From positions 124,001-188,000 of the forward strand of contig JAJDDB010000004.1 of NCBI GenBank assembly GCA_029260575.1: DNA of 64,000 nucleotides, in the 5' to 3' direction. Each line of letters begins with the position of its first letter. Position 1 is the stretch's first letter. Origin of the DNA: Phycisphaerales bacterium (GTDB taxonomy: Bacteria; Planctomycetota; Phycisphaerae; Phycisphaerales; SM1A02). Shown here piece after piece: positions 1 through 64,000 of the stretch. The notes under the pieces are model-generated. The model had not been told where the DNA came from, did no database searches, and saw only the letters and a list, made by a program, of their open reading frames with translations. The position numbers and the translations under genes are program-made.

Positions 1-328
1 CTGTCTGCGGGGTTGCGTACTGTGATTGGAATTCTTGAGAGCCGAATCAGCATAGCCCGGCAATCAGAATCGTGGTAGTCGAATCCCATTCACTCGCAGT
101 CGTGCTGCTGCCTATACACGATGCCTTCAGTGAGGCCTTCGCGGAGGCGGTCACTGTGGGCGCTGTAGTGTTCGGCCCGACCGATGGAGGGTGGGTACAT
201 CGGCCTGCGCACCCGATCGAAACTCTGCATCAGCGTGACGTTGCGTTGCGTGCTTTCGCCAGCGTCATAGAAGCGAAGGCAATCGCGGCATCCTCATTCC
301 TCATGCAGTGCTGCAGCAGCCAATCCCG
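1..328. other. No supported gene at window start
   Basis: No reading frame here has a family signature. The sequence lies downstream of the minus-strand rho gene and may hold its 3' untranslated region. I saw no clear hairpin with a T tract and no RNA gene. Confidence 0.4.
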
Positions 329-1534
329 TCAACCCTTGACAAGGTCTTCATTGGTCGGGAACCGCTTCAGCGCAGACAGCAACTGTTCGATTTGTCTCGG
401 CGGGGGCATGTTGGTGAGGCGGCGCCGCAGCGCGGTGACTGTCTTCAGTTCGCGCTCGTCCATCAGCAGATGTTCTTTGCGCGTGCCCGAGGCAGCAAGG
501 TTGATGGCAGGGTATAAGCGCTGTTCGGAAATGGAGCGGTCGAGAATCAGCTCCATGTTGCCGGTGCCTTTGAATTCCTCGAAGATGATCTGATCTGCCT
601 TGGAGCCGGTGTCGACGAGGCACGAGGCAACGATCGTCAGCGAGCCGCCCTCTTCAGCTTTGCGGGCTGCGCCAAATAGTTGCTTGGGGACTTCAAGTGC
701 GCGTGAATCCAGTCCGCCTGTCATCGTGCGCCCGCCCGAACCATACTTGCGCGAGACATTGAAAGCTCTACCCAGCCGGGTCAGCGAATCAAGCAATAGC
801 ACAACATCGCGGCCGGCTTCGATCATGCGCTTGGCTCGCTCCACCGCAAGAATGCCCAGCGAGATGTGTCGCTCAGTGTCTTCATCATTGGAAGATGCAA
901 GGACCTGAGCCGGCACATTGCGTTTGAAATCTGTGACTTCTTCGGGTCGTTCATCAATCAGCAGCGCGACCAGTTCGACGCCGGGGTGATTCTTTTTCAC
1001 TCCTTCTGCGATCTGCTGCAGAAGCATGGTTTTCCCTGCCTTGGGCGGCGAGACGATCAGCCCGCGAGTGCCGAAACCGATCGGGCAGAACAGATCGATC
1101 AATCGGCAGGCGGGGGGGCAGCCGGGATGTTCCAGCGTCAGCCGCGGCTGCGGGTCCAGCGGGGTGAGTTCTTCAAACCGCTTACGGGCTGAGAAGCTGT
1201 CCGGGTCCAGACCTTCGATCTGGATGACTTCCTCAACGACCGGCCGAGGCGGACGCCGTCGTCCACGCCGACGCCTGTTGCGTGTTGATTTGGTGACCAC
1301 GTTGACCTTGAGTTCCTGGCCCTGGCGGAGGTTGTAGCGCTCGGTGAGGTCGCTGGGGACGAACGGATCATCCGCGCCTTCGATGAGTCCGTCATCGAGT
1401 TGCCTGATTCGACCCTCGGCGCCGTTAGGCAGTTCGAGAATGCCGCTGAGCGTGCTTGTATCCATGCGGTTCCAGCCGGAAACCTGCAGCCGTGACGCAG
1501 ACTCCGACGCCGCGTCGGTGTCATGACGACCCAC
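329..1534 (-). CDS. rho: Transcription termination factor Rho
   Basis: Rho is a hexameric RNA-dependent ATPase/helicase that ends transcription of untranslated RNA. The protein has 401 codons from a GTG at 1534. It starts with a short SGILEL Rho-N/RNA-binding part, then an Arg-rich insert (residues 84-98, RNRRRRGRRR). The ATPase core follows: P-loop PPKAGKT (about 163-169), Walker B DVVLLLDS (243-250), the Q-loop region TMTGGLDSRAL and the R-loop segment EEFKGTGNMEL. An in-frame ATG at 1465 (378 codons) is an alternative start, and neither start has a strong ribosome site. The basic insert between the RNA-binding and ATPase parts is typical of Rho from high-GC and planctomycete lineages. It is last in a minus-strand run after the helicase and psuG genes, but a separate promoter-like sequence lies just upstream. 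Confidence 0.95.
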   Translation of the reverse strand: MGRHDTDAASESASRLQVSGWNRMDTSTLSGILELPNGAEGRIRQLDDGLIEGADDPFVPSDLTERYNLRQGQELKVNVVTKSTRNRRRRGRRRPPRPVVEEVIQIEGLDPDSFSARKRFEELTPLDPQPRLTLEHPGCPPACRLIDLFCPIGFGTRGLIVSPPKAGKTMLLQQIAEGVKKNHPGVELVALLIDERPEEVTDFKRNVPAQVLASSNDEDTERHISLGILAVERAKRMIEAGRDVVLLLDSLTRLGRAFNVSRKYGSGGRTMTGGLDSRALEVPKQLFGAARKAEEGGSLTIVASCLVDTGSKADQIIFEEFKGTGNMELILDRSISEQRLYPAINLAASGTRKEHLLMDERELKTVTALRRRLTNMPPPRQIEQLLSALKRFPTNEDLVKG

Positions 1535-1620
1535 TGGCTTGTGGTGCGTTTGAGTGTTTCAGATGCTCCAATGCCCGGCGATCGACTCGGTCAATCACAA
1601 CGGCGCCATCGGACAGTCAG

Positions 1621-1649
1621 AGTAGACCAGCAGCGCTGATGCCTGTCAA
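1621..1649 (-). promoter_or_regulatory. Candidate sigma-70 promoter of rho
   Basis: On the minus strand TTGACA (1649-1644) is followed after 17 bases by TCTACT (1626-1621), about 85 bases before the GTG start of rho. The -35 box is perfect and the -10 box matches four of six consensus bases. Confidence 0.4.
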
Positions 1650-1660
1650 GCAACTGTCTG

Positions 1661-2659
1661 TCAGATATCGACCTGCGACCATGCACTGCTGATTCGTGCA
1701 GCCAGTTGGGCATTGCTCAGAAGCAGCGCAATGTTCGCTATAAGCGATCGGCCGTCCGTATTTCGCGCGACATGATCGAGCACAAATGGAGTGCGGGCGG
1801 CACCATGTATTGCCCGCTGGGTTGCTTCAGATTCGGCCTGCTGAACTGCTGTTTCCATTTCATCGGCGTCTGCTGCAAGAGCATCGGGCACGGGATTGAC
1901 AACAAGCACTGCGGAGTGCTGAGCGAGCAGTTTCCAGTGCGTGTGCATGTGCCGGGCGATTGCATCGACATCCGTACAGTGATGGCGCAGCGGCAGATCG
2001 CTGCGCACGCCGGCGACGAACTGCGGGAAATAGTCGGTGCCGAATCCAATGATTGGAATACCGAGCGTTTCGAGCGCTTCGACAGTTGCCGGCAGATCAA
2101 GCAGGCTCTTTGCGCCGCTACAAACGACACACACCGGTGTGCGCGACAGTGCTCTGAGGTCAGTGGAAATATCCGGATGCTTTACCCAGTTGCGATGTAC
2201 GCCGCCTATACCGCCAGTGGCAAAAACGCGCAGCGGCGGCGCGGTCAGCCGGCACGCAGCAAGCGTTGCTGAGACTGTCGTCCCTGCGCACGTACCGCGA
2301 GACAGCGCCGCAGCGAAATCTGCAGTCGAGCATTTTTCCGCTGTCTCGTCACGGGCAAGTTGCTCGAGTTCGGTGTCATCAAGCCCAATGTGTAACCGGC
2401 CGTTCATTGCCGCAATAACTGCAGGAGTCGCGCCTGCGGTTTCCACAACGCGCGCCATTGCCAATGCCGTTTCGAGATTGGTTGGCGAATCTGCCCGCCA
2501 CTGCTGCAGGGCCGTGTCGATGTGTGGGTCGTTCATCTCCGGCGGCTGCAATGGTGTGCGCGGCAGGCCGGCAGTTGTGACTGCAGTTTCCAATGCGACG
2601 ACTGCTCGCCGCTGCGCGAGCGCTTGCTGGACTGATTTGTGTATGTGAAGTTCAGGCAC
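1661..2659 (-). CDS. psuG: Pseudouridine-5'-phosphate glycosidase
   Basis: PsuG reversibly splits pseudouridine 5'-phosphate into uracil and ribose 5-phosphate, salvaging the modified nucleoside in the cytoplasm. The 332-aa protein is of normal length for the family (indigoidine synthase A-like fold). It shows the N-terminal VVALET, the segment ATGGIGGVHR, CSGAKSLLDLP with its conserved lysine, and a late NPVP. The start is a GTG at 2659, only 27 bases after the DEAD-box helicase gene, so the two are probably cotranscribed. No pseudouridine kinase (psuK) lies next to it, so the phosphorylated substrate must come from elsewhere. Confidence 0.88.
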   Translation of the reverse strand: MPELHIHKSVQQALAQRRAVVALETAVTTAGLPRTPLQPPEMNDPHIDTALQQWRADSPTNLETALAMARVVETAGATPAVIAAMNGRLHIGLDDTELEQLARDETAEKCSTADFAAALSRGTCAGTTVSATLAACRLTAPPLRVFATGGIGGVHRNWVKHPDISTDLRALSRTPVCVVCSGAKSLLDLPATVEALETLGIPIIGFGTDYFPQFVAGVRSDLPLRHHCTDVDAIARHMHTHWKLLAQHSAVLVVNPVPDALAADADEMETAVQQAESEATQRAIHGAARTPFVLDHVARNTDGRSLIANIALLLSNAQLAARISSAWSQVDI

Positions 2660-2686
2660 GACGCGACGTTCCGAGGTTGATGCTCT

Positions 2687-4060
2687 TTATCGCCGCCGGG
2701 TCCGCAGCCGGCCGCCCATTCTGCGGGCCGGCCGTTTTGAGGGAACGACGCCACCGGGATAGAGGTCCGGATCGACTTCTTTGCCCGGCGGTACGGGAGC
2801 GCTGCTGGTACGTTTGCGATCACGCTGCAGCATTTCCTGGCGCTGACTCTTGAGTTCCATTTGTGCAGCAACATCAGCCGGAACCGGACCCGGTTCGAAG
2901 TCGCGGTACTCGGATTTTGGTATCTCAATGTTGGCGAACATCTCGATATTGGTCAGCAATTCACCCTGGTCTGGGGTGATGAACGTCCACGCCTCGCCGG
3001 ACTTGCCCGCTCGGGCAGTGCGGCCGATGCGGTGTACATAAATCTCAGGGTCTTCGGGAATGTCGTAGTTGATCACATGGGTGATGTCATCGACATCCAG
3101 CCCGCGGGCAGCGAGGTCCGACGCCACAAGAACGCTGAGTTGACCATCGCGCAGCTTCTGCATGACGCGATTGCGTTTGCCCTGATACATGTCGCCGTGA
3201 ATGGCATGCGCTTCGATGTTCTTCTTGTTGAGGTAGTCGGTAAGACCATCGACAGTTTGTTTCGTGCGGCAGAATATTAATGTCAGGGATGGGACTTCAT
3301 GTTTCAGTAAATGTACGAGCAGGCGTTTCTTGTCCCATGGCTGGACGGAAAAGTGTTCCTGCTTGACCTGCTGGACAGTGATGCTGCCCGATTCGGACAG
3401 TTCCAGGCGCTCAGGCTTGTGCATGTAGCTGCGGGCGAGCTGTTCGATTTCCCGTGAGATCGTGGCTGACACGAAGATCGTCTGATGCTTTTGCTTCATC
3501 GTGCCGAGAATGCGGCGCATGTCGTCTCGGAAGCCAATGTCAAGCATGCGGTCGACTTCATCGAGGATCGCAATCCGAATTTTGTCGTACGGCAAGTGGC
3601 CGCGCCTGTGCATGTCCATCACTCGGCCGGGGGTGCCGACGATGATCTGCGGGTTCTTTGCAAGCTTGTCGATCTGAATGCCCATGCGCTGTCCGCCGTA
3701 GACCGGCATGATGCGCAGCGGCAGGTTGCGGCCCAGCTCGCGAAGATCATGTGTGACCTGAATTGCCAGTTCGCGCGTCGGCGTGAGAATCAGCGCAGCA
3801 AAAGGCATGTTGTTCTGAATTACCTGCAGCACGGGCAGGCCGAAGGCTGCTGTCTTGCCGCTGCCTGTGCGGGATTGAGCAAGCACATCCCGGCCGGCCA
3901 GCGCAAGCGGAAGAATCTGCGCCTGCACATGCGTTGGGTTTACAAACCCCATCTTCTCAACAGCCTGCAGGAGTTCCTGTTTGAGTCCCAGGTCTGCGAA
4001 AGATCGCTCGAGATCAAAGATGTCCTTCGAGTTTTCGGTGGTCCCAGCGGGATCAGTCAT
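2687..4060 (-). CDS. DEAD-box ATP-dependent RNA helicase
   Basis: This SF2 RNA helicase unwinds or remodels RNA, for example in ribosome assembly or mRNA decay. The 457-aa protein has the full motif set: FADLGL Q-motif region, SRTGSGKT (motif I), PTRELA (Ia), TPGRV (Ib), DEVD in place of DEAD (II), SAT (III), then ARGLDVD (V) and HRIGRTAR (VI). The C-terminal tail is basic (ends RRMGGRLRTRRR) and is likely an RNA-binding extension. I chose the ATG at 4060 because gaggaaa lies seven bases upstream and the Q-motif region follows soon after. An in-frame extension to 4138 shows no conserved sequence. psuG follows after 27 bases. Confidence 0.93.
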   Translation of the reverse strand: MTDPAGTTENSKDIFDLERSFADLGLKQELLQAVEKMGFVNPTHVQAQILPLALAGRDVLAQSRTGSGKTAAFGLPVLQVIQNNMPFAALILTPTRELAIQVTHDLRELGRNLPLRIMPVYGGQRMGIQIDKLAKNPQIIVGTPGRVMDMHRRGHLPYDKIRIAILDEVDRMLDIGFRDDMRRILGTMKQKHQTIFVSATISREIEQLARSYMHKPERLELSESGSITVQQVKQEHFSVQPWDKKRLLVHLLKHEVPSLTLIFCRTKQTVDGLTDYLNKKNIEAHAIHGDMYQGKRNRVMQKLRDGQLSVLVASDLAARGLDVDDITHVINYDIPEDPEIYVHRIGRTARAGKSGEAWTFITPDQGELLTNIEMFANIEIPKSEYRDFEPGPVPADVAAQMELKSQRQEMLQRDRKRTSSAPVPPGKEVDPDLYPGGVVPSKRPARRMGGRLRTRRR

Positions 4061-4281
4061 GTATTTCCTCAGACACTTTGTCTCGCAGGGGTCGTTGCAC
4101 CAGTGCCGTGGGTGTACTGAGCACGGCGATGTGTGCACGAATGGTCACTACGGGCGACCTGTGGACACACTTGCGCAGCGGCTGGATGTGCAAGGGCTGC
4201 CAAGAGGTCATGTTACGATCGGGTCTCTGTCGATACAACTCAAGGTACGTCTGTACTTGCATGACAGGATGAATACGCCGG

Positions 4282-5541
4282 ATGGACCACGGCAGCGAAA
4301 TCACTATCGACCTGGGCGCGATCGACCACAATGTTCGGTCGCTGCGTCATATTGTCAGCCCCGGCTCCAAGGTGTGTACGGTTGTGAAAGCCAACGCATA
4401 TGGCCTCGGCGCGGTTCGGATTGCCCGCCAACTCGTGGCCTCGGGCGTGGACATGCTTGCTGTCTTTGAACCGGCAGAGGCGGTCGAGCTGTTCGATGCG
4501 GGCATCGGCCGGCCGGTTCTGGTGCTGATGCCTGTCTGGGAGATCGCCCGAACCCATGATGTCTATCGAGCGTTGATTCGCGGTTCGGTACACCTGACGG
4601 TCCATGGCAGACTCCACGTCGAGCAGTTGGCGCACATCGCAGAACAGTACGCGGCACCCATTTCGGTGCATCTGGAACTGGATACCGGTATGCGGCGCGG
4701 TGGATGCGCAGCCCTGGAAGCAGCTCAGGTTCTTCGGCACATTGCCAATCATCGGCTTCTACGATTGGCAGGGGTCTTCACACACTTTGCGTGCGCTCGT
4801 GACAATGCTGCAATGACCGAGGCGCAGCGGTCGCAATTCGAAAGCTTTATTCGCGAGCACAAGGAGTTGATTCCGGATGATGCGCTGCTGCACATTGCGA
4901 ACACCGCAGCAACGTTTCGCGGCCAGTCATTTCACCAGTCCATGGTTCGAGTCGGCGTCGCCTGGGCAGGCTACGGGCCGGAACTCATAACCGACAGTGA
5001 AGTTGACGTTGGTGCAGATGTGCTTCGTCCTGCGGTGCGGTGGACCAGCCGAATCGTCCTCACCAAACATGTCGAGCCGGGCGAGACGGTTGGCTATGGT
5101 GCCGGCTGGACTGCGCAGCGTCGAACGCGGCTGGGGCTTGTCCCTGTTGGATATGCAGATGGTTTTCCGATGGGGCTGCGCGCAGTGGATGGCGCATCGA
5201 CAACAGCGCGGTTGGCTGTGCAATGCGGCGATGCATCGGACTGGGCGTATGCACCGATCGTCGGCACGCTGAGCATGGATCAGATCACGATTGACATTAC
5301 TGACATGCCCGGCGTTGAAGAGGCAGCCGCAGTCGAACTCTTCGGCATCGACAAAAACGCTCCGCATTACCTTCCGGCGATGGCTATGGCTGCCGGCGTC
5401 ATTCCGCATGCGCTGCTCGCCGGGCTGAGTCCGTTGATACCGCGGCGGTATCTCCCGGCTCGGCCGACGATTGACACGCTCTCACTGCGGGCTGCCCAGC
5501 GGGCAGCCGGAACGCTCGGCGCTGTCATTGGAAGCACGTAA
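4282..5541 (+). CDS. alr: Alanine racemase
   Basis: Alr is a PLP enzyme that converts L-alanine to D-alanine for peptidoglycan. The 419-aa protein carries the PLP lysine in VVKANAYGLG near residue 36, the barrel motif LELDTGMRRGG, and the catalytic tyrosine of the C-terminal domain in GETVGYGAGW. LGLVPVGYADGFPMGL and GTLSMDQITIDI are further family blocks. The length is somewhat above the usual 360-390 because of a C-terminal tail after RRYLP. The gene is divergent from the helicase gene across a 221-bp intergenic region. An alanine racemase implies a D-alanine-containing cell wall, which fits what is now known of planctomycetes. Confidence 0.94.
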   Translation: MDHGSEITIDLGAIDHNVRSLRHIVSPGSKVCTVVKANAYGLGAVRIARQLVASGVDMLAVFEPAEAVELFDAGIGRPVLVLMPVWEIARTHDVYRALIRGSVHLTVHGRLHVEQLAHIAEQYAAPISVHLELDTGMRRGGCAALEAAQVLRHIANHRLLRLAGVFTHFACARDNAAMTEAQRSQFESFIREHKELIPDDALLHIANTAATFRGQSFHQSMVRVGVAWAGYGPELITDSEVDVGADVLRPAVRWTSRIVLTKHVEPGETVGYGAGWTAQRRTRLGLVPVGYADGFPMGLRAVDGASTTARLAVQCGDASDWAYAPIVGTLSMDQITIDITDMPGVEEAAAVELFGIDKNAPHYLPAMAMAAGVIPHALLAGLSPLIPRRYLPARPTIDTLSLRAAQRAAGTLGAVIGST

Positions 5542-5690
5542 ACCATTGAAATGCAGGGGTTTGCCTGACCTGATCGGCGTTGGCCGCACTCAAACGCGCG
5601 CGGTCCGATAAATCGATCGAGCACTCGCGTCAGGTAAAGATGGATGAATGGCTGGCGTCGGGTCGATGCTGAGTGGCCGTGCGGCGGCGA

Positions 5691-5771
5691 GGGGTTCGGG
5701 AAGTGGAGTCCATGATGCGCGGGACCGCCTGCGGGCCGACCCACTTTTGAAGTGCACACTTCCCGAACCCC
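5691..5771. repeat. 15-bp perfect inverted repeat between alr and mqnA
   Basis: The arms ggggttcgggaagtg (5691-5705) and cacttcccgaacccc (5757-5771) are exact reverse complements separated by 51 bases. G/C-rich sequence outside the arms (gcggcggcga and agccgcctcgcc) extends the pairing imperfectly, and the spacer itself is self-complementary in part (gcgggaccgcctgcgggcc). There is no T tract, so it is not a standard terminator. It could be an RNA structure in the alr 3' or mqnA 5' region, or a dispersed repeat. I saw no second copy in the window. Confidence 0.75.
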
Positions 5772-5822
5772 CAGCCGCCTCGCCCCAGCTACCGGCAGGC
5801 TGACAAATCTGAACCAGCTTTC

Positions 5823-6710
5823 GTGACTACGATGTCGGCAATGAATGCCCCATCGCCGACGCCGACTTCCGAAGCACCGCAGCATGAAACGATGACGCCG
5901 GTCTGCCTCAGTGCAGTTCGGTTTCTCAACACGTTGCCGCTGATTAGCGGGCTTGAAAAGCTGCGCGATGTCGCAATTCGATGCAGCGTGCCGAGCCTGC
6001 TGCTTGATCAACTCCTCACCGGCGAGGCGGAATTGGCGCTGTGTTCATCGATTGACTACCAGCGCTCAACCGAGCCCCTGGTGATCGCGCCATGCGGAAT
6101 TCTCGGTTGCAACGGTCCCACAATGACTGTGCGGTTGTATTCAACCGAACCAATCGAGTCGCTGCGCGATGTGTATTGTGATACCGACAGTCACACATCG
6201 GTCGCGCTTCTGCAGATCCTGCTGGCTGAGCGATTCGGCTTGAACGTCAACTGTATCGACTACGAAGCTCGTGAACATGTCGCACACAACAGGCCGGTGC
6301 AGTGGCCGGATGCGATGCTGCTGATCGGCGATAAAGTCGTGACGGATTCGCCTCCTGCGGTGCGCTATCCGCATCAACTTGATCTTGGAGAATTGTGGCA
6401 CGAAATGACCGGTCTGCCGTTCGTCTTCGCTGTATGGATGGCACGAGCGGATGCTGATGCGGATCGAATCCGCACAGCAGCAGCGGCGCTCGACCGGCAA
6501 CTGGGACGCAATCTGATGCGGCTGGATCAGATTATCGCAGCTCACGCGGAATCCCGCGGCTGGCCTGTCGATCTGGCCCGCGAATACCTCACGCATCGGC
6601 TGAGTTTCCGGTTTGATGCATCAGCCCTGGCAGGGTTGGAATTGTTTTTCGAGAAGGCGCATGCACGTGGCTTGATTGCCACGCGGCGGCCGATCGAGAT
6701 TGTCTGCTAG
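5823..6710 (+). CDS. mqnA: Chorismate dehydratase (futalosine pathway)
   Basis: MqnA dehydrates chorismate to 3-[(1-carboxyvinyl)oxy]benzoate, the first step of the futalosine route to menaquinone. The 295-aa protein matches the MqnA/MqnD periplasmic-binding-like fold: SAVRFLNTLPL near the N-terminus, LALCSSIDYQ, the TSVALLQILL block after SHTS, and GLPFVFAVWMAR. The marked start is a GTG at 5823; ATG codons at 5832, 5841 and 5892 are alternatives, and the conserved part begins only near residue 26. The next gene starts nine bases downstream. No other mqn gene is visible in the window. Confidence 0.85.
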   Translation: MTTMSAMNAPSPTPTSEAPQHETMTPVCLSAVRFLNTLPLISGLEKLRDVAIRCSVPSLLLDQLLTGEAELALCSSIDYQRSTEPLVIAPCGILGCNGPTMTVRLYSTEPIESLRDVYCDTDSHTSVALLQILLAERFGLNVNCIDYEAREHVAHNRPVQWPDAMLLIGDKVVTDSPPAVRYPHQLDLGELWHEMTGLPFVFAVWMARADADADRIRTAAAALDRQLGRNLMRLDQIIAAHAESRGWPVDLAREYLTHRLSFRFDASALAGLELFFEKAHARGLIATRRPIEIVC

Positions 6711-6719
6711 ATTTCTGTA

Positions 6720-8384
6720 ATGGGGCGGCAGGCATCATTTCGCATTGTGGAAATTGCGGATCTGTTTCGGCAGCTTCGGGTGGTGTCGGCAATCGTCCGC
6801 AAGCGGTCAATGGATGCAGCGGAAGCATTGATTGCTGACATCGAGCCAAATCGAAACTACCCGCTCGATTTTGTCGTCTTTCGAGTGACGGGTTACCGCT
6901 CGCCACATACCGAACCGTCCGCCACATTAGTGGGGGACATTCTGCTCGGTGATCTGGCGACACTCGTGCAGCGGCTGAGCGGTTCGATCGAACTTGCTGC
7001 GAATGTCGATGGCAGAGTCCCTTTGGTGCTCGATGACGTCGCCCGGCAGTTGAACGTATCCGTCAAGACGGTGCAGCGCTATCGCAGATTAGGGCTCGTG
7101 TGTCATCAGGTTGAACTGGACGGCGCAACGCGCATGGTCTGTTTTGCTGATGCTCTGCAGCGATTCATCGAAAACAGAAAAGCGCCGCTGAAAAGTGCAT
7201 CTGCGTATACCCGCATCTCCGAAGATGTCCGAGCGATGATGATCGAGAAAGCGAAACTGCTGCGTGACAGCGAGCGCCTTTCGCTGAATGAAGCTGCTCT
7301 GCGGATCGCTGGTGAACACGGCAGAGCCCATGAAACTGTGCGCGGACTGCTTCGGCGGTTTGATCGCCGAGCTGACCAGCCGATCTTCACAGAACGCGGT
7401 CCGCTGACGCGCCGAGAACATCGCATGATCCTGCGGGCGCATGAGCGGGGTGTACAAACCGCAGAAATTGCGGCACGCGTCGGTCGGAGCCGCAAGGCTG
7501 TTCATCGCGCGATACTTCGCCAGCGTGGACAGCGCGTGCGCGAGCTGTCGTTGACATTTCTAGAGTTGAACACGTTCCACCGCGACGATGCCCAGGAAGT
7601 CCTGCTTTCGCCGGCGATTGTTCGAAGCAATCTTAATCAGCCGGAATTGAGCGATGATGCGCTACATCTGCTGGCGGTGAGCCACGACTGGCTCGAGATG
7701 CCCGAGCACAATGAGCATGCGCTGCTTGGTGCGTACAATTTTCTCAAGTATCGCGCCGCGACAACCATTGCATCGCTGGACACGGTTCCGAGTGCAGCAG
7801 CAGTAGACGACATTGAAACGGATCTGCGCTGGGCAGCGCTTGTCAAACGCAAACTTGTGCTGCACGGCATGGCGGTGGCGCTGCAGCGCGTCGAGCAGAA
7901 CCTGCACAGACCGTTGTCACAAGCACCGCGCGACACAATCGTCTCATCCATCGCGCTGGCTTGGACGGTTGCGGCCCGAACGGTCGATACGGTCGATCCG
8001 CAGAAGGACCAGCACATTGCACGAGTCTGCGGATATGCGATGGAACGAACGCTTGCTGCATCAGGCCAGCGTTCCATTGAATCGCAGGCAGCAGCTCGGC
8101 ACGAACCGGGAACCGTACTGATCGAAGAACCGCTGCAACATATCTGTGCGTGGCAACGCGCAATCGACCCGCCGGCGCGGTGGTTTGCGCATCTGCACCA
8201 ATTGGATTCGCATGCAGCGGAACTTGTATCGCAGCACTTCGGTTTGACGGGATTGCCGCCGTTGACATGTGTCGCCATTGCAGAAGCGCACAAGACAACT
8301 GCGAGCGCTGTAGCGCGGGCCATTGACAGTGCGGTGATGGAATTGCGCCAGTATTCGTCGGGCGCCATTGAACTGGCCGAATAA
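6720..8384 (+). CDS. Sigma-70-like protein with several N-terminal HTH units
   Basis: This 554-aa protein resembles the divergent sigma factors of planctomycetes. Residues 101-150 form a MerR/excisionase-like helix-turn-helix (LDDVARQLNVSVKTVQRYRR), and residues 186-213 and 229-267 look like two further HTH units (TAEIAARVGRSRKAVHRAI). Residues 333-347 (HALLGAYNFLKYRA) match the sigma region 2 signature seen in this phylum, and residues 510-547 resemble region 4 (CVAIAEAHKTTASAVARAI). It follows mqnA by nine bases, so the two may share a transcript. Its role is probably in transcription initiation, but the family assignment is by pattern only and the target promoters are unknown. Confidence 0.6.
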   Translation: MGRQASFRIVEIADLFRQLRVVSAIVRKRSMDAAEALIADIEPNRNYPLDFVVFRVTGYRSPHTEPSATLVGDILLGDLATLVQRLSGSIELAANVDGRVPLVLDDVARQLNVSVKTVQRYRRLGLVCHQVELDGATRMVCFADALQRFIENRKAPLKSASAYTRISEDVRAMMIEKAKLLRDSERLSLNEAALRIAGEHGRAHETVRGLLRRFDRRADQPIFTERGPLTRREHRMILRAHERGVQTAEIAARVGRSRKAVHRAILRQRGQRVRELSLTFLELNTFHRDDAQEVLLSPAIVRSNLNQPELSDDALHLLAVSHDWLEMPEHNEHALLGAYNFLKYRAATTIASLDTVPSAAAVDDIETDLRWAALVKRKLVLHGMAVALQRVEQNLHRPLSQAPRDTIVSSIALAWTVAARTVDTVDPQKDQHIARVCGYAMERTLAASGQRSIESQAAARHEPGTVLIEEPLQHICAWQRAIDPPARWFAHLHQLDSHAAELVSQHFGLTGLPPLTCVAIAEAHKTTASAVARAIDSAVMELRQYSSGAIELAE

Positions 8385-8412
8385 AAAAGAGCACGGCCGA
8401 GTGGCCGTGCTC
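8381..8412 (-). terminator. Intrinsic terminator of rplM-rpsI
   Basis: Ten-base arms gagcacggcc (8389-8398) and ggccgtgctc (8403-8412) close a four-base loop. Read on the minus strand the hairpin is followed by TTTTTT. It begins 30 bases after the rpsI stop codon and sits in the convergent gap with the sigma-like gene. Confidence 0.92.
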
Positions 8413-8442
8413 CGAAAGCATCTTGAATTCGTCGAGTGTTGA

Positions 8443-8967
8443 TTAACGCTTGGAGAACTGGAAGCGTTTGCGTGCACCCGGTTGGCCGTACTTCTTGCGT
8501 TCGACCTTGCGAGGATCGCGGGTGAGGAAGTTGTTGTCTCGCAGGATTGGTTCGAGCGATGGATCAAACTTCATGAGCGCGCGTCCGAGACCGAGCACAA
8601 TTGCGCCAGCCTGGCCGGTGTATCCACCACCGCGGACGTTCACATGCACTTCCACGGAGTTGCGAGTGTTGGTTTTCTCCAAAACGTTGAGCAGATCCTT
8701 GTGATCGCGTTCTTCAGTGAAGAATGTGTCGAACGGGCGCTTGTTGACGACGAATGTGCCGTTGCCGGGCTTGACGCGCACTCGGGCGACCGCAGCCTTA
8801 CGCCGTCCGACGCCCCACCACCAATGGCCATCAGGCGCTTTGCCCGAGGGTTTGGGCGAAGGCTTGGGAGCGGGTGCTTCGGCTGTCTTGGTTGCGGCAG
8901 GTGCAGCGGATTCTTCTGGTGCGGGTGCCTGCGATTCTGTGGATGCGGTCTGTTCGTTTTCGGTCAT
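8443..8967 (-). CDS. rpsI: 30S ribosomal protein S9
   Basis: S9 is a small-subunit protein whose C-terminal tail reaches the P-site tRNA. The 174-aa protein has the S9 core from about residue 52 (GVGRRKAAVARV) through RGGGYTGQAGAI to the typical end KYGQPGARKRFQFSKR. About 45 extra residues at the N-terminus are rich in Ala, Pro and Glu (low complexity, probably disordered), which is longer than in most bacteria. The gene lies 103 bases after rplM in the usual L13-S9 order and ends at a strong terminator. Confidence 0.97.
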   Translation of the reverse strand: MTENEQTASTESQAPAPEESAAPAATKTAEAPAPKPSPKPSGKAPDGHWWWGVGRRKAAVARVRVKPGNGTFVVNKRPFDTFFTEERDHKDLLNVLEKTNTRNSVEVHVNVRGGGYTGQAGAIVLGLGRALMKFDPSLEPILRDNNFLTRDPRKVERKKYGQPGARKRFQFSKR

Positions 8968-9070
8968 AGTCTTCAGAAATCCGTTCGTGAACTCTCAGGA
9001 AATGGAGTTCCTCTTTGGAACGTATGCGAAAGTATCGCCTGGCCACGTCGGCCGGCGAATTGTGATTTGA

Positions 9071-9505
9071 TCAGATCTCCAGCGGCTTGGGCTGCTGAGC
9101 AGCGTGCGGATGTTCATCGCCGGCATAGATCTTGAGCTTTGAAAGCATCTGCCTGCCGAGGCGATTCTTCGGGAGCATGCGGCGCACTGCGTCTTTGACA
9201 AGTAACTCGGGTTTACTCTCGAGAACATCGCCAAAGCTGTCGCTGCGCAGGCCGCCTGGGTAACCACTAAAACGCAGTTTCTTTTTCTGTTCTGCTTTTC
9301 GGCCGGTCAGCACGATGCCGGATGCGTTGGTGATGACGACGAAATCGCCGCAGTCAACGTGGGGTGTGTACTCGGGGCGATGCTTGCCCATGAGGACAGT
9401 GGCAACAGTCGTCGCCATGCGGCCGAGCACCTGGCCGCGGGCATCAACTTTGTGCCATGTGGCTTTGACGTCACCGGGTTTGGCAAATGTAGTCTGGCGA
9501 GGCAT
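9071..9505 (-). CDS. rplM: 50S ribosomal protein L13
   Basis: L13 is an early-assembly protein of the large subunit. The 144-aa protein carries ATWHKVDARGQVLGRMAT, the core HRPEYTPHVDCGDFVVI, the GYPGGLRS block and AVRRMLPKNRLGRQML. I chose the ATG at 9505; an in-frame GTG five codons earlier at 9520 is less likely because the ribosome site (tggga) lies over it. It forms an operon with rpsI. Confidence 0.97.
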   Translation of the reverse strand: MPRQTTFAKPGDVKATWHKVDARGQVLGRMATTVATVLMGKHRPEYTPHVDCGDFVVITNASGIVLTGRKAEQKKKLRFSGYPGGLRSDSFGDVLESKPELLVKDAVRRMLPKNRLGRQMLSKLKIYAGDEHPHAAQQPKPLEI

Positions 9506-9606
9506 CGTCGTGATTCCCACCGCACGGCATGAGCCGCACGCTCGTTGCAGAAAAAAGCAGTTTCAGTCCACCCCCCGGGGTCGCCGCACCGAGCAGCGAA
9601 CGGATC

Positions 9607-9634
9607 AGAATAGCCTTCGGGCCGGTCCTGTCAA
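9607..9634 (-). promoter_or_regulatory. Candidate promoter of rplM-rpsI
   Basis: On the minus strand TTGACA (9634-9629) is separated by 16 bases from TATTCT (9612-9607). Transcription would begin near 9600 and give a leader of about 95 bases before the L13 start. The 327-bp divergent gap up to 9832 holds nothing else I can name. Confidence 0.5.
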
Positions 9635-9832
9635 GGTATTCAGGGGCGGCGATTCATGCAGCCGGGTTGCCAGTAGATCGCCTTGATTTGCAGGAATTGC
9701 CGGGAATCGCCGATGCAACGAGGCCAAGGCGGTGCTCGATCCTGCAACGTACAGCAAGAGCAGGGACTACAGTACCCCGATCCAATTCGACAACATGGCT
9801 CTAAGCCTATCGCAACGGCCTGTTTTCAAACC

Positions 9833-11545
9833 ATGAACCTACCGCCAGACCAGCCTGACAGCCCGGGACTTCCCCCTGCAGACGCACGCGCCGCATGGCA
9901 GCATCCGTATTTCGGCCCACCCGGGGAAGGACAAGCAGCGTGGCATCAGCCGCCAGCCCCACGGCGCAGCCCCCGAGGTTCGGCAATTGCCGGCTGGATC
10001 GGGATCGTCCTCGGCTGCGCCATGATGATCAGCATGCATCTGCTGAGTGCGGCATTGGTTCAGGAGGATGCACCAGACAACGTTGGCCCGCTGTTGATGG
10101 AGATCCAGGGCAAGTACATGGTCGGTACGCACAACTTCATGCCCGGTTCATCCGAAATGATGTACTCGCAGGCCGAAGAAACTCTGAATCTGGGTTCGAT
10201 TACGCAGCGACACCAGTTTGTCGTGCTCGCAGCGGAATTGGCAGGCCCCGATGCTGCGTTGCAGGTGATCACTGATCTGGACCGGTTGATTGCTGACGAA
10301 CAGGCCAAACGCCAACATGAAGACGGCGACCAAGCTCGGCCGGTGATGACAGACGATCAGCGGGCGGTACACGAGATTCTTCGCTTTGTTTACGGCACAG
10401 GAACTGCGCCAGCACCTGACGCGACAGCAGAACCAGTAGATGAGGTCGTTGCTGGTGCTACATCGGAAGAAGAAGCAAGTTCGACGCCTGACGCAGCGGC
10501 CGTCGATGCAGACGATTCGGAGAGGTGGGCGCAGACTTTGCAGCGCGTTGGCGCGTTGACCGCAGATCAGACGAAACTGCTTCGCGATGAACTTGGTTGG
10601 TTCGGCAAGGCCGCAGTCGCGCCGCCTGGCACCGGCAGGGATGTCACTCGATCAAAGATAGAGATGTCCGCTCGCATCGTGCTATTCACGTTCCTTGGCG
10701 CAGCAGGTGTTCTGGTTGTTGTCGGCGTGGCCGGGCTGATTGGGCTTGTTGTGCTGGTGATTCTTGCGTTGCAACTGCGGACGCGCAGCGGCGTGCAGCC
10801 GGGCAACGTCCATCACGGGTTGTATGCGGAAACATTCGGAATCTGGATGATTTTGTTTCCACTGGGGCAGTTCGGCGCGGGTGTTGTTGGCGCACTGGCT
10901 CCAACGTTCGCCATGCCGGCAGTACTGGCGGTGTTCTTCGCAAGTTTGCTTGTGTTGTTCTGGCCGGTGCTGCGCGGCGCGCGGTGGAGTGATGTGCGTG
11001 CCGATGTCGGACTGACGCTCGGCCGCAACCCGACAGCCGAACCATTCATCGGAGTGCTTGGCTATGCGATGGGCCTGCCGATGCTCGCAGTCGGGCTTGT
11101 CCTCGTATTCATTCTGATTGGAGTACAGGCATTTTTCTTGCCCGAGCAAGGTGTCTTTGATCCGGCGGGTGGTCCGGCGCATCCAATTCTGCTGGAACTT
11201 GGCGGGCCGGCAATCTGGCCGAAGGTCATGATTCTGTTTCTGGCGGCAGTCGCAGCTCCGATTGTCGAGGAAACTATGTTCCGTGGTGTGCTGTACCGGC
11301 ACCTGCGAGATTTCAGCCGCAGGCTGGGCAATTTCCTGAGCATTGTGATCAGTGCTCTCGTCAGCGGCTTCATCTTCGCTGCGATTCACCCGCAGGGGTG
11401 GGTTGCGATCCCGGCTCTTATGGCTCTGTCGTTTGCCTTTGTGCTCGTACGCGAATGGCGTGGCACGTTGATCCCGGCAATGATCGTCCACGGCATATCA
11501 AATTTCCTGGTTATGTCACTGCTGATCATCGTGCTGAGTGTCTGA
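9833..11545 (+). CDS. CPBP family intramembrane metalloprotease
   Basis: CPBP (CAAX protease/Rce1-like) proteins are membrane endopeptidases. Here the catalytic signatures lie in the last quarter: EETMFRGVLYRHLR (the EExxxR glutamate pair), FAAIHPQG with its histidine, and a final HGISNF. The 570-aa protein begins with a Pro-rich cytoplasmic stretch of about 45 residues, a first membrane helix (IAGWIGIVLGCAMMISM), a long acidic soluble region of about 200 residues, then seven or more hydrophobic helices. The soluble insert between helix 1 and the membrane core is unusual, and its function is not evident. The ATG at 9833 is preferred over in-frame upstream codons because conserved composition starts there. 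Its substrate is unknown. Confidence 0.82.
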   Translation: MNLPPDQPDSPGLPPADARAAWQHPYFGPPGEGQAAWHQPPAPRRSPRGSAIAGWIGIVLGCAMMISMHLLSAALVQEDAPDNVGPLLMEIQGKYMVGTHNFMPGSSEMMYSQAEETLNLGSITQRHQFVVLAAELAGPDAALQVITDLDRLIADEQAKRQHEDGDQARPVMTDDQRAVHEILRFVYGTGTAPAPDATAEPVDEVVAGATSEEEASSTPDAAAVDADDSERWAQTLQRVGALTADQTKLLRDELGWFGKAAVAPPGTGRDVTRSKIEMSARIVLFTFLGAAGVLVVVGVAGLIGLVVLVILALQLRTRSGVQPGNVHHGLYAETFGIWMILFPLGQFGAGVVGALAPTFAMPAVLAVFFASLLVLFWPVLRGARWSDVRADVGLTLGRNPTAEPFIGVLGYAMGLPMLAVGLVLVFILIGVQAFFLPEQGVFDPAGGPAHPILLELGGPAIWPKVMILFLAAVAAPIVEETMFRGVLYRHLRDFSRRLGNFLSIVISALVSGFIFAAIHPQGWVAIPALMALSFAFVLVREWRGTLIPAMIVHGISNFLVMSLLIIVLSV

Positions 11546-11784
11546 TGGATGTTCTGAGCCGTTCCAGAATCAAGACCAGCGGAATTCGGGGCTTTTGGTC
11601 GAAGAACGACCGCCCAGCGGCGTCTTTTTGCTGGAACAAAGCCCAATGCAGAGGCATTGAATAGAGTGTTGTCGACGGAATCGGCCGATTCGGGCTGATT
11701 GCCCGTGGCTGAGGGCCAAGCCGGACGGTATTCTCGACAGCACCGGCCGCGTCGAAGTCCGGGCTGTGCTGGAGGAAGCGGAAG

Positions 11785-12702
11785 TTGCAACTGAGGCAGG
11801 GATCGACAATCACCTCAGGGACCATTGTTGCGATGGCTGTTGCCGCAGCAGCAGTTGCCTGCGATGACACTTCGACACCGCATCCCCAACCTGAAAGCGT
11901 TGATGGGCAGGTCCACTCGTACATCAGCCTGCAGCATCCGCCGGGCGCCATTGATCCGGTTGAGTTTTTTGAACAGCTTGTTGATCGATATCGAACGATC
12001 AGCGCGTATGAAGACCACACGCATGTCGTCGAGGTGACCACGCCGGATGGCGGCGATGCGCAGTTGCGCGAAACTGACCTGCAGTGCGAAATCACTTCAG
12101 CAGGTGAATTGCACATTCGCACGCCAGGCGAGACGCTTCTGGCGGACTTCGGCGTGCGTTTGCCGTTCGTCAGCTTACGGAACGTTGCGAAGACCAAGCG
12201 CGACTATGACCTTTGGCAGGCGCCGCATCTTGGATTGCGATTTATGCATGATCCACTGCGCGAGTTTCGTGTCGGCGCTCCCGACGGGTTCAAGGCAGCC
12301 CGCGCTCGACCGGTGACAATCGGCACGCGTGAACTCGTGCAACTCAAACTGGAAGCATCAGCGCATACAGATACGCAGACGGAAACTCAGTTTGATCTGT
12401 TTGTTGATCCGCAGTCGATGCTGGTGGAGCGAATTGAAGGCCGCGAACGCCTTCCGGACGGCGCGACGTATGAAACGACCCTGCAGATCGAGTTGGGCGA
12501 TGTTCGTGACAGTGACGGCGCGCTGATTAGCCGCGCTGCTGAGGGTGATCCATTGCCGGCGAAGAGTGTTGATGACCCGCAGCCGGGTTGGATCGAAGGT
12601 CCACCGATGCAGACACCGGACAATGATGCGGATTCCGAGGCAGCGTCTGAAGACACCGCAACGGACCTGCCCGCAGCGCCTCCCACGGGCTTCATTCCCT
12701 GA
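11785..12702 (+). CDS. Putative LolA-like exported lipoprotein
   Basis: I do not recognise a specific gene. The 305-aa protein starts at a TTG preceded by ggagga with good spacing. It has an N-terminal hydrophobic segment ending AAAVAC, a plausible lipobox with the cysteine near residue 26. The body looks beta-rich (YRTISAYEDHTHVVEV, QFDLFVDPQSMLVERIEGR) and resembles DUF2092/LolA-like carriers that bind lipids or lipoproteins, but the match is by overall pattern only. The tail is acidic and Pro-rich. It ends 33 bases from the convergent mrp gene. Confidence 0.55.
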   Translation: MQLRQGSTITSGTIVAMAVAAAAVACDDTSTPHPQPESVDGQVHSYISLQHPPGAIDPVEFFEQLVDRYRTISAYEDHTHVVEVTTPDGGDAQLRETDLQCEITSAGELHIRTPGETLLADFGVRLPFVSLRNVAKTKRDYDLWQAPHLGLRFMHDPLREFRVGAPDGFKAARARPVTIGTRELVQLKLEASAHTDTQTETQFDLFVDPQSMLVERIEGRERLPDGATYETTLQIELGDVRDSDGALISRAAEGDPLPAKSVDDPQPGWIEGPPMQTPDNDADSEAASEDTATDLPAAPPTGFIP

Positions 12703-12735
12703 TTCACAATCGAGATTGCGATTTGCGGCTTCCGT

Positions 12736-13836
12736 TCAATGCACGGAAAGCGTTGGCTGGACGAGTTTGCCCGAACGTGCAGCGATGGATATCTGTCCTG
12801 CGAGGTTTTGACACAGGCTGTCCAGTTGATTGCTCAGGTCATCGCTGATGTTCCAGTTTTCCAGTGGCTTGCCGGCGTCACCGTTGGCGCGCATCTGTAT
12901 CTGGATCGGCACTGCGCCGAGGAACGGCAGATTCATCTGCTGGGCCATGTCTTCAGCGCCGCCGCGGCCGAATATGTCGTATTCCTTGCCATCGTCTCCG
13001 ATGAAGTAGCTCATGTTTTCGACAACGCCGAGGATGTCGACGCCGAGTTGCTGGAACATTCGCGCTGCTCGGCGTGCATCATCCTGTGCGACGCGCTGTG
13101 GTGTACAGACGATGACAGCGCCGCTGAGTGGAAGGATCTGGCTCATCGTAAGCGGAACGTCACCCGTGCCCGGCGGCAGGTCGACGACGAGATAATCCAA
13201 TTGGCCCCAGTCGGTCTGCAGTGCAAGTTGTCGAAACGCGCCGTGCGCCATCGGACCGCGCCAGATCAGCGCCTTGTCCGGATCGACGAGCTTGCCGATG
13301 GTCATGGACTTGATGCCATGCGCTTCGAAGGGCATCATCGTTTCACCCTTGATGCGGGGTGCAATATCTTCAAGGCCGAGCAGTGTGCTGAGTGACGGGC
13401 CGTAGATGTCGCCATCCAGAAGCCCGACCGACGCGCCGTGTCGCGCCAAACCGACAGCAAGCGTTGTTGCGATCGTTGACTTACCGACGCCGCCCTTGCC
13501 TGCGCCAACGGCAATGATGTGATTCACATTAGGAAGCGGACTCTCGTCATCACGGGTCTTTTCGTTTGGCCTGCGCGTATCTGCAGTGAATTCAATATGC
13601 ACAGTGCCGAGCGTGCTGCTGGTCTCGTGCGCCTTCGTTTGCAGCGCCTTTTCAATGTCGCGACGAATGGTGTCCTTCATGGGACAGGCAGGTGTGGTCA
13701 GTTCGATCGTAAGATGCACATCATTAGCGTCCAACGAGACGTCCTTAACCATATTGAGCGCCACGAGATCGCGGTGCAGTTCCGGGTCGTTGACAGTTCG
13801 CAAGGCATCGTGAACGTGCTGAGAAGAGAGAGGCAT
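12736..13836 (-). CDS. mrp: Mrp/ApbC-type Fe-S cluster carrier ATPase
   Basis: Mrp/NBP35 proteins hold and pass on Fe-S clusters in the cytoplasm. The 366-aa protein has an N-terminal MIP18 (DUF59) domain (residues about 5-75, with ELTTPACPMKD) and then a ParA-like ATPase: deviant Walker A GKGGVGKST, DGDIYGPSLSTLLG, and VVDLPPGTGDVPLT. The C-terminal CxxC that bridges a cluster in E. coli ApbC is replaced here by IGDDGKEYDIFG, as in a sub-branch of the family. The ATG at 13836 (ggag eight bases upstream) is chosen over in-frame codons reaching 14001, which would overlap the divergent gene. Confidence 0.9.
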   Translation of the reverse strand: MPLSSQHVHDALRTVNDPELHRDLVALNMVKDVSLDANDVHLTIELTTPACPMKDTIRRDIEKALQTKAHETSSTLGTVHIEFTADTRRPNEKTRDDESPLPNVNHIIAVGAGKGGVGKSTIATTLAVGLARHGASVGLLDGDIYGPSLSTLLGLEDIAPRIKGETMMPFEAHGIKSMTIGKLVDPDKALIWRGPMAHGAFRQLALQTDWGQLDYLVVDLPPGTGDVPLTMSQILPLSGAVIVCTPQRVAQDDARRAARMFQQLGVDILGVVENMSYFIGDDGKEYDIFGRGGAEDMAQQMNLPFLGAVPIQIQMRANGDAGKPLENWNISDDLSNQLDSLCQNLAGQISIAARSGKLVQPTLSVH

Positions 13837-14000
13837 GGGGTGCTCCGCAGAGATATCGAGGTCTGGAAACTGAACAGAAGTGCATAATAGGCCTTGTGGG
13901 TCTGCGCTTCCCGAAAGAGATTGCTGAAAGGGATTGTCCCGGCTGCGCTGTGAGCCGACAATACTCCAGGACGATAACAGCGATTTGGGAGATTCGGCCA

Positions 14001-14819
14001 ATGCGAATTTTCAATGTGATGTTTGAAAAACAGATGCGAGTTGTTTGTGTTGCTGGTGCGCTTGCTGTGTGCAGCGTCGCATGGGGGTTTCAGAACAACA
14101 GCGCGTCAGAGCGTGAACCAGATGCGCCGCCGGACTTGCTGGCCGGCCCGGACATTGACGGCGAGGCGGCCGACGCAAACAACAATGCCATGACTACAAC
14201 ACGCGAGCAGAATGCGCGCCGCTTGAATCGCGCATCCATTCCGCCGCGATTGTGGATACGCGAGGCGAGGAAGTTTGACCTGACATCTGAGCAGCGCGCA
14301 ACTATGGAATCGATACTTGCTGAATTTGAAGCGGCGCAGCGCGCGCACCTCGAAGAGCATGGAGCCGAGCTTCGAGAAATATCCAGTGAGTTTCGCCAAA
14401 AGCGAAACGGGGATATTGAGATTAAACGTGAACTCGGCAAGCGCGTGCAGGAACTGCGAGAGCTTGCGCCGAATTTCGAAGACTATCAGCATCGCATTTG
14501 GGATGAACTGACTCCGCCGCAGCGAGAGGAACTGACACAACGGCTCGAGATGTTGCAGAAGCAACTTGAAGTCGAGCGCGAAAACCGCAGACAGCAGGGG
14601 CGCAGACAGCGCGACCGGGTCGATGATCGAGCACAGCGCGATTCGGTGCCGATGGGTGTCAACAGCCCGAGCCTGGATGCCTTTGATGAACTCGGCAGAC
14701 GTCGACTGCGGTTTCTGATGCACCACAAAAAAGCGGGCACGGAAGGTGATCTGGATATTGTTCCGCAGCGTCGGCTTCCGGCACCGCCACCACCGCGCAT
14801 CCCGCCGATGGATGAGTAA
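14001..14819 (+). CDS. LTxxQ-motif (Spy/CpxP-like) periplasmic protein
   Basis: Spy/CpxP-type proteins are small periplasmic chaperones or stress sensors built from helices with LTxxQ motifs. This 272-aa product has a signal-like segment (MRVVCVAGALAVCSVAWGF, from residue 12), then LTSEQ near residue 88 and LTPPQ near 175 separated by a long charged helix, and a Gln/Arg-rich coiled tail. The start at 14001 (ATG) or the later ATG at 14034 are both possible. It is divergent from mrp. Function is inferred from the motif spacing only. Confidence 0.6.
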   Translation: MRIFNVMFEKQMRVVCVAGALAVCSVAWGFQNNSASEREPDAPPDLLAGPDIDGEAADANNNAMTTTREQNARRLNRASIPPRLWIREARKFDLTSEQRATMESILAEFEAAQRAHLEEHGAELREISSEFRQKRNGDIEIKRELGKRVQELRELAPNFEDYQHRIWDELTPPQREELTQRLEMLQKQLEVERENRRQQGRRQRDRVDDRAQRDSVPMGVNSPSLDAFDELGRRRLRFLMHHKKAGTEGDLDIVPQRRLPAPPPPRIPPMDE

Positions 14820-14828
14820 GCAGCCGGC

Positions 14829-16136
14829 TTACCAATACAACCCGTCGTAGTTCGGTTGGTTGTGCAGCGCTTCAACGTTGACAAGGTCAATGATGCGCTG
14901 ATCGTCGCGCCATTGCACCGAAGCCCATGCTTCAGGTGTGAGGCGGTGGGCTACGACAATCACATCAGAATCTTTGATGACGCCGTCAAGGTCATCACTG
15001 AGCAGATTCGCAAGGTGCGGAATGCTCTGCAGGGCAAAGCTCTTGTTCGCGCCGACCAATGCCTGCACCGCAAGATGCTGATCGTAAATGTGCACTGGAA
15101 GGCCCTTGCCAGTTGCGAGTTCGACAAGCGTCACCATCGGCGATTCGCGAATATCGTCCGTGCCTTCCTTAAACGCCAGACCGATGACGCCGAGCTTTGG
15201 ACGATCAGAACCAATGCGCTTGAAGACTGACTCAACCTGCACAACATTCGATTTCATGGTTCCGCTGAGCATCGGCATTGGTGCTGCCAGATCGCGTGAG
15301 GCGTCCAACACTGCTCGCAGATCTTTGGGCAGGCATGACCCGCCGAAGGCAAAGCCGGGCTTGAGATACTTCGGCGAGATATTGAGTTTGTGATCGGCGC
15401 AGAAAATATCCATGACCGCATGGCCGTCAATGTCAAAGCCTTTGCACAACATGCCGATCTCGTTGCCGAAGGTGACTTTGACTGCATGAAAACAGTTGTC
15501 TGCATACTTGACCATCGCTGCAATGTCCGGGCTCACGAAGAACGTCTCCGCTTCAATGCCGGGGTAAAGCTGTGTGCAAAGCTCTTCGCTCTTGGGATCA
15601 GTCGCGCCGTAGACGATCTTCGGCGGGTTGTAGAAGTCGTACACCGCAGCGCCTTCGCGCAGGAATTCGGGATGACAGACGTAACCGACGTTTGTGCCGA
15701 GTTTCTCGCCGGTGTGTTGTTCAAGAATTTCCTGCAGCTTTCGATGTACATGCGGCAGGCTTGTTGAACGGTTGAGCACTGCAAGGAACTTGCCGGTGTT
15801 GGTCTTGACCGCATCGGCGATTTGTTCGCAGACGCGTTCGAGGTAAATACTGTTGACGCCGCCGGTTGGTGTTGACGGCGTACCGACGCAGACCAGCGCC
15901 ATGTCTGCATCCTGAAGCGCAGCGTTGGTGTCGGTCGTGGCGGACAGTCGGCCTTCGTCGACGGCCTTGCGAAGAATCTCAGCAAGGCCTTCCTCAATGA
16001 TTGGTGATTCGCCGCGTTTAATACGGTCGACTTTTGGCTTGGCGATGTCCACGCCAACCACGGTATGGCCGAGCGCTGCAAGACAGCCGCAACTCACCGC
16101 ACCTACATATCCCAAACCGAGCACACAAATCTTCAC
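14829..16136 (-). CDS. UDP-glucose/GDP-mannose 6-dehydrogenase family protein
   Basis: These enzymes oxidise C6 of a sugar nucleotide to a uronate in two NAD-dependent steps, supplying acidic sugars for exopolysaccharide. The 435-aa protein has the Rossmann start ICVLGLGYVGAVSCGCLAALGH, the conserved CVGTPS, HPEFLREGAAVYDF, and the catalytic cysteine in FAFGGSCLPKDLRAV. The wording of the last two blocks is closer to GDP-mannose dehydrogenase (AlgD) than to UDP-glucose dehydrogenase, but the substrate cannot be fixed from sequence. It overlaps the upstream glycosyltransferase by four bases (ATGA), so the two are translated together. Confidence 0.9.
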   Translation of the reverse strand: MKICVLGLGYVGAVSCGCLAALGHTVVGVDIAKPKVDRIKRGESPIIEEGLAEILRKAVDEGRLSATTDTNAALQDADMALVCVGTPSTPTGGVNSIYLERVCEQIADAVKTNTGKFLAVLNRSTSLPHVHRKLQEILEQHTGEKLGTNVGYVCHPEFLREGAAVYDFYNPPKIVYGATDPKSEELCTQLYPGIEAETFFVSPDIAAMVKYADNCFHAVKVTFGNEIGMLCKGFDIDGHAVMDIFCADHKLNISPKYLKPGFAFGGSCLPKDLRAVLDASRDLAAPMPMLSGTMKSNVVQVESVFKRIGSDRPKLGVIGLAFKEGTDDIRESPMVTLVELATGKGLPVHIYDQHLAVQALVGANKSFALQSIPHLANLLSDDLDGVIKDSDVIVVAHRLTPEAWASVQWRDDQRIIDLVNVEALHNQPNYDGLYW

Positions 16137-17353
16137 GTTGTCTTCTCCCGTTGCCTGTACGCGTGCGTCAGTTGCAATGCATCGCGGATTGTCTGGTCAA
16201 TACTGCGGGCCTGATTCTCGACGGTGACTTCATCGCGCATCATCTGCACCGCTGCGCCGGTAATTCGATCTCGAGTGGTATCGTCACCAAGCACGCTGCT
16301 CATTGTTTGCACCAGCGCGTCAATGTCGCCCCTTGGATACCGCCAGCCGGTTTGATCGTGTTTGAGAATTTCGGAATCGGCGCCGTATTCATCAGCGATT
16401 ACCGTCGGCCGGCCGAGCGCCAGTGATTGATTGATAGCAAGCCCCACTGCGCCGGGATAGATACATACATCTGACGCGGCGATCCAGCAGTAATCATCGC
16501 CTTCAGGTACGCGGCCGGTCACGAGAATTCGATCCGGGTCCAGCTGCTTTGCCTTGGCGCGGATGTCCTCAAGCATCGGCCCGCCACTGACAAGCACCAT
16601 CGCAAGCACGCTATCGAGCTGGCGCAGTCGCGGCCAGGCGTCAAGCAGGTCCTGATGGCGCTTCTCGGGATCCATGCGCCCGATGCTCAGCAGAATTGTC
16701 GCATCAGTCAGCTCGGCTTCGGCGCGAAGTTCTTCACCGCGCGCAGCAATGTCGGCGCTGTCTTCAAAGATGCGCCTTGTGTCGATTGTGTTCTGGGCTA
16801 CTCGAGCGCGGTCGGCAGGAAAACCGAGTGCCGTAAGTTCCGTCATTGATTGTTTGCCGTAGCAGATCGCACGGTCGTACCGGCTATAAAAACGCTTCTT
16901 GATTGTGTCCGCAATTATTCGGGGAATGCGCGAATAACTGTGCGTCTTGGTCCAACAGACCGCAGCGCCGCCGTAGCTGTGTACGACGCCGGGCAGGAGC
17001 CAGTTGCTGCGGTTGCGCGGGTTGGCGCTGACGATGACAACTTCAGGTTGCTCTGCTGCGACGATTTTCTCTGCGCCGCGCCATTGCAGCATCGAGACGC
17101 CGAGGCGTTTGGAAGTGTCTGCTGGAAACTCGCGGAAGTATGGCCGTTTGCCACCGCCGAACGCCCCGCCGTCGGTAAGCGGCCCGCAGACTGTAAGTTC
17201 ATATGTGCCGGCACCCAACCGAGTGATCTCATCCCACAGGGCAATGCGATAGTGCTCAACACGCGGGTGGAAATCCCAGACCTGAAATGGGCGATCGCCC
17301 GCTCTGGCGGCGGTGGATTGGGAATCTGATGGCACAGGGATCAGGGTCGTCAC
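16133..17353 (-). CDS. Glycosyltransferase, GT4 family
   Basis: A GT-B fold transferase that moves a sugar from a nucleotide donor to a growing polysaccharide. Key segments are VWDFHPRVEHYRIALW at the acceptor side, ILLSIGRMDPEKRHQDLLDAW (donor domain) and the late ADEYGADSEILKHDQTGW with the E-x7-E-like donor site. The start is uncertain: a GTG at 17353 is used here, while an in-frame TTG at 17476 would extend it by 41 residues of poor composition close to the divergent gene. The last four bases overlap the dehydrogenase start. The sugar used is unknown. Confidence 0.8.
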   Translation of the reverse strand: MTTLIPVPSDSQSTAARAGDRPFQVWDFHPRVEHYRIALWDEITRLGAGTYELTVCGPLTDGGAFGGGKRPYFREFPADTSKRLGVSMLQWRGAEKIVAAEQPEVVIVSANPRNRSNWLLPGVVHSYGGAAVCWTKTHSYSRIPRIIADTIKKRFYSRYDRAICYGKQSMTELTALGFPADRARVAQNTIDTRRIFEDSADIAARGEELRAEAELTDATILLSIGRMDPEKRHQDLLDAWPRLRQLDSVLAMVLVSGGPMLEDIRAKAKQLDPDRILVTGRVPEGDDYCWIAASDVCIYPGAVGLAINQSLALGRPTVIADEYGADSEILKHDQTGWRYPRGDIDALVQTMSSVLGDDTTRDRITGAAVQMMRDEVTVENQARSIDQTIRDALQLTHAYRQREKTT

Positions 17354-17526
17354 AATCAGGCGTCGAGTCAAAGCGTGGTCAAAGGATTCGGGAATCCGGT
17401 AGGTACGGTCGGCATCAGTATGTGGTTCAGCCGGGGCGGACAGGATAGCGACCCGGTGAAGTGGAGGCCGACTCAAAGATTGAGCGAGTCTCGCGCAGCC
17501 AGTCTGGTGTGGTAGTGTTTTCCCCG

Positions 17527-18699
17527 ATGAGAATTGCCCATGTACTCAAGGAACTCGATCCGGCATACGGCGGAACGGTCACTGTCCCGCTGAACATGGT
17601 TCGCTGGACCGCAGCTGCCGGGCTGGATGTGGAGATATGGACTGCCGACAGTTTCGGCTGGCAGCCGCCGGAGAGGGGTGTCGGTGCGGGTTCAATTACC
17701 GTCAAGGAGCGAAAGGGCCCTGACGGGTTGTTTGAGAAGGGGTTTTTTCAGCGGTTTGCTGCTGAGCTGAATTCTATTGATCTGCTGCACATCCACGGAT
17801 TGTGGAACCCGCATTCGGCGCGATTCGTGTTTGCGTGTGCCCGGCTCGGCGTTCCGGTGCTGCACACGATGCACGGCATGCTGATGGATTGGCCGATGTC
17901 GCATCGCCGGCCGAAGAAGCTTGTGTACATGAAACTGGTCGCAAAACGTCAGCTTCTGCAGACAACGGCAGTGCATATGCTCAATGCTGAAGAAACCCGA
18001 CAGTCTGCTAATGCTGGGGCTGACTTTCGATATTTCGAATTGCCCAACGGCGTGGACACAAGCGAATTTGATGCGCTGCCGGCAAGAGGAACGTATCGCG
18101 CGACCGAGCCGGACCTTGCGGATAAGACGATAATCCTGTCCGTCGGGCGGCTGCACACCATCAAAGGCACAGACCTGTTGCTGGCCGCGTTTCTTGAATT
18201 AGCGAGGCAGCGTGATGATGTGGCTTTGGTTCTGGCGGGGCCGGATGAGGGATTGAAGGACACGTTGGATCAGAAGTTGCGCGGGCACCCGGCTGCTGAT
18301 CGGGTGCGCCTGCCGGGGCTGGTCACCGGCGACCTGCGATTGTCGTTGCTGGCTGACGCTGACATATATGCGCATTGCTCGAGGCATGAAACCATGTCGA
18401 TGGCAATCCTTGAAGCTGCGTACGCGGGTAAGTGCATGCTGGTGACCGATCGATGCAATTGTCCGGAAATTGCGGAAGTGGATGCAGGGGTGACGGTTGC
18501 GGTAGACAGTGCTGCGATCAGGAGCGGGCTGGAGCGGCTGCTTGATGAGCCGCAGCAGCTTGCTGCGCGAGGTGAGCGGGCCCGGCAGTTGGTGCGGCAG
18601 CGGTTTACCGCAGCCGTAGTCACGCCGCAGTTGATTGGCCATTATGAACAAATGGTGGCTGGAGGGGCGTATCCGTGGGTGCAGGCAAGGCAGGGGTGA
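17527..18699 (+). CDS. Glycosyltransferase, GT4 family
   Basis: The 390-aa protein starts MRIAHVLKELDPAYGGTV, typical of GT4 enzymes with a glycine-rich N-terminal loop. It continues with LLHIHGLWNPHS, PNGVDTSEFD, ILSVGRLHTIKGTDLLLAAF in the nucleotide-sugar-binding domain, and ETMSMAILEAAYAGK as the donor E-x7-E site. The ATG at 17527 fits the start of homologues, while upstream in-frame codons add non-conserved sequence. It heads a plus-strand run with the deacetylase and FkbM genes and is divergent from the other glycosyltransferase. Confidence 0.88.
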   Translation: MRIAHVLKELDPAYGGTVTVPLNMVRWTAAAGLDVEIWTADSFGWQPPERGVGAGSITVKERKGPDGLFEKGFFQRFAAELNSIDLLHIHGLWNPHSARFVFACARLGVPVLHTMHGMLMDWPMSHRRPKKLVYMKLVAKRQLLQTTAVHMLNAEETRQSANAGADFRYFELPNGVDTSEFDALPARGTYRATEPDLADKTIILSVGRLHTIKGTDLLLAAFLELARQRDDVALVLAGPDEGLKDTLDQKLRGHPAADRVRLPGLVTGDLRLSLLADADIYAHCSRHETMSMAILEAAYAGKCMLVTDRCNCPEIAEVDAGVTVAVDSAAIRSGLERLLDEPQQLAARGERARQLVRQRFTAAVVTPQLIGHYEQMVAGGAYPWVQARQG

Positions 18700-18757
18700 C
18701 GGCGGCGGGTCAATTCGTGGCACGGGTGCGCAGCAGCGGCTACCTTCGAATTCAAAC

Positions 18758-19693
18758 ATGAGCGACGACACGAACATCCCGACCGTCGATCAACCGGTAA
18801 CGAGTTTCCGCCAGTTGGCCGGCGACAGCCGGGGCATGCGGCCGGTGCTGCGCAATGCAGCCTTGACCGCGCTTTCGATGATGTGGCAGCGAACCGGGCG
18901 CATTGAACAGTCGCTGCGCATCAATCGTGTGCATGTTCTGAATCTGCATCATGTCTTTGCAAACGAGGAAGAGTCGTTTCGTCGGCTGCTTCGACGGTTG
19001 CGCCCGGCCCACGCGTTTATTTCCTATTCCGAAGCTGTGCAGCGGATTCTGTCGGGCGACATCAACCGGCCGGCTCTCACGTTCACGTTTGATGATGGAC
19101 TGAAAAGCTGTGTGCGGGCTGTTCGCATTCTGCGGGAGTTTTCAGCCAAGGCGTGTTTCTTCGTCTGTCCGCCGATCATCGGTGAAACTGATCCCGATCG
19201 GATCACGCAGTTCTGTCATGAGGGGATGCGCGAGCCGGTGCATGAATTCATGAACTGGGACGACATCGACAAATTGCTGGATGAGGGACACGAGGTCGGC
19301 AGCCACACATTGACGCATCCCAACATGAGCACGCTCAGTTCGACGCAGTTGACTGATGAACTGCACGGCGCAGCGGAGCAGTTGAAAAAACGGGTGGGCA
19401 GGGTTGAACACTTCGCCTGGCCGTTCGGACGGTTCGAGGAATTTTCGCCGGAGGCTGCCCGTGCGGTTTTTGACTGTGGGTATCAATCCTGCGCCAGCGG
19501 GGTGCGCGGGTGTCATCGGGCTCGGCAGGCGGTGAAGCGCCACGAGCTGTGCATTCGGCGTGAACACATGATTGCGGAGTGGTCGCTCGTACATACGATG
19601 TACTTCATCGCGCGCAGCGCGCGTCTACACCTGTCGCCCGAGGAGTATTGGCCGAGCGGCTGGAACGATGTGATTCGTGGTGATCGTGGATGA
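18758..19693 (+). CDS. Polysaccharide deacetylase family protein
   Basis: NodB-fold (CE4) enzymes remove N- or O-acetyl groups from polysaccharides. In this 311-aa protein motif 1 is TFTFDDG near residue 113 and the zinc histidines are in SHTLTHPNM near residue 190, with WPFGRFEEFSPEA downstream in the usual place. There is no clear signal peptide, so it may act on an intermediate inside the cell. The ATG at 18758 lies 58 bases after the glycosyltransferase; a longer in-frame start would overlap it. The family also includes proteins that act on other carbon-nitrogen bonds. Confidence 0.85.
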   Translation: MSDDTNIPTVDQPVTSFRQLAGDSRGMRPVLRNAALTALSMMWQRTGRIEQSLRINRVHVLNLHHVFANEEESFRRLLRRLRPAHAFISYSEAVQRILSGDINRPALTFTFDDGLKSCVRAVRILREFSAKACFFVCPPIIGETDPDRITQFCHEGMREPVHEFMNWDDIDKLLDEGHEVGSHTLTHPNMSTLSSTQLTDELHGAAEQLKKRVGRVEHFAWPFGRFEEFSPEAARAVFDCGYQSCASGVRGCHRARQAVKRHELCIRREHMIAEWSLVHTMYFIARSARLHLSPEEYWPSGWNDVIRGDRG

Positions 19694-19763
19694 TTGCAGC
19701 TTGTGTGCATTCAGTTCGACCGCGTGCTGGCACTCAGGCGATTGAGATGCCACAATGAGCTGA

Positions 19764-20447
19764 ATGGGTCGAATCACAAACAAACTGCGGCACGCTCGAT
19801 ACGAACTGGCTGCCCGGCTGCATCGGGCACCGAAGAACGCACACATCGTATGTATTGACCCCGGCTACTGGCTTGTGGATCGACTCCACGCCGATTCGGT
19901 GATCGTGGACATGGGGCTCGGCAACAACGCTGATTTTTCAATGGCGATGATTGATCGATTTGATTTGACATCCCATGGATTCGATCCGACACGCCGGCAT
20001 GTGCCCGCGTTGAAGGCGCAGGCGGATACTAGTGGCGGCCGCTTTTTTTACTATGAGAAAGCAATCGGTGCTGAGCGGGGCTCTGTGACATTCTTCGAGT
20101 CAAAGGAGAACGTGTCGGGTTCGACAATTACCGGTCACCACAACATTACCCACGACACGATCGAGCAGTACTCGGTGGAGGTAATCACAGTCGCAGACGC
20201 GTTGCGTGTTGCCGGTTCGGACGTGAGTGTCGTGAAGATGGACATCGAAGGGGCTGAAGAAGCCGTACTGGACGGATGTAGTGACGAACTATTGCTGAGT
20301 ATAGATCAGTGGTGCATCGAGTTTCATCACGCAACTGTTGCGGGAATATCTTTTCGCGATACACGCCAATATATTAACCGGTTCGTTGAGATTGGATTTC
20401 GAATGTACTCTCGCAACAGTGTTGAGTTTCTGTTCTATCGTCCCTGA
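19764..20447 (+). CDS. FkbM family methyltransferase
   Basis: This SAM-dependent O-methyltransferase probably methylates a hydroxyl of a sugar in the surface polysaccharide. The 227-aa protein shows SVIVDMGLGNNADFS (motif I, somewhat altered from the usual DVGAN), an EKAIGAERGSVTFF strand, and the FkbM hallmark DVSVVKMDIEGAEEAVLDG near residue 153. The ATG at 19764 is the first plausible start. It follows the deacetylase by 70 bases and ends close to a convergent sulfotransferase. Confidence 0.85.
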   Translation: MGRITNKLRHARYELAARLHRAPKNAHIVCIDPGYWLVDRLHADSVIVDMGLGNNADFSMAMIDRFDLTSHGFDPTRRHVPALKAQADTSGGRFFYYEKAIGAERGSVTFFESKENVSGSTITGHHNITHDTIEQYSVEVITVADALRVAGSDVSVVKMDIEGAEEAVLDGCSDELLLSIDQWCIEFHHATVAGISFRDTRQYINRFVEIGFRMYSRNSVEFLFYRP

Positions 20448-20463
20448 TTGCGTGCTGCAGGAG

Positions 20464-21357
20464 TCACCTTGCGGTGTCGGGCAACTGCGATGATGGTGCC
20501 CGAGTTATCCATGCGTCGGAGTCTTCGTATCCAAGCTCTATGAGCACATCACCAGCGTGTTCGTGGAAGAACGCGCGGTCTTCTTCAGTGAATTCATCGC
20601 GCCAGCTGACCTTCTGTTTTCGATTGTGGCCGTCTCCGAGAATCGTGCTCGGCTCTGGTCGGCGTGATGTCATTCGAAGCCAACGGGATTCCCAGATGTT
20701 GCGCAATCGCCGGGGCAACAGCGGTTCTACATAGAGTGGTTGCGCATGCAACTGCTGTCCCAGAGTGTCCAGTGTCTCGCGTGTGTTCTGGATGACGTCT
20801 TCGAATTTCACCGGTATGACGTTTGGTTGTGCGAGCCACTGGCGCACGTGGTTGGACCATGCAGCAACGTGATTCACGCCGTCAAGCTCTTGGCGAATGA
20901 AGGCACTAATCGGACATCGGGCTGCAGGATGGAAGAACTGCATGTACAAGTGCAGCGACGTCAGAACTGATCGTCCATCACGATACACGTATAGAATGTC
21001 GGCATCGCCCAGCAGGTGGTCTGCGAAGGCGCGCATTTCATCTGGCCATTGCTCACAGCCGGGCAGAATGTGCGTCTTGACAATTGGGCGGGCCGGCCGA
21101 CGGAGAATCTCCAACGACTCCTGAATTTTCAGCGACTTTCGCGTTTGGTTTTGACCCATCAGCTCAAGACGATTCAAGTTTTCAAGTGTCAGGTAAAGCT
21201 TGTCAGCGCCTTCACCGAGGCGTTTCCATGACTCGAACTCCTGAAACTGCTTTCGCAGGAGGTCGATCATGAGGTGTGTTCCTGAGCGGCGGTGGGTGGC
21301 GATCACAAGGCGACGCCCGATGTTCGATAATTGACTGATCCAGGAAAATTCCGTCAT
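20464..21357 (-). CDS. Sulfotransferase domain protein
   Basis: The enzyme transfers sulfate from PAPS to an acceptor, here probably a carbohydrate. The 297-aa protein has the 5'-phosphosulfate loop THRRSGTHLMIDLL near residue 21, a KTHILPG segment, and the 3'-phosphate site YVYRDGRSVLTSLHLY near 125. There is a histidine-rich acceptor region and no signal peptide. It is one of three sulfotransferases in 6 kb, and sat and cysC lie about 6.5 kb beyond it. Confidence 0.87.
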   Translation of the reverse strand: MTEFSWISQLSNIGRRLVIATHRRSGTHLMIDLLRKQFQEFESWKRLGEGADKLYLTLENLNRLELMGQNQTRKSLKIQESLEILRRPARPIVKTHILPGCEQWPDEMRAFADHLLGDADILYVYRDGRSVLTSLHLYMQFFHPAARCPISAFIRQELDGVNHVAAWSNHVRQWLAQPNVIPVKFEDVIQNTRETLDTLGQQLHAQPLYVEPLLPRRLRNIWESRWLRMTSRRPEPSTILGDGHNRKQKVSWRDEFTEEDRAFFHEHAGDVLIELGYEDSDAWITRAPSSQLPDTAR

Positions 21358-21677
21358 GATCGAGGTGAGCCTGCCGCCGAATTCTTCTTGTTACGAGCAC
21401 CGATCTGCCTCCAGAGGACATCCAGAGAACACAAGGTGAGTCTAGCAGAGCTCAGATACGTGAACAATCTCCACGGTATGGTCGATTTTGCCTGATTCCA
21501 GAGAGAATCATGGCGAACCAAACGGCAAGATTGAGCCGATAAGCTCTTCGTTCACCGCGTGCCAATTGATTCAACGGAACTTCGGCGGTGATTCGGACGT
21601 ACGACCGGCAAGAGGTCTGCGGGTGGGATGTGATCGATGCAGCGAAGCATCGGACTGAAGAGGACGGTAGTCAGGGC
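21358..21677. other. Gap between sulfotransferase and ligase-like gene
   Basis: About 320 bases between divergently read genes. It probably holds their promoters, but I cannot name a convincing -35/-10 pair. An in-frame GTG at 21588 could extend the downstream membrane protein by 30 non-hydrophobic residues. Confidence 0.35.
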
Positions 21678-23102
21678 ATGTGGACTGCAATTGGTGGGTT
21701 GACGGCTCTTACCCTCTTTGTGGTAGGGCTAATGGCGATCCGGCGACCGGCATGGGCGGCGGCGATCATCGTAATTATGTTCTCGATCGAGCAACTCCTG
21801 CAGTCATTCTTTCCTGTATTGGTCACCAGGTCATGGACGATCAACGTATCCATCGGCCTAGTCTGCCTTTTGGCAGCGATAATGCGGTACCTTCGCAACG
21901 ACGATGTGCGTACCGGCTTTCTCAACCCGGTTCTTCTCCTAGTCGTCGGCATCTACGTGTATCAAGTGTTGGGTTGGGCCTGGTCACCCGGCAGAACATT
22001 TGCCATGTCCCAGATGCAAAGCAACTTCATGTACCTCGCGGTGTACCTATTGATCGCGCCAATCCTGATTCGAGACTTGCGCGACTTCGATTCAATGATG
22101 CGATTCCTGCTGGTGCTCGGAACAGGTGTGTTGCTGCTGATCCTGTTCAACCCTCGAGCTGATTTCATGGGTGCGCGGTATCGACTGGAAGTCGGATTCG
22201 GTGAATCTGCAGGCAATCCGCTTGCAACTGGTCGGGCCGGCGGCACTTTGGCAATCGCTGCGGTGCTGATGCGATCGACGAAACAATCAACGATTTTCAA
22301 CGCGCTGCGTTTGACGGCTTTCGTAACCGGCATGGCAATGGCAGTTTTAAGCGGTTCGCGCGGTCAGTCATTTGGCGCTGGTCTTGTGGTTATTCTGCTG
22401 TATCCGCTTTCGCGAAAAGTTGCGAATGTAAAGCAGTTCTTTCTCGTTGCCGGCGGATTCCTGATTGTGGTTCTCAGCGTGTATCTTGTATTTGACCTGT
22501 TTGTCAGCGAACAGAATTATGGACGTTATACGTCCGGTGTGGATGAGTCACTTGATGCACGCTGGCAGCGGATAATGCTGATGCTCGATCATTTCGTCGA
22601 CCGCCCGGAAGCATGGTTAGTCGGCATCGGACCAGGAGGATTCTCCAGTCTCACCGGCCTTCACTACACCCACAACGTACCTACCGAAGTTCTTGTCGAG
22701 TTGGGCCTGGTAGGCGCTGTGATTTTTGGCTCCATGCTCATTCTTATAACGCGTCACTGGCGCATTCTGCACAAGACATTGGATGATGAACCAAAGTGGC
22801 GAGGTACGTCCGCGGTTCTCTTGGGAATGTTCCTGTACAACTTCATTTTGTCATGCAAGCAAGGAAGCATCATCGGCGCTCCCGGACCAATACTGTACTT
22901 CGTTCTTATAGGGCGCGTGACGTATACGTTCTTCACAACTCGTCGTATCGATCTGGACGACGAGAAAGAGTATTTCCCCGCGAGCCAGCGCGCCGCGTTT
23001 GATCAACAGTTTGACGCTGATGAACATGACGCTGCTGACGACTATTCGGATGTCGGCGACTTCTCAGATTACGGAGATGCACAACCAGAGCCTTCTTTCT
23101 GA
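21678..23102 (+). CDS. O-antigen ligase/Wzy-like membrane protein
   Basis: These polytopic proteins polymerise or ligate lipid-linked polysaccharide on the outer face of the inner membrane. The 474-aa protein has about ten hydrophobic segments beginning right after the ATG. Its central block VLSGSRGQSFGAGLVVILL matches the SGSRG motif of the Wzy_C family, and a large loop between late helices holds GIGPGGFSSLTGLHYTHNVPTEVLVELGLVG, where the H-N-x-E pattern is the ligase signature. The C-terminal 45 residues are hydrophilic and acidic (DDEKEYFP, DEHDAADDYSDVGDFSDYGD). It is followed after three bases by a sulfotransferase gene. Confidence 0.85.
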   Translation: MWTAIGGLTALTLFVVGLMAIRRPAWAAAIIVIMFSIEQLLQSFFPVLVTRSWTINVSIGLVCLLAAIMRYLRNDDVRTGFLNPVLLLVVGIYVYQVLGWAWSPGRTFAMSQMQSNFMYLAVYLLIAPILIRDLRDFDSMMRFLLVLGTGVLLLILFNPRADFMGARYRLEVGFGESAGNPLATGRAGGTLAIAAVLMRSTKQSTIFNALRLTAFVTGMAMAVLSGSRGQSFGAGLVVILLYPLSRKVANVKQFFLVAGGFLIVVLSVYLVFDLFVSEQNYGRYTSGVDESLDARWQRIMLMLDHFVDRPEAWLVGIGPGGFSSLTGLHYTHNVPTEVLVELGLVGAVIFGSMLILITRHWRILHKTLDDEPKWRGTSAVLLGMFLYNFILSCKQGSIIGAPGPILYFVLIGRVTYTFFTTRRIDLDDEKEYFPASQRAAFDQQFDADEHDAADDYSDVGDFSDYGDAQPEPSF

Positions 23103-23105
23103 AGC

Positions 23106-24071
23106 ATGAAACGCGAAACGTATCGCGATGCACGATTCGCACACGCGAAAGATCGAACGTTGACCACAGTGCCTGCAGACTTTTTCGTTATAGGAGCCCA
23201 AAAGTCTGGTTCCACGTTTCTGGTGCAATCACTTCGATCGCACCCGGAAATATTCATGCCGGCTGCGGAAGTTCCATGCTTTGAAGATCCAAACTACGAG
23301 CGTGGCGGCGTCAAAAAGCTGCGCACATTGCTGGAGGCCGGCCCGTCCAGAAAACGCACCGGCGTCAAGCGTGCATTGTGGCTGTCCACGAGAGAATGTC
23401 CTGGACGAATCGCGCAGCATTTTCCAGATGCAAAGTTGATCGCGATTCTGCGAAATCCAATTGATCGTGCAGTTTCATCACTCTTTCAACTGATGCACGG
23501 GGCAAAGATTCCGCTGCTCCCGGCAGACGATGCGCTTGGTCAGATTCTCGATCGGTCCTTGCAGCAGGACTACCCGGTCGCTGACATCGTTCTTGAATAC
23601 GGGCTGTACAACCAGCATATTGAACGATATCTCGAGTTCTTTGATCGCAGTCAGATGTTGATCCTTTTGTTTGACAACCTTCAGAAAGAGCCAGAGGCTG
23701 TGAGTCAATCGATGTATGCCTTTCTTGAGGTTGATGCAGCGCATCGGTTTGCAGGGAGCGCACGTAGACCGATGGCTGCGCCGTACTCGCACAGCAGACT
23801 CCGAATACTGCGTGCGCTGCTTCCTACGTACTCGCGGTTGTACGGGAACGGAACCCGCCGGGCTCCGAGACGTGGCCCGCTTGCGCCGTTGTTGCGTGGT
23901 TTTGCAGGAGGACTTGACCGATTCGTACTCGCGCCGCTGCTGCCGGCAGAACGCCCCGAGCTCACACAAACGACGCGCAGTCGACTTGTGGAGTATTACC
24001 GTTCAGATGTCACGGCACTGTCGCGACTACTCGATCTGGATTTAACACATTGGTTGGCCGATGATGCGTGA
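23106..24071 (+). CDS. Sulfotransferase family protein
   Basis: A PAPS-dependent sulfotransferase of the heparan/chondroitin-type fold. In the 321-aa protein the 5' loop is FFVIGAQKSGSTFLVQSL near residue 24 and the 3'-phosphate site is KLIAILRNPIDRAVSSLFQL near 110. It starts three bases after the ligase-like gene and is probably cotranslated with it. It is clearly similar in layout to the protein at 25147-26127, including the shared end WxLxHW-type sequence (LDLDLTHWLAD against LLGWDLSHWS), so the two look like paralogues with different acceptors. Confidence 0.9.
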   Translation: MKRETYRDARFAHAKDRTLTTVPADFFVIGAQKSGSTFLVQSLRSHPEIFMPAAEVPCFEDPNYERGGVKKLRTLLEAGPSRKRTGVKRALWLSTRECPGRIAQHFPDAKLIAILRNPIDRAVSSLFQLMHGAKIPLLPADDALGQILDRSLQQDYPVADIVLEYGLYNQHIERYLEFFDRSQMLILLFDNLQKEPEAVSQSMYAFLEVDAAHRFAGSARRPMAAPYSHSRLRILRALLPTYSRLYGNGTRRAPRRGPLAPLLRGFAGGLDRFVLAPLLPAERPELTQTTRSRLVEYYRSDVTALSRLLDLDLTHWLADDA

Positions 24072-24083
24072 ATCATCCAGTTT

Positions 24084-25016
24084 CTATTTTTTGACGCATC
24101 GGATCACATGTTCGAAAATCACATTCGCAAGAATTTGCTGACCAAGTGGATTCGGATGCAATCCGTCCTGATACGGCGACTCGCCTCTATTGATTGCCGC
24201 AGAAAATGCAGGACCGAGATTGACCGGCTCTACGCCAAGGTCGCGTGTAATGTCACGAAGTTCCATATATCCCGCTTGTGGCGTATTCGTGATCTCATCC
24301 TTGCCAAGATGTTGCACGACACAGATATTCGAACCTGCAGTCCGAATTTGTGGGATCAGTGTACGCATCGCTGCTGTCGACTCATCACCAGTCCGCGCGG
24401 CCTGTGTCGCAACTCGTTTCGTTGCGCGCATTTTCTTACGAATGCGACGGCGAATGTAGTTGTTTAGAACTTCAAATATTGCCAGCTGCGGCCTGCGTTC
24501 CGGACGACCAAGGTCAAGCGGACGAAACTGCAATTGCTTGAAATAGTCTGCACTGTTCACCACGATGATGACTACATCGGCGTCGAACAGCCCATGCTTA
24601 TCAATGTAGGCGAGTAGGTTCGGCGGCCCCCAGCTTCCAGCGGAGATGTTGCCAACCCACACTGCACGCTGCAAGGTACGTTCAAGTCGTTCTTCGAGCT
24701 TGGTCGTTGCAAGCTCAGATTGATCGATTCTCGGTAAGCCGTTAACGATGCTGTCGCCGAGTACCAGCACTCGAAATTCATTTGGATCGGTTTTATTCTG
24801 CACTGCATCGCGCGAACGCATGCCCCACGTATTGACGAGGACATTCCGCCCCAACGACCGGGCACGTTGATTCGGCTGAAGTATGTATTCGTAGTCTTCA
24901 TCGAATCGCCAAAGCGGACGATCGCAGAGGCCGAGCACAAATCGTGCGTACAGTTCGACGACGACCAAAACGCCGATTGACACACAAATCACAATGAGCA
25001 GCAAGGTCCAGAACAT
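24084..25016 (-). CDS. Membrane-anchored SGNH/GDSL hydrolase-like protein
   Basis: SGNH proteins are esterases or acyl-transfer enzymes often used to acetylate or deacetylate polysaccharides. The 310-aa protein begins with one membrane helix (FWTLLLIVICVSIGVLVVVEL). The GDS block is VLVLGDSIVNGL near residue 90, the glycine block is NISAGSWGPPNLLAYI, the Asn is in VVNSADYF, and the Asp-His pair is DGLHPNPLG near the end. The ATG at 25016 is preferred; longer frames would overlap the divergent sulfotransferase. The catalytic domain should lie outside the cytoplasmic membrane. Confidence 0.8.
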   Translation of the reverse strand: MFWTLLLIVICVSIGVLVVVELYARFVLGLCDRPLWRFDEDYEYILQPNQRARSLGRNVLVNTWGMRSRDAVQNKTDPNEFRVLVLGDSIVNGLPRIDQSELATTKLEERLERTLQRAVWVGNISAGSWGPPNLLAYIDKHGLFDADVVIIVVNSADYFKQLQFRPLDLGRPERRPQLAIFEVLNNYIRRRIRKKMRATKRVATQAARTGDESTAAMRTLIPQIRTAGSNICVVQHLGKDEITNTPQAGYMELRDITRDLGVEPVNLGPAFSAAINRGESPYQDGLHPNPLGQQILANVIFEHVIRCVKK

Positions 25017-25146
25017 TGAGAAATCTGATCCGCTCAGCGGCCTCACACAACGGGGTTGCATTGTCGACCCGGACACGGGCCGATGGACGAATAACGCGAA
25101 TTGAGAGGAGTACAGTGACGCACTAGCATGTTTGCCTCTCGAGCAC

Positions 25147-26127
25147 ATGGGAATCTGCATGCGTACGAAACTTCACTTTATCATCATCGGCGTTCAGAAG
25201 GGGGGCTCAACCTGGTTGGCGAAGAGCCTTCGTAAACATGCTGAGGTGGGATTCGTACCGGGCGGATTCACCATGTTTGAACGCTCTGATTTTGATGCGA
25301 TGGAAGTAGCTGACAAAGTCGATGCATTGATGCAGGATGCCGCCGCCGCGCCGTGTGTCGGCCTGAAACGCACGTTCTTCAGCGACGAGCGCGTCCCGGG
25401 GAGACTGCATCGCCTGTTCCCTGACGTCAAACTGATTGTTGCGCTGCGCGATCCGATTGAACGTGCAGTTTCCTCATATTTTCAAACCCTGACCACCGGC
25501 CGTTTGCCGATCCAGACGTTTGACCAGTGGTATACCTCGTTTCGCAATTGCGGACCTGTCACGCAGTGGCCCGGCGAACCGGCGATCATCGACGAAGGGA
25601 TGTATGCGAAACATCTGCAGAACTGGTGGCAGCACTTCGATCGCTCGCAGATGCTTGTGCTGCAATCATCGCAACTCAAGGCAGATCGGGCCGGGTCGCT
25701 CAAGACAATCGGTGAATTCCTCGGCCTGAAAGCGCCGTTTGATGATGTGGATGTGTCGCAATCCAGCTATCCGGGCGTATATTCACTCACACACCAACGC
25801 ATTGCCCGGCTGTTGCAGCCGCTGTATATGCAACGAACCGACGACGAGCGCATGCGTAAGCATCGGATTGGCGCACTGAGCAAGGTGGTTCGGCGGATCG
25901 TCGTACTCGGGATCGAGCGACGCATTCTGCTGCCGATGTTTAAACGCCCGCAACCTGAGGTGCAGCCTGCTGTTCGCCGTCCGCTCGCAGAACATTATCG
26001 CGACGACATCGAGCGCCTGCAGCACCTGCTCGGTTGGGATCTGTCACATTGGTCAACGGTGCGGACACTTCGCGAAATTGACGAATTGATTGACACCGGC
26101 AAACCTGCAACGTCGTCTGCTAAGTGA
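25147..26127 (+). CDS. Sulfotransferase family protein
   Basis: Third PAPS-dependent sulfotransferase of the locus, 326 aa. The 5' loop is FIIIGVQKGGSTWLAKSLRKH near residue 8 and the 3'-phosphate segment is KLIVALRDPIERAVSSYFQTL. Starts at 25147 or 25159 (ATG) are possible. It is a paralogue of the protein encoded at 23106-24071. The 130 bases upstream separate it from the divergent SGNH gene. The end converges on the flippase gene with 20 bases between. Confidence 0.9.
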   Translation: MGICMRTKLHFIIIGVQKGGSTWLAKSLRKHAEVGFVPGGFTMFERSDFDAMEVADKVDALMQDAAAAPCVGLKRTFFSDERVPGRLHRLFPDVKLIVALRDPIERAVSSYFQTLTTGRLPIQTFDQWYTSFRNCGPVTQWPGEPAIIDEGMYAKHLQNWWQHFDRSQMLVLQSSQLKADRAGSLKTIGEFLGLKAPFDDVDVSQSSYPGVYSLTHQRIARLLQPLYMQRTDDERMRKHRIGALSKVVRRIVVLGIERRILLPMFKRPQPEVQPAVRRPLAEHYRDDIERLQHLLGWDLSHWSTVRTLREIDELIDTGKPATSSAK

Positions 26128-26147
26128 TGTGCAGATGACGTCGACGT

Positions 26148-27758
26148 TTAGGGACGCATTTGGTGTTGGTGTGCCTTGCGGCTGAATCGACGCAACGGCA
26201 GCGGATTGACACCTTCGAATTGCCGCAGGAGGTCACTCCATAACGCCGGCATGATCCACCGCACGATTGCAGCGTACAGGCCGACACCAAGCAGGGTGTA
26301 GATCACGATTTCGATGCAGTATCGCACCGGATCTGAGAGATTAGTCGGAATGAACAGGCCCGCTGTCCACGTTAGGGCAAACGCAGTGCTGCCCGCAATG
26401 ACCGGCTGCACATAGATTCCTACGACGTCGGACCACGATCCACCAATACTGCGGATCGCAACGTATGTCTGAATCGGGCCAAATGCGACTGCAACGACGC
26501 TGACTCCGATTGCCAGTTCCACTGCAGCCCACGTTGAAGCGACAAGCATTGCGACGATGACGAACACCAATGTGTAGATGATTTGCAGCAGCATGTTTGT
26601 GCGATATCGACCCTGGCTGCGCAGCAAACTGACGGACGGTCCGTTGATCGCGCGAAGCATCATGCTGATGCTCAAGATCTGAAGAACCGGTATCGATTCG
26701 AGGTATTTCTCACCGTACAGCAGGCGAAGAAGTGGTTCACAGGTGATTGCCTGCAGAAGAGCGACAGGTGTATACACAGCTGTAAGCATCCGTCCTGCTC
26801 GCAGGAATGCTCGCAGTTGACGAGTCGGCTCGGACTGCAGTTTGCTGAGTGCTGGCAGAAGTGCTTGTCGTAGATTCCCGGTTACCACCGACATGCTCTG
26901 TGTCGAGAATCGAAACGCCACGGAATATGCGCCAACCAGTGCGATGGGATGGAACAATCCGAGAATCAGATAATCTGCTTGAGACACGACACGTGACAGG
27001 ACGTCTGTGACCAGGATGTAGGATGTGTCTGCCATCAGGAGTTTCCATCGTCGAAACTGGGGTGTGAGGCGGATGCGCGGACGGGCTAAGTACCAGAAGG
27101 CAGCGCTGCGCCAAAGCTCCATGAACGGCAACGGAATGACAAAACTGAATGGCCCGAAGTTGAGAGCTGCGAGGATAACCGTCGCAAGGAGCGCTCCAAC
27201 GTGCGCGGTGAATTCAATGGATGCAATTGCTTTGAATCGCATCTGACTCTGAAGTTTCGCTTGTGGAACCATTCCCATTGCCAAAATGGGTGAATTCGCC
27301 GCGAGAATGACAAGCATCCAAACGAGATCGGGCTGGTCATATTGGTCGGCCATCAAGGGGCCGATACCGATGATGAGCATCGAGGCGATCATGCCGGCGG
27401 TAAGTGCCATCCAGAACGCTGGTGTCGCCCATCGATCAAACTTGGCATGCCTCTGAACCAGAATCTGACGCATGCCGATCCGGCCAGTGATATCCAGAAG
27501 GGCTTTTACAGCTATGGCAAGGGCGAACACGCCCCAGTCCTCTTTGAAGAGCAGGGCCATCAGGACGAGATTGCCAACTGTTGCGGTGACTTTGACGCCG
27601 AAGGACTGCGCTGACATCCACATTACGCCGCGCGCGGTTTTCTTACCGAGGGACTGCTGGCGAACAGGATCAGTCTCTATTTGTGCACCGTTTCGTGGCA
27701 ATGGAGTGCTTCGAGGGGGGGCAAAGCTGCACTGAGGCAGCAGGTCGTGCTGGGACAT
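26148..27758 (-). CDS. Polysaccharide flippase (Wzx/MATE-like)
   Basis: A lipid-linked oligosaccharide flippase of the MOP superfamily. The 536-aa protein has 12-14 predicted hydrophobic helices starting near residue 45 (GVMWMSAQSFGVKVTATVGNLV). The N-terminal half contains FGLGALL-like features of PST transporters (DYLILGLFHPIALVGAYSVAFR). It would carry the assembled unit outward for the ligase/polymerase encoded at 21678-23102. About 40 hydrophilic residues precede the first helix. It is divergent from sat. Confidence 0.85.
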   Translation of the reverse strand: MSQHDLLPQCSFAPPRSTPLPRNGAQIETDPVRQQSLGKKTARGVMWMSAQSFGVKVTATVGNLVLMALLFKEDWGVFALAIAVKALLDITGRIGMRQILVQRHAKFDRWATPAFWMALTAGMIASMLIIGIGPLMADQYDQPDLVWMLVILAANSPILAMGMVPQAKLQSQMRFKAIASIEFTAHVGALLATVILAALNFGPFSFVIPLPFMELWRSAAFWYLARPRIRLTPQFRRWKLLMADTSYILVTDVLSRVVSQADYLILGLFHPIALVGAYSVAFRFSTQSMSVVTGNLRQALLPALSKLQSEPTRQLRAFLRAGRMLTAVYTPVALLQAITCEPLLRLLYGEKYLESIPVLQILSISMMLRAINGPSVSLLRSQGRYRTNMLLQIIYTLVFVIVAMLVASTWAAVELAIGVSVVAVAFGPIQTYVAIRSIGGSWSDVVGIYVQPVIAGSTAFALTWTAGLFIPTNLSDPVRYCIEIVIYTLLGVGLYAAIVRWIMPALWSDLLRQFEGVNPLPLRRFSRKAHQHQMRP

Positions 27759-27919
27759 TCGGTCGTTTCAACACCGGATCACCACCCGACGCCGTTCGGG
27801 CTGGTGCCGCTTACGCAACTCTTGCTCTAATGATCGTTGCCTCGGGCCGGTGGGTTCGCTACTATCGGCTCTTTCCCGTTAATTTAGCCCCTAATGAGCC
27901 CTCGGAGGAGTCTGTCGGT

Positions 27920-29119
27920 ATGTCTTCATCGCACCTGATCGCACCGCATGGTGGTACGCTCGTAAATCGCATCGTTGACGCTGGCAAGGCCAGTGAACTC
28001 AAGGCGACTGCTGCCAGCCTACCGACGATTACACTCTCAGCCAAACAGGCCTGCGATCTCGAAATGATCGCCATCGGAGCATTTAGCCCGCTGACCGGCT
28101 TCGTTGGCAAGGCAGACTTCAAAGGCATCTGCACCAATATGCGACTGGCTGACGGCACGGTCTGGCCGATCCCGATCACGCTTGCAGTTGATAACGATGT
28201 CAAAGCCACGCTCAAAGAAGGCGGGCAGGCTGCACTTAAGCATGCCGACGGGACATTGCTTGCTGTCATCGATGTCAAGGAAATCTACCCGCACGACAAG
28301 AAGCTGGAGATCCCAAAGGTTTTCCGCACCGAAGACGCAGCACACCCCGGTGTCAAGGCAATCATGGATGAGGGCGACTGGCTGGTCGGCGGACCGATTC
28401 ATGTCATCACCGTCACACCCGAACGCGAGCCCGGCGAGCAATTCACCAAGTACCGCAAGACCCCGGCCGAGACGCGCAAGATGTTTGAACAGCGCGGTTG
28501 GAAGACGGTCAGCGCATTCCAGACTCGCAATCCGATTCACCGCGCACACGAATACCTGTGCAAGTGTGCGCAGGAAATCACCGACGGCCTTTTGATTCAT
28601 CCGCTCGTCGGTGAAACCAAGCCCGGCGACATTCCCGCGGATGTGCGCATGGATTGCTACCGAACGATCATCGAAAACTACTTTGTCGATGAGCGCACTC
28701 TGCTGACGGTTATGCCCGCAGCTATGCGATATGCCGGCCCGCGCGAAGCTGTGCAGCACGCTCTGATCCGCCAGAACTACGGCATCAGCCACTTCATCGT
28801 CGGCCGCGATCACGCAGGTGTCGGCGATTACTACGGCACGTATGACGCCCAGAACATTTTCGATGAATTCAAGGATGGCGAAATTGCTATCGAAATCCTG
28901 AAGTTCGAACACGCAGCGTGGTCGCATAAGGCGCAGGGCATGGTTTCGGGCAAGACGTTCCCGAAAATTCAGGGCGATCAGGTATTCCTGTCCGGCACGA
29001 AAGTTCGCGATCTGCTTGCCCAGGGCGAGCGCCCGCCGGCGGAATTCAGCCGACCGGAAGTTGCTGATGTTCTGATCAAATGGGCCACCAGCGAAAGCAC
29101 CGTCGGTGCCGGAGCGTAA
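27920..29119 (+). CDS. sat: Sulfate adenylyltransferase
   Basis: Sat makes adenosine 5'-phosphosulfate (APS) and pyrophosphate from ATP and sulfate. The 399-aa protein is the single-chain (homo-oligomeric) type: PUA-like N-terminus ending AVIDVKEIYP, then the catalytic QTRNPIHRAHEYL, GRDHAGVGDYYGTYDAQ, and LSGTKVRDLLAQGERPP. The ATG at 27920 has ggaggag ten bases upstream; frames reaching further upstream are not conserved. cysC follows after 93 bases. Its position at the end of a locus with three sulfotransferases points to activated sulfate for polysaccharide sulfation, though assimilation could use it too. Confidence 0.95.
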   Translation: MSSSHLIAPHGGTLVNRIVDAGKASELKATAASLPTITLSAKQACDLEMIAIGAFSPLTGFVGKADFKGICTNMRLADGTVWPIPITLAVDNDVKATLKEGGQAALKHADGTLLAVIDVKEIYPHDKKLEIPKVFRTEDAAHPGVKAIMDEGDWLVGGPIHVITVTPEREPGEQFTKYRKTPAETRKMFEQRGWKTVSAFQTRNPIHRAHEYLCKCAQEITDGLLIHPLVGETKPGDIPADVRMDCYRTIIENYFVDERTLLTVMPAAMRYAGPREAVQHALIRQNYGISHFIVGRDHAGVGDYYGTYDAQNIFDEFKDGEIAIEILKFEHAAWSHKAQGMVSGKTFPKIQGDQVFLSGTKVRDLLAQGERPPAEFSRPEVADVLIKWATSESTVGAGA

Positions 29120-29212
29120 GACAAATCAACCTGTTTCCCCGCAACGCGAAGCGCAGCAAAGACGATCGCTTCACACATCGAAACTCAAACACAAACCCGA
29201 AAACGAATCACA

Positions 29213-29830
29213 ATGACACAGCAAGTTGCAACGAACATCACCTGGCATGAAGGAACCGTCAGCAAAGAAGAGCGGTTCAAGAACCTCGGACAAAAAGGCT
29301 GCACGCTCTGGATGACCGGCCTTTCCGGCAGCGGCAAGAGCACCATTGCCGTCGCGCTCGAGCAGGTGCTGCTCCAGCAGAATAAACATGCCTACCGTCT
29401 GGACGGTGACAACGTCCGCCACGGCTTGAATAAGAACCTCGGCTTCAGCGCAGATGATCGCACCGAGAACATTCGTCGCATCGGCGAAGTCGCCAAGCTG
29501 TTTGCGGATGCCGGCATCATCACAATCACGAGTTTCATCAGTCCGTACCGTGCCGACCGTGATCTTTGCCGTGAACTGCACGACAAGGAGGGCCTGCCGT
29601 TCCTGGAAGTCTTCATCGATTGCACGCTGGAAGAAGCGGAAAACCGCGACCCCAAGGGGCTGTACAAGAAGGCCCGAGCTGGCGAAATCAAAGGCTTCAC
29701 CGGCATTGATGATCCGTATGAAGAGCCGGCTGATGCTGAACTGCACCTCAAGACGCACGAACTGTCCGTGGCTGAGTCAGTGCAGAAGATTCTTGATCTA
29801 CTGAAAGAAAAAGGCCTCACGAGCGCCTGA
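29213..29830 (+). CDS. cysC: Adenylylsulfate kinase
   Basis: CysC phosphorylates APS to PAPS. The 205-aa protein has the P-loop [10 protein letters not shown] (residues 35-44), [17 protein letters not shown], the phospho-enzyme serine in [10 protein letters not shown], and the lid region [18 protein letters not shown]. Its length and motifs are standard. With Sat it forms the PAPS supply for the three nearby sulfotransferases. A strong hairpin terminator follows. Confidence 0.95.
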
Positions 29831-29866
29831 GAGCAGACGACCAAGAAACTATTGTTGTTCAATGAA

Positions 29867-29898
29867 CAAGCGCGTCCGGCTCCAGTCGGACGCGCTTG
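29867..29898 (+). terminator. Hairpin terminator after cysC
   Basis: Twelve-base perfect arms caagcgcgtccg (29867-29878) and cggacgcgcttg (29887-29898) with an eight-base loop, 36 bases after the cysC stop. The tail is only moderately T-rich (tcgttgt), so it may act from both sides of this convergent gap. Confidence 0.75.
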
Positions 29899-29936
29899 TC
29901 GTTGTAACACGATTTGTATCTGATGCGCCTTGCGGC

Positions 29937-30971
29937 TTAGCGGTACCCGGTCGCAAATGGCCACCAGTTCTTCATGATCTCGCGTTTCGCTTCATCATTA
30001 CCCTCTGGAAAATTATGTGGAGGGCCGATCTGGAAAATGTCTTCCATTGAAGTGCTGCCGTCCATGCGCGCCGTCGGCATGTTGCTGTCACTCCACCGGG
30101 CAATGGGGATACCACCGTCGTTGTTGTAGGAAGCACCGCTGTGCGTCTCAACTCTTCCGTCAGACTCTACATCCCATTGCGAGTCGCCGAAGGAGTCAGT
30201 ATTCGGGTTGTAGATGAACGGCGGACGCAGCTCAGGATACCCGAATTCGACTTCGTACACTTCGAGATCGCTCGTCCAATCGCGTTCATGGAACACCGTC
30301 GGGGCAAACACAATGAGTCTGGTGGTGTTGATGACTTCGGACATGCGTGTCGCCGCAATAGTCTTGTTGCTTGCCGTATTCCAGGGTGAGAAATCGGTGG
30401 CGGTGCCGCCGTGGTAGGAATCGCCGCCGCAATAAATAGAATTCAGACCGAAGGCGGGTCGCAAGCCGAGTGCAACTGTTGCGGGTACACCTTGCTGACT
30501 CGGCGGACTTTCGCTGCCGGGTCCATAACGACCATTTTGAATCTCGCTTGCAATCGCAGCTTCCACTCCCGGCGCGCCGTAGTCCGTGGTCAACAGCTTC
30601 CATTCATCATCAAGATACGGCATGAGCCGCCATACAAATGAACCGGTGTCTTCGGCATTGAGCGTGTTGCCATCAAAGTCGCGAGCGACGATGTTAAGCT
30701 GATTCGGTCCGGTCCCGATGTCTGTCGGGGCGATATAACCGGGCATGAGCTTGCCCTTGTGATCACCGGAATAAGTGATATATCCACGCATGATATGCCG
30801 CAGCGCGTTGGCGGATTCAGTTCGACTGCCGGCTTCCTTGACGCCACTCATTGCTACCAGCACCAGGCTGAGCAGGATCGCAATGATCGCGATGACGAGA
30901 ATCAGTTCGAGCAGTGTGAACGCTCGAGACGCAGTTTGATAGTTGGAAGTACGAAGAGTATGCATGGTCAT
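29937..30971 (-). CDS. Pseudopilin-like protein with prepilin cleavage signal
   Basis: The 344-aa protein has a type IV prepilin N-terminus: a short basic leader ending before FTLLELILVIAIIAILL, with the conserved glutamate at +5. Such proteins are cleaved and methylated by PilD and form pseudopilins of type II secretion or pilus-like fibres. The large C-terminal domain (about 300 residues) ends with an ARMDGSTSME segment that recalls the H-x9-DG pattern of planctomycete pseudopilins. An ATG at 30965 and a GTG at 30977 are alternative starts. It lies 52 bases downstream of a second pseudopilin gene. Confidence 0.78.
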   Translation of the reverse strand: MTMHTLRTSNYQTASRAFTLLELILVIAIIAILLSLVLVAMSGVKEAGSRTESANALRHIMRGYITYSGDHKGKLMPGYIAPTDIGTGPNQLNIVARDFDGNTLNAEDTGSFVWRLMPYLDDEWKLLTTDYGAPGVEAAIASEIQNGRYGPGSESPPSQQGVPATVALGLRPAFGLNSIYCGGDSYHGGTATDFSPWNTASNKTIAATRMSEVINTTRLIVFAPTVFHERDWTSDLEVYEVEFGYPELRPPFIYNPNTDSFGDSQWDVESDGRVETHSGASYNNDGGIPIARWSDSNMPTARMDGSTSMEDIFQIGPPHNFPEGNDEAKREIMKNWWPFATGYR

Positions 30972-31023
30972 AGTCACTTGTTGCCGCCGGAGTTCAGCGG
31001 CGCCTCATTGCTGGTACCGCGTA

Positions 31024-32118
31024 TCAATTTCCGCCGAAGACACGAACATCATCAAACTCTTCGATGATGGACGGACCCAACAGTCGGAATTGTGGCAACC
31101 CGATGTCATCGCCGATGATTTCCTTGGGACTGCCCGGGCCGTCCATGCGTGAGAAGTAGATGCCATCTGCGCCAGCGGAAATCAATATGAACGCGCCGCG
31201 GGCTTCGCCGGGCAGCGAAGGATGCGCGAGAATCTGTTCCCAGGTTGCCTGCTGATCGGAAGCGGAACCGATCTGCAGAATGCTGTACTGCTCGCTGGTT
31301 GCGTCGGTCTGATCTACTTCAAAGGCACCGATTTTCGTCGACTTGGTGTACTGGCTGGTACCAACCAGCGAACTCGTGCTGGTGTCGAAAAGAAACTGAG
31401 GGTTGGCAGACGACTCGCCGACCAACGGGCCGATCGATCGGACTCTTCGTGCGAAAAGTATCGGCTGGCCCCAGCCATCAATGAGATCGGGAAGCCGATA
31501 GTTGTCAGGCATGTTGACGATGTGTACCGAGCCGTCGCCAGCGTCAATTTCATTGGTCTGCACGCCATGCGTGCTGGTCAACTCGCTTTCACTGGGTTGG
31601 TAGTACGGCGAGTATGTCTTGCCAGCGACGTACGGTCCTTCACCGATGCGGTTGACATCGATCTTGATCTTCCATTCCTGATTTCCAGCCTGAACAACAA
31701 TTTCCTCGCCGTTGTAGTTGTCGTAATCGGCTCGAGTCGCAGTCCCTGCAACATCCTGCGGCGAGAGCACCCGTGCCCCGCCCATCAGGGCAAGAATTGC
31801 ACTCTCCATGCTGGTAATTTCCTGGCCGGTCATTGCAGCAAGCACACGTTCCGGAACAAGCCCCGGGTACTTTCCATGTTCAAGCTGATACGTTTGCGCA
31901 GCCTGCGAGAAGCCATTCATGGTCGCCAGCGTTTTCGTCGCCAGAGCCTTGTTTCGGGCGCTGGAGAGCGCTGCCAGCAGAATACCGATCAGTAAAACGA
32001 CTATGCCTATGACCACAAGAAGTTCGGTCAGCGTAAAGGCTGTCCGACGACTCTTTGGCCGTGGCGTGCATCGAGCATTGCGGTTGGAGTTTCTTGATGT
32101 CGAGCGAGCGAAAATCAT
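31024..32118 (-). CDS. Pseudopilin-like protein with prepilin cleavage signal
   Basis: The 364-aa protein has a basic leader of about 27 residues (RNARCTPRPKSRRT) followed by AFTLTELLVVIGIVVLLIGILL, the prepilin signal. The following helix and a region on sample-like repeats (TLATMNGFSQAAQTYQLEHGKYPG) fit a long N-terminal alpha helix then a large globular domain. The ATG at 32118 has gaaggg upstream; an extension to 32226 is less likely. It probably forms an operon with the next pseudopilin downstream. The secreted cargo or fibre is unknown. Confidence 0.78.
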   Translation of the reverse strand: MIFARSTSRNSNRNARCTPRPKSRRTAFTLTELLVVIGIVVLLIGILLAALSSARNKALATKTLATMNGFSQAAQTYQLEHGKYPGLVPERVLAAMTGQEITSMESAILALMGGARVLSPQDVAGTATRADYDNYNGEEIVVQAGNQEWKIKIDVNRIGEGPYVAGKTYSPYYQPSESELTSTHGVQTNEIDAGDGSVHIVNMPDNYRLPDLIDGWGQPILFARRVRSIGPLVGESSANPQFLFDTSTSSLVGTSQYTKSTKIGAFEVDQTDATSEQYSILQIGSASDQQATWEQILAHPSLPGEARGAFILISAGADGIYFSRMDGPGSPKEIIGDDIGLPQFRLLGPSIIEEFDDVRVFGGN

Positions 32119-32265
32119 GAGCGTGACCCTTCCTGGGGGACTGTAATCGGGCTGGCACGGTCGCCGGAGACGTACAGCCCCGGCGTTCGGGATCAGCCTG
32201 CCCGTCACGCTCATCTGCTCAGACATTAAAGTATACGCAGGAAACCCAGCTTCGGGTGCAGCGAG

Positions 32266-32709
32266 TCAGTTCGCTTGCTGAGGAAGATCATGGGCCAGCC
32301 GAAGAAAACAGTTGAGATATCGCTGGTGAAACGCGTCTACAGCAGCCCGCGTCGTCACTGCGTTTGTTCCCCAGATGCAGGCTTGTTGTTCGACACCGTA
32401 GGTATCGAAGTGGATGCGATACGCGTGGTCGACGATCAGCGCTGTTGGAAGTCGTCCAGCCAGGAATGCGGTTGCTGCATTGGACTGGGGCCGACCGATC
32501 GAAATGACAGGATGGCTCAGCAGCCCTGCATCATTGAGAAACCAGACATCTGTACAGGTAATGATTTCGTACGGATCGCTGACTTCGAGGTCATTCTGTA
32601 TTGCTGTAATTGTTGCGCTGAGTTGCAGAGCGAGCGGACGGTCGATTCGCTCTGCTTCCAGAGGCGCACCGACTACAACCAGCAGCAGTCGATCGGGCGT
32701 GTTGCTCAT
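32266..32709 (-). CDS. Hypothetical protein in the pseudopilin cluster
   Basis: I do not recognise this 147-aa protein. It has an alternation of hydrophobic strands and helices (LLLVVVGAPLEAERIDRPLALQ, ALIVDHAYRIHFDTYGVE) and no signal peptide or membrane helix, which suggests a small cytoplasmic alpha/beta protein. The opposite strand also has an open frame of the same length, but the minus-strand frame has the more protein-like composition and a clear ATG. It lies between two pseudopilin genes and 147 bases upstream of the one at 31024-32118. Confidence 0.5.
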   Translation of the reverse strand: MSNTPDRLLLVVVGAPLEAERIDRPLALQLSATITAIQNDLEVSDPYEIITCTDVWFLNDAGLLSHPVISIGRPQSNAATAFLAGRLPTALIVDHAYRIHFDTYGVEQQACIWGTNAVTTRAAVDAFHQRYLNCFLRLAHDLPQQAN

Positions 32710-32923
32710 ATCTTATAGTACTCTTCGGTCAGTTTTGTGCTCTCGCGCATTCGGCAGGATTCTGCGTTATCGGTCACGTCACTTCGGCCAGACATCCGAG
32801 CCATCGGCGTGATGCTCGAATCTGCTGCAGGATTCCAATGTCATGGTGGTACAAGGCCGAAAATAAGAACAGCAACAGGGCTATGTCCGCCCTCCTGACA
32901 CAGACATTTTGGCTGGGGGGTAC

Positions 32924-33418
32924 ATGCGAATCCGCCGTGCGTTCACACTTATCGAACTGCTGATCGTCGTCGCCTTCCTGGCGATTATGGCCGCCGTTGT
33001 CATGCCGCGGTATACCAATGCGACCGATATCAGCCGCGCAACGACGATGGCGAACAATGTTCGGCTCGTGCGCGGTTTCATTGCCACGCACGCAGCACAG
33101 GCATCGATTCCGCTTTCGCCAGAGGGCTTTCCACAAGAGATTCATGCCGATTGGTTTCCGCGCGATGTCCTGCCAAAACACGCATGGACGGACAGCCCGA
33201 TGATTGTCGAAATCGTCAATGCTGATGCCGACGTGATCTATCCAGCCAGCAAGGTGTTCGACCCCGCAAACCCTGCAGCAGCCAACGCGTGGTACAACAC
33301 CAGCAACGGCGCATTTTGCGTGCGCATCCCCGTGCAAACAACAGACGCAGCAACAGTCGAGAAATTCAACAGCGCAAACTCCAGTGCAGTCGTTGGCGTA
33401 AGCCAGACGAAACACTGA
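32924..33418 (+). CDS. Small type IV pilin/pseudopilin
   Basis: The 164-aa protein begins MRIRRAFTLIELLIVVAFLAIM, an ideal prepilin peptidase site followed by the hydrophobic helix. The globular part is small, like GspG/PilA major (pseudo)pilins, and ends in a Ser/Ala-rich stretch. The ATG at 32924 has ggctgggggg just upstream. It is divergent from the unknown gene at 32266-32709 and converges on prfA with 13 bases between. Confidence 0.8.
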   Translation: MRIRRAFTLIELLIVVAFLAIMAAVVMPRYTNATDISRATTMANNVRLVRGFIATHAAQASIPLSPEGFPQEIHADWFPRDVLPKHAWTDSPMIVEIVNADADVIYPASKVFDPANPAAANAWYNTSNGAFCVRIPVQTTDAATVEKFNSANSSAVVGVSQTKH

Positions 33419-33431
33419 ACACGTTTACACG

Positions 33432-34517
33432 TTACAGCGCCGCAAGGCGTCGCGCCGTTTCATGCTCGATCAGTGCATCAATCAACGGCTGCATATTGCC
33501 TGCTATGGTTTCGCCGAGGTTGAATGACTCGCCGAGGCGATGATCGACCACAAGATTGTCCTTGTAGCGATAGGTGCGGATTTTTTCCGCCCGGCCGGCT
33601 GTGCCGATCATCTCGCTGCGCGCTTCTGCACGCTCAGCTTCCGCTTCAGCTCGTTGTCGTTCATACAGCCGTGCACGAAGCAGCACCCAGGCTTTTTCAC
33701 GGTTCTGCGCTTGACTCTTGGTGTCCTGCATGCGCACTTCGACGCCGGTCGGTTCGTGGATGAGATGCACCGCAGTAGCAACTTTGTTGACGTTCTGCCC
33801 ACCGGGACCCTGCGCGGTCGTGATCATTTCCTTGACATCAGCTTTGTCAATTGACAGTTCGATTTCTTCAGGCTCCGGCAGGACCGCAACAGTCGCAGTC
33901 GATGTGTGAATGCGTCCCTGCGCTTCCGTTGCGGGGACGCGCTTGACCTGGTGCGTACCCGCTTCCTGGCCGAGTGCGGTCCAGACCTGTTCTCCGATGA
34001 TGCGCAGAATCGCCTGCTTCGCGCCGCCATGATCGCCGCCGGAATAGTCGAGCTGCTCGACGGACCACTTCCGCAGCGACGCATAGCGCTCGTACATCTG
34101 CGTTAGATCACCAGCCCAGAGAGCAGCTTCATCGCCGCCAACGCCTGCGCGCACTTCGACGATAACAGAACCGACCGTTTCATCATCCGCATTCACGAGC
34201 AGCCGCTGAATCGTTTCGATCAACGCGCCAGAGCGTTCAGCAAGCTCAGGTATTTCCTGTTTGGCTAACTCCGCCAGTTCCGGATCGTCGCCCCCAGATT
34301 GAATCTCACGAAGTTCAGCAAGCTGTTGTTCGCACTGTTGCTGTTGCGTATACGCATTTACAATCGGCTCCAGTGCCTTCCTGCGAATGGACAGTCTGCG
34401 AACTTCATGGTGATCCGCAAGCACCGCCGGATCGATCAACTTGCTCGACAGATCCCGGAATTGATCCGCAAGTTCATTGAGCTTCGCAATCAGGTTGGTG
34501 TGCAGCTTGCTGGCCAT
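33432..34517 (-). CDS. prfA: Peptide chain release factor 1
   Basis: RF1 releases the finished peptide at UAA and UAG codons. The 361-aa protein contains the GGQ motif in GPGGQNVNKVATAVHL and the PAT tripeptide in VKRVPATEAQGRIH, which is the RF1 (PxT) rather than the RF2 (SPF) stop-codon reader. Length is standard. It lies 96 bases after rpmE, an arrangement seen in many bacteria, with a hairpin between them. Confidence 0.96.
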   Translation of the reverse strand: MASKLHTNLIAKLNELADQFRDLSSKLIDPAVLADHHEVRRLSIRRKALEPIVNAYTQQQQCEQQLAELREIQSGGDDPELAELAKQEIPELAERSGALIETIQRLLVNADDETVGSVIVEVRAGVGGDEAALWAGDLTQMYERYASLRKWSVEQLDYSGGDHGGAKQAILRIIGEQVWTALGQEAGTHQVKRVPATEAQGRIHTSTATVAVLPEPEEIELSIDKADVKEMITTAQGPGGQNVNKVATAVHLIHEPTGVEVRMQDTKSQAQNREKAWVLLRARLYERQRAEAEAERAEARSEMIGTAGRAEKIRTYRYKDNLVVDHRLGESFNLGETIAGNMQPLIDALIEHETARRLAAL

Positions 34518-34563
34518 CGTTGTGTCTTGGTCGGGAGCGAGAATTGTCGACCTGTGCGCATAG

Positions 34564-34594
34564 AAAAACCGCGTTCAGTGTTGTGAACACGGTT
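34564..34594 (-). terminator. Hairpin terminator between rpmE and prfA
   Basis: Eleven-base arms (34567-34577 and 34584-34594, one mismatch) fold on the minus strand and are followed by TTTTTC, 20 bases after the rpmE stop. It probably lowers the read-through into prfA. Confidence 0.8.
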
Positions 34595-34613
34595 GAAGAA
34601 ACAGCGAACGTAC

Positions 34614-34841
34614 CTACTTCTTTTTCTTGCCTTTGAAGTAGTCGCCAGCAAACTTGCGCTGGAACTTCTCGACCCGGCCGGCACTGTCGACAAAGCTCTT
34701 TTGGCCGGTGAAGAACGGGTGCGATCCGGACCAGACCTCGACATTCATCTCGGGTACTGTCGCACCGACGGACATCACGTGTTCGCCACGGAAAAAGACC
34801 TTGCAGTCATGGTGGTATTCGGGATGAATGCCGTCTTTCAT
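34614..34841 (-). CDS. rpmE: 50S ribosomal protein L31
   Basis: L31 bridges the two ribosomal subunits. The 75-aa protein starts MKDGIHPEYH and continues with VWSGSHPFFTGQKSFVDSAGRVEKF, diagnostic of L31, and a Lys-rich end (FKGKKKK). Only one of the four zinc cysteines of the C+ form remains (CKVFF), so this is largely a zinc-free (C-) type. The ATG at 34841 is preceded by aaagg. It is cotranscribed in part with prfA. Confidence 0.95.
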   Translation of the reverse strand: MKDGIHPEYHHDCKVFFRGEHVMSVGATVPEMNVEVWSGSHPFFTGQKSFVDSAGRVEKFQRKFAGDYFKGKKKK

Positions 34842-34948
34842 CGGTGGAGCCTTTGAGCAACAGGGGACAGGAAATGGCCGTTCGACTAGAAAATCAACAG
34901 GACCTCGCAGGATAGCCCTGCAGCTCGAAATCGGCAAGTTGCCTGTAC

Positions 34949-34976
34949 TTGACCGGCCGGGACTGGCCGATATTGT
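34949..34976 (+). promoter_or_regulatory. Candidate promoter of tRNA-Asn
   Basis: TTGACC (34949-34954), a 16-base spacer and TATTGT (34971-34976) place transcription start near 34983, about 34 bases before the tRNA. The spacer holds a GGCC...GGCC inverted repeat. Confidence 0.5.
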
Positions 34977-35016
34977 GTTGAGCTTCAGCAGGACCAACCC
35001 GTTGGAACTGACATGA

Positions 35017-35089
35017 TCCCCTATAGCTCAATTGGCAGAGCGAGCGGCTGTTAACCGCTAGGTTCTTGGTTCGAGTCCAAGTAGGGGAG
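35017..35089 (+). tRNA. tRNA-Asn (anticodon GTT)
   Basis: A 73-base cloverleaf: acceptor tccccta/tagggga, D-arm with gctcaattggcagagc, anticodon stem agcgg/ccgct with loop ctGTTaa, and T-arm around ggttcgagtcc. CCA is not encoded. This tRNA marks the left edge of the accessory region and is a likely integration target. Confidence 0.95.
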
Positions 35090-35094
35090 CTTTC

Positions 35095-35123
35095 CAGGCC
35101 CGTGTCCAAGCGACGCGGGCCTG
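35095..35123 (+). terminator. Hairpin just after tRNA-Asn
   Basis: caggcccg (35095-35102) pairs with cgggcctg (35116-35123), and four more inner pairs extend the stem. The T tract after it is weak (tcggttta). It may end the tRNA transcript. Confidence 0.5.
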
Positions 35124-35125
35124 TC

Positions 35126-35144
35126 GGTTTACAGAGGCGGTTGG
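35126..35144 (+). repeat. Repeat copy R1, possible attachment remnant
   Basis: GGTTTACAGAGGCGGTTGG, 37 bases after the tRNA-Asn 3' end. It is related to R2 (35310) and R3 (46952). Confidence 0.5.
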
Positions 35145-35309
35145 CGAATGCCGCGATGGAATCGGCCCTTGGGCCAACGTCGCGGGAGCTTCGCCGAGTC
35201 GCGGCGCTCTCGCGCTTGGGCGACCGGTCGCGAACCCCGAAGCGAACCCCTCGATTCTCTGCCCTCTCGCACCCCGACTCTCGCGCGACGGGAGAGAGTA
35301 CGGGCTCTC

Positions 35310-35327
35310 GGTTTACAGGAGGGTTGG
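35310..35327 (+). repeat. Repeat copy R2, possible attachment remnant
   Basis: GGTTTACAGGAGGGTTGG. Both R2 and R3 are preceded within about 30 bases by gcgcgac. Confidence 0.5.
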
Positions 35328-35452
35328 GCTCGGGGTGGATGTCTTTGCGAGGTTCGATCCGCGGTCAGAACGGGATCAGAGGACCGGGAGCCCTCCCACA
35401 GGTCGGACCGCCGTTTTGATGGGCGGCCCCCACAGGCGGTGGCAGGTCATAC

Positions 35453-36178
35453 TCACACCAGGACGAACGAGTCGAGACGCTCCTTCCGCTGCCGCCAATC
35501 CGGCATGCATCGCCCCAGCAGCCGGTAGAACGCGGGACTGTGATCGTGGATTCTCAGATGGCAAAGCTCGTGCATGATCACGTACTCGATGCAATCGGTC
35601 GGCGTCTTGATCAACTCCAGGTTGAGCGTCACGGTTCCAGCGCTGGTGCAGCTCCCCCAACGCTTGCGCATCCGCCTGATGCGAATCGCGGGTACCACAG
35701 ATCGCAGCGCCTTGGCGGAACTGATACACCGCTGCGTTCGATCCTCGAAGATCGGGGCCGCATGTGCGCGATACCACTCGTCCAGCGCAGCGGCGATGGC
35801 CGATGGATCGGCGGGCTCCGGAACGAATGCGTTGATGAACCGCCCGGCCATCTTGACGCTCGCATGATCACTACGATGAACACGCAGGCGGTATTGGCGT
35901 CCAAGGTATAGATGTGTTTCGCCCGACATATACCGCTTCTCGACTGGCAGTGGACTGAAGCGCTCGAAGTGCCGCATCTGCTTCGCGATCCACAATGCTC
36001 GTCGCTGTAGACGCGTCTGGATCTCGTCGGCCGTGCGGCCGATGGGCGCAAGAGCACTGACGGTGCAGTCTGGATGAACTGTGATCGACAATCGCTCTCG
36101 CTTGCCGTAGTCGAGCGCAACGGCGACCTTCCTGCCACCGTACTCAACGTCCATCGTCTTGGTCAGAGAATCACGCAT
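35453..36178 (-). CDS. YgjP-type M48-like metallopeptidase
   Basis: The 241-aa protein belongs to the YgjP/SprT-like zinc metallopeptidases (DUF45). The HExxH motif is MHELCHLRIHDHSP near residue 205, and RMRKRWGSCTSAGTVTLNLELIKTP just before it is the conserved family block. It has no signal peptide, so it acts in the cytoplasm. Its first 8 bases overlap the end of hsdR and it is the last gene of the island operon. Such genes are frequent neighbours of hsdR, but their role in restriction is not established; protein turnover of Hsd subunits is one guess. Confidence 0.85.
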   Translation of the reverse strand: MRDSLTKTMDVEYGGRKVAVALDYGKRERLSITVHPDCTVSALAPIGRTADEIQTRLQRRALWIAKQMRHFERFSPLPVEKRYMSGETHLYLGRQYRLRVHRSDHASVKMAGRFINAFVPEPADPSAIAAALDEWYRAHAAPIFEDRTQRCISSAKALRSVVPAIRIRRMRKRWGSCTSAGTVTLNLELIKTPTDCIEYVIMHELCHLRIHDHSPAFYRLLGRCMPDWRQRKERLDSFVLV

Positions 36179-39100
36179 ACCGGGACCGCGCGATGTCGAG
36201 CGTCAGATCGAGAACTCGGTCGATGTCCTCAAATGTCAGATCGATACCGTGTAGCTCCTTCAGATCAAACAAGTAGTCCTCCAACGCAGTCAGCATCCGA
36301 TTCTGTACATCCGCGTTGTTCGTCCAGTTGACGATTCGATGCTGCTGCACGATTTCGTCCATCGCGATGCTCGCAGTGGTGCTCGCAGCACGTGGCTCAA
36401 AGTCATCACGGTCGTAACCGGCGAACACGTCATGTAGCACTCCAAAGAACGCCTTGGCCACGTCTCTATGGCTGAGCTCGGCAGGGATGTCGTCACCCGT
36501 GCGATTGCGCACGCATTCTGCAATCTCCGCGACCTTCTTCAGATAGTCGGCATCAGATAGTCGCTGCTCCCGAAACGCTCGAATGGCGTCCTCCAGCATC
36601 TCCGAGAACCGGCGATAGAACGCGGGATCTTCCTGCATGCGGTCGTGGATCGTTCGTTTGGTGCGATGAGCGATGGTGTCGGCCTTCGAGGCCGCGGTGC
36701 CGAGCTTGTCCACTTCCTTCGCAAAGGCGTCGGCATCGAAGATGTTGACCAGTTCCGTAATCTGTTCGACCTCTCCGGTGCCCACATGTTGATCAATCAG
36801 CTTCTGAATGCGTGTCTCGTAGTCCTTGAAGTCAACTGCTTCTGCATATCGTTTGCGCACGGATGCCCGGAGCTTCAGGAAGAACCGCAGGTCGGTCTTG
36901 TACTTCTGAACCTTGGCTTCCGGCGTAGTCTCGAGGAACGCGACTGATGAAAGGGCAATTGCGAGTGTGCGCGAATAGACGCTGAGCCGCTCGTAGAACT
37001 TCTCGCGCAGTTCATCGTCGGCGAGGAGCAGCTCATATTGCTCCTCGTCCCGCTTGTTCGACACCGTCTTGAACACCTCCCAGAGATCTGAGTGGCGCTG
37101 CGAGAGTTTCTTCGCCTCGACGTCGATGTCCGTCAGAGCATGGCACAGGTCATCCAGTCCGGCCTCATCGAACTCAGCCAGTTGCCCGTAAACATCCAGA
37201 GCCTCATCCAGATTCTGCAGCACGCCGCGGTAGTCGATGATGTAGCCGAAGTCCTTTCCGTCATACAGACGATTCACCCGTGCAATCGCCTGCAGCAAGG
37301 TATGCCCCTTCAACTTGCGCGTCAGATACAGCACGGTGTTCCGAGGTGCATCGAATCCCGTAAGCAGCTTGTCGACGACAATGATGATCTCGGGATCGTC
37401 CGCGTGCTTGAATGCGCTAATGAGCTGGCGGTTGTACTCTCTCTCGCTTCCGTACTTGGCCATCATCTTCTTCCAGAAGGCCTTCACCACGTCCGCCGAT
37501 TCCTCGTGGACGTCTTCTTCCCCTTCCCGGTCATCCGGACCCGAGATGAGCACTTCGCTGCGCACCATGCCGAAGTCATCCAGGAACTTCTTGTAGAGCA
37601 GCGCTGTCGCCTTGTCCTGCGCAACGAGCTGCGCCCTGTATGGCGTGCCCTGCCAGTTCTCGCGATAATGCTCGCTCACGTCCCAGGCGATGCGCATGAC
37701 CTTCTGCTCAGCCTTGTTCAGCTGGTCGCTGGAAGTGAACTTCTTCTTCAGATCCGCTTTCTGATCCTTGCTCAGATCCTCTGTGATCCGATCGAACCAG
37801 CTGTCCACTGACTCCGTGTCGACCTTCTGATCCACGTGCCGGCCTTCGTACAACAACGGCACCACGGCCTTGTCTTTGACCGCTTGCTCGATTGTGTACG
37901 TGTCGATCAGCCCGCCGAAGCGCTCGATGGTGTTCTTGTCCTTCTTCATGACGGGCGTGCCGGTGAAGCCGATGAAGCAGGCATTCGGCATCGCCTTCTT
38001 CATCTTGGCGTGCAACTCGCCGTACTGACCGCGGTGGCTCTCGTCCACGAGGACGAAGATGTCCGGGTTATCGTCGCGCACATCGCTCTTGCTGACAGCC
38101 AGCTCGAACTTGTCGATGACTGACGTGATGATCCGGGCCTTGTTCTCGCGAAGGAGCTCGGCAAGGTGCTTACCGGTCTTTGACTGAACCGGCTGGGTCC
38201 CGCAGTGATGGAACGTCTTATAGATCTGGTCGTCGAGGTCGACACGGTCGGTGACCAGGATGATCTTGTAGTTGTCGATGCCACGTTCCAGCGCAATCGC
38301 CTCAGCCAACATGACCATTGTCAGGCTCTTTCCACTGCCCTGCGTGTGCCACACCACGCCGCCACGGCGTGTACCGTCGGTTTCGGTGCGCCGGATGCGA
38401 TCGAGGAGCTTCTTCACGCAGAAGTACTGCTGGTAGCGGGCGACCTTCTTCTCGCCGGCATCGAACAGCATGAAGCGGAATACTAGTTCCAGGAGCCGCG
38501 CGGGGCGGCACAAGGCGTACACCGCGCGATCCTGCTCAGTCACTTCACGACCGTCGCTCGCGAGGGCATCGAAGTACTCACGGACATAGTGGAATCGCTC
38601 GCCGAACAAGCGATCCTTCTGCTCATCCGAGAGCGGCGTGCGCAGCAACTCGGCAACCGATGACTCGATGTCTGTCTGTTCCTTCCACACCGACCAGAAC
38701 TTCGCCGGTGTGCCCACCGTCGCGTACTTGGCCTCGTTCTTCGAGAGTGTCAGGAGAAGCTGGGCGCAGAAGAAGAGCCGCGGTATCTGATCGCGCTGCT
38801 GGTTGCGGATCTGCTGGCTGATCGCTTGGGCGATAGGGTCTTTCAAATCAGGACGCTTACACTCGATGACGACCAGAGGAACTCCGTTGACGAAGAGAAC
38901 AATGTCAGGGCGACGGGTCTCGTTGCTACCGGCTCGTTCGACGACGAACTCCTCGGTCACGTGGAAGACATTGTTCTCCGGCGTGGTCCAGTCGATGTAG
39001 TCGAGTTGGAAGCTCTTTGTGTCACCACCGATCGACTGTTGCATGCTCTTACCGAGGCAGATTAGGTCGTAGACCCTCTCGTTGGTCAGGATCAACCCAT

Positions 39101-39374
39101 CGTCGGCCACCTCCTTGAGCGCCTGGACAGCCGACAGGATGTTCCCTTCGCTAAACGGGTACTCCTTCCCCTTGAAGCGGATGATGTTCATCTTCCGCAA
39201 CTGTTCAGTCAGCACACGTTCCAGGAGCACGCCCGCGAGACGACCGCCGCGCGCTGCAACGGCCTCAGATGGGCTGAGGTACTCGTAACCGAGCTTCTGC
39301 AGCAGTTCCAGCGCCGGCACCTGCGAGATGTGATCCTCTTTGAATGAGGGAGTGTCCATTTCACCCGTCCTCAT
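36171..39374 (-). CDS. hsdR: Type I restriction enzyme, R subunit
   Basis: HsdR is the translocating, DNA-cutting subunit of a type I R-M enzyme. In the 1067-aa protein the N-terminal nuclease has RPDIVLFVNGVPLVVIECKRPD (D...ExK, about 160-180). The SF2 motor follows with VWHTQGSGKSLTM (motif I), LVTDRVDLDDQIYK, VDESHRGQYG (a DEAH-like motif II) and FTGTPV (motif III). KLLTGFDAPRNTVLYL and QAIARVNRLYDGK are the late helicase motifs. The C-terminal 300 residues are helical and should bind HsdM. An ATG at 39359, just past the dinD stop, is an alternative start. It appears complete. Confidence 0.95.
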   Translation of the reverse strand: MRTGEMDTPSFKEDHISQVPALELLQKLGYEYLSPSEAVAARGGRLAGVLLERVLTEQLRKMNIIRFKGKEYPFSEGNILSAVQALKEVADDGLILTNERVYDLICLGKSMQQSIGGDTKSFQLDYIDWTTPENNVFHVTEEFVVERAGSNETRRPDIVLFVNGVPLVVIECKRPDLKDPIAQAISQQIRNQQRDQIPRLFFCAQLLLTLSKNEAKYATVGTPAKFWSVWKEQTDIESSVAELLRTPLSDEQKDRLFGERFHYVREYFDALASDGREVTEQDRAVYALCRPARLLELVFRFMLFDAGEKKVARYQQYFCVKKLLDRIRRTETDGTRRGGVVWHTQGSGKSLTMVMLAEAIALERGIDNYKIILVTDRVDLDDQIYKTFHHCGTQPVQSKTGKHLAELLRENKARIITSVIDKFELAVSKSDVRDDNPDIFVLVDESHRGQYGELHAKMKKAMPNACFIGFTGTPVMKKDKNTIERFGGLIDTYTIEQAVKDKAVVPLLYEGRHVDQKVDTESVDSWFDRITEDLSKDQKADLKKKFTSSDQLNKAEQKVMRIAWDVSEHYRENWQGTPYRAQLVAQDKATALLYKKFLDDFGMVRSEVLISGPDDREGEEDVHEESADVVKAFWKKMMAKYGSEREYNRQLISAFKHADDPEIIIVVDKLLTGFDAPRNTVLYLTRKLKGHTLLQAIARVNRLYDGKDFGYIIDYRGVLQNLDEALDVYGQLAEFDEAGLDDLCHALTDIDVEAKKLSQRHSDLWEVFKTVSNKRDEEQYELLLADDELREKFYERLSVYSRTLAIALSSVAFLETTPEAKVQKYKTDLRFFLKLRASVRKRYAEAVDFKDYETRIQKLIDQHVGTGEVEQITELVNIFDADAFAKEVDKLGTAASKADTIAHRTKRTIHDRMQEDPAFYRRFSEMLEDAIRAFREQRLSDADYLKKVAEIAECVRNRTGDDIPAELSHRDVAKAFFGVLHDVFAGYDRDDFEPRAASTTASIAMDEIVQQHRIVNWTNNADVQNRMLTALEDYLFDLKELHGIDLTFEDIDRVLDLTLDIARSRYA

Positions 39375-40230
39375 CGCTTGGCAGTTCCGGCAACGGCTCG
39401 GCTTGCTTGGGCAGTTTCTTCTCGTCTGACGCCAGGCGCCGTTCGATCTTCTTGATGTCCTCCGCCGGGGGCAGCTGCTCGGGCACGATGTCTCGATCCG
39501 TCAGCAGTTTCCGCACGTCGGTGTTGTTCTTCACATGCTCCCGGCTGATGGTCGACTCTGAGTGCAGATCATCTTTCTTGATGTTGAAATTCGTGATCTC
39601 GTTGGCGAAGTCCTTGGCCTTGATCGTGATGGTCGGCAGGAAGTCAGCCAGCGGGCGCGACTTGGGAATGCCGAGAGTGTCCTTCATGCTCTGGGTCGTC
39701 TTGCCGCCGAACAACGCCTGGTCGCCCTTGCTGCGGATGCGGGCGAAGCTCCGTTCGTCGCGCACGCGCTCGTAGATGATCCCCGAAAGTTCCTTCTCAG
39801 ACGCCGTGAGCTTCTTCCGGGCGCCGACCCGCTCCACATCGGCAAGCCGTTTCTCGATGACCTCCTGCCGCCGGGTCTGCACCGCGAAGTAGGTCTGGGC
39901 GAAGGCGATAGGATCCTTGGACGGGTCGCCGTTTTGGGCGATCAGGTAGCACGCGTACCGGGTCAGGGCGATGTCATCGACCTCCCGCACGGCCCCCGAG
40001 CCCAGTTCGACCATTTTCGTGACCTCAAGAAAATGGTCCGACGGCTCGTAACCGGCGGTGTGGCAAGATATTACGGCCTTGTCGATGACCTTTCGGAAGT
40101 TCTCCCACCGGGCGTACCCCAGGACTTCCTGGAGCCCCCGGGCGAGCCAGAACTCCGTGCCGGTCTCCTGACAGGTCTGGGCGATGCCCTCGAACTGTGA
40201 GTGCAGCTGGCCGACGATTTCCTTCTTCAT
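39361..40230 (-). CDS. dinD: DinD-like (DNA-damage-inducible protein D) protein
   Basis: The 289-aa protein matches the DinD family: FWLARGLQEVLGYARWENFRKVIDKA (a Bro-N-like DNA-binding unit), DHFLEVTKMVELGSGAVREVDDIALTRYACYLIAQNGDP, and the central KGDQALFGG. E. coli DinD inhibits RecA filaments and is LexA-regulated, but many homologues sit in R-M operons as here, between hsdS and hsdR. It overlaps hsdS by four bases and hsdR by up to 14. It may limit recombination at cut DNA; that is an inference. Confidence 0.88.
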   Translation of the reverse strand: MKKEIVGQLHSQFEGIAQTCQETGTEFWLARGLQEVLGYARWENFRKVIDKAVISCHTAGYEPSDHFLEVTKMVELGSGAVREVDDIALTRYACYLIAQNGDPSKDPIAFAQTYFAVQTRRQEVIEKRLADVERVGARKKLTASEKELSGIIYERVRDERSFARIRSKGDQALFGGKTTQSMKDTLGIPKSRPLADFLPTITIKAKDFANEITNFNIKKDDLHSESTISREHVKNNTDVRKLLTDRDIVPEQLPPAEDIKKIERRLASDEKKLPKQAEPLPELPSDEDG

Positions 40231-41513
40231 GATGATGGTCCTTTCTGGGAGTTCCGGGTACTTCCCGACAGCAGCCTCTGCATCAGGCCCCTCTTCAGGT
40301 CGCGCAGCGCCACCAGTTTCTTTTTGAGAGCGAACTCCTGGTCGGCAGACTTCAATACTGCGGCAATTGCCTTCTGCTCGTCTAACGGTGGAAGTGGTAT
40401 GTGGAGACCCTTGATCGCCGATTGAGGCAGGTTGTATCGGGTAGCACCCTGCGACAATCGGGCTATTGCGCGCCGTGTTCTTTCGCCACGAAGTAGGTGG
40501 CCAGCGAACTCTGGCCAGAGCGTGTCGAGTTCATCAAGCCTGAATCCGAAGCAGAAACTGTTCAAGTAGGTCTGTCGGACGTCAGCAAGAAGGACCGATG
40601 CCATTCCGACTTCGAGGCGCGTCTCCGATGATGTAGTGAAGAACATGTCGCCGTAGCGCACTTCATTCTGGGTCTCATCGGCGCCCACTCGAACGTAGTC
40701 CATTCGCCGTGGGTCGATGTAGGTGTTGTCGAAGATGTTGAGGTATGGGATGTATGGTGATCCCTGTCCAAAGTCCTCTTTCGACTTGCCAGTCAGCCCC
40801 GCGTAAGTGCTCCCGAGCGCCCCGAACCGCACGCATTCCCAATCTGCCGGGATCCACCCGCACTTCGATTCCTTGCCAACCCGGCCTCCGACAGCCGGTT
40901 CACCGAAACCCGGCAGGCGGCGTTCGCCGGTGAGCAGTTGCTGGGCGAGGCCACGCTTCAGTTCACGCTTGGCCGCGATGAGATCGGATGTCCGGCGGAT
41001 CGCCCGATCCGCATCGGCCAAGACATCGACAGTCAGTTGCTGATACTCGACAGGTGGAACGGGGATCTTCAGCCGCTTGAATTCCTCCTGCCCGAGTGTC
41101 TTGTTCCGGCCGGCGCCGCCGGGCGACGCGACGTTGAGGTCGTACTTGCCGCGGGGTGACGAGAAATACCTCCAGACATACTCCGGCAGGAGTGAGCCGT
41201 TCTTCGTCGCGTACATTGGGAATCGATGCGAAGCGATCATCCCCGCTTCGGCATCGCTGGTCATGGCGACAGCTTGTTCCCACGCAAAGATGATGTTGAA
41301 GACGAGGCAGCCGGGTTCGATCCAGAACACGCGCTTGTTGCCGATGATGGCTCCGGTGGTCTCCTTCTTGTGGAAGATGCCTTTGCAATGACTACGGATG
41401 CCGATCTCGCGGTAGATCTGGTCTGGGTCGACTTCAACGGGGCGGCGGACACGTTTGAGCAGGTCGCCGATCGGCTGCATCGACCAGCCTGGAGGTAAGA
41501 GCCGTTCGGTCAT
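40227..41513 (-). CDS. hsdS: Type I restriction enzyme, full-size S subunit
   Basis: HsdS reads the DNA target. The 428-aa protein has two target-recognition domains, each followed by a helical spacer: the first ends near VEYQQLTVDVLADADRAIRRTSDLIAAKRELKRGLAQQLLTGERRLPGF, the second near LDEQKAIAAVLKSADQEFALKKKLVALRDLKRGLMQRLLSG. The near-identical spacer wording (KRGLxQxLLxG) is typical. The ATG at 41513 overlaps the stop of the E2-SEC-C gene (ATGA) and has gaggaa upstream inside that gene, so its translation depends on the CBASS gene before it. Confidence 0.93.
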   Translation of the reverse strand: MTERLLPPGWSMQPIGDLLKRVRRPVEVDPDQIYREIGIRSHCKGIFHKKETTGAIIGNKRVFWIEPGCLVFNIIFAWEQAVAMTSDAEAGMIASHRFPMYATKNGSLLPEYVWRYFSSPRGKYDLNVASPGGAGRNKTLGQEEFKRLKIPVPPVEYQQLTVDVLADADRAIRRTSDLIAAKRELKRGLAQQLLTGERRLPGFGEPAVGGRVGKESKCGWIPADWECVRFGALGSTYAGLTGKSKEDFGQGSPYIPYLNIFDNTYIDPRRMDYVRVGADETQNEVRYGDMFFTTSSETRLEVGMASVLLADVRQTYLNSFCFGFRLDELDTLWPEFAGHLLRGERTRRAIARLSQGATRYNLPQSAIKGLHIPLPPLDEQKAIAAVLKSADQEFALKKKLVALRDLKRGLMQRLLSGSTRNSQKGPSS

Positions 41514-42268
41514 CGTCGTTTCCTCGATCGCTGCTGTTTCTGCTGGCGCCTTTGCTTCCGCTTCCACATCTTCGCCGGAAGCACATCGCGCTCCGGGAGA
41601 TCGATGTCCGCGTTCCGTGCCATCTCGATCATCGCGCGCAACTCGTGCTCGAACATCTCCGGCCAATAGTGCGGCCGCAACTCATCGAGTTTGGGGCCGT
41701 GGCAGTCCTGGAGCTTCCTGCCACTTCCACATGGACACGGACCGAGCGGGGGTGCGAAGTCATCCGCCAGGCACTTCAGGAGCTTCAACGTGGTTACGCC
41801 ACCGGTGCCAAAGTGCGCCATGTAATAGTCGAGCAGACCGGGCGTGCCATGCGCAAGATCATCGAATGGCGGGACCCCATGACCCTGTAGATAGCTGTGC
41901 CTGAAGAGGAACGGGATGACCTGATCGTTGATGAATGCGAGGAGGGTTCTGTCCTGAGCGAAGCGGCGTCGAACCTCGATCGGTGCGCCGAGGCAGAAGT
42001 TGCCCGCCTTCATGAAGTGTCCATAGTCGCGCGAGATCTTCTCTCCCGTCTCGTAGACAGTCGGGGGATCGGTGGGATAGTCATCCGGAATGCGAAGCTC
42101 GACGTCGTAGGAGTCTTCCACAGTGTGCCCATCGTGCTCAATGCGGAACCCGACCGGACCACGGACCATCAACTCGCCATCGGGGTCGAGAATCAACTCA
42201 AGGCCTGGGTGCTGCGCTTGGGCATCTGCCATGTGGGCGATCACGGTTTCGACGACTCCTTCATCCAC
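41510..42268 (-). CDS. CBASS E2-like conjugating protein with C-terminal SEC-C motif
   Basis: The N-terminal 150 residues have the pattern of prokaryotic E2 (ubiquitin-conjugating-like) domains: FRIEHDG strand, YDVELRIPDDYPTDPPTVYETG, then the putative active cysteine in AGNFCLGAP (Cys92 from the GTG start) and the late FLFRHSYLQGHGVPPFDDLAHGTPGL. In short type II CBASS an E2 without E1 or JAB partners acts on the CD-NTase. Residues about 175-191 add a SEC-C zinc motif, CPCGSGRKLQDCHG, and the end is very basic (KRKQRRQQKQQRSRKRR). The GTG at 42268 overlaps the CD-NTase stop by eight bases; a TTG at 42313 is possible. The ATGA end couples it to hsdS. I infer the role from domain and neighbours. 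Confidence 0.8.
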   Translation of the reverse strand: MDEGVVETVIAHMADAQAQHPGLELILDPDGELMVRGPVGFRIEHDGHTVEDSYDVELRIPDDYPTDPPTVYETGEKISRDYGHFMKAGNFCLGAPIEVRRRFAQDRTLLAFINDQVIPFLFRHSYLQGHGVPPFDDLAHGTPGLLDYYMAHFGTGGVTTLKLLKCLADDFAPPLGPCPCGSGRKLQDCHGPKLDELRPHYWPEMFEHELRAMIEMARNADIDLPERDVLPAKMWKRKQRRQQKQQRSRKRR

Positions 42269-43508
42269 GTGAGGCTCGGTTGCTCCATGGCTTGGCGGGG
42301 CGATCAGGCACAACGATGTCTGGCTTGGTTGGTGTGGTGTCCTTTCTCGGGACGATCACAACCGGCGCAACAGCGGCAGGATTGGTCTTGCCCGTGTTCC
42401 GACTGGCGTACTTCGCCATCGTGGCCTGGGCATCGCGCCGGCCAAACGACTCAGTTAGATAGGTGCCGATCTTCTCGAAGCCCTGGTCGGTGATCAGATG
42501 CAGATACTCGGCCTCGACAGCGTCGAGCCACTCGAAGAACAGTTCGGCCTTGCGAGGCGTTTCCTGCCACTTGTCCGCAAAGTTCTCCAGAGGATTCACC
42601 GGGTTCTCGATCCACCAGACGCCGTCGCGCCGTTCGATGTTGTTTCGCATGCCCGGTACGATCTTCATTACGGCGTCGAAAAGATCTGCCTCGTTGTCAT
42701 ACGCCTTGGCGGCGAGCGTCGTGATGATCACCGAGATGGGCTTGTCGTCATCCCCGTTGTACCGAACGTCGCGATGACGCTTGAGGATCTGAATGACGCG
42801 CTGGAGCGGTGTCCGAACTTCGAAATCCTCGATCTCCTCTACTTCCGCCCCCTTGGCCATTGCCAGCGCGCGCCGTCCTTCTTCGAGGCGGACGCGCATG
42901 CGGTCCTTGAACCAGTCTGCGTATCCCTTGGGGTTGCTCCGCGTGGGATCGTGAGCCGATTGGCCATCGGCCGGCCAGCCCGTCGTGAATTCGGGTGTGG
43001 TATTGTCAGTAATACGAATGGCGTGACTCGCACGATCATCCGGGACGCGCAGGGCGATCAGCCAGCCGAAGCCGTCGGGAACGGAGGGCAAGACATCGAG
43101 GTGGAACTTGGAGCTGTCGGCATACTGGATTGTCCAGCAGCGCCGGCCGCCGTCCCTGGGATCGATCTTCTCCTTGTAGCGGCTCTTGGGATGCTTGAGC
43201 CGCTGGCCGATCATCTCCTTGAGCTGCTGTTGCGTGACTTGGTCGGCGCTGAGCTGCAGGAGGCAAACAGCGTCCACGTCATATTCATCGTCGCCCAGCG
43301 GCCGAACTACCGTGCCCAACGCGAATGACCCCTGCGGATAGATCTGAGGGTCGAAGGCCGCGAGCTCAGAGTCGTCGTCACCGAGCCATGTGCCAACTGC
43401 GTCGTAGTGGTCCTTGGCATCCTGGTACTTCGACGGTGGCACATCGAGCGCGTCTGAGAGGTCACGGAAGATGCGGTTGAGTTCTTTTCGGTGACTCGGT
43501 TGGTTCAT
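42261..43508 (-). CDS. CBASS cyclic-oligonucleotide synthase (CD-NTase)
   Basis: CD-NTases sense infection and make a cyclic nucleotide that activates an effector. The 415-aa protein has the nucleotidyltransferase signature PQGSFALGTVVRPLGDDEYDVDAV: Gly60-Ser61, then Asp77 and Asp79 as metal ligands. The third acidic residue is in FHLDVLP (Asp138). An OAS1-like helical domain follows (VIQILKRHRDVRYN). All catalytic residues are present. The tail from about residue 365 is Pro/Lys-rich and ends ...NRASRG with a terminal glycine, the kind of C-terminus that type II CBASS conjugation acts on. It overlaps CapV-like and E2 genes at its two ends. Clade and product nucleotide cannot be told from sequence. 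Confidence 0.9.
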   Translation of the reverse strand: MNQPSHRKELNRIFRDLSDALDVPPSKYQDAKDHYDAVGTWLGDDDSELAAFDPQIYPQGSFALGTVVRPLGDDEYDVDAVCLLQLSADQVTQQQLKEMIGQRLKHPKSRYKEKIDPRDGGRRCWTIQYADSSKFHLDVLPSVPDGFGWLIALRVPDDRASHAIRITDNTTPEFTTGWPADGQSAHDPTRSNPKGYADWFKDRMRVRLEEGRRALAMAKGAEVEEIEDFEVRTPLQRVIQILKRHRDVRYNGDDDKPISVIITTLAAKAYDNEADLFDAVMKIVPGMRNNIERRDGVWWIENPVNPLENFADKWQETPRKAELFFEWLDAVEAEYLHLITDQGFEKIGTYLTESFGRRDAQATMAKYASRNTGKTNPAAVAPVVIVPRKDTTPTKPDIVVPDRPAKPWSNRASRG

Positions 43509-44482
43509 TGGTTGTCTCCGGACATGGCTAGGAAATCGGCGACCTTCGCGGCGTGGTGTGTGAAGCAGTGGTCCGCTTTGGTGATCCAGTCATTCAGTTT
43601 GCGCGTCGAGTCCATCGGAAGGGGCGTATCCGACTCGAACGTCAATCTGCAGACTCTCTGTGGAGAGAGCGGGTTCTCTCCGAGCAGCAGGCAGAGCATG
43701 TTGTGCGCGGTGTCTGCTTGAAGATTCAGGATGAGGTCAAGCAGCTTGCTGCGTTCCCACCGGGTGACGAAGCCCCATCCCTGCCAACTCCGGATGAACC
43801 GGTCCCTCCACCAACTCGTGTTCCGGTCGTAGAACGTCTTGCTCTTGCCAGTTCCGATCGAGAGAACGCGAATGTCATCCAGCGGAATGCCCATGCGATA
43901 CTTCGCGTCGATCACCGCAACGAGCGATGGATTGTTCGCCCATAGTCCGCCATCCACGAGCTGGTACTTTCCGGCAACGAGGTGTGGGTCGAAGTAGGTC
44001 GGCGCCGAACAAGACGCCAGAACCGCATCGGAGATCCTGACGTCGGGGTCGCGCACAAAGCCATCCGAATACTTCGACTTGAATACATGGACGCAACCGT
44101 TGCCGATATCAACTGATGGGAGGATGAGAGGAACGGAAACCTCACCCAATGTCGTGGTGCCGAACTCCTCCTCGAGAAGGCTACGAAGGCGTGAGCTTGA
44201 GTACCGACTCGTCAGGATCTTCAGCAGATCGAGTCGAGAGCGAAGGCGCGGCTTGAAGATCGAGTCGCCGTGCGCCGCGTAGAAGTTCGATACCTGACTG
44301 GCTGTGAGGCCAGTGGCCAGCCCCGCGGCGATGATGGAACCCGTGCTCGTGCCTGCGAACATCCCGAACCGCTCGCGCCACGCGATGGACCAAGACTCCT
44401 CCATGCGCTTCAGCAGGTGGGCCGAGAAGGCGCCCCGAAGACCACCGCCGTCGACTGCGAGGATGTAGAAGCGATCGCTCAA
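43505..44482 (-). CDS. capV: CBASS patatin-like phospholipase effector (CapV-like)
   Basis: CapV effectors degrade membrane phospholipids when they bind the CD-NTase product and so kill the infected cell. The 325-aa protein starts YILAVDGGGLRGAFSAHLLKR, giving the oxyanion hole GGGLRG (residues 12-17). The nucleophile elbow is GTSTGS (Ser46), and the catalytic aspartate is in LVDGGLWANNPSLVAV, the DGG-type patatin site. There is no signal peptide or membrane anchor. It overlaps hsdM by four bases upstream and the CD-NTase by four bases downstream. Function as a CBASS effector is inferred from these neighbours. Confidence 0.9.
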   Translation of the reverse strand: MSDRFYILAVDGGGLRGAFSAHLLKRMEESWSIAWRERFGMFAGTSTGSIIAAGLATGLTASQVSNFYAAHGDSIFKPRLRSRLDLLKILTSRYSSSRLRSLLEEEFGTTTLGEVSVPLILPSVDIGNGCVHVFKSKYSDGFVRDPDVRISDAVLASCSAPTYFDPHLVAGKYQLVDGGLWANNPSLVAVIDAKYRMGIPLDDIRVLSIGTGKSKTFYDRNTSWWRDRFIRSWQGWGFVTRWERSKLLDLILNLQADTAHNMLCLLLGENPLSPQRVCRLTFESDTPLPMDSTRKLNDWITKADHCFTHHAAKVADFLAMSGDNQ

Positions 44483-46041
44483 AGGCCCAGTTCCCCGAGA
44501 TAGCTGTCCAACTCGGCCTGGACAGTCGCCAGTTGCCCCTCAAGAGTCGCGATTTCCTTCTTCACGGCCGGGATGTCGACCTCTGGCTCTGGCTCGAAGG
44601 TGTCGACGTAGCGCGGAATATTGAGGTTGAAGTCGTTCTCCTTGATCTCATCGAGCGTGGCTGGGTAGGCGTATTTGTCGACCTCTTTGAAAGCGCCGAA
44701 CACCTTGACGATCTTGTCGATGTCCTGCTCCCGAAGACGATTCTGGTTCTTTGCGTCCTCGAACTCCCGGCTGGCGTCAATGAACAAGACGTGCTTGTCC
44801 CGGTGTGCACGTGCCTTGTCCCAGGGCTTGCGGGACTTCTTGTAGATCACGATGGCCGCGGGGATGCCGGTGCCGAAGAAGAGGTTCGCAGGCAGACCGA
44901 TGACGGCTTCGAGCGTGTTGTCCTCGATGAGCTTCTGGCGGATCTTCCCTTCGGCGCCGCCACGAAAGAGAACGCCATGGGGAACGATCACGCCGACACG
45001 ACCATCGTCCTCGAGAGCGGTCTCGATCATGTGGCTGATGAAGGCGTAGTCCCCCTTGCTCTTCGGCGGGATGCCGCGCCAGAAGCGGTTGTACGGGTCG
45101 TTCTCGGCGTAGTCGTGGCCCCACTTGTCCAGGCTGAACGGGGGATTGGCGACGACGACGTTGAACCTCATGAGGCGGTCGCCTTCGACAAGACGCGGGC
45201 TCGTGATCGTGTTGCACCATTCGACGCGTGCATTGTCCATCGCGTGCAGGAACATGTTCATGCGGCACAGTGCCCACGTGCTTCCGTTTGACTCTTGCCC
45301 ATAGACGGCGAAGTTGCCCGACCCGACCTCCTTCGCCACGCGGATGAGAAGCGACCCGGACCCACAGGCGGGGTCGCAGATGGTGTCGCCGGACTCTGCA
45401 TGGAGCAGCTTGGCCAGCAGCGTGGCCACTTCCCCTGGCGTGTAGAACTCACCACCTTTCTTCCCAGCGTCGGCGGCAAACCGGCTGATCAGGTATTCGT
45501 ACGCGTCCCCGATGACGTCCTGGTTGCCGATCCGGCTCGGGCGCAGGTTGAGCTGGGGCTTGGCGAAGTCATCCAGAAGGTGATTCAACCGCCGGTTTCG
45601 GTCCTTCGTCTGACCCAGATTCGGTTCGGAGTTGAAGTCGATGTTCCGAAAGACGTTCTCAAGCTTGGTCTTGTTCGCATCGTCAATCGCCTCGAGCGCG
45701 ATGTTGATGAGCTCGCCGATGTTTGAGCGTGTTCGACGCTCGTAGAGGCTCGGGAAACTGGCGTGGAATGACTCCTCGACATTGCCGTCGCCGTCCTTCA
45801 ACTCGACCATCGGCATAACAAAGCGCTCACGGCTCATCGCGCGTTCCACGCGTTGCTCGTTACCCTTGTACTGTTCGATGTACTGGTCGCGCTTGTCCTG
45901 CCAGAGATCGGACATGTACTTGATGAACAGCATCACAAGGATGTAGTCCTTGTACTGCGTCGGGTCGAGCGTTCCTCGGAACGTGTCGCACGCCTGCCAG
46001 AGAATGTCGTTGATTTCCTTCTGCGAAACCTTCTGGGTCAT
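44479..46041 (-). CDS. hsdM: Type I restriction enzyme, M subunit
   Basis: HsdM is the N6-adenine methyltransferase. The 520-aa protein has the N-terminal helical HsdM domain (INDILWQACDTFRGTLDPTQYKDYIL), SAM motif ICDPACGSGSLLIRVA and catalytic ANPPFSLDKW, and FYTPGEVATLLAKLL before it. The C-terminal end has a helical segment that should contact HsdS (KKEIATLEGQLATVQAELDSYLGEL). The ATG at 46041 lies four bases after the half-size S gene with gcaggag just upstream. It is complete and overlaps capV by four bases (ATGA). Confidence 0.95.
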   Translation of the reverse strand: MTQKVSQKEINDILWQACDTFRGTLDPTQYKDYILVMLFIKYMSDLWQDKRDQYIEQYKGNEQRVERAMSRERFVMPMVELKDGDGNVEESFHASFPSLYERRTRSNIGELINIALEAIDDANKTKLENVFRNIDFNSEPNLGQTKDRNRRLNHLLDDFAKPQLNLRPSRIGNQDVIGDAYEYLISRFAADAGKKGGEFYTPGEVATLLAKLLHAESGDTICDPACGSGSLLIRVAKEVGSGNFAVYGQESNGSTWALCRMNMFLHAMDNARVEWCNTITSPRLVEGDRLMRFNVVVANPPFSLDKWGHDYAENDPYNRFWRGIPPKSKGDYAFISHMIETALEDDGRVGVIVPHGVLFRGGAEGKIRQKLIEDNTLEAVIGLPANLFFGTGIPAAIVIYKKSRKPWDKARAHRDKHVLFIDASREFEDAKNQNRLREQDIDKIVKVFGAFKEVDKYAYPATLDEIKENDFNLNIPRYVDTFEPEPEVDIPAVKKEIATLEGQLATVQAELDSYLGELGL

Positions 46042-46045
46042 CGTG

Positions 46046-46660
46046 TTACTCCTGCTCGCGACGAACCGCATGCCTGCACGCCAGGTGCAGCAACTGATCA
46101 CGCTTGTTGGTGAGACGTTCCTGAAGCGCAGCTCGCTGCTGCTGCAGGTAGACAACGGATTCAATTCGTGACTGCGTATCGGCAGTCGGCACCACCACGA
46201 AAATGCCGCCGAGCGCATGCCGATTGATGTATCCAATCCCCGTCCCGCGCGCGCACGCATCGATCTGCGCCTGCGTCTCGGGGAGGTTCAACCACCACGC
46301 CAGGTATGCCGGTCGTACGATGGTGACGTCCGGGCGAATGATGTAGAAGACGTTCGATGCCAGGGTATCGGTGAGGTCCTCGGTGACGAGGAACGCCCGG
46401 TGTGTTCGCCCGCGAGCTGGCAGCAGAATGTCGTCGCGCGATACCCGGTAGAGCTCGGCGTTTCGCTCGGGCCGGAAGGTGACCACGTCGCTCCAGTCAA
46501 TGCCGGCACCTCGTGGAAGGTCCCTGGCTTGGAGCAGGCGGTGCGTCCCGGCTTCGTTGGATCGCACTCGTGTTCGGCTGGAATAGCCGGGCTGGATGCG
46601 AGCAGCGCGCTGGAGTGGAACGCCAGAAAGGGAGGGAGATGACTGGTCAGTACACGGCAT
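46046..46660 (-). CDS. Half-size type I restriction S subunit (single TRD)
   Basis: The 204-aa protein carries one target-recognition domain: VPLQRAARIQPGYS at the start, HRLLQARDLPRGAGIDW, DDILLPARGRTHRAFLV, FYIIRPDVTIVRPAYLAWWLN, and the typical turn RGTGIGYINRHALGGIFVVVP, followed by a helical spacer (IESVVYLQQQRAALQERL). Half-size S proteins work as dimers in place of a two-domain S, or pair with another. It is the first gene of the operon. Its ATG lies inside an operator-like dyad about three bases from the predicted transcript start, so the mRNA may be nearly leaderless. Confidence 0.8.
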   Translation of the reverse strand: MPCTDQSSPSLSGVPLQRAARIQPGYSSRTRVRSNEAGTHRLLQARDLPRGAGIDWSDVVTFRPERNAELYRVSRDDILLPARGRTHRAFLVTEDLTDTLASNVFYIIRPDVTIVRPAYLAWWLNLPETQAQIDACARGTGIGYINRHALGGIFVVVPTADTQSRIESVVYLQQQRAALQERLTNKRDQLLHLACRHAVRREQE

Positions 46661-46666
46661 ACTGAC
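46646..46666. promoter_or_regulatory. Operator-like dyad O1 over the island's first start codon
   Basis: GTCAGTA-N7-TACTGAC is a perfect seven-base dyad. It covers the predicted transcript start and the ATG of the half-size S gene. O2 has the same motif 62 bases away. The spacing suits an HTH dimer. Confidence 0.75.
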
Positions 46667-46669
46667 AAC

Positions 46670-46697
46670 ATCGTAGGGGCGATGCCGCCCATGTCAA
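46670..46697 (-). promoter_or_regulatory. Promoter of the R-M/CBASS operon
   Basis: On the minus strand TTGACA (46697-46692), 16 bases, then TACGAT (46675-46670). The spacer contains gggcggcatcgccc, a further dyad. The promoter lies between O1 and O2, so a protein binding both could block or loop it. Confidence 0.7.
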
Positions 46698-46707
46698 CGT
46701 CCTAGTT

Positions 46708-46728
46708 GTCAGTAGCGTCGGTACTGAT
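46708..46728. promoter_or_regulatory. Operator-like dyad O2
   Basis: GTCAGTA-N7-TACTGAT matches O1 at 13 of 14 arm positions, and the three bases before it (gtt) also match O1 read on the minus strand. It lies just upstream of the -35 box of the island promoter. Confidence 0.7.
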
Positions 46729-47001
46729 GGAATCGATCGCTTCGCGGGTTCGGTGTAAGTGCCTCGGTGACAGCTTGTTGGGCGCAGGATCGTCGGAAGT
46801 CCCAGAGCTGGCGGAGTTCTGAACCCGGTGCCTACGGGCGATGCCTTCGGGTAGACCTCCTCCTTTGGTCCGCGTGCGAGGCCACCCATCGGCGCTCGAA
46901 TCACCGCGGGCTGCCCGCGAGGGCCTCGCATCCCGCGCGACAGAACCCGCTGGTTTGCAGAGGGGTTGGGGTGAGCCTCCAGCACATCGGAGCCCCATCC
47001 C
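46729..47001. other. Junction between defence island and integrative element
   Basis: About 270 bases without a supported gene. It holds repeat copy R3 and G/C-rich sequence. A promoter for the recombinase operon is expected here but I could not name one. Confidence 0.4.
46952..46969 (+). repeat. Repeat copy R3 before the recombinase operon
   Basis: GGTTTGCAGAGGGGTTGG, 32 bases before the first gene of the integrative element. It differs from R1 and R2 at a few positions and shares the preceding gcgcgac with R2. Confidence 0.5.
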
Positions 47002-47244
47002 ATGCCTCGTACACCGACAAGCGCACCGGCCGCGCCCGCGGTCGAGCCGCGCCATGGCCGCGCGAACCCGTTTGTTGACCTGCTGGCCGCCGGACTCGCG
47101 CGCCTCATCGACGCATCGCCGCCGACCGGGACCGAATCTCCAGAATCCGGCGCGACATGCCTTGAGTTCTCGGCGGAGTCGAGGCTCAGTGGTCCCACTG
47201 GTGAACCGGCCGAGAACCGAGAGGCCGGAGACGTGGAGCCATGA
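47002..47244 (+). CDS. Small unknown protein heading the recombinase operon
   Basis: An 80-aa protein starting MPRTPTSAPAAPAVEPRHGRAN, with one helix-like stretch NPFVDLLAAGLARLIDA and a polar tail. It has no known domain that I recognise. Its stop overlaps the start of the DUF2924 gene (ATGA), and that gene overlaps the recombinase in the same way, so it is very probably real. A role as partner or directionality factor of the recombinase is only a guess. Confidence 0.6.
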   Translation: MPRTPTSAPAAPAVEPRHGRANPFVDLLAAGLARLIDASPPTGTESPESGATCLEFSAESRLSGPTGEPAENREAGDVEP

Positions 47245-47771
47245 GAACTGCGATGAAGCCGGATGCGACGCGACAGATGATTGAAAAGCTCCAGGGGCTG
47301 ACGGTTGGTCAGCTCCGAGATCGGTACGCCGAGGTCTTCGGCGAGCCCACGCGCTCGGGCAACCGGCAATGGTTGCTTCGCCGCGTCGCCTGGCGGCTCC
47401 AGGCGCTCGCCGAGGGTGATCTGTCCGAGCGCGCGCGGCGCCGCGCAGCGGAGTTGGCCCGGGACGCTGACATCCGGTTGCGGCCGCCGGTGGATCGCGG
47501 TCCGGCGCTCGGCGCCGACGTCCGCACCGTGACGGGCCGGGTGGCGAGCCGGCCGGACGAGCGGCTGCCGATACCAGGCAGCGTGCTCACGCGGACTTTC
47601 AAAGGCGTCGAGTACCGGGTGGCCGTGCTCCAGAACGGCTTTGAGTACGACGGCACCATCTACCGATCGTTGTCCGCCGTCTCGACCGCGATCAGCGGAT
47701 CGCACTGGAATGGATACCACTTCTTCGGGCTTACCCGACCGACCCAGGGCGCGCGGAAGGAGCCGTCATGA
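47241..47771 (+). CDS. DUF2924 domain protein
   Basis: DUF2924 proteins of unknown function are common immediate neighbours of large serine recombinases in integrative elements. This 176-aa protein shows the family pattern: LTVGQLRDRYAEVFGEPTRSGNRQWLLRRVAWRLQ near the N-terminus and PGSVLTRTFKGVEYRVAVLQNGFEYDGTIYRSLSAVSTAISGSHWNGYHFFGL at the end. The last part resembles a small DNA-contacting fold seen in recombinase-linked proteins. Both ends overlap neighbours by four bases. Confidence 0.85.
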   Translation: MRTAMKPDATRQMIEKLQGLTVGQLRDRYAEVFGEPTRSGNRQWLLRRVAWRLQALAEGDLSERARRRAAELARDADIRLRPPVDRGPALGADVRTVTGRVASRPDERLPIPGSVLTRTFKGVEYRVAVLQNGFEYDGTIYRSLSAVSTAISGSHWNGYHFFGLTRPTQGARKEPS

Positions 47772-49273
47772 CCAAGGCTCGCGGCGACGGCACCAAGACC
47801 ATCCGGTGCGCGATCTATACGCGCAAGAGCACCGAGGAGGGGCTGGAGCAAGACTTCAACTCGCTCGACGCTCAGCGCGAGAGCGGCGAAGCGTTCATTG
47901 CAAGTCAACGAGCCGAAGGATGGATCTGCGTCCCCGATCGATACGACGATGGTGGTTTCACCGGCGGCAACATGGAACGGCCGGCGGCGAAGCGGCTCCT
48001 CGCGGACATCGAAGCTGGCAAGATCGATTGCATCGTGGTCTACAAGGTGGATCGCCTCAGCCGATCGCTCATGGACTTCGCGCGGATGATGAGCGTGTTC
48101 GAGCAGCATGACGTCTCGTTCGTCTCCGTCACGCAGCAATTCAACACCACGAACTCGATGGGCCGGCTGACGCTGAACATCCTTCTTAGCTTCGCCCAGT
48201 TCGAACGAGAGCTGATCTCCGAGCGCACGCGCGACAAGATCGCCGCCGCACGGCGTAAGGGCAAATGGGCCGGCGGTCGACCCGTTCTCGGCTACGACCT
48301 CGTGCCCGGGCCCGGTGGATCGAAACTGATGCCTAACAAGCGCGAGGCGGACCGCGTTCGGCGCATCTTCGCGCTGTATCTCGAATTAGGATCGCTGCTC
48401 CGAGTTGTGCGGGAATGCGGCGATCGGGACTGGACCACGAAACGATGGACGACCAAGGCCGGCAAGCCCATGGGCGGGCGGACGCTCGACAAGGGAGCGA
48501 TGCATTCGCTCCTCACGAACGTCGCGTATCTGGGCCGGGTCCGGCACCACAAGGATGTCTTCGAGGGCGAGCACGAAGCGATCGTGGACGCCGACACGTT
48601 TGACCGCGTGCAATCGCAGCTTCGACAGAATGGACGCACCGGCGGGTCACGAACGCGGAACTCCCACAACGCGCTGCTCAAGGGCCTCGTCCGTTGCGAA
48701 ACCTGCGGCTGCGGTATGGCGCATCACTTCGCCACCAAGAAGACCAAAACGGGCACGAAGCGATACCACTACTACGTCTGCCTGAAGGCTCAGAAGCAAG
48801 GGTGGGATGCGTGTCCGGGCGCATCACTGCCGGCGGACGACCTCGAGCAATTCGTGATCGACCAGGTTCGGGAGCGTGCCCAAGAGGACCAGACGTCGGA
48901 TGCCATCGTGGATAGGGCGATCGAACTCCTCTCCGAGGCGGCGGAGCGTCGGAGATCCAAGCGGGCCGAGCTTTCGGACGAGATCGCACACATCGATTGT
49001 GCTGAGGCCATCGGCCGAATCGAAGCGCAGCTCGCCGATCTCGACCGCCAGATCGCGCAGGACGCGAGCCGCCTCATCGATCGGGACGAACTCGCCGGAG
49101 CCGTCGAAGCGTTCGATCCGATGTGGAACGCGATGGTCCACGCAGAGCGTGAGGCGCTCGTTCGATACATCATCGCCGGCGTGGCATATGACGCGCTGAA
49201 TCAGTCCATCACGGTGACATTCCGCGACGCTCCATCCGACGAGGCCCAGCCACGGGAGGTCGAAGCCGCATGA
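47768..49273 (+). CDS. Large serine recombinase
   Basis: Large serine recombinases integrate and excise elements by double-strand cleavage at att sites. The 501-aa protein has the resolvase domain with the catalytic serine in AIYTRKSTEEG (Ser21), then DRLSRSLMDFARMM and the arginines of the ARR-type patch. FAQFERELISERTRDKIAAARRKGKW is the long helix E. A recombinase domain and a zinc ribbon follow (CETCGCGMAHHF ... YYVCLKAQKQGWDACPG, four Cys), then a coiled coil (about 380-440). It is full length. It is cotranslated with the HTH gene that follows. Confidence 0.95.
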   Translation: MTKARGDGTKTIRCAIYTRKSTEEGLEQDFNSLDAQRESGEAFIASQRAEGWICVPDRYDDGGFTGGNMERPAAKRLLADIEAGKIDCIVVYKVDRLSRSLMDFARMMSVFEQHDVSFVSVTQQFNTTNSMGRLTLNILLSFAQFERELISERTRDKIAAARRKGKWAGGRPVLGYDLVPGPGGSKLMPNKREADRVRRIFALYLELGSLLRVVRECGDRDWTTKRWTTKAGKPMGGRTLDKGAMHSLLTNVAYLGRVRHHKDVFEGEHEAIVDADTFDRVQSQLRQNGRTGGSRTRNSHNALLKGLVRCETCGCGMAHHFATKKTKTGTKRYHYYVCLKAQKQGWDACPGASLPADDLEQFVIDQVRERAQEDQTSDAIVDRAIELLSEAAERRRSKRAELSDEIAHIDCAEAIGRIEAQLADLDRQIAQDASRLIDRDELAGAVEAFDPMWNAMVHAEREALVRYIIAGVAYDALNQSITVTFRDAPSDEAQPREVEAA

Positions 49274-49686
49274 CGCAGGCCGTCACGACCAAGATCCACT
49301 TCGGAACGTCCGATCGAGGACGGCGGCAGATTCGCGTCGGTGCCGCGCCACGCGCACCGGAGGCGCCGCTCGGTCGTGTTCCTCGCGTGGCTCGACTGAT
49401 GGCGCTCGCGATTCGCTTCGACGGGCTGATGCGCGACGGGGCGATCAGCGATCAGGCGGAGGTCGCGCGGCTCGGTCATGTGTCGCGGGCGCGCGTGACG
49501 CAGATCATGAACCTGCTGTCTCTCGCGCCGGACATCCAGGAGGCCATCCTCCATCTTCCCACCGTGGAGCACGGGCGCGACCCGATCACCGAGCGGGAAC
49601 TGCGCCCGATCGCCGCGGAGATTAACTGGGCGCGACAGCGGGCAATGTGGTCGAGCCTGGCACGGGGCTACGGTCTGGCGCCATGA
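49270..49686 (+). CDS. Small HTH protein following the recombinase
   Basis: The 138-aa protein has a helix-turn-helix in the middle (AEVARLGHVSRARVTQIMNLLSL, residues about 72-95), like the KorB/ParB type, and a charged C-terminus. It overlaps the recombinase by four bases. Small HTH genes of this kind often accompany DUF2924 and serine recombinases, so a role in element control or directionality is likely. Whether it binds the O1/O2 dyads 2.6 kb away is unknown. Confidence 0.7.
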   Translation: MTQAVTTKIHFGTSDRGRRQIRVGAAPRAPEAPLGRVPRVARLMALAIRFDGLMRDGAISDQAEVARLGHVSRARVTQIMNLLSLAPDIQEAILHLPTVEHGRDPITERELRPIAAEINWARQRAMWSSLARGYGLAP

Positions 49687-49839
49687 TGTCCACATCCTGT
49701 GGAAAGCCTGACGTTTCCCCGACGGGCCCTGTCGGCGGGTCGGCGGATCGCCGTCCGCGCGGTAGAATCGCGCGATGGTCGCCACGACCTGTCGTGCTCG
49801 TGGCACTCCAGCTGGAGCTGGGTGTACCAGGAGTCACGG

Positions 49840-51015
49840 ATGGCGAAGCTACGGTCGGGCCGTTTTGCGAATCCAGAGTCGATCAGCGGGGTCGAACGCC
49901 GACTCCTGCGGCGGTTCCTTGAGCAGTTCAGGCCCCACCTCGAATCGCGGGGGATCTTCACGGCGGACGGCCTCGATGATGACGCGGTTGTCCGTCTCTT
50001 CAACGACCTCGGCCCGGATCTCCCCGACGAGCTGATTGACCAGATCGGCGCCATCGACGAGATGGCCCGACCCGCGAACTTCGACAAGCTGCTCGGCGAG
50101 GCCATACGCCTGAACCTGGAGGTCGGCGAGGACCCCAGCGTAGGCGACCTCGTCGTCCTGCTGCTGCTCGACGCCGCGGACTCGCTGGAGCGGCTCTACG
50201 CCGAGCAGCTTCCCCTGGCGCGCCGGAAGTTCCGAAGCCACCTGGCTCTGACCGATGACCCGCCCCAGGTCCGCGCGATTGCCGACGACGTCGCCGAGGC
50301 GCTTCGGCTGTCACTCGACTTGGACTTCGTGCGACGGCGCCGGGGCGGCGGCGTGCGCGTGTACGCCGTCGAGACGGATGACGGATTCCGACTGATGATC
50401 CGCCGCGGCGATGTGCTCCACCGCGAGACCGTGGTGGACCTGGCCACGGCGAGCACGAAGAACATCGCGTTCCGGCCGCAGCGCTTCGATGCGCTGATAT
50501 ACAAGTGCGTCGACGGTGAGCTTCGCGTCAACGCGAAGACCGACGCTGATGCCAAGGCGTACCTGGAGCACGTCGGGCACCACGTCTTCGGCCTCTCGAC
50601 GCTCTTCCTTGGCGAGGGGCTCCCGGCACGGTACACGCTCACGCCAATTGTTGAGCACGGACAGCGTTGCCTCGAATGCGGAGACGTTCCGGAGCTCCTC
50701 AGTGTCCGCCTGACTGCCCTTGACTGGGTGCATCCCGCCTCGAGGATGATCAGGCGCATGGGCCCGTACGAGGACGTCTTCCGCGGCATGCGCACGGAAG
50801 GAGAGTCGATTCCCCGTGGCGCGACGCTGGTCAGCGCGACATTCCGCGTCATGTACCGCGGTGGTCGCGAGGCCTCGCATCGCGTGATTCCCCCGAATGA
50901 CACCGTGGGCGAGGATTGCGAAATCTTCCTGCGGTGGCTCGCGCTGCGCGGGTTCTTCCAGGATCGTGGAGTTGCAACCCATGGCCTCACTCGAGTCCTT
51001 CTGGCGACAGGTTGA
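49840..51015 (+). CDS. Unknown protein, first gene of a two-gene module
   Basis: I do not recognise this 391-aa protein. Residues about 30-130 are acidic and helical. From about 165 a basic strand region follows (RRRRGGGVRVYAVETDDGFRLMIRR), with DALIYKCVDGELRVNAKTDADAKAYLEHVG near 215, then LECGDVPELLSVRLTALDWVHPASRMIRRMGPYEDVFRG and a C-terminal TRVLLATG. A single CLECG does not form a clear zinc site. There is no membrane helix or signal. The ATG at 49840 has ggag nine bases upstream. It overlaps the next gene by 35 bases, so the two act together. A function in defence or element control is possible, not shown. Confidence 0.6.
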   Translation: MAKLRSGRFANPESISGVERRLLRRFLEQFRPHLESRGIFTADGLDDDAVVRLFNDLGPDLPDELIDQIGAIDEMARPANFDKLLGEAIRLNLEVGEDPSVGDLVVLLLLDAADSLERLYAEQLPLARRKFRSHLALTDDPPQVRAIADDVAEALRLSLDLDFVRRRRGGGVRVYAVETDDGFRLMIRRGDVLHRETVVDLATASTKNIAFRPQRFDALIYKCVDGELRVNAKTDADAKAYLEHVGHHVFGLSTLFLGEGLPARYTLTPIVEHGQRCLECGDVPELLSVRLTALDWVHPASRMIRRMGPYEDVFRGMRTEGESIPRGATLVSATFRVMYRGGREASHRVIPPNDTVGEDCEIFLRWLALRGFFQDRGVATHGLTRVLLATG

Positions 51016-51982
51016 GGTCGCCCCTGGGGCCATGGCGACGCTCTCCGAGTGGGAGGCGACCTGCGGCGATGCCTTCGCCGCCGTCCGGCCCTTCCTCGCG
51101 CCGGCGGGCGCGCTGGCCGAGACGTTCCCGTCCACGCTGACCAATGCGCCGCCGATGCGCGTGGTTCGCTATCCGGACGGCGCCCTGGCGGCCGTGTGCG
51201 ACGCCGGAGTGTCACCGCGTGTCGATCTCGACGTGGATGATGTCACCCTCCACCACCCATCATGGCGCAAGGTCCGAGTCGCGATTGCGCATGCCCTGAC
51301 GATCCGCACTGCGACCACGCCCATCACGCTGCTGCCCGGCATCCTGCGCCTCGGGGCATGGGAGCCGCAGCCGTCGACGGCGTTCCCCGTCGTCCTGACG
51401 GCTCACTCGAAGGTCGCCGATCTATCGAGCCTGATCCGGGAGGCGATCCTCGAGTGCGACCGCCCGATGCTCGTGGCGACGCCAACGCATGACGGATGGG
51501 CGGACGGGCTGCGGGCATGGGCGGAGGCGAGGAAGTGCACGCTCGTGCCGATGCACGAGGTGCTTGCCGTGAACGATGCCGGCGATATCGGCGCATCTGA
51601 TCTGTGGCCTCAGTACCTCGCGTCGTTCGCCGCCCGCGCCGGCGTGTCGTTCCAGTCAGCAACGCAGAACAAGCGGAAGCGTCGGCGCCGTGGCGAGCTC
51701 GTGGCGAAGATTGAGAAGCTGCGCACAGAGTTGCTGCTCGAGGCGGAGTCCCGCGTGCACTTGGTCAAGCACACCTACGACGCCAATCGATTGCCCGAAC
51801 TCCCGCCTCTCACGAAGGCCGCGCTCGCAGAGCGCGTTGGCGTGAAGGACTACGACGTCTCGCGGGCATTCAGTGACAAGGCCGGCGCGGATCTCCCCGG
51901 CCTGTATGACCTGCTCGAGGACCCGGACGGCCTGCTCCGCTGGTGGGCGCGCCACCGGCGTCTCGCTCCGTCTTGCAGTTAG
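50981..51982 (+). CDS. Unknown protein, second gene of a two-gene module
   Basis: The 333-aa protein is not recognised. The middle (about 115-210) reads like an alpha/beta domain (VVLTAHSKVADLSSLIREAI, MLVATPTHDGWADGLRAWAEARKCTLVPM). Then comes a basic patch NKRKRRRRGELVAKIEKLRTEL and a C-terminal winged-helix-like part (LTKAALAERVGVKDYDVSRAFSD) ending in an aromatic segment WWARHRRL. It could bind DNA or RNA. It overlaps its partner by 35 bases. The ATG at 50981 is chosen because the conserved-looking composition begins there. Confidence 0.6.
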   Translation: MASLESFWRQVEVAPGAMATLSEWEATCGDAFAAVRPFLAPAGALAETFPSTLTNAPPMRVVRYPDGALAAVCDAGVSPRVDLDVDDVTLHHPSWRKVRVAIAHALTIRTATTPITLLPGILRLGAWEPQPSTAFPVVLTAHSKVADLSSLIREAILECDRPMLVATPTHDGWADGLRAWAEARKCTLVPMHEVLAVNDAGDIGASDLWPQYLASFAARAGVSFQSATQNKRKRRRRGELVAKIEKLRTELLLEAESRVHLVKHTYDANRLPELPPLTKAALAERVGVKDYDVSRAFSDKAGADLPGLYDLLEDPDGLLRWWARHRRLAPSCS

Positions 51983-52149
51983 ACCCATTCTGCGCAAGTG
52001 CAAGACCGTGGCCGCGGCGGCCTAAGTCGCTGTGGTCTGTTCCATTGCGCCCGTCGAAGGAGATTCTTGCGCGCGGATCTGCAGCCCTGACCCGCTGGTG
52101 AACGCGACGTGCCGTGCGTCGCGCAGCAATCCACCAGCCGGAGTTCATC

Positions 52150-52707
52150 ATGCTGCAGACCTGCCAACCGACCAGCCACCGACACAGTCACCCGGAACGA
52201 CTCAACCCCCTCACCGAACGCCGCATCCGATACCGAGCCGACCGACTCGCTCGCATCTTCCGCCTCTCTCTCGACGACCGGGACGACCTCCGCCAGGAGC
52301 TCTACCTGGTCGTTTGGGCGGCGCTGCCGAAGTACGTCCCCGACCGGGGCTCGCTCGACGCGTTCACCCGCGGCGTCATGGACAACTGGTATCGCCACAC
52401 GGCCCGCGAAGTCCGTCGCTCTCGGGAGCGCGATCCTGGCGTCGTCCCGCTCCCCGAACGCGACACCGAGGCGACCGCGTTCATCGACCCGGCCGCCCGC
52501 CACGTCGAGGCAACGGACATCCGGCTCGACCTGCTGCCGCGACTCGCTCGACTGCCACGCGAGCTTGCGGAGATCGCCCTTCAGCGTGGTGCCGGTCTGA
52601 GCGCGCGCGAGATCGCCGATGAACGCGGCGTTCATCGGGGCACCATCCACCGCGCCATTCAGGTCATCCGTGACGAACTCTCACACCTGAGTCCGATTGC
52701 CGCTTGA
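52150..52707 (+). CDS. Element-encoded sigma-70 family (ECF-like) factor
   Basis: The 185-aa protein has region 2 (RLARIFRLSLDDRDDLRQELYLVVWAALPKYVPDRGSLDAFTRGVMDNW, the DLxQE...W pattern) and region 4 (LARLPRELAEIALQRGAGLSAREIADERGVHRGTIHRAIQVIRDEL) as a typical sigma HTH. No anti-sigma factor is visible next to it. It sits between the unknown two-gene module and the recombination genes, so it may drive element operons. The ATG at 52150 gives standard length; longer frames add no conserved residues. Confidence 0.8.
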   Translation: MLQTCQPTSHRHSHPERLNPLTERRIRYRADRLARIFRLSLDDRDDLRQELYLVVWAALPKYVPDRGSLDAFTRGVMDNWYRHTAREVRRSRERDPGVVPLPERDTEATAFIDPAARHVEATDIRLDLLPRLARLPRELAEIALQRGAGLSAREIADERGVHRGTIHRAIQVIRDELSHLSPIAA

Positions 52708-52861
52708 TCGCGCGACAGATTCGCGGGCGGGGCAGAGGGGTACTGGTGTGCCCCCTGTCCCGAACCCCGCGACCGACACGCCGCTCGTCCGCACCGGACA
52801 GGGCGATTTCGTCCGCGACATCCATCCCGGCGACCTGATCCGACGCCCACGGAAACGCCGC

Positions 52862-53680
52862 ATGACTTCGACTGCGCATCTTGATCTCGGCTTCCTGATT
52901 CGCGAGCCGTCCGCGGTCTACCACGCGAAGGCGAGTGAGCACCTCTCGTCTCATGCCCTCGCCGAGTTCCGGAAGTGCCCACTCCTGTTCCGGCGGAAAG
53001 AACTCGGCCTTGTGCCGCGGTACGACTCCCGGGCATTCAGCGTCGGTCGCGCCGCGCACTCGCTGATCCTCGAGGGTCGCGACCGCTTCGACGCGGAGTT
53101 CGTGGTTGGCGGTCCGGTCAACCCGAAGACCGGCCAACCCTTCGGTCCCACTACGAAGGCGTTCGCGGAGTGGGCCGAGCGAACCGGCAAGGAAGCGATC
53201 AGCGACGCCGACGCCGCCGTCGTCGAGCAGATGGCTGCGAGCGTTGGGGACCACCTCTTCGCACGTGAGTTGCTCAGCGACGGTGTCGCCGAGGGCGTCG
53301 TACGAGCGGAGCACCGTGGCCATCGATGCCAGTCTCGGATCGACTGGATCAACCCCTGCCCGGACCGAGGCATCGTTGATCTGAAGACCTGCGATCGGCT
53401 CGACTCGTTCGAGTACGACGTGAGCGCCTTCGGCTACCTCTACCAGCTCGCTTTCTACCGCGCGGTCGTCGGCGTGACCTGCGGCATCGATCTGCCGGTC
53501 TACATCATCGCTGTCGAGAAGCGTGAGCCGTTCCGCTGCGGCGTATGGGTGATCACCGCGCGTGTGCTCGACGCGGCCCAGAAACAGAACGAGGACGCCA
53601 TGGACGACTTGGCGCAGTGCCGGGAGACCGGTGTGTGGCCCACCGGCTTCGAGTCGCTGCGCCAGATCGATCGACTGTGA
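52862..53680 (+). CDS. PD-(D/E)XK exonuclease, RecE/DUF3799-like
   Basis: Probably the double-strand 5'-3' exonuclease of the element's recombination system. The 272-aa protein has the RecB/RecE-like start LSSHALAEFRKCPLLFRRKELGL, a GRAAHSLILEGRDRFDAEFVV block, and the active site RIDWINPCPDRGIVDLKTCDRLDSFEYDV (D then D-x-K). The following QLAFYRAVV helix is typical. The ATG at 52862 is chosen. It precedes the Sak4-like ATPase by 28 bases, which supports a joint role. Confidence 0.82.
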   Translation: MTSTAHLDLGFLIREPSAVYHAKASEHLSSHALAEFRKCPLLFRRKELGLVPRYDSRAFSVGRAAHSLILEGRDRFDAEFVVGGPVNPKTGQPFGPTTKAFAEWAERTGKEAISDADAAVVEQMAASVGDHLFARELLSDGVAEGVVRAEHRGHRCQSRIDWINPCPDRGIVDLKTCDRLDSFEYDVSAFGYLYQLAFYRAVVGVTCGIDLPVYIIAVEKREPFRCGVWVITARVLDAAQKQNEDAMDDLAQCRETGVWPTGFESLRQIDRL

Positions 53681-53708
53681 ACCAACCAGCGAAGGAGACA
53701 ACGACCAG

Positions 53709-54503
53709 ATGGCCATGCTCGAACAGATCACGACTGGGCCCGTTCGCCGACCAAGGCGGACGCTCATCTACGGCGTGCAGGGCGTCGGCAAGAGCACCTT
53801 TGGTGCGATGGCAGAGAAGCCGGTCTTCATCCAGACCGAGGACGGCCTCAACGACATCGACTGTAGTCGGTTCCCGATCGCTACGACGTACGCCGACGTA
53901 CTCGCCGGCCTCGGCGCGCTGTACTCAGACAAGCACGAGTACGGGACGATCGTCGTTGACTCCCTCGACTGGCTCGAACGACTCATCTGGGCCGACGTGT
54001 GCGCGAAACGCGGCGTCGAATCGATCGAGGACATCGGCTACGCGAAGGGCTACATCTTCTCACTCGCGCAATGGCGCGACGTCCTGGCGGGCCTCGACGC
54101 GCTACGCAACGAGCGCGGCATGGCTGTCATCCTCATCGCGCACGCGATGATCGAGAAGTTCGCCAACCCGGAGACCGATAGCTACGACCGCTACGTGCCG
54201 CGTCTCAACAAGCACGCGTCGGCGCTCGTTGCCGAGTGGTGTGACGAGGTGCTGTTCGCGACGTACCAGATCCACACCAAGACGACCGACGAGGGCTTCA
54301 ATCGGAAGCGCACGCAGGGCGTCGGCACGGGCGCCCGCGTCCTTCGCACGGGCGAGCGCCCGGCGCACGCGGCGAAGAACCGTCTGAACCTCCCCGACGA
54401 GATGCCGCTCGATCACCGCTTGTACGCCGCCTACGCGCGGGGCGAGGACCCGTTCGCCGGCGCGGCGAGCACCACCGACGACCAAACCAACGAAGGAGCC
54501 TGA
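53709..54503 (+). CDS. Sak4-like RecA-fold ATPase
   Basis: Sak4 proteins are phage single-strand annealing/RecA-like recombinases. The 264-aa protein has Walker A YGVQGVGKST (near residue 23), Walker B TIVVDSLDWLERLIW (near 80) and the following AVILIAHAMIEKF sensor. A segment near the end (RTGERPAHAAKNRLNLPDEMPL) is shared by this group. It lies between the exonuclease and the DUF669 protein, the usual Sak4 partner. The ATG at 53709 is chosen over upstream frames. Confidence 0.85.
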   Translation: MAMLEQITTGPVRRPRRTLIYGVQGVGKSTFGAMAEKPVFIQTEDGLNDIDCSRFPIATTYADVLAGLGALYSDKHEYGTIVVDSLDWLERLIWADVCAKRGVESIEDIGYAKGYIFSLAQWRDVLAGLDALRNERGMAVILIAHAMIEKFANPETDSYDRYVPRLNKHASALVAEWCDEVLFATYQIHTKTTDEGFNRKRTQGVGTGARVLRTGERPAHAAKNRLNLPDEMPLDHRLYAAYARGEDPFAGAASTTDDQTNEGA

Positions 54504-54506
54504 TCC

Positions 54507-54956
54507 ATGGCACACCTGAACTTTGATGCGAACAACGTCGATCCCGCCGTCGGGTTCGACCCCGTGCCGGCGGGCAAGTACGTGGCCGTCATCACCGAGT
54601 CGGAGAAGAAGCCCACGAAGGCCGGGACGGGCCAGTACCTCCAGCTCACCTTCCAGATCATCGAGGGCGAGTTCAAGGGTCGGCTGCTCTGGGCCCGCCT
54701 CAACATGGAGAACCCCAGCGAGATGGCGGTGAAGATCGCTCGGGCCGAGCTGTCCGCGATCTGCCGCGCCGTGAACGTGATGGCGCCGAAGGACTCGATC
54801 GAGCTTCACAACCTGCCGCTCACGATCTCGGTCGGTTGCAAGAAGCGCGACGACACCGGCGACATCACCAACGAGATCAAAGCGTACGAGGGCAAGCAGC
54901 AACCAGCGTTGGCGACCGCTGCCGCGAACGGGGGCACGCCGCCGTGGAAGCGGTGA
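54507..54956 (+). CDS. DUF669 (SSB-like) protein
   Basis: DUF669 proteins occur next to Sak4 recombinases and may bind single-stranded DNA. The 149-aa protein has AGKYVAVITESEKKPTKAGTGQYLQLTFQIIEGEFKGRLLWARLN, the family core, and GCKKRDDTGDITNEIKAYEG. It starts three bases after the ATPase stop and overlaps the next gene (GTGA). Confidence 0.85.
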   Translation: MAHLNFDANNVDPAVGFDPVPAGKYVAVITESEKKPTKAGTGQYLQLTFQIIEGEFKGRLLWARLNMENPSEMAVKIARAELSAICRAVNVMAPKDSIELHNLPLTISVGCKKRDDTGDITNEIKAYEGKQQPALATAAANGGTPPWKR

Positions 54957-55324
54957 GGCTGAGCCTTCCCTGGCCGCCGAGCGTGAACCACTACTGGCGC
55001 TCGATCCTGGTCGGCCGGCGATGCCGCGTGGTCATCAGTCGAGATGGCCGCGCGTACCGCCGCGCGGTGTGCGCAGTCTTCGCCACCGCGCGTCCTGCCG
55101 GATGGACCGGCCCGTTGGAGGGCCGGCTTTACGCCAAGGTGATGCTGCATCCACCGACGCGTCGGTCCATCGACATCGACAACCGGATGAAGGCGCTGCT
55201 CGACGCGATGGAGCACGCGGGCGTCTACCGCGATGACAGCCAGATCGATCACCTCGAGGTCGTGCGTGCGGACGTCACCAAGACCGGAGCAGCGACCGTC
55301 GAGATCACGGAGGTGGCGGCGTGA
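54953..55324 (+). CDS. rusA: RusA-like Holliday junction endonuclease
   Basis: RusA resolves four-way junctions. The 123-aa protein starts VRLSLPWPPSVNHYWR, and its metal-binding acidic residues are in PTRRSIDIDNRMKALLDAM and DDSQIDHLEVVR. The GTG at 54953 overlaps the DUF669 stop by four bases and gives the usual RusA length. The next gene overlaps again by four bases. Confidence 0.92.
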   Translation: MRLSLPWPPSVNHYWRSILVGRRCRVVISRDGRAYRRAVCAVFATARPAGWTGPLEGRLYAKVMLHPPTRRSIDIDNRMKALLDAMEHAGVYRDDSQIDHLEVVRADVTKTGAATVEITEVAA

Positions 55325-57021
55325 AGCTGAGGCCGTACCAGCGCGAGGCCGTCGAGGCGGTGTGGGAGTTTCTCCGCCGATCGGATCAGAACCCGGCCGT
55401 CGTTCTCCCAACCGGCAGCGGCAAGACGCACGTCATCGCCGAGCTGTGCCGCGAGGCGGTGCAGACGTGGCATGGTCGCGTGCTCGTGCTGGCGCACGTG
55501 CGAGAGCTGCTCGAGCAGGCCGCTGACAAGCTGCTGGCGATCGCCCCCGATCTGCCGGTCGGCGTCTTCTCCGCAGGGCTCGGGCGGCGCGATCTAGGGT
55601 ACGCGGTCACGATCGCCGGCATCCAGTCGGTGTATCAGCGGGCTTCGGAGCTCGGTCCGATCGATCTCGTGATCGTCGATGAAGCGCACCTCATCCCGCC
55701 CGACGGCGAGGGGATGTACCGGCGCCTCCTCACCGACGTGGCTCAGTTCTCCCCGGAGCGCCGCGTGATCGGGCTGACAGCCACGCCGTACCGGATGAAG
55801 ACGGGCATGATCTGCGACCCGGAGAACGTGCTCCACGAGGTCTGCTTCGAAGCAGGCGTACGCGAACTCGTCGTCCAAGGCTACCTGTCCCCGCTGAAGA
55901 GCCGCGCCGGCAAGGCCGTCGCCGACACCAGCAACCTGCACGTGCGAGGCGGCGAGTTTGTCGCCGGCGAGGTCGAGGACCTGATGGATGACGAGGCGCT
56001 GGTCCGGGCCGCGTGCGCCGAGATCATCGCCGCCGCTGCCGAGCGCCAGTCCGTTCTCGTGTTCTGCTCCGGCGTCCGGCACGGCGAACACGTCGCCTCC
56101 ACGATCCTCAGGCTTGCGGGTGAAGAGTGCGGCTTCGTCTGTGGCGACACGCCCACGAAGGAGCGCGACCAGCTCACCGGGCGGTTCAAGCGGGGCGAGC
56201 TGAAGTACCTCGCCAACGTGAACGTCTTCACGACGGGCTTCGACGCACCAAACGTCGATTGCGTGGCCATGCTTCGGCCGACACTCTCGCCCGGGCTGTA
56301 TTACCAGATGGTCGGGCGCGGCTTCCGCCTGCATCCCGGCAAGGACGACTGCCTCGTCCTCGACTATGGCGGCAACGTGCTCCGTCACGGTCCGATCGAT
56401 GCGATTCGACTCGCCGATCCGAACAGCGTGCCAGGCGAGGCGCCGGCGAAGCAGTGCCCCGAGTGCGATGCGCTGATTCACGCCGCCTACGCGGTCTGTC
56501 CCGAGTGCGGTCACGTGTTCCCGCCTCGCCAGCAGGTGAAGCACGCCGCGATCGCCTCGGACGAAGACGTGATGTCCGGTACCGAAGGAAGTCACCGGCA
56601 GGATCTGACGGTGTCCGATGTCTCGTACCACGTGCACTTCAAGCGCGGCGATCCGCTCGCGCTTCCGACCATGCGCGTGGAGTACCAGTGCGGGTTTGCC
56701 AAGTGGGTCCGTGAGTGGGTCTGCTTCGATCATCCGTCCGGTGGCTATGCGCGGCGGAAGGCCGAGCAGTGGTGGCGAGCGCGATCGAACGACGCAGTGC
56801 CGGATTCCGTCGAAGAGGCCGTGGACCTGGCGGACGCCGGCGCTGTTGCGGAACCGACTCGCATCACCGTCGAGAAGAAGCCCGGTGACCAGTGGGAACG
56901 GATCGTTTCGAATCACCTCGGGCCGAAGCCGCCGCGCCTCGAGTCGAGTGACGACCTGCCGGAGATCCACGAGGCGGTCGGCGCGACGTACGGCATCCCT
57001 GACGAGGAACTGCCGTTCTGA
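55321..57021 (+). CDS. SF2 DEAD/DEAH helicase with C-terminal zinc ribbon
   Basis: The 566-aa protein has a type III restriction/XPB-like start LRPYQREAVEAVWEFLRR, motif I VVLPTGSGKTHVIAELCR, DEAH in VIVDEAHLIPP, and FTTGFDAPNVDCVAMLRPTLSPGLYYQMVGRGFR for motifs V-VI. A four-cysteine ribbon follows (CPECDALIHAAYAVCPECG, near residue 380), and a C-terminal extension of about 170 residues. It should unwind DNA or remodel recombination intermediates during element replication. The GTG start overlaps RusA by four bases. Confidence 0.92.
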   Translation: MKLRPYQREAVEAVWEFLRRSDQNPAVVLPTGSGKTHVIAELCREAVQTWHGRVLVLAHVRELLEQAADKLLAIAPDLPVGVFSAGLGRRDLGYAVTIAGIQSVYQRASELGPIDLVIVDEAHLIPPDGEGMYRRLLTDVAQFSPERRVIGLTATPYRMKTGMICDPENVLHEVCFEAGVRELVVQGYLSPLKSRAGKAVADTSNLHVRGGEFVAGEVEDLMDDEALVRAACAEIIAAAAERQSVLVFCSGVRHGEHVASTILRLAGEECGFVCGDTPTKERDQLTGRFKRGELKYLANVNVFTTGFDAPNVDCVAMLRPTLSPGLYYQMVGRGFRLHPGKDDCLVLDYGGNVLRHGPIDAIRLADPNSVPGEAPAKQCPECDALIHAAYAVCPECGHVFPPRQQVKHAAIASDEDVMSGTEGSHRQDLTVSDVSYHVHFKRGDPLALPTMRVEYQCGFAKWVREWVCFDHPSGGYARRKAEQWWRARSNDAVPDSVEEAVDLADAGAVAEPTRITVEKKPGDQWERIVSNHLGPKPPRLESSDDLPEIHEAVGATYGIPDEELPF

Positions 57022-59183
57022 TGGCCGCAGACTCACTCGCCATCCAGAACGGCACCCTCAGCGGATGCGCATCCGCTTGCCTCGCGGTGGGCTTATGCAC
57101 GTTGCCGGCTATTCGTCGTGGCGACGAGAAGCGTGTCGCTCTCACCACGTGGAAGCCGTACCAATCGCGCCTGCCTACTGATGAAGAGATCGGTCAGTGG
57201 TTCGGCGACGGCGTGACGGCGATGTGTTTCGTGTGCGGCGCCGTGTCGGGCAACCTGGAGATGATCGATTTCGATCTCGGTGGCGAGGCGTTCGAACCGT
57301 GGCGTGAGGCCGTCGAGGCGCAGGCGCCGGGGCTGATCGAGCGGCTCGTCATGGAGTCGACCCCGTCGGGCGGTCGGCACATCGCGTACCGCTGCGCCGA
57401 ATCTGTCACCGGTAACCTGAAGCTCGCACAACGACGAATCGTCGCGGGTGTCGAAGACGAGATCGTCGTCGGCACGAAGACACACAAGCCGCGGCAGGGC
57501 CCGGGCGGCGAGTGGATCGTCGATGTCACGATGATCGAGACGCGCGGCCAGGGCGGCGTGTTCCTGTGCGCCCCGTCCGACGGCTACGAACTGATCAAGG
57601 GCGACTTCTGCGAATTGCCGGTGATCACGGCAGACGAGCGCGACACGCTGCTCGGGTGTGCCTGGGCGCTCGACGAGATCCCCAAGCCCATCGTGGACGG
57701 ACCTCTTCGGCAATCAACCGGAAGCCAAGAGGCAAATAGCCGGAACCTAAGTGCGGCGGGAGCGGCGATTCGGCCTGGCGACGACTTCAACGAGCGCGGC
57801 GACCCTCGGGACGTGCTTCGCGCCCACGGCTGGACACTGGTCCGTCCGGGTGAGAATGAATACTGGAGGCGCCCGGGAAAGCCCGCGGGCACCAGCGCGA
57901 CGCTCAAGGACCGCGTCTTCTACGTCTTCTCCACCAACGCGGCGCCGTTCGAGGCGCACAAGGGCTACTCGCCCTTCGCCGTGTACGCGCTGCTCGAGCA
58001 CGCCGGCGACTTCTCCGCTGCGGCATCAGCATTGGCATCCGATGGCTACGGCCAGCTCGACGATCCGACGCGTGGCGTTGACCTCTCTGGCTTCATGGTC
58101 ACGCCAGCGATCGAAGAGCCGAGCGACCTGCTCCCGGCGCCCGTGTGTGTCGAGGACCTCGTGGCGGCCCACCCTCGCCTGCGCCGGCCGGTCATCCACG
58201 GGCTGCTCCGTGAAGGCGAAACGATGAACATCATCGCCTCCCCGAAGACGGGCAAGAGCTGGCTCACGCTCGATTTGGCGATCGCCGTCGCAACCGGCAG
58301 GCCATGGCTCGGGTGCTACGCGACCGAACCCGGCGACATCCTGATCATGGACAACGAACTGCACCGGGAGACCAGCGCCCATCGCATCCCGAAGGTCGCC
58401 GGCGCCCGCCGCGTCGCGATGCGGGAGATCGGGCGCCGCATCCACATCGATAACCTGCGCGGGCGGCTCCGCGATATCAACAAGCTCGCGCCGTACTTCG
58501 AGGCACTCGAACCCGGCCGGTTCAAGATCATCGTGCTCGACGCGTTCTACCGTTTCATGCCCGAGGGCGGTGACGAGAACGACAACGGCGCGATGGCGAA
58601 CATCTACAACCGCATCGACGGCTTCGCCAATGGGCTCGGCTGCTGCTTCGTGCTGATCCACCACTCGACCAAGGGCAGCCAGTCGAGCAAGTCCGTCACG
58701 GACGTCGGGGCTGGGGCAGGGGCCCAGAGCCGGGCGACCGACACCCACCTCGTCCTTCGGCCGCACGAGGAGAAGGGTGTCGTCGTTCTCGACGCGGCCG
58801 TCCGGTCGTGGCCGCCGATCGAGCCAACGTGCCTGCGGTGGTCGTTCCCGGTCTGGACCGTCGACGACGGGCTCGACCCGACCCAGCTCAAGAGTGATCG
58901 GCCCAAGCGGAAGGACCGCAAGGAGACCAAGGCGGAGCCGCCGAAGGATCCGCCGTGGACCGTCGAGCGGGCGGTCGAAGCGTTCATCTCGGACGAGCCC
59001 GTGACCCTCGCCGAACTCCGCGAGCGGGCATCGGCCGAGCCCGGTCTGTCCTGGCGGCGGGCGAACGACCTGATCGAGATCGCGGAGACGCGAGGCCTCA
59101 TCGAGCGGAAGCGGCTGCCGGGTCGAGGCGGGCCAATCGGCTTCGTCCGCCCCCAGCCTGACGAGTCGGGGGGTGGGTCATGA
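57021..59183 (+). CDS. Primase-polymerase/RepA-type helicase fusion
   Basis: The 720-aa protein joins two replication parts. The first 230 residues match the bifunctional primase/polymerase fold (MIDFDLGGEAFEPW acidic site; ESTPSGGRHIAYRC; VDVTMIETRGQGGVFLCAPSDGYELIKGDF). From about 390 a RecA-like helicase follows: NIIASPKTGKSWLTLDLAIA (Walker A), ILIMDNELHRETSAHR, FKIIVLDAFYRFMPEGGDENDNGAMANIY, and CFVLIHHSTKGSQSSKSVTDVGAGAGAQSRATDTHLVLR. The last 100 residues hold an HTH-like tail. It starts inside the helicase stop (TGATG). It is the likely initiator of element replication, with the palindrome cluster just after it. Confidence 0.9.
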   Translation: MAADSLAIQNGTLSGCASACLAVGLCTLPAIRRGDEKRVALTTWKPYQSRLPTDEEIGQWFGDGVTAMCFVCGAVSGNLEMIDFDLGGEAFEPWREAVEAQAPGLIERLVMESTPSGGRHIAYRCAESVTGNLKLAQRRIVAGVEDEIVVGTKTHKPRQGPGGEWIVDVTMIETRGQGGVFLCAPSDGYELIKGDFCELPVITADERDTLLGCAWALDEIPKPIVDGPLRQSTGSQEANSRNLSAAGAAIRPGDDFNERGDPRDVLRAHGWTLVRPGENEYWRRPGKPAGTSATLKDRVFYVFSTNAAPFEAHKGYSPFAVYALLEHAGDFSAAASALASDGYGQLDDPTRGVDLSGFMVTPAIEEPSDLLPAPVCVEDLVAAHPRLRRPVIHGLLREGETMNIIASPKTGKSWLTLDLAIAVATGRPWLGCYATEPGDILIMDNELHRETSAHRIPKVAGARRVAMREIGRRIHIDNLRGRLRDINKLAPYFEALEPGRFKIIVLDAFYRFMPEGGDENDNGAMANIYNRIDGFANGLGCCFVLIHHSTKGSQSSKSVTDVGAGAGAQSRATDTHLVLRPHEEKGVVVLDAAVRSWPPIEPTCLRWSFPVWTVDDGLDPTQLKSDRPKRKDRKETKAEPPKDPPWTVERAVEAFISDEPVTLAELRERASAEPGLSWRRANDLIEIAETRGLIERKRLPGRGGPIGFVRPQPDESGGGS

Positions 59184-59744
59184 GCCCGATCCGCCCGGCC
59201 CCCCCAACTAACTGCGCGCACGCCAAACAGGTGTTTCCGTGCGCGCAGTTAGTTCAGATCCCAGCCCTGAACCGCGCGCACCCTATCCACTGGGTGCGCG
59301 CAGTTCGGACCCCTCAGGGGGCCAAATCGGTCGAACTAACTAACCGCGCGCACCCCCCCGTACCCCCCCGGGGTGTGTGCGGCCAGTTGGCCGGCACACC
59401 CGAACCAACTGCGCGCACGGTTGCAGTTCGAGTTCAGTGCGCGAGGTTCGAGGAGGTCGGCTCGGAGGCGATTAGGTACTCCCGGGCGGGTGTGCGCAGG
59501 AGACGCCCGCGGGAACAGCCGCCAATCCAATCAGACTTTCTTTGCTTGTCCGGTCCGCTCGGGCCGAGGCCCCGGGCCACGACGTTGGGCCGTGTCGCGG
59601 CCGGCGCCGAATCGCCCCTACCTACCACCGCTCGGCCCTCCCGCCACCCGGGCGAACGTCGCCCGACGCGGGCGAACCCGTCACCGAATCACCACGCCGG
59701 GGCAATGATCGGCCCCGAATCCCGCCCGCAAGGAGGCACTCGCC
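59184..59744. other. Non-coding region, possible origin
   Basis: About 560 bases between the primase gene and the ParB-methyltransferase gene with no supported gene. It contains the palindrome cluster described separately, then runs of C and G/C-rich direct repeats (cgggcgaacgtcgcccgacgcgggcgaa) before the next start. Confidence 0.55.
59206..59420. repeat. GCGCGCAC palindrome cluster, candidate origin
   Basis: Six copies of GCGCGCAC in 205 bases: forward at 59214, 59274, 59346 and 59411, reversed at 59239 and 59294. The first two form 17-base perfect inverted arms (59206-59222 and 59238-59254), and their spacer is itself palindromic (AAACAGGTGTTT). The next two form 15-base arms with one mismatch (59269-59283 and 59292-59306). 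Most copies carry AACT or AACTAACT in front. This arrangement just after the primase-helicase gene suits binding sites of a replication protein. A plus-strand reading frame crosses it but gives Pro/Arg-rich sequence without a family signature. Confidence 0.65.
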
Positions 59745-61112
59745 ATGAAGGTCGTCCAACGCCCGATCGATGACATCGAGCCCTACGAGAAGAACCCGCG
59801 CCTGAACGATGCTGCCGTCGACGCCGTCGCGGCGTCGATCCGTGAGTTCGGTTTCCGCCAGCCCATCGTGGTCGATGACGAGGGCGTCATCATCTGCGGG
59901 CACACCCGGTTCAAGGCGGCGCAGAAGCTCGAACTCGCCAAGGTGCCCGTTCATGTCGCCACCGACCTCACGCCGGACCAGATCCGGGCGTACCGCATCG
60001 CCGACAACAAGACCGGCGAGCTGGCGACGTGGGACATGGAGCTGCTGCCAATCGAGATCGCCGAGCTCCAGGGCGCCGGCATCGACTGGTCGCTGCTCGG
60101 CTTCGACGCCGACGAGCTCGCGAAGCTGCTCGCCGGCGATGCGGGTTTGTCGCAAGGACTCACGGATCCCGACTCGGTACCGGAGCCGCCCGATGATCCG
60201 GTCACACAGCCCGGCGATCTCTGGATCCTCGGCAATCATCGCCTGCTTTGCGGCGACAGCGCGCTGCCGGAGGATCTCGACCGGCTTCTCGACGGTGCAT
60301 CGATCGATCTCGTCAACACCGACCCGCCGTACAACGTCAAGGTCGAGCCGCGATCGAATAACGCGATCGCCGCGGGCAACTCGTCATTCGCCGCGCCCGA
60401 AGGCAAGCACCACCAGAAGTTCGACCTCGCCCGTCATCCGGAGAAGGCAAAGGGGACGCACCGCAAGATGCGGGCCAAGGATCGTCCGCTCGAGAACGAC
60501 TTTGTCACCGACGCGGCGTTCGACGAGATGTTGCTGGCGTGGTTCGGCAACATCGCGCGCGTGCTCAAGCCAGGCGGGTCGTTCTTCATCTGGGGCGGGT
60601 ACGCGAACATCGGCAACTACCCGGCGCCGCTGGCGGCGAGCAAGCTGTACTTCAGCCAGGGCATCGTGTGGGACAAGCAGCACCCGGTCCTGACGCGCAA
60701 GGACTTCATGGGCGCGTTCGAGATCTGCTTCTACGGTTGGCGTGAGGGTGCTGGACACCACTACTTCGGCCCGACCAACGCTACGGATCTCTGGCACGTC
60801 AAGAAGGTCAACCCGCAGTCGATGGTGCATCTCACAGAGAAGCCCGTCGAGCTGGCAGTGCGCTCCATCCAGTTCTCATCGCGCCCGGGCGAGAACGTGC
60901 TTGATCTCTTCGGCGGCTCGGGCTCGACGCTCATCGGCTGCGAGCAGACGGATCGGCATGCGTTCCTGATGGAGATCGATCCGGCGTACTGCGATGTCAT
61001 CGTGCAACGCTGGGAGGAGTTCACGGGCGGGAAGGCGGAACGCATCGCATCGAACGCTGATGCCGAAGAGAAAGCCCCGACCGCAGTCGAGGCTGGGGAG
61101 GCGTCCGGATGA
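59745..61112 (+). CDS. ParB-domain DNA methyltransferase
   Basis: A two-part 455-aa protein. The ParB-like N-terminus (VVQRPIDDIEPYEKNPRLNDAAV, then VDDEGVIICGHTRFKAAQKL) covers residues 1-115. The C-terminal part is a DNA methyltransferase with NTDPPYNV as catalytic motif (near residue 190) and LFGGSGSTLIGCEQTDRHAF as the SAM-binding FxGxG, the beta-class order for N4-cytosine or N6-adenine. Such fusions are common in phages and may protect element DNA from host restriction, here relevant because a type I system sits 13 kb away. The ATG at 59745 has aaggaggc upstream. Confidence 0.9.
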   Translation: MKVVQRPIDDIEPYEKNPRLNDAAVDAVAASIREFGFRQPIVVDDEGVIICGHTRFKAAQKLELAKVPVHVATDLTPDQIRAYRIADNKTGELATWDMELLPIEIAELQGAGIDWSLLGFDADELAKLLAGDAGLSQGLTDPDSVPEPPDDPVTQPGDLWILGNHRLLCGDSALPEDLDRLLDGASIDLVNTDPPYNVKVEPRSNNAIAAGNSSFAAPEGKHHQKFDLARHPEKAKGTHRKMRAKDRPLENDFVTDAAFDEMLLAWFGNIARVLKPGGSFFIWGGYANIGNYPAPLAASKLYFSQGIVWDKQHPVLTRKDFMGAFEICFYGWREGAGHHYFGPTNATDLWHVKKVNPQSMVHLTEKPVELAVRSIQFSSRPGENVLDLFGGSGSTLIGCEQTDRHAFLMEIDPAYCDVIVQRWEEFTGGKAERIASNADAEEKAPTAVEAGEASG

Positions 61113-61117
61113 TCCGC

Positions 61118-61474
61118 CTACTCGGGGCCCTTCTCGCGGAGGGCGTGGAACTCGATCATTGCGTCTTCGAACGCGCAGCGGCCAGCCGCGTAATTGCGCC
61201 GGTAGCGCGTGACCACGCACCCGCGCTCCTTCATGAAAGCGAGGGCGACCGCGGTCTGCGTGCTGGGCGTACCGGCGGCAGTGGCGAGTTCCTCAAGCGT
61301 GAACCCCGGGTCGCCGGTCTCCGCGCTGAAGAGTTCGATCGCGTGCGCGATGTCCTCGTAGGACGTCCGTGGACATCGGTGCTCGTACGAGTCGCCGCGA
61401 TGCGGCACCACCGAGCGAACGAGATGATCATCGGCGACCGTGAAGTGCTCGATGCGTTCGGGTGCGCTGGTCAT
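61118..61474 (-). CDS. Small winged-helix-like protein
   Basis: The 118-aa protein has one likely winged helix-turn-helix: DPGFTLEELATAAGTPSTQTAVALAFMKERGCVVTRYRRNY (residues about 54-95). The end is helical. I do not know a named family. It follows the HARE-HTH gene by three bases on the same strand and converges on the ParB-methyltransferase gene. It could regulate the element or sense methylation. Confidence 0.6.
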   Translation of the reverse strand: MTSAPERIEHFTVADDHLVRSVVPHRGDSYEHRCPRTSYEDIAHAIELFSAETGDPGFTLEELATAAGTPSTQTAVALAFMKERGCVVTRYRRNYAAGRCAFEDAMIEFHALREKGPE

Positions 61475-61477
61475 CGA

Positions 61478-62128
61478 TCACGCTCCCTTCTTGCCGGCGC
61501 GAAGCTGGAAGCGGCCGCGATCGACCTTCTCGAAGCGCGACTCCTTTCCCTTCTTCGAGATCTCGCGGATGATCGCCGCGTAGAGCGTGGCGGACGGCGT
61601 CTTGCCGCTGGTGGACCAGAGCTTCTTCGCGATCGCCTGCTCGACGATGTCCTTGCAGCCCATCGGCTCCTTGGCCTTGGCAAGGATTTGGGCGGCGGCG
61701 TCGAGAATGCCGGTGCGCTTCTTCGTCTCGCCCTTGGCCCGCGTCTTGGGCGTCTTGCCGCCCGCCGCGCCCTTCGTCGTCTTGGGCTGTTTCTCGCCAC
61801 GCGTCGCCTTCGACCGAGTCGAGGCATTCGCCTTGGGGGCTCGCGACATCGCCCGCTCGCTGGCCGTCTTGCCGTCCGCGCTCGCCTTCCGCTCGTCGCG
61901 GACCCGGGCGTTCTCCTGGTCGGCCGCAGCAACGGCCTTGGCCTGGGGCTTCGTCATCGCCGACGCCCGCAGACGCTGGGCGCTCTTGATGCGGACCTTC
62001 TTCTTCGTGGCCAGGTTCGTCGCGTCCCAGCCGCCGCCGGGGTTCTCCGCGTCGATGCGAACGTCGGTGAGCTTGTCGCTCACCTTGGCGCGATAGACGC
62101 TCCCGATCTTGATGTCTGCCTTCTTCAT
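61478..62128 (-). CDS. HARE-HTH domain protein with basic linker
   Basis: The 216-aa protein has an N-terminal beta-rich part (IKIGSVYRAKVSDKLTDVRIDAENPGGGWDATNLATKKKVRI). A long Lys/Ala/Thr-rich linker follows. A C-terminal HARE-HTH domain (ILDAAAQILAKAKEPMGCKDIVEQAIAKKLWSTSGKTPSATLYAAIIREISKKGKESRFEKVDRGRFQL) ends it. HARE-HTH modules occur in restriction enzymes and chromatin proteins and are thought to sense DNA modification. The ATG at 62128 has aggac upstream. It is flanked by two small genes in the same direction. Confidence 0.8.
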   Translation of the reverse strand: MKKADIKIGSVYRAKVSDKLTDVRIDAENPGGGWDATNLATKKKVRIKSAQRLRASAMTKPQAKAVAAADQENARVRDERKASADGKTASERAMSRAPKANASTRSKATRGEKQPKTTKGAAGGKTPKTRAKGETKKRTGILDAAAQILAKAKEPMGCKDIVEQAIAKKLWSTSGKTPSATLYAAIIREISKKGKESRFEKVDRGRFQLRAGKKGA

Positions 62129-62161
62129 GTCGTATGTCCTTTCGAGCAATGGTGTGAAACG

Positions 62162-62187
62162 AAAACCCGCCGCTCAACGGCGGCGGG
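62162..62187 (-). terminator. Hairpin terminator after the DUF6900 gene
   Basis: On the minus strand CCCGCCGCCG-ttgag-CGGCGGG is followed by TTTTCGTTT, two bases after the DUF6900 stop. It may partly separate that gene from the HARE-HTH gene. Confidence 0.65.
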
Positions 62188-62188
62188 C

Positions 62189-62413
62189 TCAGGGAATCTG
62201 GTGGATGCTGACCTTGGCTCCGCATCGTGGACACGGAGCCGTGGTCGGTGGCCGGCTTGTCCGGCCGGCGGCGTAGGCGAGTTCAAGTGCCTCTTTGATG
62301 CTCCAGGCCGCGAGGTCATGGAAGTCGAGGTCGTCGCTCCGCCGCGTGTCGAGCGTCGGCATGTCGAGAACGCGTTGGGCGATCTCCTCGAGCGTACGGT
62401 CGCGGGTCGTCAT
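62189..62413 (-). CDS. DUF6900 small zinc-type protein
   Basis: The 74-aa protein has LEEIAQRVLDMPTLDTRRSDDLDFHDLAAWSIKEALELAYAAG, which matches the DUF6900 pattern found in phages and mobile elements, and one CPRCG pair at the end that may be half of a zinc site. Its role is unknown. It is divergent from the packaging genes that follow. Confidence 0.75.
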   Translation of the reverse strand: MTTRDRTLEEIAQRVLDMPTLDTRRSDDLDFHDLAAWSIKEALELAYAAGRTSRPPTTAPCPRCGAKVSIHQIP

Positions 62414-62538
62414 GGCGTCGTGCTCCTTTCACGCACACAAGGGCATGACCTCGCGAACACATCAAGCCGGCTGCGCGAGGATTCGCCGACTGTGGGCAAC
62501 TTCGCCGCGAAACTCGGCCACATCTGGCGGAGGGCGGC

Positions 62539-62778
62539 GTGACGACGGAGCCCGATGTCAAACAGGGGCAACTGAACCCGGCTGCGATTGGCCCGGCGGA
62601 CCTCGCGCGCCTGCTGTCCGCAGCGGCCGGCGTGCAGATCGATGAGGACGGAATACGCGACGACATCGATGCCGGCGCGCCGGTGAACCCGGACGGAACG
62701 CTGAACCTCGTGCACTACGCCGCGTGGCTCGTGCGGCAACTGGCCGCGCAGGGAGGCGGGGCCCGTGGTGGCGATTGA
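62539..62778 (+). CDS. Small protein, likely terminase-associated
   Basis: The 79-aa protein (GTG start) reads LNPAAIGPADLARLLSAAAG ... LNLVHYAAWLVRQLAAQ. The same layout (xLxPxxLxxLLN ... xxxLIRYVAWLVQE) occurs in the first 60 residues of the terminase that follows, so it is probably a separate copy of that DNA-binding or interaction domain. It overlaps the terminase by 14 bases. A role as small terminase subunit is an inference. Confidence 0.65.
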   Translation: MTTEPDVKQGQLNPAAIGPADLARLLSAAAGVQIDEDGIRDDIDAGAPVNPDGTLNLVHYAAWLVRQLAAQGGGARGGD

Positions 62779-64000
62779 TCCACGCAACCTGCGCCCATCA
62801 GAGCTGGCCCAACTGCTGAATTCGACGCCGTTGGGCGAGGTCATCGGCGAGCGGCAGCTTCGGCGGCACCGGACCCGCGCCGGCATGCGCGTGTCCTCCG
62901 CGACGGAGCCGAGCCGGGTCGATCTGATTCGCTACGTCGCATGGCTCGTGCAGGAGCACCGGCGTCTGTCAGTCGAGCCCGATGGCCTGACCGGTTACGA
63001 CGCTCACCGTGAACGAGCCCGTGACCGGAGCATCGCGCTGTCGTTGTCGGGCCGGAACATCGGCGAACTTCCCGAGGTGGCTGATCGAGAACGGAAGGCG
63101 CGGGCAGAGAAGGACTTCCGGTTCTTCTGCGAGCTGTACTTCCCGCAAACGTTCACGCTCGAATGGTCGGACGACCATCTGAAGGTCATCGCGAAGATCG
63201 AGCAGGCCGTACTCGAGGGCGGGCTGTTCGCGATGGCCATGCCCCGTGGCAGCGGCAAGACGACGCTGTGCGAGATCGCGTGTCTCTGGGCGATCCTCAT
63301 CGGCGCCCGCGAGTTCGTGTGCCTGATCGGCGCCGACGAGGAGCACGCCGCGAACATGCTCGACTCGATCAAGGCGGAGCTCGAGAACAATGAACTGCTG
63401 CTGGCGGACTTCCCGGAGGTCGTCTACCCGATCCACTGCCTCGAAGGAATCCACCAGCGCGCTGGCGGCCAGCTCTTTGAGGGCAAGTCGACGAACATCG
63501 GCTGGACGGCGAAGGAGATCGCACTGCCGACCATCGCTGAATCGAAGGCCAGCGGCGCCATCATCCGTGTCGCCGGCATCACCGGGCGGATCCGCGGCAT
63601 GAAGCACAAGCGAGTGGACGGCCAGTCGGTGCGTCCATCGCTCGTTCTCATCGATGACCCGCAAACGGATGAGTCAGCTCGCTCACCATCACAGTGCGTG
63701 ACGCGCGAACGCATTCTCGCTGGCGCGATCCTCGGCCTCGCCGGGCCGGGCAAGAAGATCGCCGGCCTCATGACCATCACCGTCGTGAGACCCGACGACA
63801 TGGCCGATCGCTTGCTCGATCGCGAGAAACACCCACAGTGGCAAGGCGAGCGAACGCGAATGGTCTACTCGTTCCCCACAGACGAAGCGCTGTGGGCGCA
63901 GTATGCCGAACTGCGCGCCGACAGCCTCCGGAACGACGAAGGCATCCGTCGCGCGACCGAGTTCTATGGCGCGAATCAGACCGCGATGGATGAGGGCGCG
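62765..64000 (+). CDS. Phage terminase large subunit, cut by window end
   Basis: The motor and nuclease of DNA packaging; 412 codons are visible with no stop before position 64000. The N-terminal domain (about 1-60) resembles the preceding small protein. The ATPase has Walker A AMPRGSGKTTLCEIACLW near residue 160, and Walker B PSLVLIDDPQTDESA near 295. The nuclease domain lies beyond the window. Starts at 62765 (GTG) or 62768 (GTG) are both possible. It shows that the element is phage-derived. Confidence 0.9.
   Translation, partial: MVAIDPRNLRPSELAQLLNSTPLGEVIGERQLRRHRTRAGMRVSSATEPSRVDLIRYVAWLVQEHRRLSVEPDGLTGYDAHRERARDRSIALSLSGRNIGELPEVADRERKARAEKDFRFFCELYFPQTFTLEWSDDHLKVIAKIEQAVLEGGLFAMAMPRGSGKTTLCEIACLWAILIGAREFVCLIGADEEHAANMLDSIKAELENNELLLADFPEVVYPIHCLEGIHQRAGGQLFEGKSTNIGWTAKEIALPTIAESKASGAIIRVAGITGRIRGMKHKRVDGQSVRPSLVLIDDPQTDESARSPSQCVTRERILAGAILGLAGPGKKIAGLMTITVVRPDDMADRLLDREKHPQWQGERTRMVYSFPTDEALWAQYAELRADSLRNDEGIRRATEFYGANQTAMDEGA

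Follow-up and report, generated by a model that had tools for sequence, protein, structure and literature searches.

Paired dyads at the promoter of a type I restriction-modification and CBASS island as putative operators of a half-size specificity subunit

Described control of restriction-modification promoters

Little is known about the control of type I restriction-modification (RM) promoters; the literature found offers one dedicated repressor (RptR) and a C-type gene from one Mycoplasma locus. RptR is a 79-aa helical protein that acts on TAGCTA repeats overlapping the -10 box of an EPEC type I RM-DarTG2-M48 island (Zhang et al., NAR 2025, PMC12255303). The island described here resembles that one in enclosing a second defence system within a type I RM locus and in having, as proposed, a first gene whose protein represses its own promoter via repeated palindromes; in both islands a metallopeptidase gene lies downstream (PMC12255303). 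The two proteins are, however, unrelated: here a 204-aa S-type subunit is encoded first, and bipartite sites (CAGTA-N7-TACTG) flank the promoter. Membership of the RptR family was rejected, as the first gene is not a 79-aa RptR homologue and no TAGCTA-type sites were found at the promoter (positions 46600-46760).

For type II systems a 2025 review names control by promoter methylation, by methyltransferase-repressor fusions and by C proteins, and it reports a C-type gene for one type I locus (PMC12707154). M.SsoII, other type II methyltransferases and C proteins share with the present proposal the autogenous control of RM genes by a methyltransferase component or its partner (PMC12707154). They differ in belonging to type II systems and in using HTH domains or C proteins, with no TRD-based regulator among them.

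The homodimeric single-TRD S subunits of NgoAV, EcoR124I delta50 and EcoDXXI deltaC read GCA N8 TGC, GAA N7 TTC and TCA N8 TGA (PMC3874165). The likeness to these lies in the single-TRD S subunit, the interrupted palindrome and a methyl interval of 7-8 (PMC3874165). Those proteins are truncations that supply modification specificity, whereas the subunit described here, termed half-S, has a conserved gene of its own next to that of an intact full HsdS, and its proposed target lies in its own promoter. A further likeness is to Esub1 (PDB 8vsq, 8vsr with Prx), a protein of about 200 aa that matches half-S by profile and by fold; no paper on its function was found in the open-access literature, so no role could be transferred to half-S. 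In the same literature no type I specificity subunit was found described as a regulator of transcription, and with most subscription papers and preprints outside the search the novelty of the proposal is provisional.

The island and its promoter

The window, which is the whole 64,000-nucleotide stretch of DNA analysed, contains a type I RM operon enclosing a CBASS cassette, with the gene order running leftward from the promoter:

46046..46660, minus strand: half-S, 204-aa single-TRD type I specificity subunit (PADLOC Specificity_I), the proposed reader of O1 and O2; begins MPCTD inside O1
44479..46041, minus strand: HsdM, the proposed half-S partner (N6_Mtase and HsdM_N)
43505..44482, minus strand: patatin-like CBASS effector
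42261..43508, minus strand: DncV-like CD-NTase (CBASS cyclase)
41510..42313, minus strand: E2-like CBASS accessory protein
40227..41516, minus strand: full two-TRD HsdS
39361..40230, minus strand: DinD-like Bro-N protein, a candidate regulator in the preliminary description; not conserved with the operators
36171..39374, minus strand: HsdR
35453..36178, minus strand: YgjP-like metallopeptidase, the final gene of the island

The CBASS assignment follows from the presence of the patatin, the DncV-like NTase and the E2 protein within the island. On the plus strand to the right of the promoter are DUF2924 and large serine recombinase genes, and prophage genes begin. The prophage seems to start right of O2, covering window positions 47002-64000 and continuing through L126 (contig C4 up to about 203 kb), with genes for a Sak4-like annealing protein, helicase, primase, ParB-methyltransferase, terminase, portal and tape measure. 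A trio of DUF2924, large serine recombinase and small HTH genes (window 47241-49686) adjoins the half-S promoter, and likewise in the IMG/VR contig L199 (L199:1049-3545). A second copy of the trio lies about 53 kb away on the contig of the window (L127:18237-18737 into L128), beside another type I RM locus, and the trio may serve defence islands as a mobility module.

The half-S protein matched PADLOC Specificity_I at 2.5e-15, and a 208-aa model was matched nearly end to end, over positions 4-188; Pfam Methylase_S was not reached. Profile searches returned Esub1 (1.1e-8) and the HsdS structures 5ybb (2.8e-8) and 3okg (3.2e-8). The AlphaFold2 model, built from three sequences, was weak (mean pLDDT 60.6, residues 1-71 below 50); it contained a long C-terminal helix (160-203), and its fold matched Esub1 (8vsr, 8vsq; 2.1e-5) and type I methyltransferase S subunits. 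The gene adjoins a type I hsdM, and by sequence, fold and neighbourhood half-S can be classed as a type I HsdS-type specificity subunit in single-TRD (half) form. By analogy with the truncated S subunits, and from the form of the promoter sites, half-S would be expected to homodimerise and steer HsdM to an interrupted palindrome.

The elements of the promoter region are as follows:

46646..46666, no strand: operator O1, GTCAGTA-CACGGCA-TACTGAC, with core CAGTA-N7-TACTG; over the predicted start site and the half-S ATG (from the sequence and relatives)
46670..46675, minus strand: -10 box TACGAT (promoter scan)
46677..46690, no strand: small spacer dyad GGGCG-ATGC-CGCCC (from the sequence), probably incidental
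46692..46697, minus strand: -35 box TTGACA (promoter scan)
46708..46728, no strand: operator O2, GTCAGTA-GCGTCGG-TACTGAT, 10 bp upstream of the -35 box (from the sequence; counterpart upstream of TTGAC in relatives)

The coordinates of both dyads and their separation of 62 bp agreed with the preliminary description, as did the TTGACA-N16-TACGAT element between them (minus strand 46697-46670), which was the sole promoter-like site in a scan of 46500-47300. The statement that O1 covers the predicted start site and the half-S ATG was also borne out by the coordinates: the edge of O1 is 3 bp past the -10 box, the start predicted 6-7 nt after this box falls at about 46663-46664, within O1, and the ATG (46660-46658) is likewise inside the dyad. 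This spacing suggests that the half-S transcript is probably leaderless or nearly so. The third, small dyad reported in the promoter spacer is present in the sequence but is absent from the promoters of the related loci L199, L201 and L231, and was judged incidental.

Conservation of the paired sites on half-S promoters

Perfect 7-N7-7 dyads occur seven times within the window, and a single one is unremarkable. The genome search proposed in the preliminary description showed that the O1/O2 pair is unique in the 4.1-Mb genome, and among 392 genomes from the phylum one has such a twin. Neither 300 Markov shuffles nor 200 windows from the same locus produced a score as high as that of the O1/O2 pair. 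With arms of 5 bp, CAGTA-N7-TACTG has four sites in the genome, two at O1 and O2 and two inside open frames elsewhere. A loose scan of viral contigs for single dyads gave noise only.

One genome from each of 84,980 species, together with IMG/VR, was screened for pairs of TCAGTA-N7-TACTGA sites separated by 28-58 bp, a query using DNA only and blind to proteins, for which well under one match is expected by chance (our own estimate from base counts). Outside repeats the twin was found in three places, a Desulfobulbus contig (L196) and two IMG/VR contigs (L199 and L201) that may be host or provirus fragments. All three are promoters of half-S orthologues in RM-CBASS operons, with 46-54% identity to the half-S of the window and 57-64% among themselves. 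The remaining matches were discounted as tandem arrays (Bacteroidales, Chitinophagaceae) or, in L200 and L202, apparent coding repeats; in the Bacteroidales MAGs L189, L191, L192, L194, L195, L197 and L198 units like GTCAGTA-N7-TACTGAC are repeated in tandem every ~21 bp.

The operator-like arrangement noted at the island promoter thus recurs in three independent sister loci. In each the ATG lies within O1, O2 is upstream of a TTGAC box and the encoded protein begins M-x-x-T-D; O1 lies over the ATG in L199, L201, L231 and, with CTGTA arms, L204. Downstream are genes for HsdM, a CBASS cyclase, HsdS, HsdR and a YgjP-like peptidase; the CD-NTase is found in 3/3 sister loci, and E2 and an HNH-SAVED effector in two each. 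The YgjP-like metallopeptidase ends all four islands of the CAGTA type (window 35453-36178, L247:2123-2902, L248:11597-12322, L249:2355-3137), just as an M48 peptidase ends the RptR island; it could be an inducing protease.

More distant relatives of half-S were found by tblastn in 43 plasmid records. Where annotated loci were retrieved, the gene carries the label 'restriction endonuclease subunit S' or hypothetical and stands before hsdM, with a small gene intervening in one locus; a full hsdS or RhuM gene usually comes next. Operons of this kind whose promoters carry twins with other arms are mostly on plasmids, and the arms are specific to clades: CTGTA-N7-TACAG in Methylocystis, Novosphingobium, Paracoccus, Rhodobacter and Mameliella, CTGTA-N8-TACAG in Mesorhizobium, Neotabrizicola and Roseicitreum, and CACCA-N7-TGGTG in Komagataeibacter. 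All confident arms are CNNNA immediately before an N7 or N8 spacer (CNNNA-N7/8-TNNNG), and the distance between twins is 48-63 bp in the 13 loci scoring at least 18. The Methylocystis ATG lies within O1, as in the window, and in the other CTGTA loci O1 is between the -10 box and the start codon.

Against Markov shuffles, 14 of 38 half-S promoters had a twin at p<=0.05 (12 at p<=0.01) and the other 24 had no significant twin; against windows of the same locus the count was 17 of 38 at p<=0.05. The combined Fisher values of 2.6e-11 and 7.8e-13, respectively, are optimistic, as some of the 38 promoters are akin to one another. Visual inspection of further loci showed a good site paired with a degenerate one, the arms being for example CAGAA or CATCA; these loci were excluded from the evidence. 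A scan of IMG/VR for CTGTA-N8 twins gave 46 loci. One (L287) was a half-S promoter whose half-S has as its closest match, at 57% identity, the N8 half-S of L211; the other 45 were unrelated and look like repeats within coding sequence or operators of other kinds. The annotated half-S starts at L210:2393 and L216:2402 are upstream of the apparent promoter, that of L210 taking in both operators, and are probably misannotated.

Two ideas about the sites were dropped. At the C-terminal helix the N8 half-S proteins L205, L211 and L214 are 3-5 residues longer than the N7 proteins L207-L210, but the rule drawn from this, a tail about 4 residues longer with N8 (the TAEL rule), did not fit L204. The LexA (SOS) box has the consensus CTGT-N8-ACAG; the spacing is wrong for the CAGTA-N7-TACTG of the window and even for the CTGTA-type operators, which read as CTGT-N9/N10-ACAG.

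The reader of the sites and alternative explanations

The preliminary description held that no matching regulator is encoded next to the dyads, and this was not supported. Half-S, HsdM, HsdS and HsdR are the only genes common to the operator-bearing operons compared, and half-S is the likely reader of the sites because it alone of the four is expected to read a symmetric bipartite sequence. The full HsdS was rejected as the reader, since the operator remains the same while the HsdS TRDs are exchanged, and a full HsdS should have an asymmetric target. Within operator groups half-S TRDs are conserved (39-93% identity for CTGTA, 53-66% for CAGTA), while most pairs of full-HsdS TRDs in the same operons share 20-31%, with a few shared TRDs at 70-90%. 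Half-S has thus kept its specificity while that of restriction was swapped, which is what a tie between half-S and its operator would predict. HsdM divides into the same two groups (81-97% identity within, 62-66% between), and because it co-diverges with half-S covariation alone cannot single out half-S. If methylation falls on the A that precedes the spacer, the methyl interval would be 7 or 8, as in EcoR124I and EcoDXXI. S subunits reportedly do not bind DNA in the absence of M (PMC3874165), so a complex of half-S with HsdM would have to form for binding.

We therefore favour, with a probability of about 0.68, the reading that O1 and O2 are operators to which half-S and HsdM bind, repressing the operon. 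Half-S would pair with itself through its helices and take up two HsdM to give M2(half-S)2, whose target would be the interrupted palindrome CAGTA-N7-TACTG. Bound at both operators and so flanking the polymerase site, this complex would shut out RNA polymerase, and occupancy of O1 would also be incompatible with the start of the message. Once enough complex had formed, restriction, modification and CBASS would be kept low by negative feedback on the half-S-HsdM-CBASS-HsdS-HsdR operon.

The nearest rival, which we consider unlikely though deserving of weight, is that half-S-HsdM methylates the operators at the A adjoining the spacer and that m6A at the start site and near the -35 box, not standing occupancy, sets promoter strength; DNA that had just entered and was still unmethylated might have an open promoter that methylation then damps, or the effect might run the other way. 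This shares its target evidence with the occupancy reading, HsdM is the next gene in the operon and some type II systems are controlled by promoter methylation (PMC12707154), but a switch would need one site only, whereas two well-separated copies and the placement over the ATG suit occupancy. An ordinary HTH-type repressor from the host genome or the nearby prophage is improbable. Dyads of 21 bp at a distance of 62 bp do resemble classical operators, but the site tracks half-S across unrelated hosts (a Planctomycetes-like genome, Desulfobulbus and IMG/VR contigs) and the arms vary between half-S clades within the Alphaproteobacteria. The two proteins put forward earlier as regulators fared poorly: in the seven other operator-bearing loci, some spanning only a few kb, the DinD-like protein was absent throughout, and the small HTH protein (49270-49686) was present at L199 and missing from the other six.

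Very little weight is given to the idea that the large serine recombinase encoded next door (47768-49273) uses the dyads for attachment or resolution. The recombinase module begins only about 500 bp away and a related one adjoins the half-S promoter of L199, yet the module is missing from the other operator loci, no such dyad occurs near 29 other related recombinase genes, and the left end shares no sequence longer than 13 bp with the DNA beyond the prophage. Chance, a terminator or an RNA hairpin is hardly credible as an origin: common as single dyads are in the window, these recur on orthologous promoters in unrelated hosts, and no terminator-like site was found in the scan of 46500-47300.

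Repression by half-S and HsdM would have several consequences. It would explain why many hsdM operons begin with an additional gene annotated 'restriction endonuclease subunit S', and would give a rule for finding operators, a twin CNNNA-N7/8-TNNNG around TTGACA, by which some type I half-targets could be read from promoters. It would also place CBASS under the same switch as restriction. The operon might further use its restriction core as a sensor, a doubtful extension of the proposal: because half-S2-HsdM2 would be shaped like a type I methyltransferase, a phage protein that disarms restriction by mimicking DNA (Ocr, ArdA) could also strip the repressor from O1 and O2, releasing RM and CBASS. 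If this were so, anti-restriction would become a trigger for abortive defence.
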